A DNA stretch of 46,840 nucleotides from the NCBI GenBank assembly GCA_913041025.1, contig CAJWGQ010000005.1:1-46840 (forward strand), read 5' to 3'. The stretch is from an uncultured Gammaproteobacteria bacterium. GTDB taxonomy: Bacteria > Pseudomonadota > Gammaproteobacteria > Pseudomonadales > Azotimanducaceae_A. This document shows, piece by piece, positions 1-46,840 of this stretch. The translations under genes were made by a program, and so were the position numbers. The notes below the pieces were generated by a model. The model saw only the letters and a list, made by a program, of their open reading frames with translations. It had not been told where the DNA came from and made no database searches. Every line of letters begins with the position of its first letter. Positions within the stretch are counted from its first letter, which is position 1.

Positions 1-2
1 TT

Positions 3-254
3 CAGGAAGCCAAGAATCTGTTGAAAGACCTTGGCCGTCGTGTTTTTCGTATATCGTCTTCGTTGACTGAGCTGAACGACGACGAAAAATCTTTTTTGAG
101 AGCATTCAAGGGCCAACATGACTTATTCGAAAAGGAGGCGGTGATTCACAAACGATTAGACGAATTTTATAAAGCGTCTGAGGGATATGTTGAGTTACTC
201 AAAGACGTAAATATTCGTTTGTTGGAACTAACGGGAAGACCCAGGCCCGACTGA
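3..254 (+). CDS. C-terminal end of an unidentified protein (cut by window edge)
   Basis: The reading frame is open from the left edge of the window to a TGA at 252-254 and gives about 83 residues. A TTG at 21 could be a start, but nothing like a ribosome-binding site precedes it and the frame stays open upstream, so I read this as the end of a longer gene. The sequence is charged and probably helical, with many Lys, Glu and Asp residues, no membrane segment and no motif I recognise. The next gene starts 74 bases later on the same strand. Function unknown. Confidence 0.5.
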   Translation, partial: QEAKNLLKDLGRRVFRISSSLTELNDDEKSFLRAFKGQHDLFEKEAVIHKRLDEFYKASEGYVELLKDVNIRLLELTGRPRPD

Positions 255-328
255 CACATCGACATTCGATTGACTCTGGCTTTCCCTGATGTTGATATAA
301 AAGTACGCGAAGGAGAAGGAGTGGCTCC

Positions 329-1132
329 ATGGGAATACCGATATTTTCAGCTACAACAGCGACGGACACGATAGCTGCAGCTTTAGGCGAAGCAGGCTGC
401 GTTGTAGTGACTGGCGTATTCGACGAATCAACAAGGAACCGAGTCAGACAAGAGCTCGGCCCCTACATGGAACGGGTTTCGGTTGAGGAAGATGATCCGG
501 CTGAGTTCTACGCAGGTCTTACCAGAAGAACAAGTGCGCTTGTTGCAAGATCTCAGACCGTTGGTGAGCTGGTGGTAGACGAGATGTCTGAAAAAATGTG
601 TGATCGGTTTCTTTCGCCTAATGGAGAATTTGGTTACCACCTTCATGTGAGCGCTGCTCTAGAGGTGGGCCCCGGAGCTCGCCGTCAGATACTCCATCGT
701 GAAGAGGATTCTTTTACTTTTTTCCCACATCCTAGACCCAACCTGATAGTGGCCAGCATGTGGGCTGTCAGTGATTTTAGAGCTGATAATGGTGGCACTC
801 TCCTAGTACCGGGCAGCCATCGATGGCCGGAAGAGCGGGAGGCTAAAGAAGCGGAGATTTGTAAGGCAGAGATGCCGGCGGGTTCTGTACTGTATTGGCT
901 GGGCGGTGTGCTGCATGGGGCGGGCGCGAATGTCTCTGATGATTGGAGGTACGGTATCATTTTGACGTATTCCCTCGGGTGGTTACGGCAAGAGGAAAAT
1001 CAATATCTCGATGTGCCTCCGCATGTCGCAAAGGATTTGCCGCCGCGTGTCCGAGAACTGATAGGCTATAAAATGTACAGGGGTCTGGGTTTTTCTATGA
1101 ACCGAGATGTCCAGCTGGTGCAGGATATCTAA
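329..1132 (+). CDS. PhyH-family Fe(II)/2-oxoglutarate dioxygenase with HxE motif
   Basis: A 267-residue cytosolic protein of the phytanoyl-CoA dioxygenase (PhyH) family, which hydroxylates a substrate using Fe(II), 2-oxoglutarate and O2. The jelly-roll markers are present: the proximal metal motif His123-Arg-Glu125, the segment NGGTLLVPGSHRW at about 154-166, the distal His196 in VLHGAGAN, and Arg207 to bind 2-oxoglutarate. The carboxylate ligand is Glu where the family usually has Asp. The ATG is preceded by AAGGAGAAGGAG, which fixes the start. It resembles the PhyH protein at 10393 (HGxGAN followed by a GWL segment), so the two look like paralogs. It converges on the glyoxalase-like gene downstream. 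Substrate unknown; family assignment is firm. Confidence 0.88.
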   Translation: MGIPIFSATTATDTIAAALGEAGCVVVTGVFDESTRNRVRQELGPYMERVSVEEDDPAEFYAGLTRRTSALVARSQTVGELVVDEMSEKMCDRFLSPNGEFGYHLHVSAALEVGPGARRQILHREEDSFTFFPHPRPNLIVASMWAVSDFRADNGGTLLVPGSHRWPEEREAKEAEICKAEMPAGSVLYWLGGVLHGAGANVSDDWRYGIILTYSLGWLRQEENQYLDVPPHVAKDLPPRVRELIGYKMYRGLGFSMNRDVQLVQDI

Positions 1133-1150
1133 ATCTTCGATTTTTTTTAG
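1131..1150 (+). terminator. weak candidate terminator between convergent genes
   Basis: A short 5-bp stem (AAATC / GATTT, loop TTC) overlaps the stop codon of the dioxygenase and runs into a tract of eight or more T residues. The stem is AT-rich and short, so termination is only possible, not demonstrated. Confidence 0.3.
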
Positions 1151-1162
1151 TTAGGCTTTGGT

Positions 1163-1810
1163 TTATCGAAGGGTGATTTGACTGGTTTCAGGGGTGCTCG
1201 ATAGGGATACTGGTCCCTTGTTTCCTTGGATCATCATGGAAACTGATGATTCGCCTTCAGCCACGGGTATCTGAAGGCCGATTGTCGTTAGAATTTGTTG
1301 CAGCCTCTCTGAATCAGGATTGGATATTGATAACGACTTAAATTCTCCAGCTACTGGATTATCATCTTTAGGGTTTTCGCAATCGAGCCAATCGATGAAA
1401 AATGGCAAGCATCCACCAAACGGTGATTTTGATGGGAAAAGTAGTTCCCATTCCATGATGCTCCCTCCGGTTGTCTGACGCTTGGTTTTATTGGGGCCAG
1501 CGGTAGCTATCTCTAATTCTGATAATTTTGATGAAAGACTGTTGAGATCTCCCTCCGCACACCAGGTCACCAGTCCTGCATTTGATAAGCCTGCCAGTCT
1601 TTCGCCAAATGTGCCTTTGATTGACTGAGCAGGGTCTGGTGCAATAATTTCCAGGTAGGTGCTGCCTAGTGACATCAAAGCATTTCGGGTCCCTAGACCA
1701 ACATGCTCGCCCCCGTAAGCTGCTTCGACTCCAAAAGTATCGTTCGCCCAAATCAAGCCCTCGTTCAACGAAGGCACCGCGTACATAAAATGGTCTATTC
1801 GTATGGGCAT
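1163..1810 (-). CDS. glyoxalase-like (VOC superfamily) protein
   Basis: A 215-residue protein resembling the Glyoxalase_3 group of the vicinal-oxygen-chelate fold. It opens with the characteristic IDHFMYAVPSL (His7), followed by GGEHVGLGTRN (His36) and TYLEIIAPDP (Glu54). These are positions that carry metal-binding or active-site residues in the superfamily. A second repeat follows from about 125 and ends in a weakly conserved C-terminal module. Members are often annotated only as glyoxalase-like and their reactions are mostly unknown. It is transcribed away from the carotenoid oxygenase at 2042; the 231-base gap between them probably holds both promoters. Fold is fairly sure, function is not. 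Confidence 0.78.
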   Translation of the reverse strand: MPIRIDHFMYAVPSLNEGLIWANDTFGVEAAYGGEHVGLGTRNALMSLGSTYLEIIAPDPAQSIKGTFGERLAGLSNAGLVTWCAEGDLNSLSSKLSELEIATAGPNKTKRQTTGGSIMEWELLFPSKSPFGGCLPFFIDWLDCENPKDDNPVAGEFKSLSISNPDSERLQQILTTIGLQIPVAEGESSVSMMIQGNKGPVSLSSTPETSQITLR

Positions 1811-2041
1811 TATTCCTTTTCTCCCGAGATTGTTTGTTAAGGGTCAGGTCGCGGTTTGCTAGTGTCAAGAAAATTTAAACGGCAATGCGATTGATACTAG
1901 TTGATTTGATGTTTTTATTGAGTGAAATGGACCAGTTCCGAATTGATGTAAACAGCAACAAATAGTTTCACGCTGACGCTTGTCACTTCTTTTGGATTGC
2001 ACGACAATCAATTGATCAACGCGTGGAAAAGGGAAGTAGTG

Positions 2042-3388
2042 ATGTCAGCAGAAGAAGTGCCATTACATTTGCGAGGAAACGGCCGTCCGGTCTCCGAAGA
2101 GCTAAGTTTGACGGAGCTTCAAGTGACAGGGTCTATTCCAAAAGAGCTGGATGGCCGATATGTCAGAAATGGAGCCAACCCAATTAGCGGCACCAGCGCT
2201 CACCCTTTTTTAGGCGATGGAATGGTTCATGCTCTTCGATTGCGCGATGGTAAAGCGGACTGGTATAGAAATCGATACATCAAGACTCCTTTTATAACTG
2301 ATACAAGTCTTAATGGTTTAGATCCCACCGTGATGATGAAAATGGAGTCATCGAAAGCAAATACTCACGTGGTAGGGCATGCTGGCAAAATACTAGCTTT
2401 GGAAGAGGGTCATTTTCCCTATTCGCTGGATGGTGAGATTAATACGATTGGGCCTACCGATTTCGATGGGGCGCTAAAGGGTTCATTTACCGCTCACCCG
2501 AAAATTTGTCCCCTCACGGGCGAAATGCTGGCGTTTGGTTATTCGCTTTTTGAACCTCACTTAAGATATCTAAGGGTTTCGGCTTCTGGCGAGCTAGTGC
2601 AGACCGAAACTATTACGGTAGGTGGTCCGACGATGATGCACGACTTTAATGTCACTGAAAATTACGTCATTTTTATGGATCTTCCAGCCGTCTTTGATAT
2701 GCAATTGGCGATGAGCGGGGACATGCCTATACGTTGGGACGATGACTATCCCGCGCGGCTGGGCGTAATGCCGCGCACTGGAAGTGACTCAGACATCAAT
2801 TGGTTTGAGATAAACCCTTGTTATATTTTTCATCCGATGAACTCTTACGAAGAGGAAGGTCGAATTGTTTTGGACGTTGCTCGTTACGACCATATTTGGC
2901 GGGAATCGACGATGGACTTTCCGTCCCCTGTCCTTTGGCGTTTGACTATTGATACTGCAAGCGGAACGGTTCATGAGCAACAAATTGATGACATGCCAGC
3001 TGAGTTTCCGCGGGTCGCCGATCTGGTGGTTGGGCAAAAACATCGATATGGATATATGGTCAGTCTGTCCAATAATGATAACCCCGATGATCTTGTGAAT
3101 GCATCGAGTTCTATTTTGAAGTACGACTGTAACACCGGTCAGAAGCATGAACTTGACTTGGGCAGAGGGTGTGTCGGCGGCGAGCCAGTATTTGTCCAGT
3201 CGGAAAATTTTCGGAATGAGGATGACGGTTATCTGATGACCTATGTATTCGATGCGAAAGCAAATGCCAGCCGATTTGTGATTATGGATGCGGCGACTAT
3301 GGATAATACTCCTGTCGCATCGATCGAGCTTCCCAGAATTCCTAACGGATTTCATGGTAGCTGGATTCCTACATCCGTTGCTGGCTAG
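2042..3388 (+). CDS. carotenoid oxygenase (RPE65/lignostilbene dioxygenase family)
   Basis: A 448-residue non-heme iron dioxygenase that cleaves a C=C double bond in carotenoids, apocarotenoids or stilbenes. The four iron-binding histidines of the seven-bladed propeller are visible: His152 (FTAHPK), His200 (MMHDFNVTENY), His264 (FHPMNSYEE) and His438 (FHGSW). The N-terminal markers LDGRYVRNGANP and GDGMVH are also typical. I place the start at ATG 2042, five bases after GGGAAG; a TTG at 1997 would add 15 residues that do not look like the family. Family length is normal. It diverges from the glyoxalase-like gene. Whether it cuts carotenoids or aromatic stilbenes cannot be told from these motifs. 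Confidence 0.92.
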   Translation: MSAEEVPLHLRGNGRPVSEELSLTELQVTGSIPKELDGRYVRNGANPISGTSAHPFLGDGMVHALRLRDGKADWYRNRYIKTPFITDTSLNGLDPTVMMKMESSKANTHVVGHAGKILALEEGHFPYSLDGEINTIGPTDFDGALKGSFTAHPKICPLTGEMLAFGYSLFEPHLRYLRVSASGELVQTETITVGGPTMMHDFNVTENYVIFMDLPAVFDMQLAMSGDMPIRWDDDYPARLGVMPRTGSDSDINWFEINPCYIFHPMNSYEEEGRIVLDVARYDHIWRESTMDFPSPVLWRLTIDTASGTVHEQQIDDMPAEFPRVADLVVGQKHRYGYMVSLSNNDNPDDLVNASSSILKYDCNTGQKHELDLGRGCVGGEPVFVQSENFRNEDDGYLMTYVFDAKANASRFVIMDAATMDNTPVASIELPRIPNGFHGSWIPTSVAG

Positions 3389-3452
3389 CCCTGTTAAATG
3401 GGCCGGTCTGATTGATAAATATGAAAAAACCTGTCAACCGAGGAAATAGCTG

Positions 3453-4001
3453 ATGAGATGGTTGGTGATCATCTGCTCCAGCACTCTCTCTTTTTATGTC
3501 AGTGCTGAGAATTCGAAGTCCTTCATTACTGGTGATTCTGCACAATTCCGGCAATTAATCCCTGCAGAGGAGTCCTCTGCCTGGGCATGGTGTGCGGCCA
3601 CCGCAAATTTTGCGGCTGATTTGTTGGAACAAGATGAGATTAAATTTCCGGTTGTAAGAGAGCTAAGCAACATGGCGGAGTCTTCCGAAAATGCGATATT
3701 TTCGTTGTATTGGTGGCAATATGAAATGCGACTTTATCGGAAACAGGATTCTTTGAAATATTCTTCGAGTGCTCACAAAAAGCGAATGGAAGAATTCCGC
3801 GAAGTGGCACGAGAAATGGTGGATGAGAGGAATGGCCAAATTCTCAGCGCAAGTCGACGGAGTATCGAACATAGAGAAAGGCTAAAGGAGCAAATCCGTA
3901 ACACGCTCATTTTGTGCGAAGGTAATGTTGCAGGAATGGAATATTACAGCCAGTTGTGGAACGGATGGATGACTGCAAACCGTGCCAAGCTCAATTTCTA
4001 G
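3453..4001 (+). CDS. small secreted protein of unknown function
   Basis: A 182-residue protein starting 64 bases after the carotenoid oxygenase, with GAGGA eight bases before the ATG. The first 18 residues form a signal peptide (short positive start, hydrophobic core, cleavage likely after VSA). The mature part is largely helical and charged. It has two cysteines, in the WAWCAATAN segment near residue 47 and the LILCEGN segment near 151, which could form a disulfide in the periplasm. The middle contains a Trp/Tyr-rich stretch. I do not recognise a family. Same-strand position suggests cotranscription with the carotenoid oxygenase. Confidence 0.6.
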   Translation: MRWLVIICSSTLSFYVSAENSKSFITGDSAQFRQLIPAEESSAWAWCAATANFAADLLEQDEIKFPVVRELSNMAESSENAIFSLYWWQYEMRLYRKQDSLKYSSSAHKKRMEEFREVAREMVDERNGQILSASRRSIEHRERLKEQIRNTLILCEGNVAGMEYYSQLWNGWMTANRAKLNF

Positions 4002-4007
4002 GCACGG
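3980..4007 (+). terminator. candidate bidirectional hairpin between convergent genes
   Basis: A perfect 7-bp GC-rich inverted repeat (CCGTGCC at 3980-3986, GGCACGG at 4001-4007, 14-nt loop) straddles the stop codon of the secreted-protein gene and faces the end of the aminotransferase gene. No long T run follows on either strand, so a terminator role is plausible but weakly supported. Confidence 0.35.
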
Positions 4008-4029
4008 CTCCAAAGATCTTTAATAGGTT

Positions 4030-5508
4030 TTAGTTGGCGGCTCTCAGCTCTTGCTCTTGAGGGTAGGGAGTGGTCACCATGGCAGAGATGTCCCTCTCTT
4101 CCTCAGTCTGCTCTAATCCCTCGGCGGTCTCTGAGGCAAGCAACGCCAGTTCCTCTTTGTAGGTATTGAAGAACTCTCCCATAGCTGCCAGAAATTTGGT
4201 GTAGTCCTCATCTGTAAGCACTGTTGGAAGTGTCAGGTAATTTAGTTTGGGACTACCAGCAAGAATGTCGTGTTTCTGGAGCATATGAAACCAAAATAGC
4301 TGTGATGCCTCGAAGACAGCTCGCTGTGGCGCCAAACCTAAACGGTGCGAGTTGATGTCTCCTTCCGCGCTTTGAACCACTGGTCTTTGTTGCCAGATTA
4401 AGGTGATTAAGCTGCCCGTACCGCAGGCCTGGCAGGGGGCCCCAAGGGACTTTGCTAGCCGATTGATTTCTTCTCGAAACCAGTCTCCCTTTGCATTGTG
4501 TGCCAGACATTGTTCAGCGGTCCACAAGTGCTCCAAAACAGCATCTACTGCTGTCAGACAGAGCGCATTTTGGTTGAAGGTACCGCCGCTGTTAATCGTT
4601 TCAGGGTGTAAGGGGTCATGACGCTCCATCCACTGGGTGGTTCCACCAAACCCGCCAAAGGGAAAGCCGCCGCCAAAGTATTTGCCGAAAGTCGTCATGT
4701 CGGGAGTGACTTGCACCAACTCCTGAGCTCCGCCGGGCGCTAGTCTGGAAGTCATGACTTCGTCGAAAATAAGAGCGCAGCCAGCTTCGGTGCAGGCCTC
4801 GCGAATCGCGCTCAAGTATTGTGTTGGAGCGACCTGCTTAAGATAAACCATTGGATTTACCATGACCGGCTCCATGATGAATGCCGCAAGATCGTCCGCA
4901 TTGTCTCTGATGGCTCGTACAATCAGGTCAGCGTCGCCATAAGGCACGATGACTTTCTCATAGGGGGTGTCTAAAGGCCCTGCCATTTTTCCGCCGTGAA
5001 TCCAGGCGCCGTGATACGCGCCATCGTACATCATTATCTTGTTTTTCCCCGTGACGGCTCGGGCGGTGTGGATGGCATATGAATTGGCCTCGGTTCCCGT
5101 ATTTGAAAATCTCACCAGATCTATAGACGGGAAGCGCTGGGTAAATGCTTTCGCAACTTTAGCTTCGAGTAAGTTGGGAGCGCCTCCAAGTGCGTGACCA
5201 GCTTCCATCGCTTTAGCGACGGCTTCTTTTACCGGAGTAGGTGAAAAGCCGAAAAGGCCAGCTGTGAAATTTCCCAGAAAGTCAGTTAAGCGTTGTCCAT
5301 CTGCCGTGATCGCTGTCGCCTCGCTCGCATCGACAAAAGTTAATGGGAAGGGAGTATGGAAGATTGAAGCTCGATTGGTTCCTCCTGCAATACCGGAAGC
5401 TTTTGCTTCATTAAACGCCTCTTCGCTTTTTGGATTGGCTGCTTTGTACTCAGCGATCAATGCTTCTGTGGCATTTTTCAGTGCGGTTAACGCTTGACTG
5501 GACGCCAT
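4030..5508 (-). CDS. class III PLP aminotransferase, glutamate-1-semialdehyde aminomutase-like
   Basis: A 492-residue fold-type I PLP enzyme. Signature parts are SNTGTEANSYA at 135-145 (phosphate binding), YDGAYHGAW at 161-169 (ring stacking), FDEVMTSR at 248-255 with Asp249 to the pyridine nitrogen, and Lys276 in FGKYFGGGFPFGGFGG for the Schiff base. The GGxPxGxxGG pattern is that of the HemL-like subgroup. It has an extra C-terminal tail of about 40 acidic residues and no haem-synthesis genes nearby, so I expect a catabolic transaminase or aminomutase rather than HemL itself. The ribosome-binding site TGGGGAGA lies just upstream and is duplicated 30 bases further up. It may be the last gene of a group with the PhyH at 5759 and the oxidoreductase at 6734. 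Confidence 0.85.
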   Translation of the reverse strand: MASSQALTALKNATEALIAEYKAANPKSEEAFNEAKASGIAGGTNRASIFHTPFPLTFVDASEATAITADGQRLTDFLGNFTAGLFGFSPTPVKEAVAKAMEAGHALGGAPNLLEAKVAKAFTQRFPSIDLVRFSNTGTEANSYAIHTARAVTGKNKIMMYDGAYHGAWIHGGKMAGPLDTPYEKVIVPYGDADLIVRAIRDNADDLAAFIMEPVMVNPMVYLKQVAPTQYLSAIREACTEAGCALIFDEVMTSRLAPGGAQELVQVTPDMTTFGKYFGGGFPFGGFGGTTQWMERHDPLHPETINSGGTFNQNALCLTAVDAVLEHLWTAEQCLAHNAKGDWFREEINRLAKSLGAPCQACGTGSLITLIWQQRPVVQSAEGDINSHRLGLAPQRAVFEASQLFWFHMLQKHDILAGSPKLNYLTLPTVLTDEDYTKFLAAMGEFFNTYKEELALLASETAEGLEQTEEERDISAMVTTPYPQEQELRAAN

Positions 5509-5758
5509 AGATTTCTCTCCCCAGTTCGAGTTGTATTGAGTTTTCTCTCCCCAAGACGTTACGCATTAGACCATGTAAATTCAAGGCTAACTTAGAGTTC
5601 TCCTTTTAGTAGATACAGGTGTACTCATCACTAAATTTTTGATGTTAGTTTGTAGATTCCGCAATTTGGTCAGTTTTGGTTTTCTCTAAATCCGAAACAG
5701 ATCTCAGCCGGGGTAAGCCGTTTTCTAAGGGATTGTTTTGTTATCTAACAGCGGATTG
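5509..5758 (-). other. 250-base leader/intergenic region with duplicated SD-like 12-mer
   Basis: No gene is visible here. The 12-mer TTTCTCTCCCCA occurs exactly twice, at 5512-5523 and 5542-5553 (reading TGGGGAGAGAAA on the coding strand). The copy nearest the gene is the aminotransferase ribosome-binding site. The distal copy has no start codon at suitable spacing. The region probably carries the aminotransferase promoter, but I could not assign one. Confidence 0.5.
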
Positions 5759-6628
5759 TCAGCGCTTAGAATTATTGAAGGTTGCTTCCATATGTTCATA
5801 GGCGAATCCATTTGGCTTGTAGAGGGAATCCTGCCTACCGAGCAGTTGGGCCATTCGGTCGCCGTGAGTATCGATCAGCCCATCGGCAATTGAAGAGTAA
5901 TCTTCAATAGGTCGACACATCAGTCTTGTGTAGGTGATATGAGCAACTACTCGTTCTCCCTCGGCGGTTCTGGGCCAGCTGGCGTGCCATGTGTTTCCAT
6001 CCCACATAGCGACTGATCCCGCTGGGCAGTTAATTGCTATGGCGCCGTCTTTTGCCGCCGCTTCCTCTTCAGTCGGGTGCCTTCTTAATTCTTTGGTACC
6101 TGGAATAATGAGAGTTGCCCCGTTTTCTTTGGTGTACTCGTCAGTCGCCCAGCAGCAAGTTAGTAGCATGTTGAACTCAGGAAGTGGAGCGGGCATCCAG
6201 TTAGCATCTGCGTGTAATCCTATTCCGGGTGAGCCCTTCGGTGAAACGCTAGTAGCGAACTGGCTAAGTAGAAACCCTCTGCCCACTGAAAATTCGGCCA
6301 TCGCCATGAGTTTAGGGTTGAGTGCTGCTTGCGCAAAAATGGGGTCCTTCCGCAGCTGCATGTTGCCTCCTCCCATCTCTCCGCCGGTCTGTTCCAGTAT
6401 TTTATTTCTTAGTGCTTCATTGAACTCGGGAGTGGCGGCATCCTCTATGACAGCCCAGCCTTCTTTTGCAAGATGCTCGCACGCCTCCGACAATCCAAGC
6501 TCATCAATTATTGGTTGAAGTTCCTCTGAGACAATCTCGGGGGGATTGGTATCGTACAAAAGCTGCGGGTTAGCGATTCCCTCTGTTGCCTCTTTTAATG
6601 TATCGGTCTCTGTTTTTACTTCTGCCAT
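5759..6628 (-). CDS. PhyH-family Fe(II)/2-oxoglutarate dioxygenase
   Basis: A 289-residue phytanoyl-CoA dioxygenase-family enzyme. The iron ligands are His139 and Asp141 (GLHADANW) and His215 (NTWHASWPR), with Arg226 eleven residues later for 2-oxoglutarate. The conserved ENGATLIIPGTKELRRHP segment lies at about 168-185. It resembles the protein at 11300 (both have D-YTKENG and NTWH), making a second paralog pair in this window. The start is ATG 6628 with GGGAGAAA upstream. It lies 105 bases downstream of the large oxidoreductase and 250 bases upstream of the aminotransferase, all on the minus strand, so joint expression is possible. Substrate unknown. Confidence 0.88.
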   Translation of the reverse strand: MAEVKTETDTLKEATEGIANPQLLYDTNPPEIVSEELQPIIDELGLSEACEHLAKEGWAVIEDAATPEFNEALRNKILEQTGGEMGGGNMQLRKDPIFAQAALNPKLMAMAEFSVGRGFLLSQFATSVSPKGSPGIGLHADANWMPAPLPEFNMLLTCCWATDEYTKENGATLIIPGTKELRRHPTEEEAAAKDGAIAINCPAGSVAMWDGNTWHASWPRTAEGERVVAHITYTRLMCRPIEDYSSIADGLIDTHGDRMAQLLGRQDSLYKPNGFAYEHMEATFNNSKR

Positions 6629-6733
6629 GATTAGGTTTCTCCCTAGTAACTCTTCTCCGAATTCAGACTATCTGTCTCTTTCTTTGTAATCTATAGGTTG
6701 TCACGTTTTTTCGTAAGCATCCATTATTCGAGG

Positions 6734-9700
6734 CTAGCTGGCCTTGGCAATGATATTATCTTTAGGCGCCATTGGCTGGCCGAGAAGTTCTGCTAAATTT
6801 TTCATTCGGAATTCATTCGCTTCGACCGTCTTTCTTTGTCTGACGTGACCATAACCTCTGATTAGATCTGGAACGCTCGCCAGACGAGTAGCAGCATCTA
6901 GATTTTCCTCGTTAATTTGATCAAGTATGGTTTCGATATCATTTTCATACTGGGAGATCAGTGCTCGTGCGGCTCTGGATTCGGGGGAGTTCTTGAATGG
7001 ATCCAGGATCGATCCTCGTAACCCGCGAAACTTTGCGAGCAGCTTAAAGGCCAGCATCACCCATCCACCAACCTCTGCTTTAATAATTTTTTCCGAGCCT
7101 TCGATTTTTGTGCCAAAGGGCCAGCCGCCCAGGTGAAAGGAGAGTTTGAGTTTTCCATCAAACGTCTCTTTCAAGGCTTGTTTGAAGTTAGGGTCGGCAT
7201 AGAGACGAGCAACTTCCCACTGATCTTTGTGAGCGAGGACCTTGAAGTAATATTTTGCTACTTCTTCTGTTAAGTCTTCAGAGCTTGAGAAAAGCGCTTC
7301 TTTGTCGCGCACCCGATTGACGAGCGTGAGGTATTTATCTGCTAGCGCCTCATTTGAGTGCTCAACGAGAAACTTCGCTCGACGCTCTATCTGCTCATCT
7401 AGCGTTTCACTGACCGCTTCTTTGAACGAGTTATCCTGGATCAAATTCAAAGCAGCTTTCAGGTCGTGTTGAGCGTAGCGGCCTAGCTCAAAGGCGATTC
7501 TGTTCATTTCGATCGCGACGCCATTGAGCTCGAGGGCTCTCATTATTGCTTCGTGGCTCACTGGAATGCCGCCCATCTGCCAGGCGGCGCCCAGCAACAG
7601 AGTGTTTGCGTAGACCGCATCTCCTAATATTCGTTCCGCTAGCACGATGCTATCCAGTTTCAGAAGGTTGTTTTCGAGGGCGGTATCGAGTCGGCTAATC
7701 AGCAGAGTCTCGTCAATGTTCCAGTTCGGATCCCTGGAGAAATCTGCCGTGGGGGTGAGGTGTGTTGATACAACTCCGCGACTTTTTCCTGGCACCAGCG
7801 TAGCTAATACCTCGTCACCGGCAGAGACTATGACATCGGCCCCAATCAGGGTATCGGCTTCCCCGTTGGCAATTCGCGTGGAGGTTAACTGGTCGGCATT
7901 AGCTGAGACTTTTATATGCGAGAGCACTGCTCCATATTTTTGGGCAAGACCGGTCACGTCAAGATTGGAGCTGTATAAGCCATCGGCATGAGCCGCAACT
8001 GCTAGGGTTTGACCGATTGTAACAACGCCGGTACCCCCTATTCCCGCTACCAGGACAGACCACGATCCGTCGATTTTTGGTAGTTCAGGCAACGGGATGT
8101 TGGGTAGATCAGGAAGTTCATCTCCTTGGTCATGACTCTTAAGCTTAGCGCCTTCAATAGTTATAAAGCTTGGACAAAAGCCTTCGACGCAGGAAAAATC
8201 TTTGTTGCACGAAGATTGATTTATCTGGCGCTTTCTTCCGAATTCGGTTTCCAGCGGTTCTATCGCCATGCAGTTGGAAACCGTTCCGCAATCCCCGCAG
8301 CCCTCGCAGACTGTTGGATGTATGAACACGCGTTTATCGGGGTCATGCCACTGTCCGCGTTTTCGAAGTCGACGACGCTCTGTCGCACAGGGTTGCTCGT
8401 AAATAATGACTGAGACATTGTTGTAGTCACGAAAGTCCCGCTGTACGACTTCAAGCTGAGTTCGTTCGTGGATAGTCAAGGAATTTGGAAACTCATGGTC
8501 TGAAAATTTTTCGGGTTCGTCGCTTACCAATGCCATTTTTCGGACGCCTTCTGCATCAAGCTCCGAGACAATTTGATCGATCGAAAGCTCCCCCTCGATA
8601 GCCTGGCCCCCGGTCATAGAGACAAAACCATTGACCAAGAGTTTGTAGGTGATTGGCAGGTTGGCGGCAACAGCTGCTCGAATCGCCATGAAGCCCGAGT
8701 GATAATAGGTCCCGTCTCCCATATTCGCAAAGACATGCTTTTCTTCAGTGAAGGGCTGCTGTCCAATCCACATTGCACCTTCGCCTCCCATGTGGGAAAT
8801 GGTGTTTGTTTTTGTGGGATCAAGCATCATAGCCATACCGTGACAGCCGATTCCTGCAAGCGCTCTGCTTCCTTCGATGACCTGGGTGGATCGGCCATGC
8901 GGGCAACCCGCGCAGAAAGAGGGACTTCTTATAGGTGCGGGATAACCATCGATTGGCTTGTCCGGAAAGTTGGGCTGAGCCACTCCGCATTCTGGAGATA
9001 CTCGCACCGCCGTCTTGCTAAGGATTCGCACAATTGTTGTCGGATCAATCTCGCCACTGTTGGGGAAGGCTGGCTCGCCTCGATTGGTACTATAGGTCTG
9101 ACCTCCAAAAAACTTACCGACGATGTTAGGGGCTTCATCCTCTCCGTAAAGAATGGACTTTATTTGGTCTTCGAGTAGAGGTCTTTTTTCTTCGACCACG
9201 AGTATGGTGTCAAGGCCTGCTGCAAAATCACGAATCACTACGTCGTCTAAAGGCCAAATCATGCCCACCTTCAGGATACGCAACCCTAGGCTACCCAGTT
9301 CCGACTCTGCGACACCGAGAGCTCTGAGAGCCTGCATCAGATCCTGGTAGGCTTTGCCAGCTGCGACGATTCCTAGTTTTGCCTCCCTGCTGCTTCGGAC
9401 TATTTCGTTTAGATTATTTTCTCGTGCGTAGACGAGCGCCTCATCGATTCGCTTTTCGTAAAGCACGTGCTCCTGCTCTACGAAGGGAGTAAAAGTCTGA
9501 ATGCTTAAGCCTTCCCGTGATTCAGGCATCGATATATTCGGCGACTCAGGCGACACATAGAGAGAACCGCCTCCCTCGATGACATCAGTGACAAGCTTCA
9601 TGCCGCATACCAGTCCGCTGTGACGGCTTAGTGCTATTCCGTGTAAGCCGAAGTCGAGGACCTCTTGAGCATTGGAAGGGGCGAGCAAGGGAATCCCGAC

Positions 9701-10219
9701 AGAAAGAAAATTGAAATCGGAATAACAGGTCAGAGTTGAAGACTTAGCTCCATGGTCGTCTCCCACTAGTAGCAAGCTACCGCCAAGAGGAGAGGTGCCC
9801 GCCATATTGGCGTGTCTTAACGCGTCCATTGACCGGTCCATCCCTGGAGCCTTTCCATACCAAATAGAGAATACACCGTCGACAGTAGCGCCTGGGAATG
9901 TGCCTACATACTGAGAGCCCCACGCGGCGGTTGCCGCAATGTCTTCATTGACACCTGGCTTGAATACGACGTTATAGTGTTCAAGGGTGTCCGATGCGTT
10001 CCATAATTCCATGTCGTATCGGCCCAGGGGTGAGCCTCGATAGCCAGAAATAAAGCCGGCCGTGTTTAGATTATTTGAGATGTCTCTAATGCGTTGCTGT
10101 ATGGGGAGCCGCACGAGCGCTTGCATGCCGGTCATGTAAACCCAGCCTTCATCCTGGGTCAATCGATCACCAAGGACCATATCCAGTCGCTTGTCATCTG
10201 TACTGGCTGACTCGCTCAT
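6734..10219 (-). CDS. fused indolepyruvate ferredoxin oxidoreductase (IorA-IorB type)
   Basis: A 1161-residue cytosolic enzyme oxidatively decarboxylating aryl or branched 2-oxoacids to acyl-CoA and passing electrons to ferredoxin. In order: an alpha-type pyrimidine-binding domain from about 25 (GYRGSPLGRYD), CAGCPH at 436-441, GIGCHG near 457, the thiamine diphosphate motif GDGTYYHSG at 501-509 with a downstream Asn, a cysteine-rich Fe-S segment at 638-682 (CEGCGDCGxxxxC, then CxxxxxC and CxxxxxC), then the gamma domain from about 720 starting GIGGTGVVT. This is the long proteobacterial fusion of both subunits. I choose ATG 10219 because GGAG lies six bases before it; a GTG at 10231 would add four residues. 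It diverges from the PhyH at 10393. The substrate could be an arylpyruvate, which fits aromatic amino acid breakdown. Confidence 0.92.
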   Translation of the reverse strand: MSESASTDDKRLDMVLGDRLTQDEGWVYMTGMQALVRLPIQQRIRDISNNLNTAGFISGYRGSPLGRYDMELWNASDTLEHYNVVFKPGVNEDIAATAAWGSQYVGTFPGATVDGVFSIWYGKAPGMDRSMDALRHANMAGTSPLGGSLLLVGDDHGAKSSTLTCYSDFNFLSVGIPLLAPSNAQEVLDFGLHGIALSRHSGLVCGMKLVTDVIEGGGSLYVSPESPNISMPESREGLSIQTFTPFVEQEHVLYEKRIDEALVYARENNLNEIVRSSREAKLGIVAAGKAYQDLMQALRALGVAESELGSLGLRILKVGMIWPLDDVVIRDFAAGLDTILVVEEKRPLLEDQIKSILYGEDEAPNIVGKFFGGQTYSTNRGEPAFPNSGEIDPTTIVRILSKTAVRVSPECGVAQPNFPDKPIDGYPAPIRSPSFCAGCPHGRSTQVIEGSRALAGIGCHGMAMMLDPTKTNTISHMGGEGAMWIGQQPFTEEKHVFANMGDGTYYHSGFMAIRAAVAANLPITYKLLVNGFVSMTGGQAIEGELSIDQIVSELDAEGVRKMALVSDEPEKFSDHEFPNSLTIHERTQLEVVQRDFRDYNNVSVIIYEQPCATERRRLRKRGQWHDPDKRVFIHPTVCEGCGDCGTVSNCMAIEPLETEFGRKRQINQSSCNKDFSCVEGFCPSFITIEGAKLKSHDQGDELPDLPNIPLPELPKIDGSWSVLVAGIGGTGVVTIGQTLAVAAHADGLYSSNLDVTGLAQKYGAVLSHIKVSANADQLTSTRIANGEADTLIGADVIVSAGDEVLATLVPGKSRGVVSTHLTPTADFSRDPNWNIDETLLISRLDTALENNLLKLDSIVLAERILGDAVYANTLLLGAAWQMGGIPVSHEAIMRALELNGVAIEMNRIAFELGRYAQHDLKAALNLIQDNSFKEAVSETLDEQIERRAKFLVEHSNEALADKYLTLVNRVRDKEALFSSSEDLTEEVAKYYFKVLAHKDQWEVARLYADPNFKQALKETFDGKLKLSFHLGGWPFGTKIEGSEKIIKAEVGGWVMLAFKLLAKFRGLRGSILDPFKNSPESRAARALISQYENDIETILDQINEENLDAATRLASVPDLIRGYGHVRQRKTVEANEFRMKNLAELLGQPMAPKDNIIAKAS

Positions 10220-10392
10220 CTGACTCTCCACTCTCTAAAACTCATTATTAGTATTACCAGAATCGGACTTGCGTGTCGTCAAAAAATGTTATGCCTTGGT
10301 GCAGAATGGCCACCAAAAGAAGTTTGAACAGGTTTGTCAAAGCTGGTTATTGAGAGTTAACTATAGGAGCAAAAAAAAGAGGAGGGGCTTTG

Positions 10393-11232
10393 ATGACCAT
10401 ACGCAGAATAAGTGCCGAGTCAGGTCTAGAAGAGATTTTGAATATTCTCGAAGAGGACGGAGGTCTTATTCTGGAAGGGTTGTATCCAACGCGTCTGATC
10501 GACTCAATCCGTGATGCCATTATTTTAGCTTCAGAAAAGTTCAAACCAGGAGAAGCTACTCAGGGTTTGGGAGCTCCCGGGAATGCCTTTGTGGGTAAGA
10601 ATACGATCCGGTTTTCCAGTTTAGGTAAGATCACGTCGGATTATTTCGAGATGCTCGACAATGAGGTGTTTCGATCTATTGCGGATGCCTTGTTATTGCC
10701 CCATTGCGCGTCTTATTGGGTAAACACGGCTCAGGCAATGTTAATCGGTCCAAACTCAGAAGCTCAGCCATTGCATCGTGATTGCCTCAATTGGCCTCAG
10801 GTGGTCGTTCCCAGTTGGCCTGAGGGTCCCGAGTTGACTGTAAGTTCCATGATCGCGTTAGAGGCGATCACGGAAGAGATCGGTGCGACGCGAGTGATTC
10901 CAGGAAGCCATCGCTGGTTGGATCTGGGACAGCGCGTACATGCTGATCTGACTGAAGCGGCAGAGATGGGGCCGGGAGATGCGCTGGTTTATACGGGAAA
11001 GCTGGTTCACGGAGGCGGGGCGAACATGACCTCCGACCGTTGGCGCCGGGCTATGCATCTTAGCTATGTTGTCGGATGGTTAACTCCGGAAGAATCCAGT
11101 CCTATTGATTACTCTGACGAAGATCTGAAAGGGCAAAGCGAGGCCGTAAAAAGAGTTCTCGGTCACCGCTCATATATTTCCGATTCTCCGTCGGCCGGGG
11201 GTCTTTGGCTTCGTCACGCGAAAGGGATTTAA
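10393..11232 (+). CDS. PhyH-family Fe(II)/2-oxoglutarate dioxygenase
   Basis: A 279-residue phytanoyl-CoA dioxygenase-family enzyme. Metal ligands are His128 and Asp130 (PLHRDCLNW) and His206 (LVHGGGANM); Arg219 in RWRRAMHLSY could bind 2-oxoglutarate. The middle segment GATRVIPGSHRW at about 164-175 matches the paralog at 329. A TTG directly precedes the ATG, but GGAGGGG at 10381-10387 points to ATG 10393. The next PhyH gene follows 67 bases downstream on the same strand, so the two are probably cotranscribed, and both diverge from the oxidoreductase. Substrate unknown. Confidence 0.88.
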   Translation: MTIRRISAESGLEEILNILEEDGGLILEGLYPTRLIDSIRDAIILASEKFKPGEATQGLGAPGNAFVGKNTIRFSSLGKITSDYFEMLDNEVFRSIADALLLPHCASYWVNTAQAMLIGPNSEAQPLHRDCLNWPQVVVPSWPEGPELTVSSMIALEAITEEIGATRVIPGSHRWLDLGQRVHADLTEAAEMGPGDALVYTGKLVHGGGANMTSDRWRRAMHLSYVVGWLTPEESSPIDYSDEDLKGQSEAVKRVLGHRSYISDSPSAGGLWLRHAKGI

Positions 11233-11299
11233 GATTGCCTTCGTATACCTGCAAAAATCCAAGTTTGGTTTTGGAACACTTCACTTCGGGAGAATTCTT

Positions 11300-12253
11300 T
11301 TGGATCCCTTAGCTGAACGTGTAACAGAGGACATAGAAAGTCTCGGCTTAAAAAAGTACGTCATAGAATTGGACGAGAACGGGTACACCGTCTTGCCACC
11401 CGATGTTGCTTGCCCGAATGGGTTGAGGGATCGGTTGCTGGACGCGTGTCTTGATGTGGCTGAAAGCCGAAATGGAGAGCGACCTGATCTTCAGACGGAT
11501 CGGGTATATTTGCCTGGTCATGCTGACCAGTTTGAAGGTGCTTTGGGGGCTGAACACGGCGATTCACCCATAGGAGACATGATGCAATCTCTTGTTGTCG
11601 AAGGAGAGATTTTTGAAGAGGCTCTCATGAATCCGGTTCTGTTGGCGCTGAGCGCTTACTTGACGGGTTATAGTTCTGTCTTACTAACCATGGCTTGCTT
11701 TATAAAAGGGCCGAACAAAACAGAATTGCCATTGCACTGTGATGCGATGGGGCCTTCTCCGTTATCGTTAATTTCCACAGAGTGTAATTTAACTTATGCC
11801 CTCACTGACTATACGAAGGAGAACGGTTGTCTAGCTGTGGTTCCTGAAAGTCATAAGCTTTGTCGACAGCCCAGAGGCGAAGAGCGGCTGGTAGCCAAAA
11901 ATCCATACGCGATTCCAGTCGAGTGTCCTGCTGGATCGCTCGTCTGCTGGCATGGAAACACCTGGCATGGAGCGTATAGTCGGCAAGCAAGCGGTCTGCG
12001 GGTGAGTCTGGTCATAGACTTTGTCCGAAAGCATATCCGCACAGCTGAGCACCTCACCGAATATATGCCCGAAGAAGTCCTGGCAAGGAATTCGGCTCGA
12101 TTTGCTGTGATAACGCATCAGGCCATGGCGCCAACCATACCCGATCAGAGTAAAAATGATCAAAATATGGCTCGAGCAAAACGCGTTCTGGAAGAATATA
12201 ACCAGGAGCTAGGATTTGATTTACAAAAATATGAGTGGAGCCCCTACGCTTAG
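11300..12253 (+). CDS. PhyH-family Fe(II)/2-oxoglutarate dioxygenase, TTG start
   Basis: A 317-residue phytanoyl-CoA dioxygenase-family enzyme with His146 and Asp148 (PLHCDAMG), His223 (NTWHGAYSR) and Arg234. The segment YTKENGCLAVVPESHKL at about 171-187 is like the paralog at 5759. No ATG fits the family N terminus. TTG 11300 has GGGAGA six bases upstream, so I accept TTG as the start. It has a longer N-terminal region (about 60 residues before the conserved part) than the 10393 protein. It follows that gene and converges on the alpha/beta hydrolase. Substrate unknown. Confidence 0.86.
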   Translation: MDPLAERVTEDIESLGLKKYVIELDENGYTVLPPDVACPNGLRDRLLDACLDVAESRNGERPDLQTDRVYLPGHADQFEGALGAEHGDSPIGDMMQSLVVEGEIFEEALMNPVLLALSAYLTGYSSVLLTMACFIKGPNKTELPLHCDAMGPSPLSLISTECNLTYALTDYTKENGCLAVVPESHKLCRQPRGEERLVAKNPYAIPVECPAGSLVCWHGNTWHGAYSRQASGLRVSLVIDFVRKHIRTAEHLTEYMPEEVLARNSARFAVITHQAMAPTIPDQSKNDQNMARAKRVLEEYNQELGFDLQKYEWSPYA

Positions 12254-12271
12254 CCTGAGGCGTTATTTCTT
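12246..12271 (+). terminator. candidate rho-independent terminator
   Basis: ACGCTT (12246-12251) pairs with AGGCGT (12258-12263), one G-U included, around a six-base loop. TATTTCTT follows. It overlaps the stop codon of the PhyH gene. The stem is short but the T-rich tail and position at the end of a two-gene unit support a terminator. Confidence 0.4.
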
Positions 12272-12295
12272 AATGTACGTTGCTGAAACGAGCTA

Positions 12296-13042
12296 TCAGG
12301 GATTTATCGATCTCATAAATTTGATCAAATGAGGAAGGTTAGGCTCATGATTGAGCGCGGCCTGCATGTGATCTCCTTCAACTGAGAAAAATGTCCATCC
12401 GTTGCGATTGGCCATCTCTTCGCCTTTCTCACAGATTATGGCCTCGTCGCGGCCCTTCCAAAGAAGTACAGGGACGCCTGAATCGGCTACCGCTTGTTCG
12501 TGACCCTTCACGTCCTCTAGATAGTCGTAGGTATGTTTCATTGCTGGTATGAGTTCTTCAGGCCAGTCAAAGTCATACAACTCCATGATTCTCTCAAAGG
12601 GATAATCTTCACCGTTTTTTAGCCCGCCTACTTCTTCGGTTGTGCCGGTCTCTGGGCAGTGCCCTCCTATCATCAGACTAAGTAATCGATTTCGCTGGTG
12701 CTCAGCCATACAACATGCTATCCAGCCACCCATTGAATACCCGATGAAATGGGCTTTATCGATGCCTTCTTTGTTCATGATCTCCACGATATGGTTGGCG
12801 CGTTCTTCGCGGGAATACAAGGCTGCTTCTGTGGGCTTGTCACTTTCGCCATGGCCTAGACTGTCAATGCTGATGCAATGATATCCCTCTGATACAAAAG
12901 CGTCTGCGTAGGCGGAGAATGCTTCTTTGCTGCTAGTCCAGCCGTGCTGCATAACAATGGCTTCGGAGCTCCGGTTGCCTTGGATGGTATAGGCAAGTTT
13001 CAGACCTGCGTATTCAATGAATTGAGTGTTGTGATCGCTCAT
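12296..13042 (-). CDS. alpha/beta-fold hydrolase
   Basis: A 248-residue serine hydrolase. The oxyanion region HGW is at 33-35, the nucleophile elbow GYSMGG carries Ser103, and Asp199 (KGRDEA) and His225 (EGDHMQ) complete the triad. Substrates in this fold include esters, thioesters and C-C bonded diketones. I start it at ATG 13042, where the protein begins with a normal N terminus (MSDHNTQF). A frame open to 13237 would add 65 poorly coding residues and run into the divergent TauD gene. No strong ribosome-binding site is visible. It converges on the PhyH gene and shares a 145-base divergent gap with the TauD-type gene. Confidence 0.88.
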   Translation of the reverse strand: MSDHNTQFIEYAGLKLAYTIQGNRSSEAIVMQHGWTSSKEAFSAYADAFVSEGYHCISIDSLGHGESDKPTEAALYSREERANHIVEIMNKEGIDKAHFIGYSMGGWIACCMAEHQRNRLLSLMIGGHCPETGTTEEVGGLKNGEDYPFERIMELYDFDWPEELIPAMKHTYDYLEDVKGHEQAVADSGVPVLLWKGRDEAIICEKGEEMANRNGWTFFSVEGDHMQAALNHEPNLPHLIKFMRSINP

Positions 13043-13187
13043 GACGGTCTCTTTTCGAAACTGAAATTTATGCCACAAAAACGGGTCACAAACCAGATGA
13101 ATCTTGTAGGTGTAGATATTTTTGTTAAGACTAGACTTGTGAAAAGAGAGATTTAGAATCAAAAGCAACAGGTTGAGGGGTAGAGCG

Positions 13188-14069
13188 ATGTCGATAGAGG
13201 TGCAACCTTTGACTCCAGCATTTGGAGCGGAAATCAAAGGTGTTGATTTAGTTTCGTGTTCAGCGGCTGAATTCGATGGGATTCTCGAGATTTTTTCCGA
13301 ATATGGGGTGGTCTTTTTTCGCGATCAGCAGAGGCTGAGTGAGAAGGAGCATATTGACCTAGCAAGTCGCTTTGGAGAGATACACATCCACCCTGCGGCG
13401 CGGGGGAGAGAGGATGCTTATCCCGGTTTGCTCAAGATGAAAACGAACAAGGAGTCTACTGTTGCTGCGGGGAACAGGTGGCATTCTGATGTGTCCTGTG
13501 ATGAATTTCCTCCTTATGCGAGTATCTTGCAACTCCACGAAACCCCGTCATCTGGCGGAGACACGCTGTTTGCTAGTCTTTGCGCCGCGTACGAGGCGCT
13601 GTCTGATCCTATGAAAACGATGCTTGATGGACTGACTGCACTACATTCCGGTGAGGAGCCATTTCGCCACCTATTTAAGTTCCAAAACCATCAGGCAGGG
13701 CAGGGGTGGCCCGAGAATGATCACCCTATTGTTCGAGAGCACGTGTCTTCAGGCCGCCCTGCGCTATTCATTGACCGCGAATTTACGAAGAAAATTAATG
13801 AGTTACCTAAAGACGAAGGTAAGGCTCTGCTTGAGTTCTTGTTTGGTCACACAGAGAGAGTCGATTTTCAATGTCGTTTCCAGTGGACTCCCAACGCCAT
13901 CGCAATTTGGGACAATCGTTGTGTGCTTCATCATGCTCTTTGGGATTACTGGCCAGAGCAAAGAACGGGTAGCAGGGTGACGACGGTTGGAGAAAAACCA
14001 GTAGCCTGGCGATTATCAGATCACAGTAAAGTTCAAAAGGAACGATCTTCGATCAGGCTGACCGCGTAG
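13188..14069 (+). CDS. TauD/TfdA-family Fe(II)/2-oxoglutarate dioxygenase
   Basis: A 293-residue dioxygenase of the taurine/2,4-D dioxygenase family, using Fe(II), 2-oxoglutarate and O2. Conserved features: the start IEVQPLTPAFGAEIKGVDL, VVFFRDQ at 41-47, RFGEIHIHP at 61-69, the metal pair His99-x-Asp101 in RWHSDVS, SSGGDTLFAS at 121-130, the distal His248 in DNRCVLHHA, and Arg263 in SRVTTVGEKP. ATG 13188 follows GAGGGG by seven bases; an upstream TTG at 13173 is less likely. Members often cleave sulfonates, aryloxyacids or hydroxylate amino acids. The exact substrate is not evident. It diverges from the hydrolase and converges on the methyltransferase. Confidence 0.92.
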   Translation: MSIEVQPLTPAFGAEIKGVDLVSCSAAEFDGILEIFSEYGVVFFRDQQRLSEKEHIDLASRFGEIHIHPAARGREDAYPGLLKMKTNKESTVAAGNRWHSDVSCDEFPPYASILQLHETPSSGGDTLFASLCAAYEALSDPMKTMLDGLTALHSGEEPFRHLFKFQNHQAGQGWPENDHPIVREHVSSGRPALFIDREFTKKINELPKDEGKALLEFLFGHTERVDFQCRFQWTPNAIAIWDNRCVLHHALWDYWPEQRTGSRVTTVGEKPVAWRLSDHSKVQKERSSIRLTA

Positions 14070-14146
14070 TAAGAGAGGATTTAATGTGACCCGGCAGAGG
14101 CTATTTCAGGACTATTGTTTGGATTCCTGTTAAACCCTGATTCGAT

Positions 14147-15148
14147 TTATGGTTTAAGTCCGGATACACGAGCCAGAATGCCCGGTACAAACTCGTTGAC
14201 CTCTATTTGAATAAAACCGGCTCGTTCAAAGTAGCCCATGCAGTCCGCGCGTGTGTGGGTAAGCCCGGTGCTGTTTGACATCACTTCCAGCAGCCCCCAG
14301 ATTGCTGCGTCGGTCGGTCCTGCCCGGTCGTCGTCGAGCATCTCGCCGATTAGGTGCATCTCTCCCCCAGGTACTAACGCATCGAAGGCTTTTTGAATAA
14401 CTAAAGAAACGATCTCTCGATTGTATTGAGGTAAATTGCTAGCCATTAGCGCGACGTCGCATCCTTCAGGGAATGTGTCCTCCGTGAAGTCGCCTCCCTG
14501 CGTGGAGACACGATCATCTACCTGGTTTTTCTTGATGAAATCCTTTGTGACTTCAACGACTGGTGGCAGATCGAATACGATCGCCTGCAGCTGTTCATTT
14601 GCCTGCGCCGAAACGATCGAATAGGCGCCCGAGCCGCCTCCAAGATCCATCATTTTTGTGCGATTGCTCAGATCAACTTGTTTGACGAATCGTCTGCCTG
14701 CACCAAACCCTATGGATGAAGTGCCCTCATGGTATTTTCTGGCTTCTTCAACCGTCATGGATTCGTAGTTTCCTATGACTCGCGGCTCATTCAGATTCTT
14801 AAGTTTTTCGGTGAGATTGCCCCAGTTTTTCCATCCGGGTCTCAAAAAGGAAAGCCACGGACCAGCGTAGCTTTTCTCGTCTTTGACTAGGAATCGTTGC
14901 ACATCATCTGCATTTTTGTAGTGATCTTTTTCCCAGTGGATCAAAGCCGCGGTCGCGCACATGGTCATTAATCGTTCAGCGTTGAGCTGCGTGATCCCGG
15001 CAGCTTCCGCAAACAGGCCGACCGTATTGTTGCCTTGGCTGATTTCAGTAAATAGATTCAGATCTATCGCTGCGAACAAAGAGGCGGACTCGATAAACGC
15101 TCGACTCATTTCCTGAAGTCTTACCGTATCTAGTTTTTTTTCAGCCAT
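14147..15148 (-). CDS. SAM-dependent methyltransferase, O-methyltransferase (Methyltransf_2) type
   Basis: A 333-residue methyltransferase. The first 90 residues form a winged-helix dimerisation domain as in plant and bacterial small-molecule O-methyltransferases, with a 90-residue linker. The SAM-binding motif I is MMDLGGGSGAYS (Asp168 to Gly174), followed by IVFDLPPVVE and the VPGGEMHLIGE strand. The ATG at 15148 gives the usual family N terminus; no good ribosome-binding site precedes it, which would fit translational coupling to the gene ending 22 bases upstream. That upstream gene is the candidate selenoprotein at 15171-15965, so the two probably form one unit. The acceptor (O, N, S or another atom) is not readable from sequence. 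Confidence 0.85.
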   Translation of the reverse strand: MAEKKLDTVRLQEMSRAFIESASLFAAIDLNLFTEISQGNNTVGLFAEAAGITQLNAERLMTMCATAALIHWEKDHYKNADDVQRFLVKDEKSYAGPWLSFLRPGWKNWGNLTEKLKNLNEPRVIGNYESMTVEEARKYHEGTSSIGFGAGRRFVKQVDLSNRTKMMDLGGGSGAYSIVSAQANEQLQAIVFDLPPVVEVTKDFIKKNQVDDRVSTQGGDFTEDTFPEGCDVALMASNLPQYNREIVSLVIQKAFDALVPGGEMHLIGEMLDDDRAGPTDAAIWGLLEVMSNSTGLTHTRADCMGYFERAGFIQIEVNEFVPGILARVSGLKP

Positions 15149-15170
15149 GCTTTGTTTTATACGCGAGCTA

Positions 15171-15965
15171 TTAACTCGCGGATTTTTTTCGACCTGTGAA
15201 ATACTCAAAGCTACTCGGCCACGATTCTTCCCAGTCAATCAAAACCCCACCAGTTTTCACTTCTTCGATCATTTGTAAGCATCGCCTGAGAATGCGAGTT
15301 TGCATTTCTATGTCATCAGCAGCGCCGAAATTGTTACCCATGGGATAGTTCATGAACAGACTTCTCGGTGGTTTGACTTGTTCGGTGAGATCCCTGCCTG
15401 TCGAGAGGCAGACGGTGGCAATACCAGCTTGTTCGACCACTCGGCATACCAAACCCACGGTTTGGTGATCGAGGGGTCAGGCAGGCGCTGCGATTAGAAT
15501 ATCGACGCCATCCTCATTTAATTTCTCGACAAACGCAGGTGCCGATTCATTTAGTATTTTGCTTCGGTTGTAGATACGCCCCATGAATCCACTCCACAGT
15601 CGATGAGCTACTCCCCCTATCTCTCCAGACTTTTCTAGTTCTCGTAATCGATCGATGGGAAAAACACAGTTGAGATCTGAGTCGGCGTCTGTGTGGTCGT
15701 AGTAACTGTCATTGATATTGAAGTCATTACTGTCCGCATCACTGGGTACTTCGTCCAAACGATGATCGTTTCTCGCGTCGGGGTCAAAATCCGGCATGGA
15801 GCACTGGGAGACGCCACCAGACGTCAACAGGCTCACAGTGCAGTCTTTAAGGGACCTGTTTAGTCTCGTTAAAGGCGCGGATTTATTAACCGTCCACTCA
15901 TAGGGCGGAAAGCCCATTGAGCCGTAGTGTTTGTTCAGTTCGGCGACATAGCTAATAGGTTGCAC
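15171..15965 (-). CDS. GrdB/PrdB-like selenoprotein with in-frame TGA (Sec163)
   Basis: One gene interrupted by a TGA at 15477-15479, which I read as selenocysteine. The part before it (162 residues) has the hallmarks of short proteins related to the selenoprotein B subunit of glycine/sarcosine/betaine/proline reductases: VSLLTSGGV at 44-52, SYYDHTDADSDLNCVFPIDRL at 87-107 (broken here by SDLN), GEIGGVAHR and the DGVDILIAAPA strand. The next 101 residues continue in the same frame: UPLDHQTVGLVCRV, then AGIATVCLSTGRDL. The family has its redox Cys or Sec exactly at this point. A SECIS-like hairpin follows. The first partner position is Asp (UPLD) where a second Cys might be expected. GTG 15965 has GGGAG seven bases upstream; a TTG at 15971 is an alternative. 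Reaction unknown. A pseudogene is the alternative reading. Confidence 0.8.
15448..15466 (-). promoter_or_regulatory. candidate bacterial SECIS hairpin
   Basis: On the coding strand, ten bases after the in-frame TGA, ACCAAACC (15466-15459) is followed by GTG and then GGTTTGGT (15455-15448). This is a perfect 8-bp stem with a 3-base loop, or a 7-bp stem with loop CGUGG. Bacterial SECIS elements, which recruit SelB, sit directly downstream of the UGA, with a spacer near 11 bases and a GU in the apical loop, as known for E. coli fdhF. Both features match. The hairpin lies inside coding sequence (HQTVGLV), as required. Confidence 0.75.
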
Positions 15966-16133
15966 GTCCAATCTCCCTCTGGTGTTTAATAACTTCTCTG
16001 AGCCAGAATGAGTCTCAGTGACTTAACTTGTCAACTCTTCTTTCAGATTAGGTTTATTACTTTGGATTATATAGGGTTAGCTTTGTGATTTGATAAGGGG
16101 GTATGCTGTTGAGCATCATAGGAGAGAAAAGGT

Positions 16134-17528
16134 ATGTCTGATCAACTTTGGCAATACTCGGCATCTGAGCTCGCGAAAATGATTCGAAACAAGGATGTGT
16201 CGAGTGAGGAAGTGGTCCAAGATCACTTGCAGCGCATAGGCGAGGTTAATCCTAAGCTGAACTCGATTACGATCGTGCTCGAAGAGTCATCCCTGGCAGA
16301 GGCGAGAAAGGCAGACCAAAGCGAGCCTGTTGGACCCTTGCACGGGGTTCCTGTCACAGTAAAAGAAAATATCGATCTGTTTGGGACTCCGACCACCTCG
16401 GGTATTCCTGCTGGTGCAGAGCTGATGCCCGCGGCTGATGCGCCCGTTGTCAAAAGGTTGAAAGATGCAGGAGCTATTCCTATCGGTCGAACGAATCTTC
16501 CGGAATTGGGTCTAAGAATTGATACCGATAACCCACTAAGAGGGCGGACACTCAATCCCTGGGATCAGACGAGGACTGCCGGCGGATCCAGTGGCGGTGA
16601 GGCGTCGGCGATTGCCAGCGGGATGAGCCCGCTCGGTTTGGGTAACGACATAGGTGGGTCGGTTCGCAACCCCGCGTTCTGTTGTGGTATCAGTTCCCTT
16701 AAACCTTCGGCAGGGCGAATTCCCAGGGCCAGCACAATAGCGCCAGTGGAGAGAGGTTTTGCTGATCAATGGATGGCAGTTGACGGCCCGATGGCTAGGC
16801 GTGTCGAGGATTTGAGGGTAGCTTACGAAGTGCTTAGCGGAAGGGAGATATTAGACCCGATGACCGCGGACGTGCCGCTTTATGGGCCAGACTTTCCAAA
16901 GAGAGCGGCCATTGTTAAAGAAGTACCCGGCGTGGAGCTGCCCCAGTCTGCACTGGGTGCGATTGATAAAGTCCAGAGCGTTTTGCGATCGGCCGGTTGG
17001 GAAACGCAGGAAGTCCAACCCCCCGAACTTGAGCGTGTTCATGAAATATGGGCGCACGTACTAAGTGCTAACTTCAAGCCGCTGGTCGATGATCCAGAAT
17101 TATTTCCAAAGTTGATGTCCAAAGAGCTTTTAGCGATGTGGGACTATATTTTTGAACGTTATGATCCAAACAAAAAGTCCATTCTTGAATTATTCACGGA
17201 AAGAGAAAGGCTCAGTGTTTTGTGGGAAAAATTCTTCGTGGAGTATCCTGTCGTCGTGGGGCCTGTATGGACCGATATTCAGTTTGAAAACGGTGCAGAT
17301 ATTGCCAGTAGCGCTGGGTATCCTATCACCGTGGATCTGTTGAGGTTTATTTCTCCTGCTAACTTGTTGGGTTTGCCGTCAACTGCCCTAACCGTTGGAG
17401 AGACCGATGGTTTACCTGTCGGAGTCCAGTTTTATGCGGCGAAATGGCGAGATGATATCTCCTTGACCGCTGCTTCAACTGTAGAAAAAGAGCTCGGTAT
17501 TCTGTGTCCTATTGATCCCAGGTTTTGA
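16134..17528 (+). CDS. amidase-signature family hydrolase
   Basis: A 464-residue cytosolic amidase with the Ser-cisSer-Lys triad: Lys77 (VTVKENIDL), Ser152 (GGSSGGEAS) and nucleophile Ser176 (DIGGSVRNPA). The spacing of 99 and 24 residues matches the family exactly. It hydrolyses a carboxamide to acid and ammonia; substrates range from aryl amides to fatty amides. The ATG is preceded by GGAGAGAAAAGG. It diverges from the candidate selenoprotein across 168 bases. A second, exported amidase is encoded at 32508. Not GatA: no GatB or GatC neighbours, and the C-terminal part is different and short. Confidence 0.92.
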   Translation: MSDQLWQYSASELAKMIRNKDVSSEEVVQDHLQRIGEVNPKLNSITIVLEESSLAEARKADQSEPVGPLHGVPVTVKENIDLFGTPTTSGIPAGAELMPAADAPVVKRLKDAGAIPIGRTNLPELGLRIDTDNPLRGRTLNPWDQTRTAGGSSGGEASAIASGMSPLGLGNDIGGSVRNPAFCCGISSLKPSAGRIPRASTIAPVERGFADQWMAVDGPMARRVEDLRVAYEVLSGREILDPMTADVPLYGPDFPKRAAIVKEVPGVELPQSALGAIDKVQSVLRSAGWETQEVQPPELERVHEIWAHVLSANFKPLVDDPELFPKLMSKELLAMWDYIFERYDPNKKSILELFTERERLSVLWEKFFVEYPVVVGPVWTDIQFENGADIASSAGYPITVDLLRFISPANLLGLPSTALTVGETDGLPVGVQFYAAKWRDDISLTAASTVEKELGILCPIDPRF

Positions 17529-17556
17529 GTCGCATCGAATCCAGCAGCGCTAGCTC

Positions 17557-17700
17557 TTATATATAGATAATTAGAATTATTACGAAACCCAGTAACAGGG
17601 CTCCAAGACTCCACATGAGTTGTCGATTCGATTCTCTGTTATCGGCATCTTCCAGGCTATCTATTCTTTTGGGTTCAGGGTTTTCTGGTTCTTCTGACAT
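17557..17700 (-). CDS. 47-residue single-span membrane protein
   Basis: A short gene in the gap between the amidase and the DUF3147 gene. It encodes a very acidic, Pro- and Glu-rich N terminus (MSEEPENPEPKRIDSLED), then a hydrophilic stretch and a C-terminal hydrophobic span from about residue 29 to 47 (LMWSLGALLLGFVIILIIYI), ending right after the span. That architecture is that of a tail-anchored small membrane protein. The ATG lacks a clear ribosome-binding site. It converges on the amidase 28 bases away and diverges from DUF3147. No family recognised. Confidence 0.55.
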   Translation of the reverse strand: MSEEPENPEPKRIDSLEDADNRESNRQLMWSLGALLLGFVIILIIYI

Positions 17701-17859
17701 AGCGGTCACTCGAGGTTTTCACGATATTGTAAGAGATTCTCATTGAGAAAACACGATCCCGAGAACTGGCTTTGGTATCTGCTTTAACCGGATCGAACCG
17801 CATTATTTTTGTTCAGGTTTCTCTAGTAGACTCTGAATGTTGAGAGAGAGGAGAGTGAT

Positions 17860-18210
17860 ATGTGGTGGATTATATTCAAGTATTTGACGACTGCCGGTGT
17901 CGTAGTGGTTGTCTCGGAAATCGCAAAGCACAGCGATCGCCTGGGTGCGTTTATCGCATCCCTGCCTTTGATTACGGTCATGGTTTTGATGTGGATGTTC
18001 GTCGAGAATCAATCCACGGAAAAAATATCTAACCACGCCTTTTATACGTTCTGGTATGTGCTTCCGTCTTTGCCCATGTTTTTGATTTTTCCAATCTTGT
18101 TGAAAAGTTTTACTTTTTGGCCCTCATTGTTGATATCCGTTTTGGTTACAGCGGTGCTTTTTCTGCTTTGTGCGATTGCAGTTAGGTGGTTCGGGGTAGA
18201 GTTAATGTAG
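17860..18210 (+). CDS. DUF3147-like small integral membrane protein
   Basis: A 116-residue inner-membrane protein with four hydrophobic spans at about 4-20, 31-47, 65-82 and 88-108. The start MWWIIFKYLTTAGVVVVVSEIAKHSD is typical of DUF3147 proteins: a small charged SEIAKHSDR loop, then LGAFIASLPLITV. GAGAGGAGAG precedes the ATG. The family is widespread in proteobacteria, with no firmly known function. It shares a divergent 159-base gap with the 47-residue membrane protein. Confidence 0.75.
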   Translation: MWWIIFKYLTTAGVVVVVSEIAKHSDRLGAFIASLPLITVMVLMWMFVENQSTEKISNHAFYTFWYVLPSLPMFLIFPILLKSFTFWPSLLISVLVTAVLFLLCAIAVRWFGVELM

Positions 18211-18309
18211 GGGAAGGGGCATGCTGGCATCGCTATACGTTAAGTACCCTGTCAATTAGCTAGAAGAGTTCGTTAAGAGTGTGAATTTAATAGTGCTAGA
18301 GGTACTGCT

Positions 18310-18801
18310 ATGAGTAGTGTGGAAGATCGGTTGGATATCATGGAGTTAATTGCGAGGTATGGCGCTGGATTGGATGCAAGAGATTGGTCTTTATGGCGAG
18401 ACGTGTTTACTGATAACGCTTTGTTCGATTTGAGTAGCTGGAATAATTTGGTGCCAAAGCGTGTTGATACGTCTCGAGTGGTTAAGGCCCAAGCGCGAGT
18501 TTTTGCTGAATTGGCTGTGACGCAGCATATGATGTCGAATTTCCGAATCTTTTTTGACGAGAGCAATTCTGGTCGTGTGGTTGCAGTTATGCGGGCAGAG
18601 CATTGGATACGTGTAGAACCTGAATCGGAGGAGATGAAACGTTACACAATGTTCGGTTATTACAATAACGCACTTGTAAGAGAAAATGGTAATTGGAAAA
18701 TCGATGAGATGCATCTTCACGTTACGAAAACGGAAGGTGACCGGTGGGTTATGCAGGAGGCGGAGAGACGGGCCAGGGCCAAAAAAGCAGCCGAGAAATA
18801 G
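18310..18801 (+). CDS. SnoaL-like (NTF2 fold) protein
   Basis: A 163-residue protein of the SnoaL_4/NTF2-like fold: an N-terminal helix (SVEDRLDIMELIARYGAGLDARDWSLWRDVFTDNALFD), then the sheet with TQHMMSNFRIFFD and the final strand NGNWKIDEMHLHVTKTEGD, and a charged C-terminal tail. Asp and His residues in the cavity (Asp22/Asp25 region, His75 region) suggest an enzyme such as a dehydratase, isomerase or ring-cleaving helper, or a binding protein. A second SnoaL-like protein lies at 24486. It starts 100 bases after the DUF3147 gene. Reaction unknown. Confidence 0.82.
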   Translation: MSSVEDRLDIMELIARYGAGLDARDWSLWRDVFTDNALFDLSSWNNLVPKRVDTSRVVKAQARVFAELAVTQHMMSNFRIFFDESNSGRVVAVMRAEHWIRVEPESEEMKRYTMFGYYNNALVRENGNWKIDEMHLHVTKTEGDRWVMQEAERRARAKKAAEK

Positions 18802-18841
18802 ACGGCGTCCATCGAGAGTTTAAAAAAACTCCGTGCCTATC

Positions 18842-18912
18842 TATTCTTAATAAGAATATATTTGTTGTTAAATATTCTTTATTCAATTGATTCAGAAGTG
18901 GGCAGTATTCTT
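18842..18912. repeat. array of TATTCTT sites, one inverted, in AT-rich gap
   Basis: TATTCTT occurs at 18842-18848, 18873-18879 and 18906-18912 in the same direction, 31 and 33 bases apart (about three helical turns). The first copy is also half of a perfect palindrome, TATTCTTA-A-TAAGAATA at 18842-18858. It lies upstream of the 51-codon ORF at 18956. This arrangement looks like a regulator operator array, but chance in AT-rich DNA cannot be excluded. Confidence 0.4.
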
Positions 18913-18955
18913 TCCATCCAGTATTGATTAATAACTTGTTAAGGTAGAAGGTAAG

Positions 18956-19111
18956 ATGCCAAGTTCAGTAGCCGCCGTTCGAAGCAATAACCGTAGAGAA
19001 GAGTTAACCGAGATCAAGAAAAGTCCACTGCACCCGAAAGCGGACGAGGGCATTTCAGAGTTTGAAAGAGCTCGAACGTTGAGCAAGACCTGGTCAATGT
19101 CTCAAGACTGA
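18956..19111 (+). CDS. 51-residue hypothetical protein
   Basis: A small ORF starting at ATG 18956 with AGAAGG four bases before it and ending in TGA at 19109-19111. It encodes a hydrophilic, Arg- and Glu-rich peptide (start MPSSVAAVRSNNRREEL, end RTLSKTWSMSQD) without a signal peptide or membrane span. No family is recognised. The ribosome-binding site and the palindromic sequences upstream make it more credible than a chance ORF. It converges on the LLM gene at 19151. Confidence 0.45.
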   Translation: MPSSVAAVRSNNRREELTEIKKSPLHPKADEGISEFERARTLSKTWSMSQD

Positions 19112-19150
19112 TATCTACAGGGTGCCTTCCTCTGAGGTTTTTCGTTCACG

Positions 19151-20212
19151 CTAATTGAAGGTCGAAATGACCTCTTCGACAGCCCTTTGCGCCAGGCCTG
19201 CGATCTCTTCGTCGGGCGCAGCGAGATCAGGGCTCCCAATGATAATGAAACGATCGATACCCAGATCAACCAGCTCGGAAAGGCGATCAATACAGTAAGA
19301 CGGTGGGCCATAGATGCCGAACTCATGGGCGAAATCGCTGGTGATAAAATCATTCCCAAGCTGCCCGTGTTGCTTCATGTTGTATGAGCTGTGAATGTTC
19401 GTGAGAATGTCTCGAGTCGCCTCGCTGACAGGACCAATCGGTTTGCCATGCATGGCTGCAAAGCGAGCTTGGCTTGCGATTGACGGAGCGGCCATCTTCC
19501 ATGCGATTTCACCATCGTCATGTACCACCATATTAATGTAGGCAGATATCGCTGTACTGTTCCGAGAGCTTTTTCTTTGGACCTCCTTGATTTGATCAAT
19601 GCCCCACTTGATTCTTGCTGCGCTTGAACCGAGCATTAAGTCAACTCGGTCAGCGTGTAAAGCCGCCATGGAAATCACTCTCGGTCCGGTGGCCGCGACG
19701 CCAACAGGGACTTTGTTCTGATGGAGTGGCCATTGAATTCGGCTGGTATCGGGCTGGTCGCCCAGGTTTAAAGAATCCACGTTTGAATCCTCCGCAAATT
19801 CGACTTGCTCCCCTCGCAAGTAACGTTGTAGGTCGACCAAGTAGGTCTCGAGCATTGATGCAGAGCTGGGAGAATAGCCAAGGTGAGCCAGCGAGGAGTC
19901 ACCTCTCCCGATACCTAAGTAGGCTCTACCCCCACTGACTGTTTGTAAAGTAGCCATGGCAGAAGCTGTAACCGCTGCGTGGCGAGTCATTGGGTTAGTT
20001 ACTCCGGTACCCAGTTTTAGAGTGCGCGTTACGTTTGCAGCGGCAGTCAAGCTAACGTAGACCTCCGGTGCAAGATTCTGGGTGTCGAAAAAAAGAAGAC
20101 CATCAAATCCAGCCTCTTCATATAACTTCGCGTAGGAAAAAGTAGGGTCAATGTCCGCGACTTCATGCCAAAAATGGGTTGGCCTGGCGTGCCAAAACTC
20201 AACTGATTTCAT
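19151..20212 (-). CDS. LLM-class (luciferase-like) flavin-dependent oxidoreductase
   Basis: A 353-residue TIM-barrel enzyme of the bacterial luciferase-like group, using reduced FMN or F420. It shows EEAGFDGLLFFDTQNL at about 32-47, RTLKLGTGVTNPMTRH at about 63-78 and VSGGRAYLGIGRGDSSLAHLG at about 92-112. These are the marker segments of the group, which includes F420-dependent reductases and FMN monooxygenases. The gene starts at ATG 20212, with only a poor ribosome-binding site. It diverges from the MaoC-like gene 171 bases away. Three LLM enzymes of different subtypes occur in this window. Cofactor and substrate are not readable. Confidence 0.88.
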   Translation of the reverse strand: MKSVEFWHARPTHFWHEVADIDPTFSYAKLYEEAGFDGLLFFDTQNLAPEVYVSLTAAANVTRTLKLGTGVTNPMTRHAAVTASAMATLQTVSGGRAYLGIGRGDSSLAHLGYSPSSASMLETYLVDLQRYLRGEQVEFAEDSNVDSLNLGDQPDTSRIQWPLHQNKVPVGVAATGPRVISMAALHADRVDLMLGSSAARIKWGIDQIKEVQRKSSRNSTAISAYINMVVHDDGEIAWKMAAPSIASQARFAAMHGKPIGPVSEATRDILTNIHSSYNMKQHGQLGNDFITSDFAHEFGIYGPPSYCIDRLSELVDLGIDRFIIIGSPDLAAPDEEIAGLAQRAVEEVISTFN

Positions 20213-20383
20213 AATGGATTATTTAACCCTTTTTTTGTCTAAATGACGTATGTTCGATTTGGCCTTAAGTTTAATTCAATCCAGTGAGCTTCTGTTATAA
20301 AGTTTTAAGGGATCAAGTGAACCTGTCAAAAAGATTAGACTGGGATTTAGAGAATTTCGACAAGAAGAAAGTGAAGAGGAATT

Positions 20384-21274
20384 ATGATGAACGAACAAGA
20401 GGGTCCGGGAGTTATTACCACTAAAGATGTCGGAACGACGACCATAGCCAAGACGACTTTGCTTGATAGCAGAACGACGATGGCCTACGCATCGAGCATC
20501 AATGATGTAAATCCAAGATATTTTGATGATCTGCGAGAGGAAGGCTTGATGGTTCACCCCTGCCTCGCGTTTTCCCTTCAGTGGGCCAGTCGGTTTAGGC
20601 CCGACCAAAAAATAGATCCTAGGGTCGCTGCGTTCGGCGTGCACGCCTCCACAGATCTCAGGATCCACAGGCCCTTCCGTGCTGGGGAAGCCATTACTAC
20701 TCAAGGTAAATTAATACAGAAAAGGCAAATACCCCCTGGCGTTTATAACGTCGAAAAATATCGAATGGTGTCTAGTAGCGGGGAGCTGGTAGCGGAGCTT
20801 TATTATAATGGCATAACTCGCGGAGCAACGCTTGAGGGTGGAGATGTGTTACTAGAGGAAGAACTCGAGCCTCCAACAGTAAGCGGGTTCGGCGCGGAGC
20901 CTTTGTGGACCAAAGAACTGGTTGTAGGGCTGCATGCGGGGCAGCAATATACCGAGTGCGCGAATATTTATAACCCGATTCACACTGAACCCAGCGTGGC
21001 TAAAGCCGCGGGGTTGCCCGATATGATTCTTCATGGCAGTGCGACTAAGGCGATGGCCCTGATGACAGTAGTGGATGAGTGTTTAGGTGGCGATGCGGAT
21101 CGGGTAACCCGGCTAACCGGGCAACTCAGAGGTATGGTGTTGATGGATACAAAGGTGAAGGTGGAGTGTTGGACCGAGGAAATCGTTGAAGGCGAGGTCA
21201 GGATTGCCTTTCGCGTGCTCAATGATCAAGGAGATCCTGCCATCAGTAACGGCGCCATCTGCGCTTTAGCCTAG
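20384..21274 (+). CDS. two-domain MaoC-like hot-dog protein, catalytic Asp replaced
   Basis: A 296-residue protein made of two hot-dog domains (about 20-150 and 170-290), like enoyl-CoA hydratase 2 and the hydratase part of MFE-2. The N-terminal half has NDVNPRYFDDL near 40-50 and LMVHPCLAFSL. The C-terminal half has the hydratase signature YNPIHTEPSVAKAAGLP and ILHG (Asn197, His200, His217). The catalytic Asp two residues before the Asn is Ile195. Two ATGs lie in tandem; GAGG is four bases before 20384 and seven before 20387, so the second may be used. It probably acts on a CoA thioester. It diverges from the LLM gene. A true dehydratase function is uncertain because of the missing Asp. Confidence 0.82.
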   Translation: MMNEQEGPGVITTKDVGTTTIAKTTLLDSRTTMAYASSINDVNPRYFDDLREEGLMVHPCLAFSLQWASRFRPDQKIDPRVAAFGVHASTDLRIHRPFRAGEAITTQGKLIQKRQIPPGVYNVEKYRMVSSSGELVAELYYNGITRGATLEGGDVLLEEELEPPTVSGFGAEPLWTKELVVGLHAGQQYTECANIYNPIHTEPSVAKAAGLPDMILHGSATKAMALMTVVDECLGGDADRVTRLTGQLRGMVLMDTKVKVECWTEEIVEGEVRIAFRVLNDQGDPAISNGAICALA

Positions 21275-21304
21275 GGTTGAGAGTTAAAGAAAGTCTACCT
21301 CGTG

Positions 21305-21766
21305 TTAGGGTCTGGCTAACCTGAATACTTCGTAGGGTCTTGGGTTAGCAGACACTTCTCGCATCTGTTCAACAATTTCCGGATAGTTCGGCTGGTATTT
21401 GTCGTACCAAGCGCGCATTAATTCGTCGAGTTTTTCGGTTTGACGTTCTGCAGTCACGGAGTAGGTGTTGTCGCCTATTCTCAGATGAGCGTTATCATTT
21501 TCGAGTAGTCGAGTGACCCAGCCGCTGTCTTTGCCTCCACTCACATAGAGTTCGCCATTAACCTGGACGATCCAGATAATCACGACTCGGGGGATCAAGC
21601 CTTCGGCTTTGAGACGAACTTCATCAATGCCAGAGGTGTCTCCCCACTCTGCTGGAATTTGTTTGTCGGTTCCTCCGATGAAAAATCCGGGTACGACAGC
21701 AATGGGTAATAGGTATAAAACCAGAAGGGCTAGGAAGGTTATAAGAACGATTATTTTTTTAATCAT
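21305..21766 (-). CDS. membrane-anchored split-barrel-like protein
   Basis: A 153-residue protein with an N-terminal hydrophobic anchor (about 4-31, IIVLITFLALLVLYLLPIAVV then GFFIGG). The soluble part, VVIIWIVQVNGELYVSGGKDSGWVT then RLLENDNAHLRIGDNTYSVTAER, resembles the flavin/F420-binding split barrel of PPOX and deazaflavin-dependent nitroreductase-like proteins. That resemblance is by pattern only. It ends with a Tyr-rich tail (YDKYQPNYPE). It follows the carotenoid oxygenase by 31 bases and is probably cotranscribed. It converges on the MaoC-like gene. Role unknown; perhaps a membrane-bound redox partner. Confidence 0.6.
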   Translation of the reverse strand: MIKKIIVLITFLALLVLYLLPIAVVPGFFIGGTDKQIPAEWGDTSGIDEVRLKAEGLIPRVVIIWIVQVNGELYVSGGKDSGWVTRLLENDNAHLRIGDNTYSVTAERQTEKLDELMRAWYDKYQPNYPEIVEQMREVSANPRPYEVFRLARP

Positions 21767-21797
21767 ATTTAATCCAATAGGTTTTATATTGTTTCAG

Positions 21798-23255
21798 CTA
21801 GGCTCCAGCCCAGTAGGAGTGAGTGCCAACGCAAATGCGCTGCGGAAGAAGTACGGATGCGATCGGCCCATAAGAGATGTCTTGGGCATCGAAAATTACA
21901 CATTCGGACTTGTTGTTGTTCATGTCCGTGGTGAAGGTTAAAACGTAGCCATCGCTTTCATTAACCGAATTCCCACTCGGGGCCATAGGGCTTTCACTGG
22001 CATAGACACCCTCGGGAAACTTATATTCCTGGCGTTCGCCCGTTTGAACATTTAAGCGTAAAAGACCGTCAAATAGAAACCAACCAGGTTTGGCCGTCGC
22101 GGCCCAGGTATATTGATAGGGTCGGCCGGCAACGCGAGGGTTAATCATGCCAAACTCCGAGATTCCGTCTTCTAAGGGCCCTTCTGTGACTGTCCCGGTT
22201 TTCAGGTTGAACTTCCAGCGATAGGCGTGCGCGCCGATTGCGTTGATGTCCAGCATTTCGAATGGGGTTAAACTTTCTGGAAGCTCTTTGGTTCGTTTTC
22301 CTTTTCTGGGGTCTTGGCTGTAGCCGTCGAGAACAATTTCATCGCCATCTTCATAAGCATTTATCCAATGCAGCACGTAAGTCGGTTTTGCCTCAAACCA
22401 AATGACGTCTTCAGGTTTGCCTTTTCTCGGAACCACTGCAAAACGACTGGGAAGTTCATGAAAAAAGCGGACCGCGTGCGCGCCGTGTTTAAGAGCCTCA
22501 GGATCCCAGAAGAGCGGCAGATCATTGAGAATCGCGTAATTTTCCGTAAAAGCCATGTCATGAGGAAGCCTGGGGCCAGGTAATTCAATAGGAATATGGT
22601 GGACAAGGTTTCGGTTTTTATCGACAACCCCATAGTGCATGTAGGGGAACTCTTTACCGTAGTTGAAAAACAACATTTCTCCATTTGATTCGTCGACCTT
22701 CGTGTGCGCGGACACACCCCAATTTTCGGGTAGATCTTCTAACCAGTTGGCCTTGCCAAGTGGTTCCAGAGTACGAGGATCGTGTTCGTAGATTTCACCG
22801 CATTGATAAAAACTGGTTGCTGCTACCCCTCCATGAATCACGACGTCGGTGCTGGAGCTGTCCTTTAAATTGGTTCTTGCTCCCCAGCCCTCTCTCACTG
22901 ACATATCAGGTTTTTCGCGCAACCCGGCCCAGAGCGGTTGGCCTGCTTGTTCTTCTTCTATCAGACCCTGCGTCTGTATAAAACGGTTATGGTATTCACA
23001 CTGGCCGCGATCAAAAGTGATCGAGTGCAACATCCCGTCTCCGTCAAAGGGATGATAGCGACCGAGTGCTTCGCGTACCGGATTTTCGGTATTGCGAATG
23101 TAGGTGCCATTCAGGTCCTCTGGGATAGATCCTTTCACCACCGGCGCAAGGTCGTCATATTCTCGCATATTGGGCTGCCAGGGACCCGTTCTGTATGGGT
23201 GTGAATCTCCTTCGGGTAGCCTGTTTGATTCTTCATTGACCAGTGTCGCTGACAT
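21798..23255 (-). CDS. carotenoid oxygenase (RPE65/lignostilbene dioxygenase family)
   Basis: A 485-residue non-heme iron dioxygenase, the second of this family in the window. The four iron histidines are His184 (VSAHTKVD), His232 (LPHDMAFTENY), His296 (LHWINAYE) and His479 (GTHSYW). The typical start markers LNGTYIRNTENPV and DGDGMLHSI are present. It differs from the protein at 2042 in the His-flanking segments (LHWINAYE against FHPMNSYEE), which points to separate subfamilies rather than a recent duplication. GGAGAGACAATG gives the start. It lies downstream of an enolase-superfamily gene and upstream of a membrane protein on the same strand. Substrate unknown; a stilbene or an apocarotenoid fits. 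Confidence 0.92.
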   Translation of the reverse strand: MSATLVNEESNRLPEGDSHPYRTGPWQPNMREYDDLAPVVKGSIPEDLNGTYIRNTENPVREALGRYHPFDGDGMLHSITFDRGQCEYHNRFIQTQGLIEEEQAGQPLWAGLREKPDMSVREGWGARTNLKDSSSTDVVIHGGVAATSFYQCGEIYEHDPRTLEPLGKANWLEDLPENWGVSAHTKVDESNGEMLFFNYGKEFPYMHYGVVDKNRNLVHHIPIELPGPRLPHDMAFTENYAILNDLPLFWDPEALKHGAHAVRFFHELPSRFAVVPRKGKPEDVIWFEAKPTYVLHWINAYEDGDEIVLDGYSQDPRKGKRTKELPESLTPFEMLDINAIGAHAYRWKFNLKTGTVTEGPLEDGISEFGMINPRVAGRPYQYTWAATAKPGWFLFDGLLRLNVQTGERQEYKFPEGVYASESPMAPSGNSVNESDGYVLTFTTDMNNNKSECVIFDAQDISYGPIASVLLPQRICVGTHSYWAGA

Positions 23256-23387
23256 TGTCTCTCCAATAATTCTCGTTTACCTGTGTGACTATCTGTTTGA
23301 TCTAGCGATCGTTGATTATCTTGTCTGTAACTCCGTCAATCAAGTCTTCTCACGACTTGGAGCGCGAGTAGCGCTGTAGGAAAGTTC

Positions 23388-24446
23388 TTACTCTTCCTGC
23401 AAATCGATAGTTACGCCTAATCCCAGACCTTGTGGTGGTTTAACGTATCCATCTAGGATTTCTGGATTTGGGACTTTAGATGCGAACTGCATGTTTTCAG
23501 GTAGCCAGGGTATTTCGAACCACTCAGTGGCGCTATTGCTAAATCCCCAATGTAGACTTGCGTACAAAGGCAGACCCCCACGAAAATTGTGTGGGCAAAG
23601 TGCAATATTTGCTTCTTTGGTCAAGTTTCCTACTTTTACGGCTGGAGTAACGCCGCCGATTTTGGTGATTTCGGGCTGTAAATACTGAACGGCCTTGGAG
23701 TCGATCATCCTTTGAAAGTCGGAAAGAGAGTATTCGTTTTCTCCGGCTGCGATTGGTATTTCTGTCTGGTCCGCTACTTCTTTGATCTGATTTAAATCTC
23801 GCATCGGTCGAACAGGTTCTTCGAACCAAAAAACGTTGTGTTTTGAAATTTCGCGACCAAAGGCGATTGCGTCGTCGAGATCGAAATGGCCGTTAACGTC
23901 AACCATTATAGCGAGGTCTTTTCCCCCGACTTCCCGAGTAATTGCTACCAGCTCACTTTCTAATTCATGAAGTTTGATAGCTCGGTATCCATGTTCAATT
24001 GCACGCTTGGTTTCAGTCTCGATTCTTTCGGGAGTTCTCAGTGGAGGGAAACTCGCATAGGCAAGAACTTTTTCGTGAACGCTACCTCCCAGTAACTCGA
24101 GCACACTGACATCTGATCTTCGAGCGTTCAGGTCCCACAATGCCATATCGACGCCAGACAGTGCCATGGTCACGATGCCTCCGTCACCGTAGCGATAGAG
24201 TTGGTCGAGAGTTTCATGCCAAAGACGTTCGACGTGATCGGTGCTCTTACCGAGGTATTGAGGTTTGACAAGGTGTTCGACGGCTGCAGCGATTGGCGCA
24301 CCGCCTCTTTTGGGGTCAGAGGGTGTAGGAATTCCCCACCAACACTCTCCAAACCCTATCGACCCCTCGGAGTCGCGAATACGAACTATAACGTGAGGTA
24401 ACCCATCTGTTAGCTGGAAAGTATCTATTTCCTCAATTGCGATCAT
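23388..24446 (-). CDS. enolase-superfamily (mandelate racemase/muconate-lactonizing) enzyme
   Basis: A 352-residue enzyme that abstracts a proton next to a carboxylate. The N-terminal capping domain (about 1-125) is followed by a barrel with Lys158-x-His160 (AIKLHE), metal ligands Asp183 (VDVNG), Glu209 (FEEPV) and Glu236 (AAGENEY), and His286 (CPHNFRGG). The metal-ligand trio is complete and the His on the seventh strand is that of the mandelate racemase group, so it should be a sugar-acid dehydratase or racemase-like enzyme. The second catalytic residue of strand two is His instead of the more common Lys (KxK). It follows the SnoaL-like gene by 39 bases. Substrate unknown. Confidence 0.88.
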   Translation of the reverse strand: MIAIEEIDTFQLTDGLPHVIVRIRDSEGSIGFGECWWGIPTPSDPKRGGAPIAAAVEHLVKPQYLGKSTDHVERLWHETLDQLYRYGDGGIVTMALSGVDMALWDLNARRSDVSVLELLGGSVHEKVLAYASFPPLRTPERIETETKRAIEHGYRAIKLHELESELVAITREVGGKDLAIMVDVNGHFDLDDAIAFGREISKHNVFWFEEPVRPMRDLNQIKEVADQTEIPIAAGENEYSLSDFQRMIDSKAVQYLQPEITKIGGVTPAVKVGNLTKEANIALCPHNFRGGLPLYASLHWGFSNSATEWFEIPWLPENMQFASKVPNPEILDGYVKPPQGLGLGVTIDLQEE

Positions 24447-24485
24447 CAGTGCTCCTTTGAAAAGGGATCTTTACTTGTTGCTAGT

Positions 24486-24923
24486 TTATTTAGGGTGCCA
24501 GCCACTGTCCCAAGGCGCATTGTGATAACGATGGTAGTGTCTCTCTTCAAATTTCCACACGTCGTTCACTTTTATGTAAGAGTCCAGGTAATGACCTGAC
24601 TGAGTGTAGGCCTGGCCATCTTGATTAACCCTTATCTCCACAGAGCATCGGCCTTTTGCTTTTGATTTATCTAAGAGGTCAATAACGTGGTTCTGGATGA
24701 AGGGTTTGTGTGTTTTTTGCGAGATGCCGGCTGTATAAAATTCCATTAGAGCCTCGCTCCCCTGTGGAGCCAGATTATGGGTTCTGAAAATACCGTCTTC
24801 GCTAAATAGGCTGACTATTTTTGCTGCGTCTCCATCGACGACAGCGTGACAGTATTGAGCTGTTAGTTCTCTGATTGCATCCTTCGATTCTATTTGTTCG
24901 ATTCTGTCTTCCAGGGTATTCAA
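24486..24923 (-). CDS. SnoaL-like (NTF2 fold) protein, TTG start
   Basis: A 145-residue NTF2-fold protein. It begins with LEDRIEQIESKDAIRELTAQYCHAVVDGDAAKI, then LFSEDGIFRTHN, and finishes with VWKFEERHYHRYHN, the usual SnoaL-like layout. The start is TTG 24923 with AGGAGG close upstream, a strong ribosome-binding site that settles the choice. It is the first gene of a minus-strand group with the enolase-superfamily enzyme and the carotenoid oxygenase, which implies one pathway. The C-terminal tail is rich in His and Trp. It may be an isomerase or dehydratase. Confidence 0.82.
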   Translation of the reverse strand: MNTLEDRIEQIESKDAIRELTAQYCHAVVDGDAAKIVSLFSEDGIFRTHNLAPQGSEALMEFYTAGISQKTHKPFIQNHVIDLLDKSKAKGRCSVEIRVNQDGQAYTQSGHYLDSYIKVNDVWKFEERHYHRYHNAPWDSGWHPK

Positions 24924-25038
24924 GAGCTCCTCCTAAGCGCTTCCGGTTGCAGGTACAGATATTTTTGTTTCTGCTTTATTGATCAGTTTATCTATTCTAA
25001 GAGCTGTGCCTAGTTGGTTTTTAATGAAGATTGAGAAT

Positions 25039-25068
25039 CGTGTGGATATAGAGCATGCTCTCTACACG
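25039..25068. repeat. 30-bp inverted repeat in divergent promoter region
   Basis: The segment 25039-25068 reads CGTGT ... ACACG and contains a perfect 12-bp palindrome, AGAGCATGCTCT, at 25050-25061. It folds into a hairpin with a small 4-base bulge. It lies between the SnoaL-like gene and the symporter gene and could be an operator for either, or a leader hairpin of the symporter mRNA. Confidence 0.45.
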
Positions 25069-25160
25069 AAGCAGAATCTTTAAAGGGTGTAATCAAACCT
25101 TTCCGTGAATGTTTGGGCGAGATCTGCTGAGCGTCAAATCAGGACTTGTGCTCTATCTCT

Positions 25161-26606
25161 ATGGAACAATCTGAATCTTTACCGTTAGACGAGCGTATAG
25201 ATGCGCTCATGCAGCCTTTGGCAAACGCTTGCAGTGAGTTCGTTTTTTATTCGGTCAACTTGTTTGGCAGTGACGTTCCGCTAATTGTTATTTGGCTGGT
25301 GGTCGGTGGCTTGTTTTTTACTACTTATCTTAGATTTATTAATTTCCGTGGCTTCAAGCACGCGATCGATATCGTTCGTGGCAAGTTTGTAGAACCAGGT
25401 GATCCCGGCCAGATTAGTCAGTTTCAAGCTTTAACTACGGCGGTATCAGGCACGGTGGGAATAGGGAATATTGCTGGAGTTGCTGTGGCGATTTCGATCG
25501 GCGGTCCTGGTGCAACATTTTGGTTGATCGTCGCTGGTTTGTTGGGAATGTCGACGAAACTCGCCGAATGTACATTAGGGGTTATGTATCGGCGCTATGA
25601 AAATGGTGTCGTGTCTGGTGGGCCAATGTATTACCTCGAAAAAGGCCTGGAACTAAAGGGTTGGCCTAAGTTGGGTAAGGTTCTTGGTACGTTTTACGCC
25701 GCGAGTATGGTGATCGGCTGTTTGGGTATTGGTAATATGTTTCAGTCAAACCAGGCTGCGTCGATCTTGGTTAGTGTCACTGGTGGAGAGGCTAGTTTCT
25801 TTGCTGATCAAATCTGGTTGCTGGGCATAATTTTAGCCTTTTGTGTGGGTATCGTGATTATCGGTGGTATTCAGTCGATCGCAGCTACTACCTCAAAATT
25901 GGTGCCTGGAATGGCGCTACTCTACATTCTTATGGCTCTCTTGGTAATTCTGATCAACTGGGAAAGAATCCCGGCTGCGTTTTCAGCTATTTGGTCAGGC
26001 GCTTTCGCCCCACAAGGAATCACCGGAGGAATTATCGGTGTCATGATTATAGGGTTTCGGCGCGCTGTCTTTTCAAATGAAGCCGGACTGGGATCTGCGG
26101 CTATAGCTCACTCGACTGCTCGCACTAAAGAGCCCGTGAGCGAGGGGTTTGTTGGTCTTCTTGAACCTTTTATCGACACTGTGGTTATTTGCACTCTGAC
26201 AGCCCTAGTAATCATTACTACAGTCTATGATCCTTCATTGGCAGGGCAGAATGTCGCGGGTATAGAACTGACAACCAGAGCCTTTGCGAGTACTTTATCT
26301 TGGTCTCCTGTTCCCTTGTCGATGGCAGCTGTTTTGTTTGCCTTTTCAACAATGATTGCTTGGTCCTACTACGGTTTGAAGGCTTTTACATACCTGGTTG
26401 GTGATTCCTATTGGGCAGACTTAGGATTTAAGCTGTTTTTTCTGGCTTTTGTGGTAATGGGTAGTAGTGTCGAATTGGCATCGCTTGTCGAGTTATCCGA
26501 TGCTCTGGTGTTTATTGTCGCGATCCCAAATCTACTTGGGCTTTATTTGCTTGCCCCTGTCATAAAGGCGGAGCTTCTAAAATATGAAAAACGCTACCTT
26601 AATTAG
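25161..26606 (+). CDS. sodium:alanine/glycine symporter (AGCS family)
   Basis: A 481-residue inner-membrane transporter of the alanine-or-glycine:cation symporter family. About 11 membrane spans are visible. The diagnostic motifs are TAVSGTVGIGNIAGVA (about 93-108), GGPGATFW, MSTKLAECTLGVMYR, and EAGLGSAAIAHS. It takes up a small amino acid with Na+. ATG 25161 gives a normal N terminus; a TTG at 25146 has AGGA two bases upstream, so five extra residues are possible. The next gene overlaps its end by 23 bases, showing translational coupling with an exported amidohydrolase. I see no glycine-riboswitch sequence in the leader. Confidence 0.92.
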   Translation: MEQSESLPLDERIDALMQPLANACSEFVFYSVNLFGSDVPLIVIWLVVGGLFFTTYLRFINFRGFKHAIDIVRGKFVEPGDPGQISQFQALTTAVSGTVGIGNIAGVAVAISIGGPGATFWLIVAGLLGMSTKLAECTLGVMYRRYENGVVSGGPMYYLEKGLELKGWPKLGKVLGTFYAASMVIGCLGIGNMFQSNQAASILVSVTGGEASFFADQIWLLGIILAFCVGIVIIGGIQSIAATTSKLVPGMALLYILMALLVILINWERIPAAFSAIWSGAFAPQGITGGIIGVMIIGFRRAVFSNEAGLGSAAIAHSTARTKEPVSEGFVGLLEPFIDTVVICTLTALVIITTVYDPSLAGQNVAGIELTTRAFASTLSWSPVPLSMAAVLFAFSTMIAWSYYGLKAFTYLVGDSYWADLGFKLFFLAFVVMGSSVELASLVELSDALVFIVAIPNLLGLYLLAPVIKAELLKYEKRYLN

Positions 26607-28299
26607 TCTTTGTGTCTTGCAATTTGTCTTAGTTGGCCCGCTCTGCGCTGAGTCCCAGGCGCCTGAGGCTGATCTGTTGCTGTTCTCGGATAGTGTTATT
26701 CCCATGTCAGAGGATAGCTTTGTTGATTCGGCGCCGATGGCCATTGCCGTCAATGGGGAACGTATCAGCTGGATTGGTCCAGAGAAAGCGGCGGCTGTCA
26801 GAATTGGAGAAACGACAAAAGTAGTGGAACTCGGATCACGGTCGCTTTTGCCTGGTTTCATTGATGCTCATGGACATGCTTCGTATACCGCGGCGGCTAC
26901 GCAGTTGGCGAATTTGGCTTCACCTCCGGTAGGGCCGGTGACTGATATATCGAGCCTCCAGGAAGAACTCAGACGACATATTGATGAGAAAAATCTCATG
27001 CCTGGTGAGTGGGTTGTCGGCCTTGGCTACGATGATTCGCTGCTGGATGAAAAACGTCATCCCGAAAGAGATGATCTAGACGCCGTTAGCACTGATCATC
27101 CTATTTTGCTCGTTCATGTGTCCGGTCATTTGGTATCGGCAAATTCACGTGGCCTGGCTCGCGGGGGAATAAACTCAGAAAGCAAGAATCCCTCAGGAGG
27201 GATCATCAGGCGAAGGCCAGGTACAAATGAGCCCAATGGGGTGCTGGAAGAATCTGCCGCCTACCCTGTTCGTCGGTTTATGAATGAACCGATCAAAGAC
27301 CCTTTAGTAGGTGTTAGAGAAGCGATGCGTGTCTATGCACAAAATGGTATCACCACAGTTCAGGATGGAGCTGCTAGTCCAGCTGTCGTGGAGTTGCTGA
27401 ATGCGGCTGATCGAGCGGGATTAGTTGATCTAGATGTTCTTGTTTACCCCATGGGACAAATTGATGGAATGATTGCTCATCAGGACTACCGATTTGGTGA
27501 GTATCAGAATCGGGTGCGGGTAAACGGCGTCAAGTTAATGTTGGATGGTTCTCCTCAGGGGAAGACTGCTTATATGAGCAAAGCCTATTTCAAACCGCCT
27601 GATGGCCAGGATTCTTCGTATCGGGGATATCCGGCAATTCCTCAAACTAGAGTCGACGAGTTGATTTCATTTTATCTAGCGAATCAAATTCCTGTGCTCG
27701 CGCACGCCAATGGAGATGCAGCAGCAGATATGCTGATAAACGCGGTTCGGAAGGTAGATCCTGTTAGCGATCACCGCACAGTAATGATTCATGCTCAGAC
27801 AATAAGAGAAGATCAACTGACGCTAATGAAAGAGCTTGGAATGATTCCGTCCTACTTCGCTGCCCATTCGTTTTTCTGGGGTGACTGGCATCGAGATTCT
27901 GTATTCGGATTAGAGCGCGCGAGCCGAATAAGTCCGACGGCCTCGACCGTTCAGCGTAATATGGTGTTTACGATTCACAATGATGCTCCGATTGTGCCCC
28001 CTAATATGCTGCGTTTGCTTTGGGCAACGACCAATCGAATTACGAGAAGTGGGAAGGTGCTGGGTGCTGGTCAACGGATCAGTAACTACGATGCCTTACT
28101 AGCTGTGACTCGATACGCTGCCTACCAGCACTTTGAGGAAAGAGATAAAGGCACCCTTGAAGTGGGGAAGCTCGCCGATTTTGTAGTGCTAGATAAAGAC
28201 CCTCTGTCGGTCCCGAGTGCAGAACTCTTGGATCTAAAAGTAGAGATGACCTTTTCAAGGGGTAAATTAGTGTTTGATCGAGAGCGAACAGTTAGGTGA
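26584..28299 (+). CDS. exported amidohydrolase (YtcJ-like, Amidohydro_3)
   Basis: A 571-residue metal-dependent amidohydrolase. An N-terminal signal peptide (about 1-22, MKNATLISLCVLQFVLVG, cleavage near CAES) sends it across the inner membrane. Metal residues: DAHGH (His96, His98), AHANGDAA, a MIHAQT strand and NDAPIVPP Asp. The substrate is probably an amide or carbamate. It begins inside the end of the symporter gene, so both are translated together. This suggests that it releases an amino compound in the periplasm for the symporter to import. The C-terminal GTLEVGKLADFVVLDKDP is typical of the family. Confidence 0.9.
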   Translation: MKNATLISLCVLQFVLVGPLCAESQAPEADLLLFSDSVIPMSEDSFVDSAPMAIAVNGERISWIGPEKAAAVRIGETTKVVELGSRSLLPGFIDAHGHASYTAAATQLANLASPPVGPVTDISSLQEELRRHIDEKNLMPGEWVVGLGYDDSLLDEKRHPERDDLDAVSTDHPILLVHVSGHLVSANSRGLARGGINSESKNPSGGIIRRRPGTNEPNGVLEESAAYPVRRFMNEPIKDPLVGVREAMRVYAQNGITTVQDGAASPAVVELLNAADRAGLVDLDVLVYPMGQIDGMIAHQDYRFGEYQNRVRVNGVKLMLDGSPQGKTAYMSKAYFKPPDGQDSSYRGYPAIPQTRVDELISFYLANQIPVLAHANGDAAADMLINAVRKVDPVSDHRTVMIHAQTIREDQLTLMKELGMIPSYFAAHSFFWGDWHRDSVFGLERASRISPTASTVQRNMVFTIHNDAPIVPPNMLRLLWATTNRITRSGKVLGAGQRISNYDALLAVTRYAAYQHFEERDKGTLEVGKLADFVVLDKDPLSVPSAELLDLKVEMTFSRGKLVFDRERTVR

Positions 28300-28320
28300 G
28301 TTCCCTATTTGCTGAGCGAT

Positions 28321-28364
28321 AACGATGATCGTTGGTTTCGAAACCAGGACTTTGAAGTGGTCCT
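28321..28364. repeat. three adjacent inverted repeats between genes
   Basis: Right after the amidohydrolase gene come AACGAT-G-ATCGTT (28321-28333), the perfect 12-bp palindrome GGTTTCGAAACC (28334-28345), and AGGAC/GTCCT with a 9-base loop (28346-28364). They abut each other without gaps. The cluster precedes the AhpD-like gene and might be an operator or an mRNA-processing or terminator region. No long T tract follows. Confidence 0.5.
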
Positions 28365-28421
28365 ATTTAATCCAAGAGCCTTTTGCTAGCCTATTCCTAT
28401 TCAAAGTAGTGAGGACAAGAC

Positions 28422-28985
28422 GTGAAATCACCAACAGCTTTAGATCTTCCAATGGCGGATCCGCTCCCGGAAGCCACGCAAAGATACTTTAATATCTGCC
28501 AGGAAAAACTGGGTATGATTCCGAATGTGCTTCAGGCGCATGCTTTTAATATTGAGAAATTAAATGCGTTCACCGGTCTCTATAACGAGCTGATGCTCGC
28601 TGAGAGCGGCCTGAGCAAATTGGAGAGGGAGATGATTGCGGTAGTCGTTTCATCGATCAATCGTTGTTTTTACTGTTTGACTGCTCACGGTGCTGCTGTG
28701 CGACAGTTATCAGGTGACCCGATATTGGGCGAGCAGTTGGTGATGAATTACCGTGTCGCTGAACTCGACGATAGACAACGAGCTATGCTGGATTTTACAG
28801 CGCATGTTACTCAGGCCAGTTATACGATCGAAGAGGAACACAGACAGGCACTTCGTGAAGTTGGATTTAGCGATCGGGACATCTGGGACATAATTAACGT
28901 GGCCGCATTCTTTAACATGACCAATCGGGTTGCCAGCGGTACTGCCATGCATCCGAATGATCAATATCACTCAGAGAATCGATAA
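28422..28985 (+). CDS. carboxymuconolactone decarboxylase/AhpD-like peroxidase-related protein
   Basis: A 187-residue helical protein of the AhpD-like superfamily. The redox motif is Cys82-Phe-Tyr-Cys85 with His89 (NRCFYCLTAHG), the CxxC-x3-H pattern of AhpD and uncharacterised peroxidase-related proteins. It can act as a disulfide reductant or peroxidase. The start is GTG 28422 with GAGG upstream. Homologs in other genomes can carry Sec in place of the first Cys, but here it is Cys. It is followed 16 bases later by a reductase gene, so it belongs to a plus-strand unit with the two NAD(P)-dependent reductases. Confidence 0.85.
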   Translation: MKSPTALDLPMADPLPEATQRYFNICQEKLGMIPNVLQAHAFNIEKLNAFTGLYNELMLAESGLSKLEREMIAVVVSSINRCFYCLTAHGAAVRQLSGDPILGEQLVMNYRVAELDDRQRAMLDFTAHVTQASYTIEEEHRQALREVGFSDRDIWDIINVAAFFNMTNRVASGTAMHPNDQYHSENR

Positions 28986-29001
28986 TAAGGAAATTTGAAG
29001 A

Positions 29002-30084
29002 GTGAAAACCGTACTGGTTTTTGGTGCGAGCGGATTGGTGGGTACTGCTGCCGCCAATTCCTTCTCGAAGGCGGGCTGGCGTGTGATTACGTGTTCCAGA
29101 AGTCGGCCTTCATTGTTAACGCGAAAAAGTCATGAACATCTCTTCTTGGATATAACCGATAAAGCGAGATGTTTGGAAGTGCTAACCAGCTTGGACGGAG
29201 ATGTTTCGCATGTAGTGTATGCGGCCGTGCAAGAATTACCGGGCTTGATTCCGGGTTGGAGTGACCCGGAGCAGATAGCGTTAAACGGGAAGATGTTGGA
29301 AAACGTGATTGCGCCGTTGCTGTCAAAGAACAGTCTTGAGCACGTTACGCTTCTGCAGGGTACGAAGGCTTACGGGGGCAGTGTTGCTCCGATTCGAGTG
29401 CCAGCTAGAGAGTCTCAGGCTAGGGTAGACCATCCGAATTTTTACTGGTTGCATGAAGATTATTTGAAAAGGGTATCGGCCGAATATGGATTTTCGTATA
29501 CGGTGTTTCGACCGCAACTGATCGTAGGTCCAAATCACGGGGTGGTGATGAATTTGCCACCGATCGTTGGGGTTTATGCGGCAATGCGAAAGAAAGAAGG
29601 CTTGCCCTTCTCCTTTCCCGGTGGAGCGGATTGGGTTTGGGAGGCGGTCGATGTCAGACTCGTTGGTGACGCTTGCTTGTGGGCCGCTGAAACAGATTCT
29701 GCAAATGGCGAGATCTTTAATCTCACTAATGGAGAGGTGTTTTCCTGGCGAGATATGTGGCCAGCATTAGCGGAGACATTGAGCGTGGAGATGGGTCCTG
29801 AAGAATCTTTGAGCCTTGCTAATTATCTTCCGGAGCGCGCTTCTATGTGGACCGAGATTGTCAGGGAACATGGTCTGGCTGAACAATCTCTTGATCAGGT
29901 ACTGGGCGAGTCACATCATTATGCTGACCTTTGTTTTGGCTACGGTCTTCCGACTAGTCCTCCACCCACTTTCTTGAGTACCATAAAAATTAAGCAGGCG
30001 GGCTTCACTCAAACCTATGATAGTGAGGCCAGTTTTTGTTATTGGCTTCGAGATCTTCAGAAGAGAAAAGTTATTCCATGCTAG
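29002..30084 (+). CDS. NAD(P)-dependent atypical SDR, PRISE-like
   Basis: A 360-residue extended/atypical short-chain reductase. The nucleotide-binding motif is GASGLVG at 8-14. GTKAYGG (Lys122) and PNFYWLHEDYL (Tyr148) match the Lys and Tyr landmarks of progesterone 5-beta-reductase/iridoid synthase-like (PRISE) enzymes, which reduce enones and dialdehydes. The length is right for PRISE. The GTG start follows AAGGAA by several bases. It sits between the AhpD-like gene and an SDR. A role in reducing an unsaturated carbonyl made by an oxygenase is a reasonable inference. Confidence 0.8.
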   Translation: MKTVLVFGASGLVGTAAANSFSKAGWRVITCSRSRPSLLTRKSHEHLFLDITDKARCLEVLTSLDGDVSHVVYAAVQELPGLIPGWSDPEQIALNGKMLENVIAPLLSKNSLEHVTLLQGTKAYGGSVAPIRVPARESQARVDHPNFYWLHEDYLKRVSAEYGFSYTVFRPQLIVGPNHGVVMNLPPIVGVYAAMRKKEGLPFSFPGGADWVWEAVDVRLVGDACLWAAETDSANGEIFNLTNGEVFSWRDMWPALAETLSVEMGPEESLSLANYLPERASMWTEIVREHGLAEQSLDQVLGESHHYADLCFGYGLPTSPPPTFLSTIKIKQAGFTQTYDSEASFCYWLRDLQKRKVIPC

Positions 30085-30166
30085 TTATGTGTTTGAAAAA
30101 ATCAGTTCTATCATCAACTGATGATAGCCTGAAAAGATGTTGGCTAAATTATAGGAGGAGTTGGTT

Positions 30167-30970
30167 ATGGGCGAACGTTTAAAGGGAAAGGTCGCTATCA
30201 TTACTGGGGGTAATAGTGGAATCGGAGAGTCGACAGGAAGACTGTTCGCACAGGAAGGAGCGCGTGTTGTATTGATGGCCAGGCGCGAAGAACAGGGGCA
30301 GATAGTCGCTAATTCGATATGCGACGGCGGTGGGGAAGCAGTTTTTGTGAGTTGTGATGTCGGAGATCATGATTCGGTGAGCGGCGCTGTAGAAAAGGCT
30401 GCAGATGCCTGGGGTAGGATTGATTTGTTATTCAACAACGCAGGTGGAGGCGCAGGAAGTAGCTTCCCAAATGAACCAATCGAGGAATGGCAGCGTGTTA
30501 TTCATACAAACTTGACCGGCACCTTTTTTATGAGCCAGGCTGTGTGGCCTCACTTGGTTAAGGCGGGTGGTGGTGCAGTAGTCAACATGTCCTCATTGGC
30601 CGCTCAGCGAGGTTTTAGTCCCGCGATAAAAAAAGAATTTGGAACCACGAGTTCGTCCTATTATGCGGCGAAGGCGGGTGTTGATGCGTTGACCAGATAT
30701 ATGGCTGGAGTAGGCGGGGAAGACAATATCCGAGTCAATTGCGTTAGGCCAGGACAGATCCTGACACCCGGAGCGACCGGTGGCACAACTTCGGACGCCG
30801 ATGGTGGCCATCATGTGTTTGAAAAAATGTTTGACTATTTCCAGATCGTCAAAGGTCCCGGTTATCCTATTGATGTTGCCAATCTCGTTTTATTTTTATC
30901 ATCGGACGAATCAAGGTTTATAAATGGCGAAATGATTAATGTGGATGGTGGTGTCGCCGCGAAAATCTAA
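30167..30970 (+). CDS. short-chain dehydrogenase/reductase
   Basis: A 267-residue classical SDR. The markers are TGGNSGIG at 13-20, NNAG at 90-93, Ser143 in MSSLAAQ, and the catalytic YxxxK in YYAAKAG (Tyr165, Lys169), with VRPGQ after. ATG 30167 lies six bases after AGGAGGAG; a TTG six bases earlier is unlikely. It uses NAD(P) to oxidise an alcohol or reduce a ketone. Last gene of the unit that starts with the AhpD-like or symporter gene, and it converges on the GPH transporter with only 9 bases between the ends. Substrate unknown. Confidence 0.92.
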   Translation: MGERLKGKVAIITGGNSGIGESTGRLFAQEGARVVLMARREEQGQIVANSICDGGGEAVFVSCDVGDHDSVSGAVEKAADAWGRIDLLFNNAGGGAGSSFPNEPIEEWQRVIHTNLTGTFFMSQAVWPHLVKAGGGAVVNMSSLAAQRGFSPAIKKEFGTTSSSYYAAKAGVDALTRYMAGVGGEDNIRVNCVRPGQILTPGATGGTTSDADGGHHVFEKMFDYFQIVKGPGYPIDVANLVLFLSSDESRFINGEMINVDGGVAAKI

Positions 30971-30979
30971 GTCTTTGAT

Positions 30980-32386
30980 TTACAAAGCCTGGGTTCTTCG
31001 TCGAGCATCGCGTCGCTCAATATGAGCCCGCATACGATGTTGGCGTTCTCTAGTAAGTGGATATTTCCACAATAGTGGCAATGCGATGCAGGCGAGAAGC
31101 GCGGGGATGACACTGTAAAGGCAGGCGAGCGCGAACTTGGCAGATTCGGTGTTTTCGACTGCTGATGGGTCGAAGCCATAGTATGCCGCTAGGTTAGTGG
31201 CAAGAAAAACACCAAGCGCTGCGCCACCCTTGTTGATCATGCCCCATAGCGAAAAATAGAGCCCAGTCCGCTGTTCGCCTGTTCGCAGTGTATCCAGATC
31301 GACGACATCGGCTGCCATTGAGGCCGGTAAGAAAACTAGGGCGCCGACCGCCGAACCTTTAAGTAACATAACGACGAAGAAAATTCCGAATTGATCTGGC
31401 CCCATAAGAGGGATGAAAGCGCTCCATAGAGAAAGCCAGACAATTCCCAGTACTACGGTTCGGTGTTTGCCAAGGTGCTTGGAGAGAACGAACCAGATGG
31501 GAATGCAAAAAGCGCTCGACAAATAGTAAGCCAAAATAAAGTACGTGTAGGTCTCAAAGCTCTGTCCCATAACACTTTGGACGAAGAAAAAAGAGAGTGA
31601 AGCGGTCATGCTCACCGCGGTGACAAGAAACACCAGACAGAATACTAAACGACGGTACGGACCGTTGTCCCACACTATCTTAAGTCCTCGAGCCCATCTG
31701 ATTGATTCGGTTTGTTTTTGAGGGGGAGGTTCCTTAACCCATATCAGGGCGGGCAGAGTTAGAGTGGGCATCATAATGACCACTACTGCTGCAATTCCCA
31801 TGAGTGCATTTGCCGCCCCAGGCTTGCTGAGTGCAATCGCTAGGATTAAAGGGATAACCAGTGACATTAGAGTACCGCCATAGCCGAATGCTTCGCGCCA
31901 ACCTGTGACTCTTGAGCGCTCGTCGTAGTCTGGAGAGAGCTCAGCTCCCCAGGCTCTGTAAGGGAGGTCGACTATGGTAAAACCCAAGTAAAGAAAGCTA
32001 ATCCACACAAACAAGTATAGATTGGTGACGCTTTCACCGCCTAGCGCTTGCCATAATGCTACTGAAAATTCGCTATTCGGTACGAAGAGCATCCAAAGCG
32101 ACAGAACCTTGAGCGGCATGCCCAGAATCATCCATGGTTTGCGTCGTCCAAAGCGACTTCTTAGTCTATCCGAGGCAATGCCAATTAGGGGGTCTGTAAT
32201 GATGTCTGGGACTCGTGAAAGAGCAAGCAGCAGGCCGACAGTCGCTAAAGAAAGGCCAAGGTTTTGTGAATAAAAAGCCGTTATGTATAAAGAAATGGGA
32301 AGCCCTACGATTGACGTAGGAAGATTGACCAATCCGTAGAGAGCCATTCGAAGTTTGCCGATGGATCCTTCTTTAACTTGATCCAC
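30980..32386 (-). CDS. GPH-family MFS symporter (MelB-like)
   Basis: A 468-residue inner-membrane transporter with about 12 spans. The signature of glycoside-pentoside-hexuronide:cation symporters is present: DIITDPLIGIASDRLRSRFG (about 55-74) followed by RRKPW, and the SPDYDERSRVTGWRE loop. It imports a sugar or sugar-like compound, or another anion, with a cation. GTG 32386 follows AGGGGGAAATA. It is 121 bases downstream of the exported amidase on the same strand, which suggests that the amidase product or a related compound is the cargo. Paralogs can carry other substrates, so the cargo is an inference. Confidence 0.88.
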   Translation of the reverse strand: MDQVKEGSIGKLRMALYGLVNLPTSIVGLPISLYITAFYSQNLGLSLATVGLLLALSRVPDIITDPLIGIASDRLRSRFGRRKPWMILGMPLKVLSLWMLFVPNSEFSVALWQALGGESVTNLYLFVWISFLYLGFTIVDLPYRAWGAELSPDYDERSRVTGWREAFGYGGTLMSLVIPLILAIALSKPGAANALMGIAAVVVIMMPTLTLPALIWVKEPPPQKQTESIRWARGLKIVWDNGPYRRLVFCLVFLVTAVSMTASLSFFFVQSVMGQSFETYTYFILAYYLSSAFCIPIWFVLSKHLGKHRTVVLGIVWLSLWSAFIPLMGPDQFGIFFVVMLLKGSAVGALVFLPASMAADVVDLDTLRTGEQRTGLYFSLWGMINKGGAALGVFLATNLAAYYGFDPSAVENTESAKFALACLYSVIPALLACIALPLLWKYPLTRERQHRMRAHIERRDARRRTQAL

Positions 32387-32507
32387 TATTTCCCCCTGTT
32401 TTGGATTAAGTGAGGAAGTGGTTAAGGATCTACTACCCTTCCTTTCTTTCTACCATACAGTGCCACGACGAAATTAAAAGCACTGATGTTTTTGGTAAAT
32501 TGTTAGA

Positions 32508-34031
32508 TTAGGGTGTATCCCCTGGCAAGCGTCGAAAGGAAAATGCTTCTTCGATCGTATAAGCCAGGTTGAGCAGTTTTTGTTCTGCCCATGGTTCCGC
32601 CAAAAACTCAACGCCCACCGGGAGTTTGTTTTTGCCAAAGCCTGCGGGCACCGAGATTGCTGGCAAACCGGTGGCTGCAGCGAGTTTGCAATTGTAGTGA
32701 GTTTGTTGACGGTCGATTCGTACGGCTTCTTCTGTAGCGGTTGGGTAGATCAGAGCGTTCAATTGATATTCGTTGAATAAATCCAGGATTTGTCTACGTA
32801 TTTTTCTGCCGGTTTCCTGCTGCTCAAGATAGATTCCTCTATCCTGATATCGAGGATCCAGGTAGCTTTTCCATAGATCAGCCACGCCCTGCTCGAGTCT
32901 AGGGTCATCGGTAAGATCGCGAAATGTTCTCGGCTTTATTGATGGGTAACGTCCCAGATAGTCGTTCAGATCTTTGATTACGTCATAGTTGTCCACGAAG
33001 TAGGCATCAGGTGCTTCTGTCTGGGATTTGAGTTCGTCCAGATCTTCCGATGCTAGTTTGACGATGGAGAGTCCCCGGGATTCAAGCTTGCCTACTAATT
33101 TACTGATCGCTTGGTTGGTGGTTTCGTTGGACTTGGCGTTGCCATACCAAGCAGAAAGCATGCCGATCCGGATGTTTTTCAGATCCAGGACTTCAAGTGC
33201 CTCTAGATAGCTTTTGGGTATTTTTCCGAAAGATTCCGCAGTCTGCGGATCCAGTGGGTCATAGCCAACAGTCGCGTCCAGCATCAGAGCCAGATCCCTC
33301 GTGTTCTTTGCCAGCGGACCGCCAATATCGCGAGAACTGGATAGCGGAACGATGCCAGCGCGGCTACTTAGTCCTTGCGTACCGCGTAAGCCAACAAGAT
33401 TGTTGTGCGCGGAGGGTACTCTGATAGAGCCACAGGTATCGCTTCCCATTCCTGCCGCGCCGAAATTAGCAGCGACAGCCGCGCCAGTTCCCCCACTTGA
33501 GCCACCGGGGTGATGCTTTGGGTTGTAGGGATTGCGGGTTACTCCGAATGCCGAGCCTCGGGTTGTCCAGCCAAAGGCAAATTCGTGCATGGTGGTTTTG
33601 GCCAAGATGATGGCGCCGGCCTCCTTCAATCGTTTGACTTGTGTGGCATCCTTTTTAGGCCAGTGTCCCTCTAGAATTGCTGATCCAGCGGTAGTTGGTG
33701 CATCTATTGTCTCGTAATTATCTTTGATCAGAATAGGAATCCCATGCAACAAAGACCGGGCACCCTTGTTTTTTCTCTCCATGTCTAGTTGTTTTGCCTG
33801 ACTTAGAGCTCGTCTATTGAAGTGCTGGATCGAATTTAATTTCGGGCCTTGCTGATCGTATTTTTGGATTCTCGATAGGTACCATTCAACTAATTCAACT
33901 GAGTCGGTCTTGTTTGATTCCAAAAGGTCCTGAAGTGTTTCTATCGAAGTTTCTAGAAAGAGCTCCTGACTTTTTGTTTCAAAGGCCATCAGGATGGTAA
34001 TAAACAGAAAAAAAACCTTTAAGAAATTCAT
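32508..34031 (-). CDS. exported amidase-signature hydrolase
   Basis: A 507-residue amidase with a signal peptide (residues 1-21, FLKVFFLFITILMAFETKS). The triad is Lys103 (ILIKDNY), Ser178 (GGSSGGTG) and nucleophile Ser202 (DTCGSIRVPS), at the standard spacing of 99 and 24. It should act outside the inner membrane, unlike the cytosolic amidase at 16134. It lies 94 bases downstream of a PPOX-type gene and 121 bases upstream of the GPH transporter, in a likely minus-strand unit with the LLM oxidoreductase at 34774. The substrate amide is unknown; cleavage followed by import is the plausible scheme. Confidence 0.9.
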   Translation of the reverse strand: MNFLKVFFLFITILMAFETKSQELFLETSIETLQDLLESNKTDSVELVEWYLSRIQKYDQQGPKLNSIQHFNRRALSQAKQLDMERKNKGARSLLHGIPILIKDNYETIDAPTTAGSAILEGHWPKKDATQVKRLKEAGAIILAKTTMHEFAFGWTTRGSAFGVTRNPYNPKHHPGGSSGGTGAAVAANFGAAGMGSDTCGSIRVPSAHNNLVGLRGTQGLSSRAGIVPLSSSRDIGGPLAKNTRDLALMLDATVGYDPLDPQTAESFGKIPKSYLEALEVLDLKNIRIGMLSAWYGNAKSNETTNQAISKLVGKLESRGLSIVKLASEDLDELKSQTEAPDAYFVDNYDVIKDLNDYLGRYPSIKPRTFRDLTDDPRLEQGVADLWKSYLDPRYQDRGIYLEQQETGRKIRRQILDLFNEYQLNALIYPTATEEAVRIDRQQTHYNCKLAAATGLPAISVPAGFGKNKLPVGVEFLAEPWAEQKLLNLAYTIEEAFSFRRLPGDTP

Positions 34032-34125
34032 GTGTTCGCTCCCGTTTATTTGCGTTACTGACCTTTATCGTAAATAGCTTGCGCGCTCACGAGTAATCAT
34101 GCCAGGCCGTCGCAAAACAAATTTA

Positions 34126-34746
34126 TCAATACATTCTTTCTTTAGTATCGTTTTCTATTCCATCGTCTAATTCTTTGCTCAAGTCTTTATCCAGATTCAA
34201 ATGATCCGACATCAGCTGAGCAAGCGTAGGTGCCTCAGTTTTTGATTTATAGTCCTCTTCCCAGAGCTTTGATCTCCTATAGGCTTTAGAGCAGTGGCCA
34301 AGAGCTTCTTCGATCGTCACGACGATACAGAGCTCCGGCAACTTGCCGTTAACAGGAAATAAACTCAGCATCTCAGGGTCTGTTGAAATGATCGCAGAAC
34401 CATTAATTCTGACCGTTTCAAGGACATCAGGAATCATGAACAGCAAGGACATTTTCGGCTGATTGATGATGTTGATCACACTATCCAAACGCTTATTACC
34501 TGGTCGTTCCGGCAACACCAGAGTTTTCTCGTCCCTAATATGAACCCAACCAGGAGGATCACCTCGCGGGCTGATATCGCTTGACCCGTCAGGTGCGTGA
34601 GTCGCCAGGGCTGCAAAAGGAGAAAGCTCTATATACCTTTTAATGGCAGGGGTGAGCACCGGCGTGCTCTTTGCGACTACCAGCGGGTGAATTGGCTCTC
34701 CCATGAGGGCTCTCAATTGGCCTTCTGAAGTGATTTGATGCTCCAT
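34126..34746 (-). CDS. pyridoxamine 5'-phosphate oxidase-like flavoprotein (PPOX class)
   Basis: A 206-residue split-barrel protein. The conserved block is LSPFAALATHAPDGSSDISPRG, DPPGWVHI and LVLPERPGNKRLDSVINI, followed by NPKMSLLF-type sequence (here NQPKMSLLF) and VRINGSAII. It binds FMN or a related cofactor in this fold. Two ATGs lie six bases apart at 34752 and 34746; AGGA is directly adjacent to the first and six bases before the second, so I choose the second. It starts 27 bases after the end of the LLM oxidoreductase gene and could supply reduced flavin or act on its product. Confidence 0.8.
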   Translation of the reverse strand: MEHQITSEGQLRALMGEPIHPLVVAKSTPVLTPAIKRYIELSPFAALATHAPDGSSDISPRGDPPGWVHIRDEKTLVLPERPGNKRLDSVINIINQPKMSLLFMIPDVLETVRINGSAIISTDPEMLSLFPVNGKLPELCIVVTIEEALGHCSKAYRRSKLWEEDYKSKTEAPTLAQLMSDHLNLDKDLSKELDDGIENDTKERMY

Positions 34747-34773
34747 CAACATTCCTTTGGTTGGTCTTGAGTT

Positions 34774-36036
34774 TTATCCGGCCGCCATATTCTTAGGACG
34801 CGATGCAGGGACAATATCGATCTGACTATCGGTAAGCGCAGGGCGGGTCCGGCGTCTTGCGAGAGCGGCCTCGATATAAGGAGCTAACCTTTCGGCCTTT
34901 TCTGCTTCTTTTTTGTCTCTTCCCTCTGCGAATTCGTCGTACACCTCTGCGTTGAATTTCTCCAGACTTTCGCAAATGTGTTCATGTTTGTTTTTGCCTC
35001 CTTGTTGGAGAAATATCACTTGATCGACGCCTGAATCCGCAAATCCTTGCATGTGTTTACGAAATTCTGCGGGTGTGCCGATCCCTGGCGATCTGGCCAT
35101 GCTTCGGTCGGGCTGAACGTCACCGCCACCATAAGCAGTATCGGTTACCTTTTGGCCCGACTCACGCGCTTTTTTTCTCGCCTCGTAATTATCCCAGAGC
35201 TTACTTCTGCCAGGGAGAACATCGTCTGTGACCAGCGCGCCGATAGCGTATTCGAAGAATCTAAAGCCATCTTCTCCCCGTCGAGATGCTTCGTCATGGT
35301 CGTCATGAAGTGAGAATGCTGAAACCATCGCAATGTTTGCATTGACTGAATGACCAAGCGGTACGCACTCTTCAGACATGATTGTATCGTAATAGGTTTG
35401 AGTCCATGTCTTGGCTTCCTCACGGTCTAAAAAACTGAAGGCTAAGACACCAAGACCATTTTGGGCTGCGACTTTGATGGTGTCCCGATTGGTACAGGCC
35501 ATCCACATAGGTGGATGAGGTTTTTGTATAGGCTTAGGTAGCACGTTACGACATGGGAGTGACCAGTCTTCACACTCATATCCAGGGTAAGGCTCCATCA
35601 CCATCATATCGGAAATTTCTCGTGCGGCCTCAAGACACATGTCACGCTTTCGCTTAGCCTCTATTCCGAATCCTCCCAGCTCTAGTCTAGTAGCACCTTC
35701 ACCTATTCCAAACTGTGCTCTTCCATTGGACACCAGATCCAGCATGCCCACGGCCTCTGCAGTTCTGGCAGGGTGGTTATAATTAGAGATCACCTGGCGG
35801 ATTCCAAACCCTATGTTGATCTTTTGGGTCTTTGCTGCAATCGCGGACAGGAATACCTCGCTAGCTGAGCAATGCGAGTACTCCTCCAGGAAGTGATGTT
35901 CAACTGACCAGGCATAGTCAATGCCCAGTTTGTCTCCTAGAACGCATTGGTCAATGGCGTCGTGAACCAGGTTGAGCTCACTGTCCTCCTTCCAGGGTTT
36001 AGGTAGCTGAAGTTCATACAACATCCCAAATCTCAT
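34774..36036 (-). CDS. LLM-class (luciferase-like) flavin-dependent monooxygenase
   Basis: A 420-residue luciferase-like TIM-barrel enzyme. The markers are KLGIDYAWSVEHHFLEEYSHC (broken to 20 as IDYAWSVEHHF), IGFGIRQVISNYNHPARTAE, LVSNGRAQFGIGEGATRLELGGFG (only parts listed) and HPPMWMACTNRDT. The EHHF segment is as in bacterial luciferase-type FMN monooxygenases. ATG 36036 has GGGAG seven bases upstream. It leads a minus-strand group with a PPOX protein, an amidase and a GPH transporter. It faces away from the Nudix gene, with its promoter probably in the 94-base gap. A long C-terminal tail of about 45 residues is charged. Substrate unknown. Confidence 0.88.
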   Translation of the reverse strand: MRFGMLYELQLPKPWKEDSELNLVHDAIDQCVLGDKLGIDYAWSVEHHFLEEYSHCSASEVFLSAIAAKTQKINIGFGIRQVISNYNHPARTAEAVGMLDLVSNGRAQFGIGEGATRLELGGFGIEAKRKRDMCLEAAREISDMMVMEPYPGYECEDWSLPCRNVLPKPIQKPHPPMWMACTNRDTIKVAAQNGLGVLAFSFLDREEAKTWTQTYYDTIMSEECVPLGHSVNANIAMVSAFSLHDDHDEASRRGEDGFRFFEYAIGALVTDDVLPGRSKLWDNYEARKKARESGQKVTDTAYGGGDVQPDRSMARSPGIGTPAEFRKHMQGFADSGVDQVIFLQQGGKNKHEHICESLEKFNAEVYDEFAEGRDKKEAEKAERLAPYIEAALARRRTRPALTDSQIDIVPASRPKNMAAG

Positions 36037-36130
36037 GAGCGTCTCCCGTCGCCTATTAGTGTTTCCTACTATGGTTTTTTATAATGAAGTTGGCAACAGG
36101 CTTATAGATGCTTTTAGGAAGAAGCACTTG

Positions 36131-36523
36131 ATGAAAAATGAAGTAGTGGCTGGAATCGCACATAGAAGAGGCAGCTATCTAGTTGGTCTTAAGTGTGAGC
36201 CACTCAAAGGTAGTAACCTTTGGGAGTTCCCTGGTGGGAAAGTGGAAAAAGGTGAGTCGGTTGAGGATGCCACTCGAAGAGAATGGCTAGAGGAGTTGGG
36301 CGTTGAGCTTGCCTCGTTTGGTGGGGTGATTTGCGCCCTTGAGAACAAGAACTATCGTATTCATTTCTGCTCTATAGAGATCCAGGACAGGCCAAGAGCA
36401 ATCGAACATTTAGAGCTATCGTGGAAAACTCCAGAGGAATTAGAAGGCCTGTCGATGCACCTGCTAGACGCCGAGTTTGTAAGGCAATACCTGATTAGCT
36501 CGTCAACTGGTTTCACCAGCTGA
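36131..36523 (+). CDS. Nudix hydrolase (MutT-like)
   Basis: A 130-residue Nudix protein. The complete Nudix box, GX5EX7REUXEEXGU, is at 36-58 (Gly36, Glu42, Arg50-Glu51, Glu54-Glu55, Gly57). The start VVAGIAHRRGSYLVGL is like MutT/8-oxo-dGTP diphosphatase proteins, which clean oxidised nucleotides. ATG 36131 lies six bases after AGGAAGAAG and gives the normal length; a frame open to 36035 would add 32 residues and overlap the LLM start. It ends inside the end of the convergent PPOX gene (21-base overlap). Substrate likely 8-oxo-dGTP but not certain. Confidence 0.85.
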   Translation: MKNEVVAGIAHRRGSYLVGLKCEPLKGSNLWEFPGGKVEKGESVEDATRREWLEELGVELASFGGVICALENKNYRIHFCSIEIQDRPRAIEHLELSWKTPEELEGLSMHLLDAEFVRQYLISSSTGFTS

Positions 36524-37159
36524 TAATTTTTTTTCGTATTCCTCTTGCGTGATGTAGCCGGCTTCTTGAATTAGCTGCTTGTCTCTCTCTCCTAGAAAAT
36601 GATCCAAGCCTTCGATTCTTTTCCAGAGTGCAATGGGCGCGTTGCCACTTGAATCGGGTACATAGGGTGATGATTCGCTTAAAGTCATTTTGTGAACGTA
36701 TCGAGAGCAGTTGATCCAGACTTGAGAGAGAGCGATCTTTACGACGAGGTTAGCCCCTGGATAGGAATCAAGAAGAGGTCCTTCATTAACGAGTTCGGCT
36801 TTACCTTGAATGCGGAGGCGGTTTGGAGTTTCGAAATCAACGAACAACATCCCAATCTCAGGATTCGCAAGGATATTACCCATTGAGTAGAACATCCCGT
36901 TTCCGTCATAGCTCGGAAACATAACTTGGGTTGCGTTGAGAATCCTGACGAAACCTGCAGCCCCGCCCTTGTAGGATACGGTTGGTCGACTACTTTCATC
37001 GATTGTTGATAAAAAAAACATTGTCTGAGAGGAGATGAACTGCGAATGATCGTCGGACAATTCCTCTCTGACTACAGCGGCTTCTATTTGATCGGCTAGT
37101 TCTAGCGTATTAAATTTCTGTTGTACGGTTCTGTGCGAGGATTGATAAAGCTTGCTCAT
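36503..37159 (-). CDS. pyridoxamine 5'-phosphate oxidase-related flavoprotein (PPOX class)
   Basis: A 218-residue split-barrel protein. Typical segments are SSQTMFFLSTIDESSRPTVS, YKGGAAGFVRILN, YDGNGMFYSMGNILANPEIG and IGMLFVDFETPNRLRIQGKAEL (parts). This is the pattern of putative FMN-binding PPOX proteins. I start it at ATG 37159, which gives MSKLYQSSHR; a frame to 37207 adds 16 low-complexity residues. No good ribosome-binding site is seen. It overlaps the Nudix gene at its end by 21 bases and diverges from the beta-lactamase-fold gene. Function unknown. Confidence 0.78.
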   Translation of the reverse strand: MSKLYQSSHRTVQQKFNTLELADQIEAAVVREELSDDHSQFISSQTMFFLSTIDESSRPTVSYKGGAAGFVRILNATQVMFPSYDGNGMFYSMGNILANPEIGMLFVDFETPNRLRIQGKAELVNEGPLLDSYPGANLVVKIALSQVWINCSRYVHKMTLSESSPYVPDSSGNAPIALWKRIEGLDHFLGERDKQLIQEAGYITQEEYEKKLSAGETS

Positions 37160-37265
37160 AACGGAAGTCGTTTGATTTTTGTTCGATGGTGGCTTTTGAA
37201 ACCGCAAAATGCAACGCTAATGCTGCTATATTCTCTTGTCTAGTATCGAGTTTTAGAGAATTCCT

Positions 37266-38714
37266 TTGAGATTATTTGTTTTTAGCCTTTTCCTTTTGGT
37301 GTTTAAATCCGGCGCGGCTGAAGCTACTCAACCCCCTCTTTCAGAACACCCTAGAATTAAAGACGCCATCGGGTTGGTAGACGCTTGGATAGATTCACTT
37401 CTTGATTATGGTCAGGTTCCCGGTATCTCTGTGGGATTTGTTGTGGATCAAGAACTTGTCTTCGCGAAAGGGTACGGCTACTCCAATCTGGAAAATAAGA
37501 TCAGAACGGAGACTGATACTATTTATAGTGTTTGTAGTATCTCTAAATTGTTTACTTCCATTGGAATCATGCAGCTACGCGATTCAGGGGTCTTGACTTT
37601 GCGAGACCCGATCGAGAGACATCTAAAATGGTTTGCTATAGAAAGCGGGCATCTGGGTTCGGGCCCCGTCCGTGTGGGCGGGCTTCTAACGCATTCGTCA
37701 GGACTTCCAAGAGAGTCAGATTTTCCCTATTGGACGAGGCTGGACTTTCCTTTTCCGGAACAGGAACAAATGAAAGAACAGCTTAAAGAGCAAACGACGA
37801 TTTATCCGGCGGAAACCCGTTTTCAATACTCTAATCTCGGTTTTGCTTTAGCTGGGGCGATTTTGGCCGATACAAGCGGGCTTACCTACCAGCAATATAT
37901 GGAACAAAAGGTTATTGGACCGATGGGCTTACAGGATACGCGACCCTACTTTCCGACTAGACTCCATGGAGATCAAATGGCCACAGGTTACGCAGGTTTG
38001 CGACGAGACAGGGTGCGAAAGGAGTTGCCCCCATTCGATACTGGGGCGATCACTCCTGCAGCTGGATTTACTAGCACTGTGGAAGATCTGTCGCGCTTTG
38101 CTTCGTGGAATTTTAGAACGCTTTCAGGTCAGGACGACACTGTTCTCGAGGGGAACACACTTCGAGAGATGCAGCGAGTTAACTGGGTAGATCCTGACTG
38201 GAAGAGTTCGTGGGGTCTTGGATTTTCTGTATCGCAGGAGCAAGGAGAGACAGTTGTAAGCCATGGTGGCGCTTGTCCAGGTTACATAACTCATTTCGCT
38301 ATGCTTCCTAAATTCAAGGTTGCGGCGATAGCGTTGACGAATTCCGCCGATGGACCGGCATCTTTAATCACTACTAGCTTGATAAAGGTAGTTGGGTCTG
38401 CACTCAGATCACTAGACACGCCTGTGGAGTCGCCTGTGAATTTGGATTTATCGGTTTTTGCAGGGAATTACTCAACCAATGTATGGGGTGGTGAAATCGC
38501 GTTACGGGTCTCTGGAAACGAGTTAGCGGTTATCCTGCTGGGTAATCCTCGTATGCCCATGGGCGAAATTCAAAAATTAAGGTATTTAGAAGCCAATACG
38601 TTCGTCAGGGTAGAGGACAATGAGCCTCGAGAATTTTGGCACTTTGAACTCGATGAATCTGGGCGGGCCGTGCAATTTAAAAGGCACCAAGGCCTATACA
38701 GCAGAATTGATTGA
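37266..38714 (+). CDS. beta-lactamase-fold serine hydrolase, exported, TTG start
   Basis: A 482-residue serine hydrolase of the class C beta-lactamase/D-aminopeptidase-like family. A short signal peptide (about 1-19) directs it to the periplasm. Active-site motifs are SxxK (Ser91-Ile-Ser-Lys94), YxN (Tyr188-Ser-Asn190) and HGG at 333-335. After about residue 400 there is an extra domain that is common in D-peptide- or ester-hydrolysing members. TTG 37266 is used; AGAGAA is about seven bases upstream and no ATG fits. Followed 59 bases later by the prolyl oligopeptidase. Likely an esterase or D-peptidase, not a resistance enzyme. Confidence 0.85.
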   Translation: MRLFVFSLFLLVFKSGAAEATQPPLSEHPRIKDAIGLVDAWIDSLLDYGQVPGISVGFVVDQELVFAKGYGYSNLENKIRTETDTIYSVCSISKLFTSIGIMQLRDSGVLTLRDPIERHLKWFAIESGHLGSGPVRVGGLLTHSSGLPRESDFPYWTRLDFPFPEQEQMKEQLKEQTTIYPAETRFQYSNLGFALAGAILADTSGLTYQQYMEQKVIGPMGLQDTRPYFPTRLHGDQMATGYAGLRRDRVRKELPPFDTGAITPAAGFTSTVEDLSRFASWNFRTLSGQDDTVLEGNTLREMQRVNWVDPDWKSSWGLGFSVSQEQGETVVSHGGACPGYITHFAMLPKFKVAAIALTNSADGPASLITTSLIKVVGSALRSLDTPVESPVNLDLSVFAGNYSTNVWGGEIALRVSGNELAVILLGNPRMPMGEIQKLRYLEANTFVRVEDNEPREFWHFELDESGRAVQFKRHQGLYSRID

Positions 38715-38773
38715 GTTTTTGTCTAGCGATGAGTCATCACTAATTTATCAACAGGGGTCCATTCCTAGCAAGA

Positions 38774-40897
38774 ATGAAAAGAGCGTTTCGGTCATTTTGT
38801 TTTTCATGCTTTATCCTGCTGGGATTGGGTTGTGGCGCTAACGAGACCAAGGAGGAACCGGTGAGTATTGAATACCCTGTCACTGATGAAAGACCAGTTT
38901 ATGACAACTTCCATGGTGTACAAGTTGAGGATCCCTATCGATGGTTGGAGGATGATCGAAGTACGGAAACTGCAGCCTGGGTAGATGCACAAAACGAGTC
39001 ATCCTTTTCTTACCTTGGCTCTCTTCCCAGTAGGGCCGACTTCGCATCGCGGCTACACCGTTTGATGGATTACGAAAGAGAGAGCCTGCCGTTTCAAGAA
39101 GGAGAATTTACTTATTTCTATAGAAACAGCGGACTACAAAACCAATCAGTTCTATTCAGGCGAGACGCAGAGGGGCGAGAATCTGTTTTTATTGATCCTA
39201 ATTTGCTTTCTGAGGATGGAACGACTTCCATGTTGGGTATTGCCTTCTCGAAATCTGGAGAACTGGCGGCCTACCAACTCAGTGAGGGTGGGGCCGATTG
39301 GCGATCTGTAGAGGTTATTGATACAGATACTCTGAGAGTTATTGATCGTATAGAAAATGTTAAATTCAGTGGGCTTTCCTGGTATGCGGATGACGGTTTT
39401 TATTACTCCAGCTATGACGAGCCGAAGGGCAGCGAACTCACAGCAAAAACGGATAGGCATAAACTCTATTATCATCGGATCGGCGAAGATCAAGCAGAAG
39501 ATCAACTCATATTTGGAGCAAGGGACGAAGAAAAACATCGTTATGTCTCGGGTTATGTGACGGAGGATGAATATTTTTTGGTAATTGATGCATCCAATAC
39601 GACTTCTGGTAACAAGCTGTTTATGAAGGATCTTCGGAGAGCTGACCAACCATTGCAGACGATTGTGAGAGAGGACAGCGGTGATATCAGAGTTCTGTAC
39701 AGTAATCAGGACGAGATTTATGCGTACACGAATCTTAATGCGCTAAACGGAAAGCTTATCAAGTTTACCCTAGAGAATTTTGAACAGACCGATTGGGAGA
39801 TTGTCATCGATGAATCCGACAATGCTCTTCATGTCGATGTGGCAGGGGGATACTTCTTTGCGAGTTACTTAAAGGATGCTGTTACGGTAACTTACCAGTT
39901 CGATCAATCTGGTCGTATGCTTCGTGAGATATTCCTCCCAGGTAAAGGAACGGCGTTTGGCTTTCAAGGAAAGAAAACGCAGGAGTTAACTTACTTCACC
40001 TTTGAAAATTACCACACACCACCCACGATTTTCTCACTCGATTTGAATAGTGGGGGCACAGAAATTTACAGATCGTCAGAGGCTAAATTTTCTTCGGAAA
40101 GCTACGAGAGTCGTCAGGTGTTTTTTAACTCGAAAGACGGCACTAAAATTCCGATGACTATTACCCATAAAAAAAATCTGGAATTAAGCCAACCTAATCC
40201 CACAATCTTGTATGGGTACGGCGGCTTTGACATTAGTCTCACGCCAACATTCTCGAGCACAACTGCGGCCTGGCTGGAAGCAGGCGGTATTTATGCGGTT
40301 CCCAACCTAAGGGGTGGCGGGGAATATGGTAAGGATTGGCATCAAGCGGGTGTGCAGATGAGGAAACAAAATGTATTTGATGATTTTATCGCTGCGGCTG
40401 AGCATCTGTTTGAGCTCGGGTTAACCAATTCTGAAAATCTGGCTATTAGTGGAAGGAGCAATGGGGGACTGCTGGTTGGTGCGGTTATGACTCAAAGACC
40501 GGACCTTGCGGCGGTTGCGCTTCCCGCCGTGGGAGTTTTGGATATGCTCCGATACCACACCTTTACGGCGGGTGCTGGTTGGGCCTTCGATTACGGCACG
40601 GTAGAGCAGTCAAAAGAGATGTTTGAATATCTCATCGCTTATTCTCCAGTACATAATGTCCGAGCCGGTGTGTCGTATCCTGCGACTCTTGTTACGACGG
40701 CCGACCATGATGATCGTGTTGTTCCTGCTCATTCTTTCAAGTTTGCGGCACATTTGCAGAAGAAACAGGCAGGCAAACGCCCGGTTCTGATTCGAATCGA
40801 CAAAGATGCGGGACATGGTATGGGTATGCCGACCGATATGATAATAGATTACTACGCTGATACTTTTGCGTTTACACTCGATCATATGGCCAATTGA
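38774..40897 (+). CDS. prolyl oligopeptidase family serine peptidase (S9A)
   Basis: A 707-residue peptidase. The N terminus looks like a lipoprotein or secretion signal (hydrophobic stretch ending LLGLGC, Cys20, though the -3 residue is Gly). The propeller domain follows from about residue 35 (YPVTDERPVYDNFHGVQVED), then the alpha/beta hydrolase domain with Ser562 (SGRSNGG), Asp646 or 647 (DHDDRVV) and His681 (AGHGMG). The NLRGGGEYG segment is also typical. It cuts after proline in short peptides. The peptide ABC transporter starts 1.1 kb on, so peptide processing and uptake may be linked. The ATG has only a weak ribosome-binding site. Confidence 0.92.
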   Translation: MKRAFRSFCFSCFILLGLGCGANETKEEPVSIEYPVTDERPVYDNFHGVQVEDPYRWLEDDRSTETAAWVDAQNESSFSYLGSLPSRADFASRLHRLMDYERESLPFQEGEFTYFYRNSGLQNQSVLFRRDAEGRESVFIDPNLLSEDGTTSMLGIAFSKSGELAAYQLSEGGADWRSVEVIDTDTLRVIDRIENVKFSGLSWYADDGFYYSSYDEPKGSELTAKTDRHKLYYHRIGEDQAEDQLIFGARDEEKHRYVSGYVTEDEYFLVIDASNTTSGNKLFMKDLRRADQPLQTIVREDSGDIRVLYSNQDEIYAYTNLNALNGKLIKFTLENFEQTDWEIVIDESDNALHVDVAGGYFFASYLKDAVTVTYQFDQSGRMLREIFLPGKGTAFGFQGKKTQELTYFTFENYHTPPTIFSLDLNSGGTEIYRSSEAKFSSESYESRQVFFNSKDGTKIPMTITHKKNLELSQPNPTILYGYGGFDISLTPTFSSTTAAWLEAGGIYAVPNLRGGGEYGKDWHQAGVQMRKQNVFDDFIAAAEHLFELGLTNSENLAISGRSNGGLLVGAVMTQRPDLAAVALPAVGVLDMLRYHTFTAGAGWAFDYGTVEQSKEMFEYLIAYSPVHNVRAGVSYPATLVTTADHDDRVVPAHSFKFAAHLQKKQAGKRPVLIRIDKDAGHGMGMPTDMIIDYYADTFAFTLDHMAN

Positions 40898-40910
40898 GCG
40901 GAGAGATTTG

Positions 40911-41960
40911 ATGAAATTAGGTTTGATGCTGGGTTATTCAGGAGCGAATTTACGCATTCCAATAGAGGACGTTCAGTTGGCGGAGCGATTGGGATACGAC
41001 AGTGTCTGGACTGCAGAAGCGTATGGATCTGACGCGATAACTCCTCTAGCTTATATTGCGGCGCACACCGATAGAATTCGCTTGGGCACAGCGGTTTTGC
41101 AGTTGGCAGGACGTACGCCCGCTAATGCGGCTATGGCCATGGCGACGCTCGATCAGATTGCCGGAGGTAATCGAGCGATCTGTGGTTTAGGGGTTTCGGG
41201 ACCTCAGATTGTCGAGGGCTGGTATGGTCAGCCCTGGGGTAAACCTTATTATCGTATTAAGGATTACGTAACCATTATGAAAAAGATTTGGGCGAGAGAG
41301 GAGCCGGTCACGCATGAAGGAAGGGAAATTTCCTTACCCTACAGAGGTGAGGGTGCGTTAGGGATCGGCAAGCCACTTAAATCGATTTTGCACATGAATC
41401 CTGATATCCCGGTATTCTTGGGAACAGGAATGGAGTCTACTGTACGAATGACTGCAGAAATTGCGGATGGCTGGCTGCCTCTGGGCTTTGTGCCTGAAAC
41501 TGCTCACCTTTATGAAGATTGGATTAACGAGGGATTAGCCAAGGGAGGGAAAGAGCCAGAGCAGTTTGAAAGACAGGTGATGACTAGCGTAAAAGTAACT
41601 GACGATGTTCAAGGCGCGCTTGACGCGTTGAAGCCAGGCATTGCGCTTTACGTGGGGGGAATGGGGCATAAAAATATCAATTTCCACAAAGAGATGATGG
41701 TTCGTCGGGGGTTTGCGGAAGAGGCTGATAAAATTCAAGAGCTTTATCTGGCTAAGCGCAAAGATGAAGCGGCTGATGCAGTCCCAAATGATTTTGTTGA
41801 TTCAGGCGCGTTGGTTGGGCCCAAAGAGCGAATTAAAGAAAGGTTCAAGGCTTGGGAGACCAGTGGGATCACTGGTTTGACCATTAGCGGTAATACTGAG
41901 GCAATTGAAACGATGGCTGAAGTGGCTCGTCTTAATTTCGAGGCACAGCCAAAGGGCTAG
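40911..41960 (+). CDS. LLM-class F420-dependent-type oxidoreductase
   Basis: A 349-residue luciferase-like enzyme. The start MKLGLMLGYSGANLRIPIED is that of F420-dependent-type LLM proteins. Next come AERLGYDSVWTAEAYGSDAI, RIRLGTAVLQLAGRTPANAA and NRAICGLGVSGPQIVEGWYG, all family landmarks. GGAGAG precedes ATG 40911, 13 bases after the peptidase gene, so the two are probably cotranscribed. It ends on a CTAG that also contains the stop codon of the convergent transporter gene. Whether the host makes F420 is unknown; FMN is possible. Substrate unknown. Confidence 0.88.
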   Translation: MKLGLMLGYSGANLRIPIEDVQLAERLGYDSVWTAEAYGSDAITPLAYIAAHTDRIRLGTAVLQLAGRTPANAAMAMATLDQIAGGNRAICGLGVSGPQIVEGWYGQPWGKPYYRIKDYVTIMKKIWAREEPVTHEGREISLPYRGEGALGIGKPLKSILHMNPDIPVFLGTGMESTVRMTAEIADGWLPLGFVPETAHLYEDWINEGLAKGGKEPEQFERQVMTSVKVTDDVQGALDALKPGIALYVGGMGHKNINFHKEMMVRRGFAEEADKIQELYLAKRKDEAADAVPNDFVDSGALVGPKERIKERFKAWETSGITGLTISGNTEAIETMAEVARLNFEAQPKG

Positions 41961-42817
41961 TGGGTAATTCCTTTAAGTCTAGGATCCAAAACATCCCTTA
42001 GAGCATCTCCTACGAAATTAAAGGAGAGAACTAACAAGAAAATTGCCAAGCCTGGAAAGATAGATAGCATCGGCTGTTGTTCCAGCATGGGAAAGGCGTC
42101 GTAAAGCATGTTGCCCCAGGTCGGGGTGGGGGGTCTTACTCCAACGCCGATGAACCCTAAGGTCGCTTCGACTAAGACTGCGTAACCCATGCTCAGGGTG
42201 CTCTGAACAATCACCGGCGCCAGGCTGTTTGGCAAGATATGCCTGAGGATGATTCGGGCAGGACTCATGCCTCCCGCTTCTGCCGCCGCGACAAAGTCCA
42301 TCTCCCTGATTGAAAGCCCCTGACTTCGAATCACTCTTGCCATCCAAGGTACGTTGGCTACGCCAATCGCTATGATTATGGTGGTAACGGACCCCCCCAG
42401 TGCAGCGGCTAGAGCAACGGCAATCAATAAACTTGGAAAGACAACCAGAGAATCCATCAGACGCATGATAATGTCATCCGTCCAGCCCCCAAAATATACC
42501 GCAATGAGGCCTAAGGGAACGCCTATCAAAACTCCCAGACCGATAGAACCTACACTAACTAGCAGTGCGACTCTCGCACCGTAAATGAGGCGTGACAGCG
42601 TGTCTCTGCCAAGCTGGTCCGTGCCGAGTAGGTGCTGGCTTGAAAACCCGCTTAATAGATAGTCGAAGTCCATCGCTTCCGGCTCTAACGGCGCGATGAT
42701 AGGTGCTAGAAGAGCAGACAACACTGTGAGACTGATTATGAATAACCCAAAGGCTGCCTGCGGTATCCTGACGACTCTCACAATCGTTTCGATCCACGGG
42801 GAGGTTTGGCTAGTCAT
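41957..42817 (-). CDS. peptide ABC transporter permease, DppC type
   Basis: A 286-residue permease, the second transmembrane subunit of a dipeptide/oligopeptide importer. It has an N-terminal segment (VVRIPQAAFGLFIISLTVL), then a LLGTDQLGRDTLSRLIYGAR motif typical of DppC/OppC, about six spans, and the EAA loop AAEAGGMSPARIILRHILPN. It overlaps the DppB-type gene by 8 bases, showing coupled translation. It is the last gene of the operon and shares its stop with the LLM gene. Confidence 0.9.
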   Translation of the reverse strand: MTSQTSPWIETIVRVVRIPQAAFGLFIISLTVLSALLAPIIAPLEPEAMDFDYLLSGFSSQHLLGTDQLGRDTLSRLIYGARVALLVSVGSIGLGVLIGVPLGLIAVYFGGWTDDIIMRLMDSLVVFPSLLIAVALAAALGGSVTTIIIAIGVANVPWMARVIRSQGLSIREMDFVAAAEAGGMSPARIILRHILPNSLAPVIVQSTLSMGYAVLVEATLGFIGVGVRPPTPTWGNMLYDAFPMLEQQPMLSIFPGLAIFLLVLSFNFVGDALRDVLDPRLKGITH

Positions 42818-43763
42818 TGTAGCGAATCCTGGGGTCTAGCCAGGCATAGACAAAGTCGGTGATCAGATTTGCCATTAATACAGCCATGGCCATGATCAAA
42901 ATGGAGCCTTGAACTGCCTGAAAATCTCTCGCAAATATGGCTTGTACCATGAATTGGCCCATTCCTGGGATACCGAATAATGTCTCTATGACAATCGATC
43001 CTGCGAATATTCTACCGGTTTGTAGGCCGAAAACAGTCACCACAGGTAGAAGTGCATTACGAAGCGCATGTACCCATACTACCTTCGTTCGCAGCAGGCC
43101 CTTTGCGTGTGCAGTCCTGACGTAGTCCTGCGCCAGTACCTCGAGCATAGCGGAGCGGCACTGCCGCATGATCAAAGCCCAGCTTGTGATGCCGAGTGCG
43201 AAGGCAGGTAGGATCATGTGCCTGAGTCCCTCTCTCGGATTTTCGAAAATGTCCACATACCCTTGAGTGGGAAGCCAGCCAAGGACTACGCCGAAATAGA
43301 GGATGCACATGATACCCAGCCAGAAGTTAGGAATCGCGACCCCTCCTATTGAAACTATTGTCGCAAAAAAATCGATAGGTTTTCCTCTATAAACTGCTGA
43401 CGCAATTCCTAACGGTACACCAATAAAGATAGCGGCCAGCCAAGCGACTAGACCAAATTGGAGCGTTACTAATGCTCTTGATTTGAGCTCATCTGCAACG
43501 GGTCTTTGGTTCTGGGTTGATCGACCCAGATCGCCTTGAAGTGCCTTACCAAGCCATATTCCGTATTGAACAATCACGGGTTTGTCGAGGTTGTGTTTCT
43601 TTCTGATGTATTCGAGCTGTTCTTCGTCCAGCGATTCTCCTGGACCAATCAAAGCCCTGGCAGGATCTCCGGGGATGGCAAGCATCAGAGCATAAACAAG
43701 AAAAGTCACAATGAGCATGACCGGGATCATCTGTAAAAGGCGTTTTAAGAAATAAATCCACAC
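42810..43763 (-). CDS. peptide ABC transporter permease, DppB type
   Basis: A 317-residue permease. The start MWIYFLKRLLQMIPVMLIVTFLVYALM and the following DPARALIGPG and RKKHNLDKPVIVQYGIWLGKAL (abridged) are the DppB/OppB landmarks. The EAA motif is AHAKGLLRTKVVWVHALRN. About six spans. It begins 4 bases after the end of the binding-protein gene. Part of the peptide-import operon. Confidence 0.9.
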   Translation of the reverse strand: MWIYFLKRLLQMIPVMLIVTFLVYALMLAIPGDPARALIGPGESLDEEQLEYIRKKHNLDKPVIVQYGIWLGKALQGDLGRSTQNQRPVADELKSRALVTLQFGLVAWLAAIFIGVPLGIASAVYRGKPIDFFATIVSIGGVAIPNFWLGIMCILYFGVVLGWLPTQGYVDIFENPREGLRHMILPAFALGITSWALIMRQCRSAMLEVLAQDYVRTAHAKGLLRTKVVWVHALRNALLPVVTVFGLQTGRIFAGSIVIETLFGIPGMGQFMVQAIFARDFQAVQGSILIMAMAVLMANLITDFVYAWLDPRIRYND

Positions 43764-43767
43764 GACT

Positions 43768-45366
43768 CTATTCTCTCTTCAACCAAACATAGCGAAAGTT
43801 CATTTTGCCGTCCCAGCCCATAACTCGGTCGATATTCTGTACTTGTTTTGGTCCTGCGAGGTGATTGACTGCGTAGACTAACGGGACGAACCAGGCTTCT
43901 TGAAGGATTATTTCGTTGAGCTTTAAGTAGGTTTCTCGGCGTTTGTTTGTCTCATAAAGTCCTGCGCCCAACTCGACGAGCGCATCGATGTCTGGCCTTT
44001 GCAGGTTGGCAGCGTTGTAGTATCCGTCGCTTTTAAAAGCAAGGGAGCCAAGCCAGTCGGGTTCTGCATATCGACTCCATGTGGTCAGATACATGGGGTA
44101 CATCTCATTGTGGAAAAACATTTCGGTTGCTGGTGTCGAGTGCAAGACTTCGATATCCATATTGACGTTGATTTTTTTTAGCATTTCACGAATAACGGCT
44201 GCTGTTTGGATGTTATAGGGCGAATTATTGGTTAATGCGGTGAAGCTGAACCCTTCTGGTTTGCCGCCCTTAATCAGATATTCTCTAGCAGTGGTGAGGT
44301 TGAATGATGGGTACGAAGGTTCGGGTTCATAGGCCCAGGTGCCCTGCATCCACATGCCTGCGTCGGCTACTTTGTTTCTATCGAAGTAGATGGCCTTGTT
44401 TATTTTGGAAGAGTCTATCGCGTGTGCTACAGCGAGTCTGAGGTTCACATTGTCCAGAGGCGCCTTGCCAAGATTGAATACAAGGACCATTGCGACGGCG
44501 CCGCCTTCCATGAGTTCGATATTAAAACGAGGGTCTCGTTGAAAGCTGGATACATCTTTGGGTGGGAGGTAGGCTAGATCGATTTCGCCGGTTCGAAGGG
44601 CAGAGGTCATTACGGTTGGCTCTCGGATCACTCTCAGTGTGATCTCGTCAAGGTAAGGTAGCTGATTACCATATTCGTCTACTGCCCAGTAGTTCGGGTT
44701 TCGCACCAGATGAATCATGGTGCCGAGTATTACTTTATTGACCATGAATGGGCCGGTACCAGAGGGTTTCCAGCCATAATTATCGCCGAGGCGCTCAACC
44801 TCTGAGGGCGAACTCAGAACTCCTCCTCGCTCTCCCAGCATGTTCAAACCGGCTCCCCAGGCTCGTTTCAAGTTGAACCTGACTTTAAGGTCATCGATAA
44901 CGTCTACGGAGTCTATGACCGATAACGAGGCTCTGGGAGTGGCCATGGTTTTAGGGTCGAGAATGCGGTCTATGTTGAATTTGACGGCTTGAGCGTCGAC
45001 AACAGTTCCATCGTGAAAAGTGACTCCTTTTCGAAGATTGAAAGTAATGGAGTGTGGGTTGTCTTTAATTTCCCAGTTTTCAGCGATGGAAGTTTCTCTT
45101 CTTGGCGTTAAATCGTTATTGAGATCGACTAACTGGTCGAAGATCTGGTGCCAGTAGTAGGCGTCTTGGCCGCCTCGGCCTAAGACAGCGTCTAATGAAG
45201 TAGGTTCTGTCGCTAAACCAACCCTCAGATGGCCCCCATACTGAATCCCCTGAGAGGTCTTAACAACAGGCAGAGTCTCCTTGGGGTCCTCGGATTTTGA
45301 GCAGCCGTACAACGAGAAAATCCAGAAGATACATGGCAGCCAAATGGTGTAATGCATTGCTCTCAT
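43768..45366 (-). CDS. peptide ABC transporter substrate-binding lipoprotein (SBP_bac_5)
   Basis: A 532-residue periplasmic binding protein of the dipeptide/oligopeptide family. A signal peptide ends in lipobox LYGC, followed by SKSEDPKE, so it is lipid-anchored. Then come GGHLRVGLATEPTSLDAVLG and SITFNLRKGVTFHDGTVVDA, usual DppA/OppA segments, and a C-terminal EAWFVPLVYAVNHLAG. ATG 45366 overlaps the stop codon of the ATPase gene (ATGA), which supports this start; a GTG at 45378 is the alternative. It binds the peptide and delivers it to the permeases. Substrate range unknown. Confidence 0.9.
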   Translation of the reverse strand: MRAMHYTIWLPCIFWIFSLYGCSKSEDPKETLPVVKTSQGIQYGGHLRVGLATEPTSLDAVLGRGGQDAYYWHQIFDQLVDLNNDLTPRRETSIAENWEIKDNPHSITFNLRKGVTFHDGTVVDAQAVKFNIDRILDPKTMATPRASLSVIDSVDVIDDLKVRFNLKRAWGAGLNMLGERGGVLSSPSEVERLGDNYGWKPSGTGPFMVNKVILGTMIHLVRNPNYWAVDEYGNQLPYLDEITLRVIREPTVMTSALRTGEIDLAYLPPKDVSSFQRDPRFNIELMEGGAVAMVLVFNLGKAPLDNVNLRLAVAHAIDSSKINKAIYFDRNKVADAGMWMQGTWAYEPEPSYPSFNLTTAREYLIKGGKPEGFSFTALTNNSPYNIQTAAVIREMLKKINVNMDIEVLHSTPATEMFFHNEMYPMYLTTWSRYAEPDWLGSLAFKSDGYYNAANLQRPDIDALVELGAGLYETNKRRETYLKLNEIILQEAWFVPLVYAVNHLAGPKQVQNIDRVMGWDGKMNFRYVWLKRE

Positions 45367-46331
45367 AGGTTGTGACACGCGATAAGGTGACCGTCTGATT
45401 TTTCCTCAAGCTTGGGAGCGATCTCGCGACATGCTTGGCTGGCTTTTGGGCATCTGAGGTGAAAATGACAGCCTGTTGGCCTGTCGATTGGGCTTGGCAC
45501 ATCTCCCTCGAGAATGTGTCTCTTCCTCCGCTTACTTGGGTCCGCAATAGGAACCGCATCAAGTAGACTTTGTGTGTATGGGTGTCCAGGCTTATCGAAT
45601 AACTGGGATTTCTCGGCCGTCTCAACGATCCGACCCAAGTACATAACTGCAACTCGATGGCTGATGTGTTTTACCACTGCGAGGTCGTGTGAGACAAAAA
45701 TCAAAGAGATATCAAATTCTTCCTGGAGATTCATTAAGAGGTTGATGATTTGTGCCTGGATTGAGACATCCAGTGCAGAGACTGGCTCATCGCAAATGAT
45801 GATTTCAGGGTTTAACGACAGTGCTCGGGCGATTCCAAGCCTTTGCCTCTGACCGCCAGAGAATTCGTGCGGATAGTTTTCCATCTGATCGGACAACAAA
45901 CCCACTTTCTCAAAAAGATCGCCGACGGTCCTGTCCAATTCAATACGGGATAAACTTCTGTGGACCATCAGCAGTTCGCCGACGATGTCCTTTGCTTTCA
46001 TTCTTGGATCAAGAGATGAAAAGGGATCTTGGAAAATTATCTGTATCTTTTGTCTCACCTTTTTTAGTTCGCTCGAAGACAGTTCTGCCAAATCGCGTCC
46101 CATAAGTTTAACGCTTCCTCCTGTAGGTTTTAGCAGTTGAACAATCGTGCGAGCGACAGTTGATTTGCCGCAACCGCTCTCTCCGACCAGACCTAATGTT
46201 TCCCCCTTGTTCAGGCTTAGGCTGACTCCATCCACAGCGAACACTTGGCCAGAGACTCGGTTAAACAAACCTGTTTTGATTGGAAAGTGTTTTTCTAAAT
46301 TTGTGATTTCTAGAATTGGCGTTGTATTCAT
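45363..46331 (-). CDS. peptide ABC transporter ATPase, DppF type
   Basis: A 322-residue ATPase that powers import. Walker A GESGCGKST at 50-58, the ABC signature SGGQRQRLGIARAL at 158-171 and Walker B IIICDEPVSALD at 177-188 are complete. The C-terminal oligopeptide region GCHFHLRCPKASQAC at about 288-302 has the cysteines common in DppF/OppF. It overlaps the binding-protein start by 4 bases (ATGA) and lies 6 bases after the DppD-type gene. Confidence 0.92.
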   Translation of the reverse strand: MNTTPILEITNLEKHFPIKTGLFNRVSGQVFAVDGVSLSLNKGETLGLVGESGCGKSTVARTIVQLLKPTGGSVKLMGRDLAELSSSELKKVRQKIQIIFQDPFSSLDPRMKAKDIVGELLMVHRSLSRIELDRTVGDLFEKVGLLSDQMENYPHEFSGGQRQRLGIARALSLNPEIIICDEPVSALDVSIQAQIINLLMNLQEEFDISLIFVSHDLAVVKHISHRVAVMYLGRIVETAEKSQLFDKPGHPYTQSLLDAVPIADPSKRRKRHILEGDVPSPIDRPTGCHFHLRCPKASQACREIAPKLEEKSDGHLIACHNL

Positions 46332-46337
46332 AGTGGC

Positions 46338-46840
46338 TTATTTAATATTCCAACAGGCTACTAGGTGTTGTTCGCTCGTTCTCGTCAGGGCTGGAGCTAT
46401 TTGTTGGCACTGTTCCGAGGCAAAGTTGCAGCGTGGGGCGAACGAACAGCCTGGCGGTTTCTTATCCAGAGGAGGGACGGTTCCTTTAATTTCTTCAAGT
46501 AACTCTGGCGCGTGATGAGCAGAATTTTCTGTTTCATCGAAAGACGGGACTGATTTCAGTAAGCCCTGTGTGTAAGGGTGCTGGGGTGACTCAAAGAGTT
46601 CAATTACCGGCGCTTCTTCGATTTTTTTGCCAGCATACATAACGATAACTCGATCGGCATTTTCTGCAATCACCCCAAGATCATGCGTGATCAACAAAAT
46701 CGCTGTATTCAGTCTATCTCTTAATTCTCTTATCAACCCTAGCACCTGAGCCTGTATGGTGACATCCAGTGCCGTTGTGGGTTCGTCTGCGATAAGTATT
46801 TTGGGTTCGCAAGCCAGAGCCATCGCGATCATTGCTCTTT
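46338..46840 (-). CDS. peptide ABC transporter ATPase, DppD type (N terminus cut by window edge)
   Basis: The frame runs off the right edge, so about the last 167 residues are present. Visible are [20 protein letters not shown] (Walker B with DEPTTALD), [35 protein letters not shown], and the cysteine-rich [15 protein letters not shown] end. The N-terminal Walker A lies outside the window. It precedes the DppF-type gene by 6 bases and begins the visible part of the operon. A full gene is expected to the right. Confidence 0.9.

Follow-up and report, generated by a model that had tools for sequence, protein, structure and literature searches.

A UGA-interrupted gene of an uncultured gammaproteobacterium very probably encodes a PrdB/GrdB-like selenoprotein of a UxxD branch

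Classical PrdB and GrdB proteins are partnered by pyruvoyl subunits of the PF09338 family. Titles cited in the available parts of two papers pair D-proline reductase, PrdA and GrdE with a pyruvoyl subunit (PMC1088965, PMC10838667). According to the accessible portions of the marine surveys, PrdB-type proteins rank with the most frequent marine selenoproteins and have been reported since 2005 (PMC1088965, PMC2398784). The Sargasso Sea set comprises 42 PrdB sequences with the motif UxxC (PMC1088965), 235 PrdB-type sequences were counted in GOS (PMC2398784), and a later GOS analysis assigned 6.4% of selenoprotein genes to this type (PMC9402790), again in the parts of these papers at hand. A 2026 inventory (PMC13188914), as far as its available text goes, gives UxxC for both PrdB and GrdB, does not list UxxD in its Table 1 and counts each Sec motif as a subfamily of its own. 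Among open-licence full texts, taken without supplements, we found nothing containing both 'UxxD' and 'selenocysteine', and a search by title or start of abstract returned no report of genomes with about ten Sec paralogs.

The window analyzed here, a stretch of 46,840 nucleotides, comes from an uncultured gammaproteobacterium. On its minus strand a PrdB/GrdB-like gene runs from 15965 to 15171, with a single in-frame TGA at 15479–15477 and then the final TAA, whereas the plus strand of 15171–15965 contains many stops. The gene has the following features:

15171..15965, minus strand: probable selenoprotein gene, PrdB/GrdB-like (PF07355); 264 codons plus stop, GTG start
15477..15479, minus strand: UGA codon, here read as selenocysteine; residue 163 from the GTG, 165 in P0001 numbering
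15973..15979, minus strand: likely Shine-Dalgarno sequence GAGGGAG, 7 nt before the GTG, by direct reading of the sequence

The preliminary description had joined two same-frame ORFs across one TGA at 15477 without naming a strand, had seen no other frame damage and had expected a Sec reading to restore 264 residues. All of this holds on the minus strand. The ORFs at 15477–15971 (164 aa) and 15171–15458 (95 aa, beginning with GTG) share one frame, which reads through with this TGA as the only interruption before the TAA, and, counted from the GTG start at 15965, the protein has 264 residues and Sec at position 163. An alternative upstream TTG at 15971 would give 266 residues with Sec at 165; the P0001 numbering counts from this TTG and is therefore two higher than numbering from the GTG. 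We favor the GTG because short homologs, described below, are mostly 162 residues long. An open frame around a TGA is no evidence by itself, since 89 TGA codons in the window have 30 open codons on both sides. The case for Sec rests instead on conservation of the codon, the hairpin downstream of it and the Sec machinery of relatives. We estimate a probability of about 0.93 that the gene encodes one 264-residue selenoprotein in which the in-frame UGA is the Sec codon. A search of a plasmid collection and an Rfam scan of the window both gave no match.

The landmarks of GrdB/PrdB-type proteins that had been recognized earlier stand as far as superfamily membership is concerned, with a PF07355 (GRDB) score of 35.2 bits against a gathering cut-off of 22, but the relation is distant. 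The best NCBIfam match, TIGR04483 (PrdB), scores 149.9 bits over residues 32–243, below the cut-off of 300. TIGR01918 (GrdB) gives 42.8 bits, below its cut-off of 65.45, and the UxxCxxC motif is absent. The window motif is UPLD, with Asp where the UxxC of PrdB has its partner Cys. Given the sub-cut-off PrdB score and UPLD, we regard the window protein, by sequence and motif, as a distant relative of PrdB and GrdB and not as a D-proline reductase. The pyruvoyl subunit family PF09338 was detected in none of the eight relatives' genomes, in a search that was positive in no control genome, and in none of the 30 window ORFs scanned. That the search is able to detect the family follows from its presence in 2 of 27 further genomes (G682 and G715); in G682 it lies on contig C421, about 0.7 kb from a TGA-bearing match.

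Two residues set the window protein and its closest relatives apart:

15468..15470, minus strand: Asp codon at Sec+3 (residue 166; 168 in P0001), Cys in PrdB/GrdB; Asp in 84/84 aligned proteins
15666..15668, minus strand: codon of an invariant Cys (residue 100; 102 in P0001), possibly the resolving thiol in a new position; Cys in 84/84 aligned proteins

The alignment of 84 consists of the window protein (P0001) and 83 of 94 full-length homologs. Most relatives carry UPVC, UPNC, UPLC or UGxC, and Asp at Sec+3 is found in 16 of 99 loci rows, counted after dropping identical peptides and matches off the site. The Cys at residue 100 is present in all 16 xxD rows versus 9 of 82 xxC rows, one row of the latter being unreadable. 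In a tree of 118 rows with unknown root, 37 xxD rows lie on one side of one branch (SH-aLRT 100, the only support measure used, with no bootstrap), and this side contains both Sec and Cys forms. The tree included 20 of the 94 Cys proteins; matches below 150 residues were left out, as were repeats and poor fragments (L065, L077, L108, L110, L015, L131, L101 and L070). Since Cys100 is invariant and tied to the xxD rows, it may stand in for the Cys that the motif has lost. The structure model is confident (pLDDT 95.1) and places Sec at the start of helix 166–181, just after strand 158–162. A sequence search of solved structures found no relative at E≤0.001 and Foldseek with the model found no match at the same threshold; the best VIA-align hit (Z 8.1; LacI core, 148 residues, rmsd 5.1) is middling and unspecific by its own notes.

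The genomic surroundings include two neighbors:

14147..15148, minus strand: O-methyltransferase gene (Methyltransf_2), probably co-transcribed; 22-nt gap if the ATG at 15148 is used
13173..14069, plus strand: TauD/TfdA-family 2-oxoglutarate dioxygenase gene, a recurrent neighbor

The methyltransferase ORF is listed from a TTG at 15238. A Methyltransf_2 gene also adjoins the selenoprotein gene in loci L001 and L031, and in L003 it lies upstream with a 4-base overlap. TauD is at most one to two genes away in L001, L002, L004, L006, L007, L107 and L111. Neither is seen near the gene in L005, L009, L109, L112 and L113, and the sequence shown for loci L107–L114 reaches no further than about 1.5 kb to either side; in L008 and L114 the sequence ends inside the gene or just behind it. 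More generally, genes for oxidative catabolism are densely packed in the window. Oxygenase-type genes are numerous in these 47 kb, with four PhyH (329–1132, 5759–6628, 10390–11232 and 11300–12253), two carotenoid-oxygenase-like RPE65 (1997–3388 and 21798–23255), three luciferase-like monooxygenases (19151–20212, 34774–36036 and 40866–41960) and the one TauD. The minus strand at 6734–10231 encodes a 1165-aa protein with POR, TPP-binding and DUF6537 domains, which we take to be indolepyruvate ferredoxin oxidoreductase-like.

How might such a protein work? The product would be a stand-alone member of the GrdB/PrdB superfamily, belonging to the UxxD branch with Asp at Sec+3 and the invariant Cys at 100. 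Its selenolate would attack a carbon with a leaving group in a small organic substrate and reductively cleave the carbon–heteroatom bond; Cys100 or an external thiol would then regenerate the selenolate, and the reaction could form part of a catabolic set that includes the neighboring methyltransferase and/or the TauD dioxygenase. The proposed selenolate attack draws on GrdB/PrdB chemistry and on the proposal made for FarB, as given in the available part of that paper (PMC10838667). We hold this assignment tentatively and rate it equal to a plain thiol-redox role, in which the selenoprotein would be a general thiol/disulfide or peroxide reductase and no carbon–heteroatom cleaver. The latter gains from the many uncharacterized UxxC/CxxU selenoproteins that, in the accessible part of the 2026 inventory, are given redox roles (PMC13188914), and from the search of the first eight relatives, in which no pyruvoyl subunit was found. 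It is countered by the absence of the UxxC partner Cys and by the recurrence of catabolic neighbors (methyltransferase, TauD and SDR); among the fold-search rows shown there is also no thioredoxin-fold chain, which excludes nothing. Like carbon–heteroatom cleavage, it is possible without being our expectation. A wider scenario, which we consider doubtful, is that in the UxxD clade the resolving Cys left UxxC, Asp replaced it and Cys100 took its task, the clade being one of many GrdB/PrdB-like selenoenzymes that do without a pyruvoyl subunit, with as many as about ten in one genome, by which proteobacteria rich in oxidative catabolism genes would reductively break carbon–heteroatom bonds in dissolved organic compounds.

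We now turn to the reading of the codon itself. Protein homologs were compared for the best 120 of 795. All 94 full-length proteins among these 120 (at least 205 residues) have Cys at the TGA column, and the remaining 26 (162 to 175 residues) stop exactly one residue before it, as would be expected of proteins called up to a stop codon. Truncated public records among these 26 include P0004, P0035, P0049, P0101, P0108 and P0118, all cut off before the catalytic residue; three of them (P0101, P0108 and P0118) carry PrdB or selenoprotein B names. The scan of species genomes gave 32 loci, of which 24 were translated and all 32 were read at the site. A stop occupies the site in 30 of the 32, and it is TGA in every locus whose codon was printed. 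These counts bear out the earlier proposal that the TGA sits where homologs carry Sec or Cys. The UxxD motif is common to 10 of the 32 loci, with TGA in each of the ten; together with five loci from an alphaproteobacterial order and the window, this makes 16 non-identical Sec UxxD loci. The two remaining loci of the scan deviate at the site. A Delta-type relative (L012:10001–10663) has GGA (Gly) at the Sec codon and an intact hairpin (z −2.8); since the hairpin is still there, a recent change or an assembly error is possible. An acidobacterial relative (L029:1980–2669) has DxxS, neither Sec nor Cys.

If the UGA were a true stop, the product would be a 162-residue protein and the second part a separate or dead frame. 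Database proteins of about 162 residues do end at this codon, and a GTG-started ORF of 95 aa follows. However, what comes after the TGA is homologous to the C-terminal region of the full-length Cys proteins, and the constraint on it is similar. Between the window and L001, dN/dS is 0.049 before the TGA and 0.071 after it, compared with 0.048 and 0.023 for neighboring genes; dS is near saturation in this comparison, and versus L031 it is not computable. Purifying selection therefore acts on both sides of the TGA, including the downstream part, where the preliminary description had named it as a check. Moreover, replacement by Cys at the site and a hairpin kept mainly in TGA forms are not expected of a true stop. 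On these grounds we ruled this reading out, and it retains only a very small chance of being correct.

The hairpin in question lies directly behind the codon:

15448..15466, minus strand: predicted SECIS upper hairpin ACCAAACC-GUG-GGUUUGGU; 8/8 pairs in 16/16 Sec loci, one compensated pair
15440..15473, minus strand: predicted wider hairpin, extended by a lower stem of 4 bp (CUCG/CGAG) and an internal loop; from folds of the window sequence

It begins 10 bases after the UGA, and its loop begins 18 nt after the UGA. Whereas the hairpin is fully paired (8/8) in all 16 Sec UxxD loci, 6 of 8 pairs form in the Cys ortholog L113. One pair is A–U in 6 and G–C in 8 of 14 distinct sequences and always matched; six of the eight are constant, and covariation is limited to one pair, as only this one shows two-sided change. 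In the covariation test, three measures (paired cells, cells with both sides changed, covariation score) exceeded all 500 shuffles, while the two-sided pair count and the further pair types, two of the five measures, did not. The codons of the hairpin are constrained by the protein too, and 8/8 pairing was reached by 4.9% of random synonymous recodings of a single sequence. Compared with codon shuffles, fold z was below −1, a lenient line, in 13 of 13 SecxxD sequences, 54 of 72 SecxxC sequences (18 fail) and 1 of 8 Cys forms, with means of −2.4, −1.7 and about 0, respectively. This test left out sequences with N (L001), with fewer than 50 bases (L114) or identical to another (L006). A predicted SECIS-like hairpin directly 3′ of the UGA is thus present in the window.

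A sequencing error at the TGA, or a pseudogene, could produce the same interrupted frame. Single-base errors can create an in-frame TGA, open TGA frames are as frequent in the window as noted above, and the Gly codon of L012 demonstrates that the site codon can differ among close relatives. Yet another 15 non-identical UxxD loci share the TGA at this codon, the parts before and after it both show low dN/dS, and 108 of 118 matches in one order have exactly one TGA. The recurrence in 15 loci and the low dN/dS led us to rule out this explanation, whose odds are slimmer still than those of a true stop.

Next, we considered whether relatives are equipped for selenocysteine insertion. Using ARAGORN on the best matches, tRNA-Sec was found in seven of eight relatives' genomes, with anticodon TCA in these seven. 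We relied on the ARAGORN call because the Rfam tRNA-Sec model, positive in 8 of 8 relatives, was also positive in 14 of 14 controls and is therefore unspecific. Over the cut-off, SelB was present in 7, SelA in 7 and SelD in 5 of these 8 genomes, which are mostly draft assemblies. The genome of the closest relative (G001, with locus L001) has tRNA-Sec, SelA and SelB; it, and the genomes of L003 and L008, yielded no SelD over the cut-off. The L009 genome gave no tRNA-Sec, its best match being a tRNA-Ser, and the L003 genome has selA pieces only and no selB over the cut-off. In three alphaproteobacterial relatives (L057, L058 and L059) the selD gene has one in-frame TGA, and SelD is thus probably a selenoprotein there. 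Reassignment of UGA to another amino acid such as Trp, although in-frame TGA is also found in organisms with altered codes, is ruled out as next to impossible by the neighboring amidase ORF (16134–17528) ending in TGA, by Cys and not Trp at the homologous position in the 94 full-length proteins of the best 120 of 795, and by the tRNA-Sec (TCA) of the relatives.

The link to the machinery can also be seen at the level of whole orders. In the order of G001, homologs occur in 27 of 390 genomes, with 45 matches, 41 having exactly one TGA and four none. Here selA was found in 24 of 25 homolog-bearing genomes versus 3 of 19 without a homolog, G445 (fragment match) and G001 having been left out of the 27 and G283 out of the 20 genomes listed as lacking a homolog; three of the 25 (G629, G504 and G634) have only the Cys form or weak or fragment matches. 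G580 has TGA copies but no selA match. In the alphaproteobacterial order of G007, homologs occur in 25 of 43 genomes, and of the 118 matches 108 have a single TGA, one has a TAG in addition to its TGA, and nine lack a TGA, four of the nine being fragments off the site. With G007 excluded, selA was found in 20 of 21 TGA-bearing genomes, in 0 of 3 with the Cys form only and in 0 of 18 without a homolog, one of the 18 (G698) having a 43.7-bit fragment. The exception among TGA-bearing genomes is G706, with TGA copies but no selA match. Codon conservation, hairpin, selection and machinery in relatives are computational results, short of the protein itself. From them we infer that selenium is inserted at the UGA in this organism, where SelB-tRNA-Sec, guided by the hairpin, would place selenocysteine at the codon.

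Some genomes carry many such genes. G682 has 12 matches, ten with one TGA and two fragments off the site; one TGA is found in all eight copies of G007, in all six of G001 and in five of the six of G002, the sixth having TGA and TAG. Expansion of GrdB/PrdB-like selenoprotein genes is also seen in G683, G684 and G705. The gene studied here is of a known kind; what is new is the UxxD branch, along with the many Sec copies for which no pyruvoyl partner was detected. For twenty years marine PrdB-type selenoproteins have been counted under the proline reductase name. For most of them 'D-proline reductase' is probably a misnomer, since the partner was not found in 33 of 35 genomes searched (mostly drafts), the motif differs in the UxxD branch and single genomes hold six or more TGA copies. 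In 26 of the best 120 of 795 homologs the record ends ahead of the active-site residue, so that annotation and function prediction overlook these proteins. Furthermore, the swap of Asp for Cys, tied to an invariant second Cys, offers a specific, testable idea on selenolate regeneration.

How, then, does the window protein compare with the described systems? PrdB (TIGR04483) is its best NCBIfam match and a Sec family with UxxC in Table 1 of the inventory, as far as seen in the available text (PMC13188914), but the window protein reaches half of the 300-bit cut-off, has UPLD and belongs with relatives in whose eight genomes no PF09338 was found. With GrdB (PF07355, TIGR01918), the selenoprotein B of glycine, sarcosine and betaine reductases, it shares a passing PF07355 score, but it is about 264 residues long compared with 431–435 positions in GrdB-type models and is without UxxCxxC. 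The fluoroacetate reductase FarB of Cloacibacillus porcorum, as described in the accessible part of the report, is likewise a GrdB-type selenoprotein for which attack on a carbon–heteroatom bond is proposed, and its strain has eight predicted Sec grdB genes (PMC10838667). In contrast to the window protein, FarB comes from a rumen anaerobe and works beside a GrdE-like subunit, the type not found in 33 of the 35 genomes searched here. Finally, the marine 'PrdB' selenoproteins of the Sargasso Sea and GOS (PMC1088965, PMC2398784), judged from the available parts of both surveys, very likely belong to the same superfamily and come from the same kind of habitat; the Sargasso sequences were reported with UxxC, whereas the branch represented by the window has UxxD.
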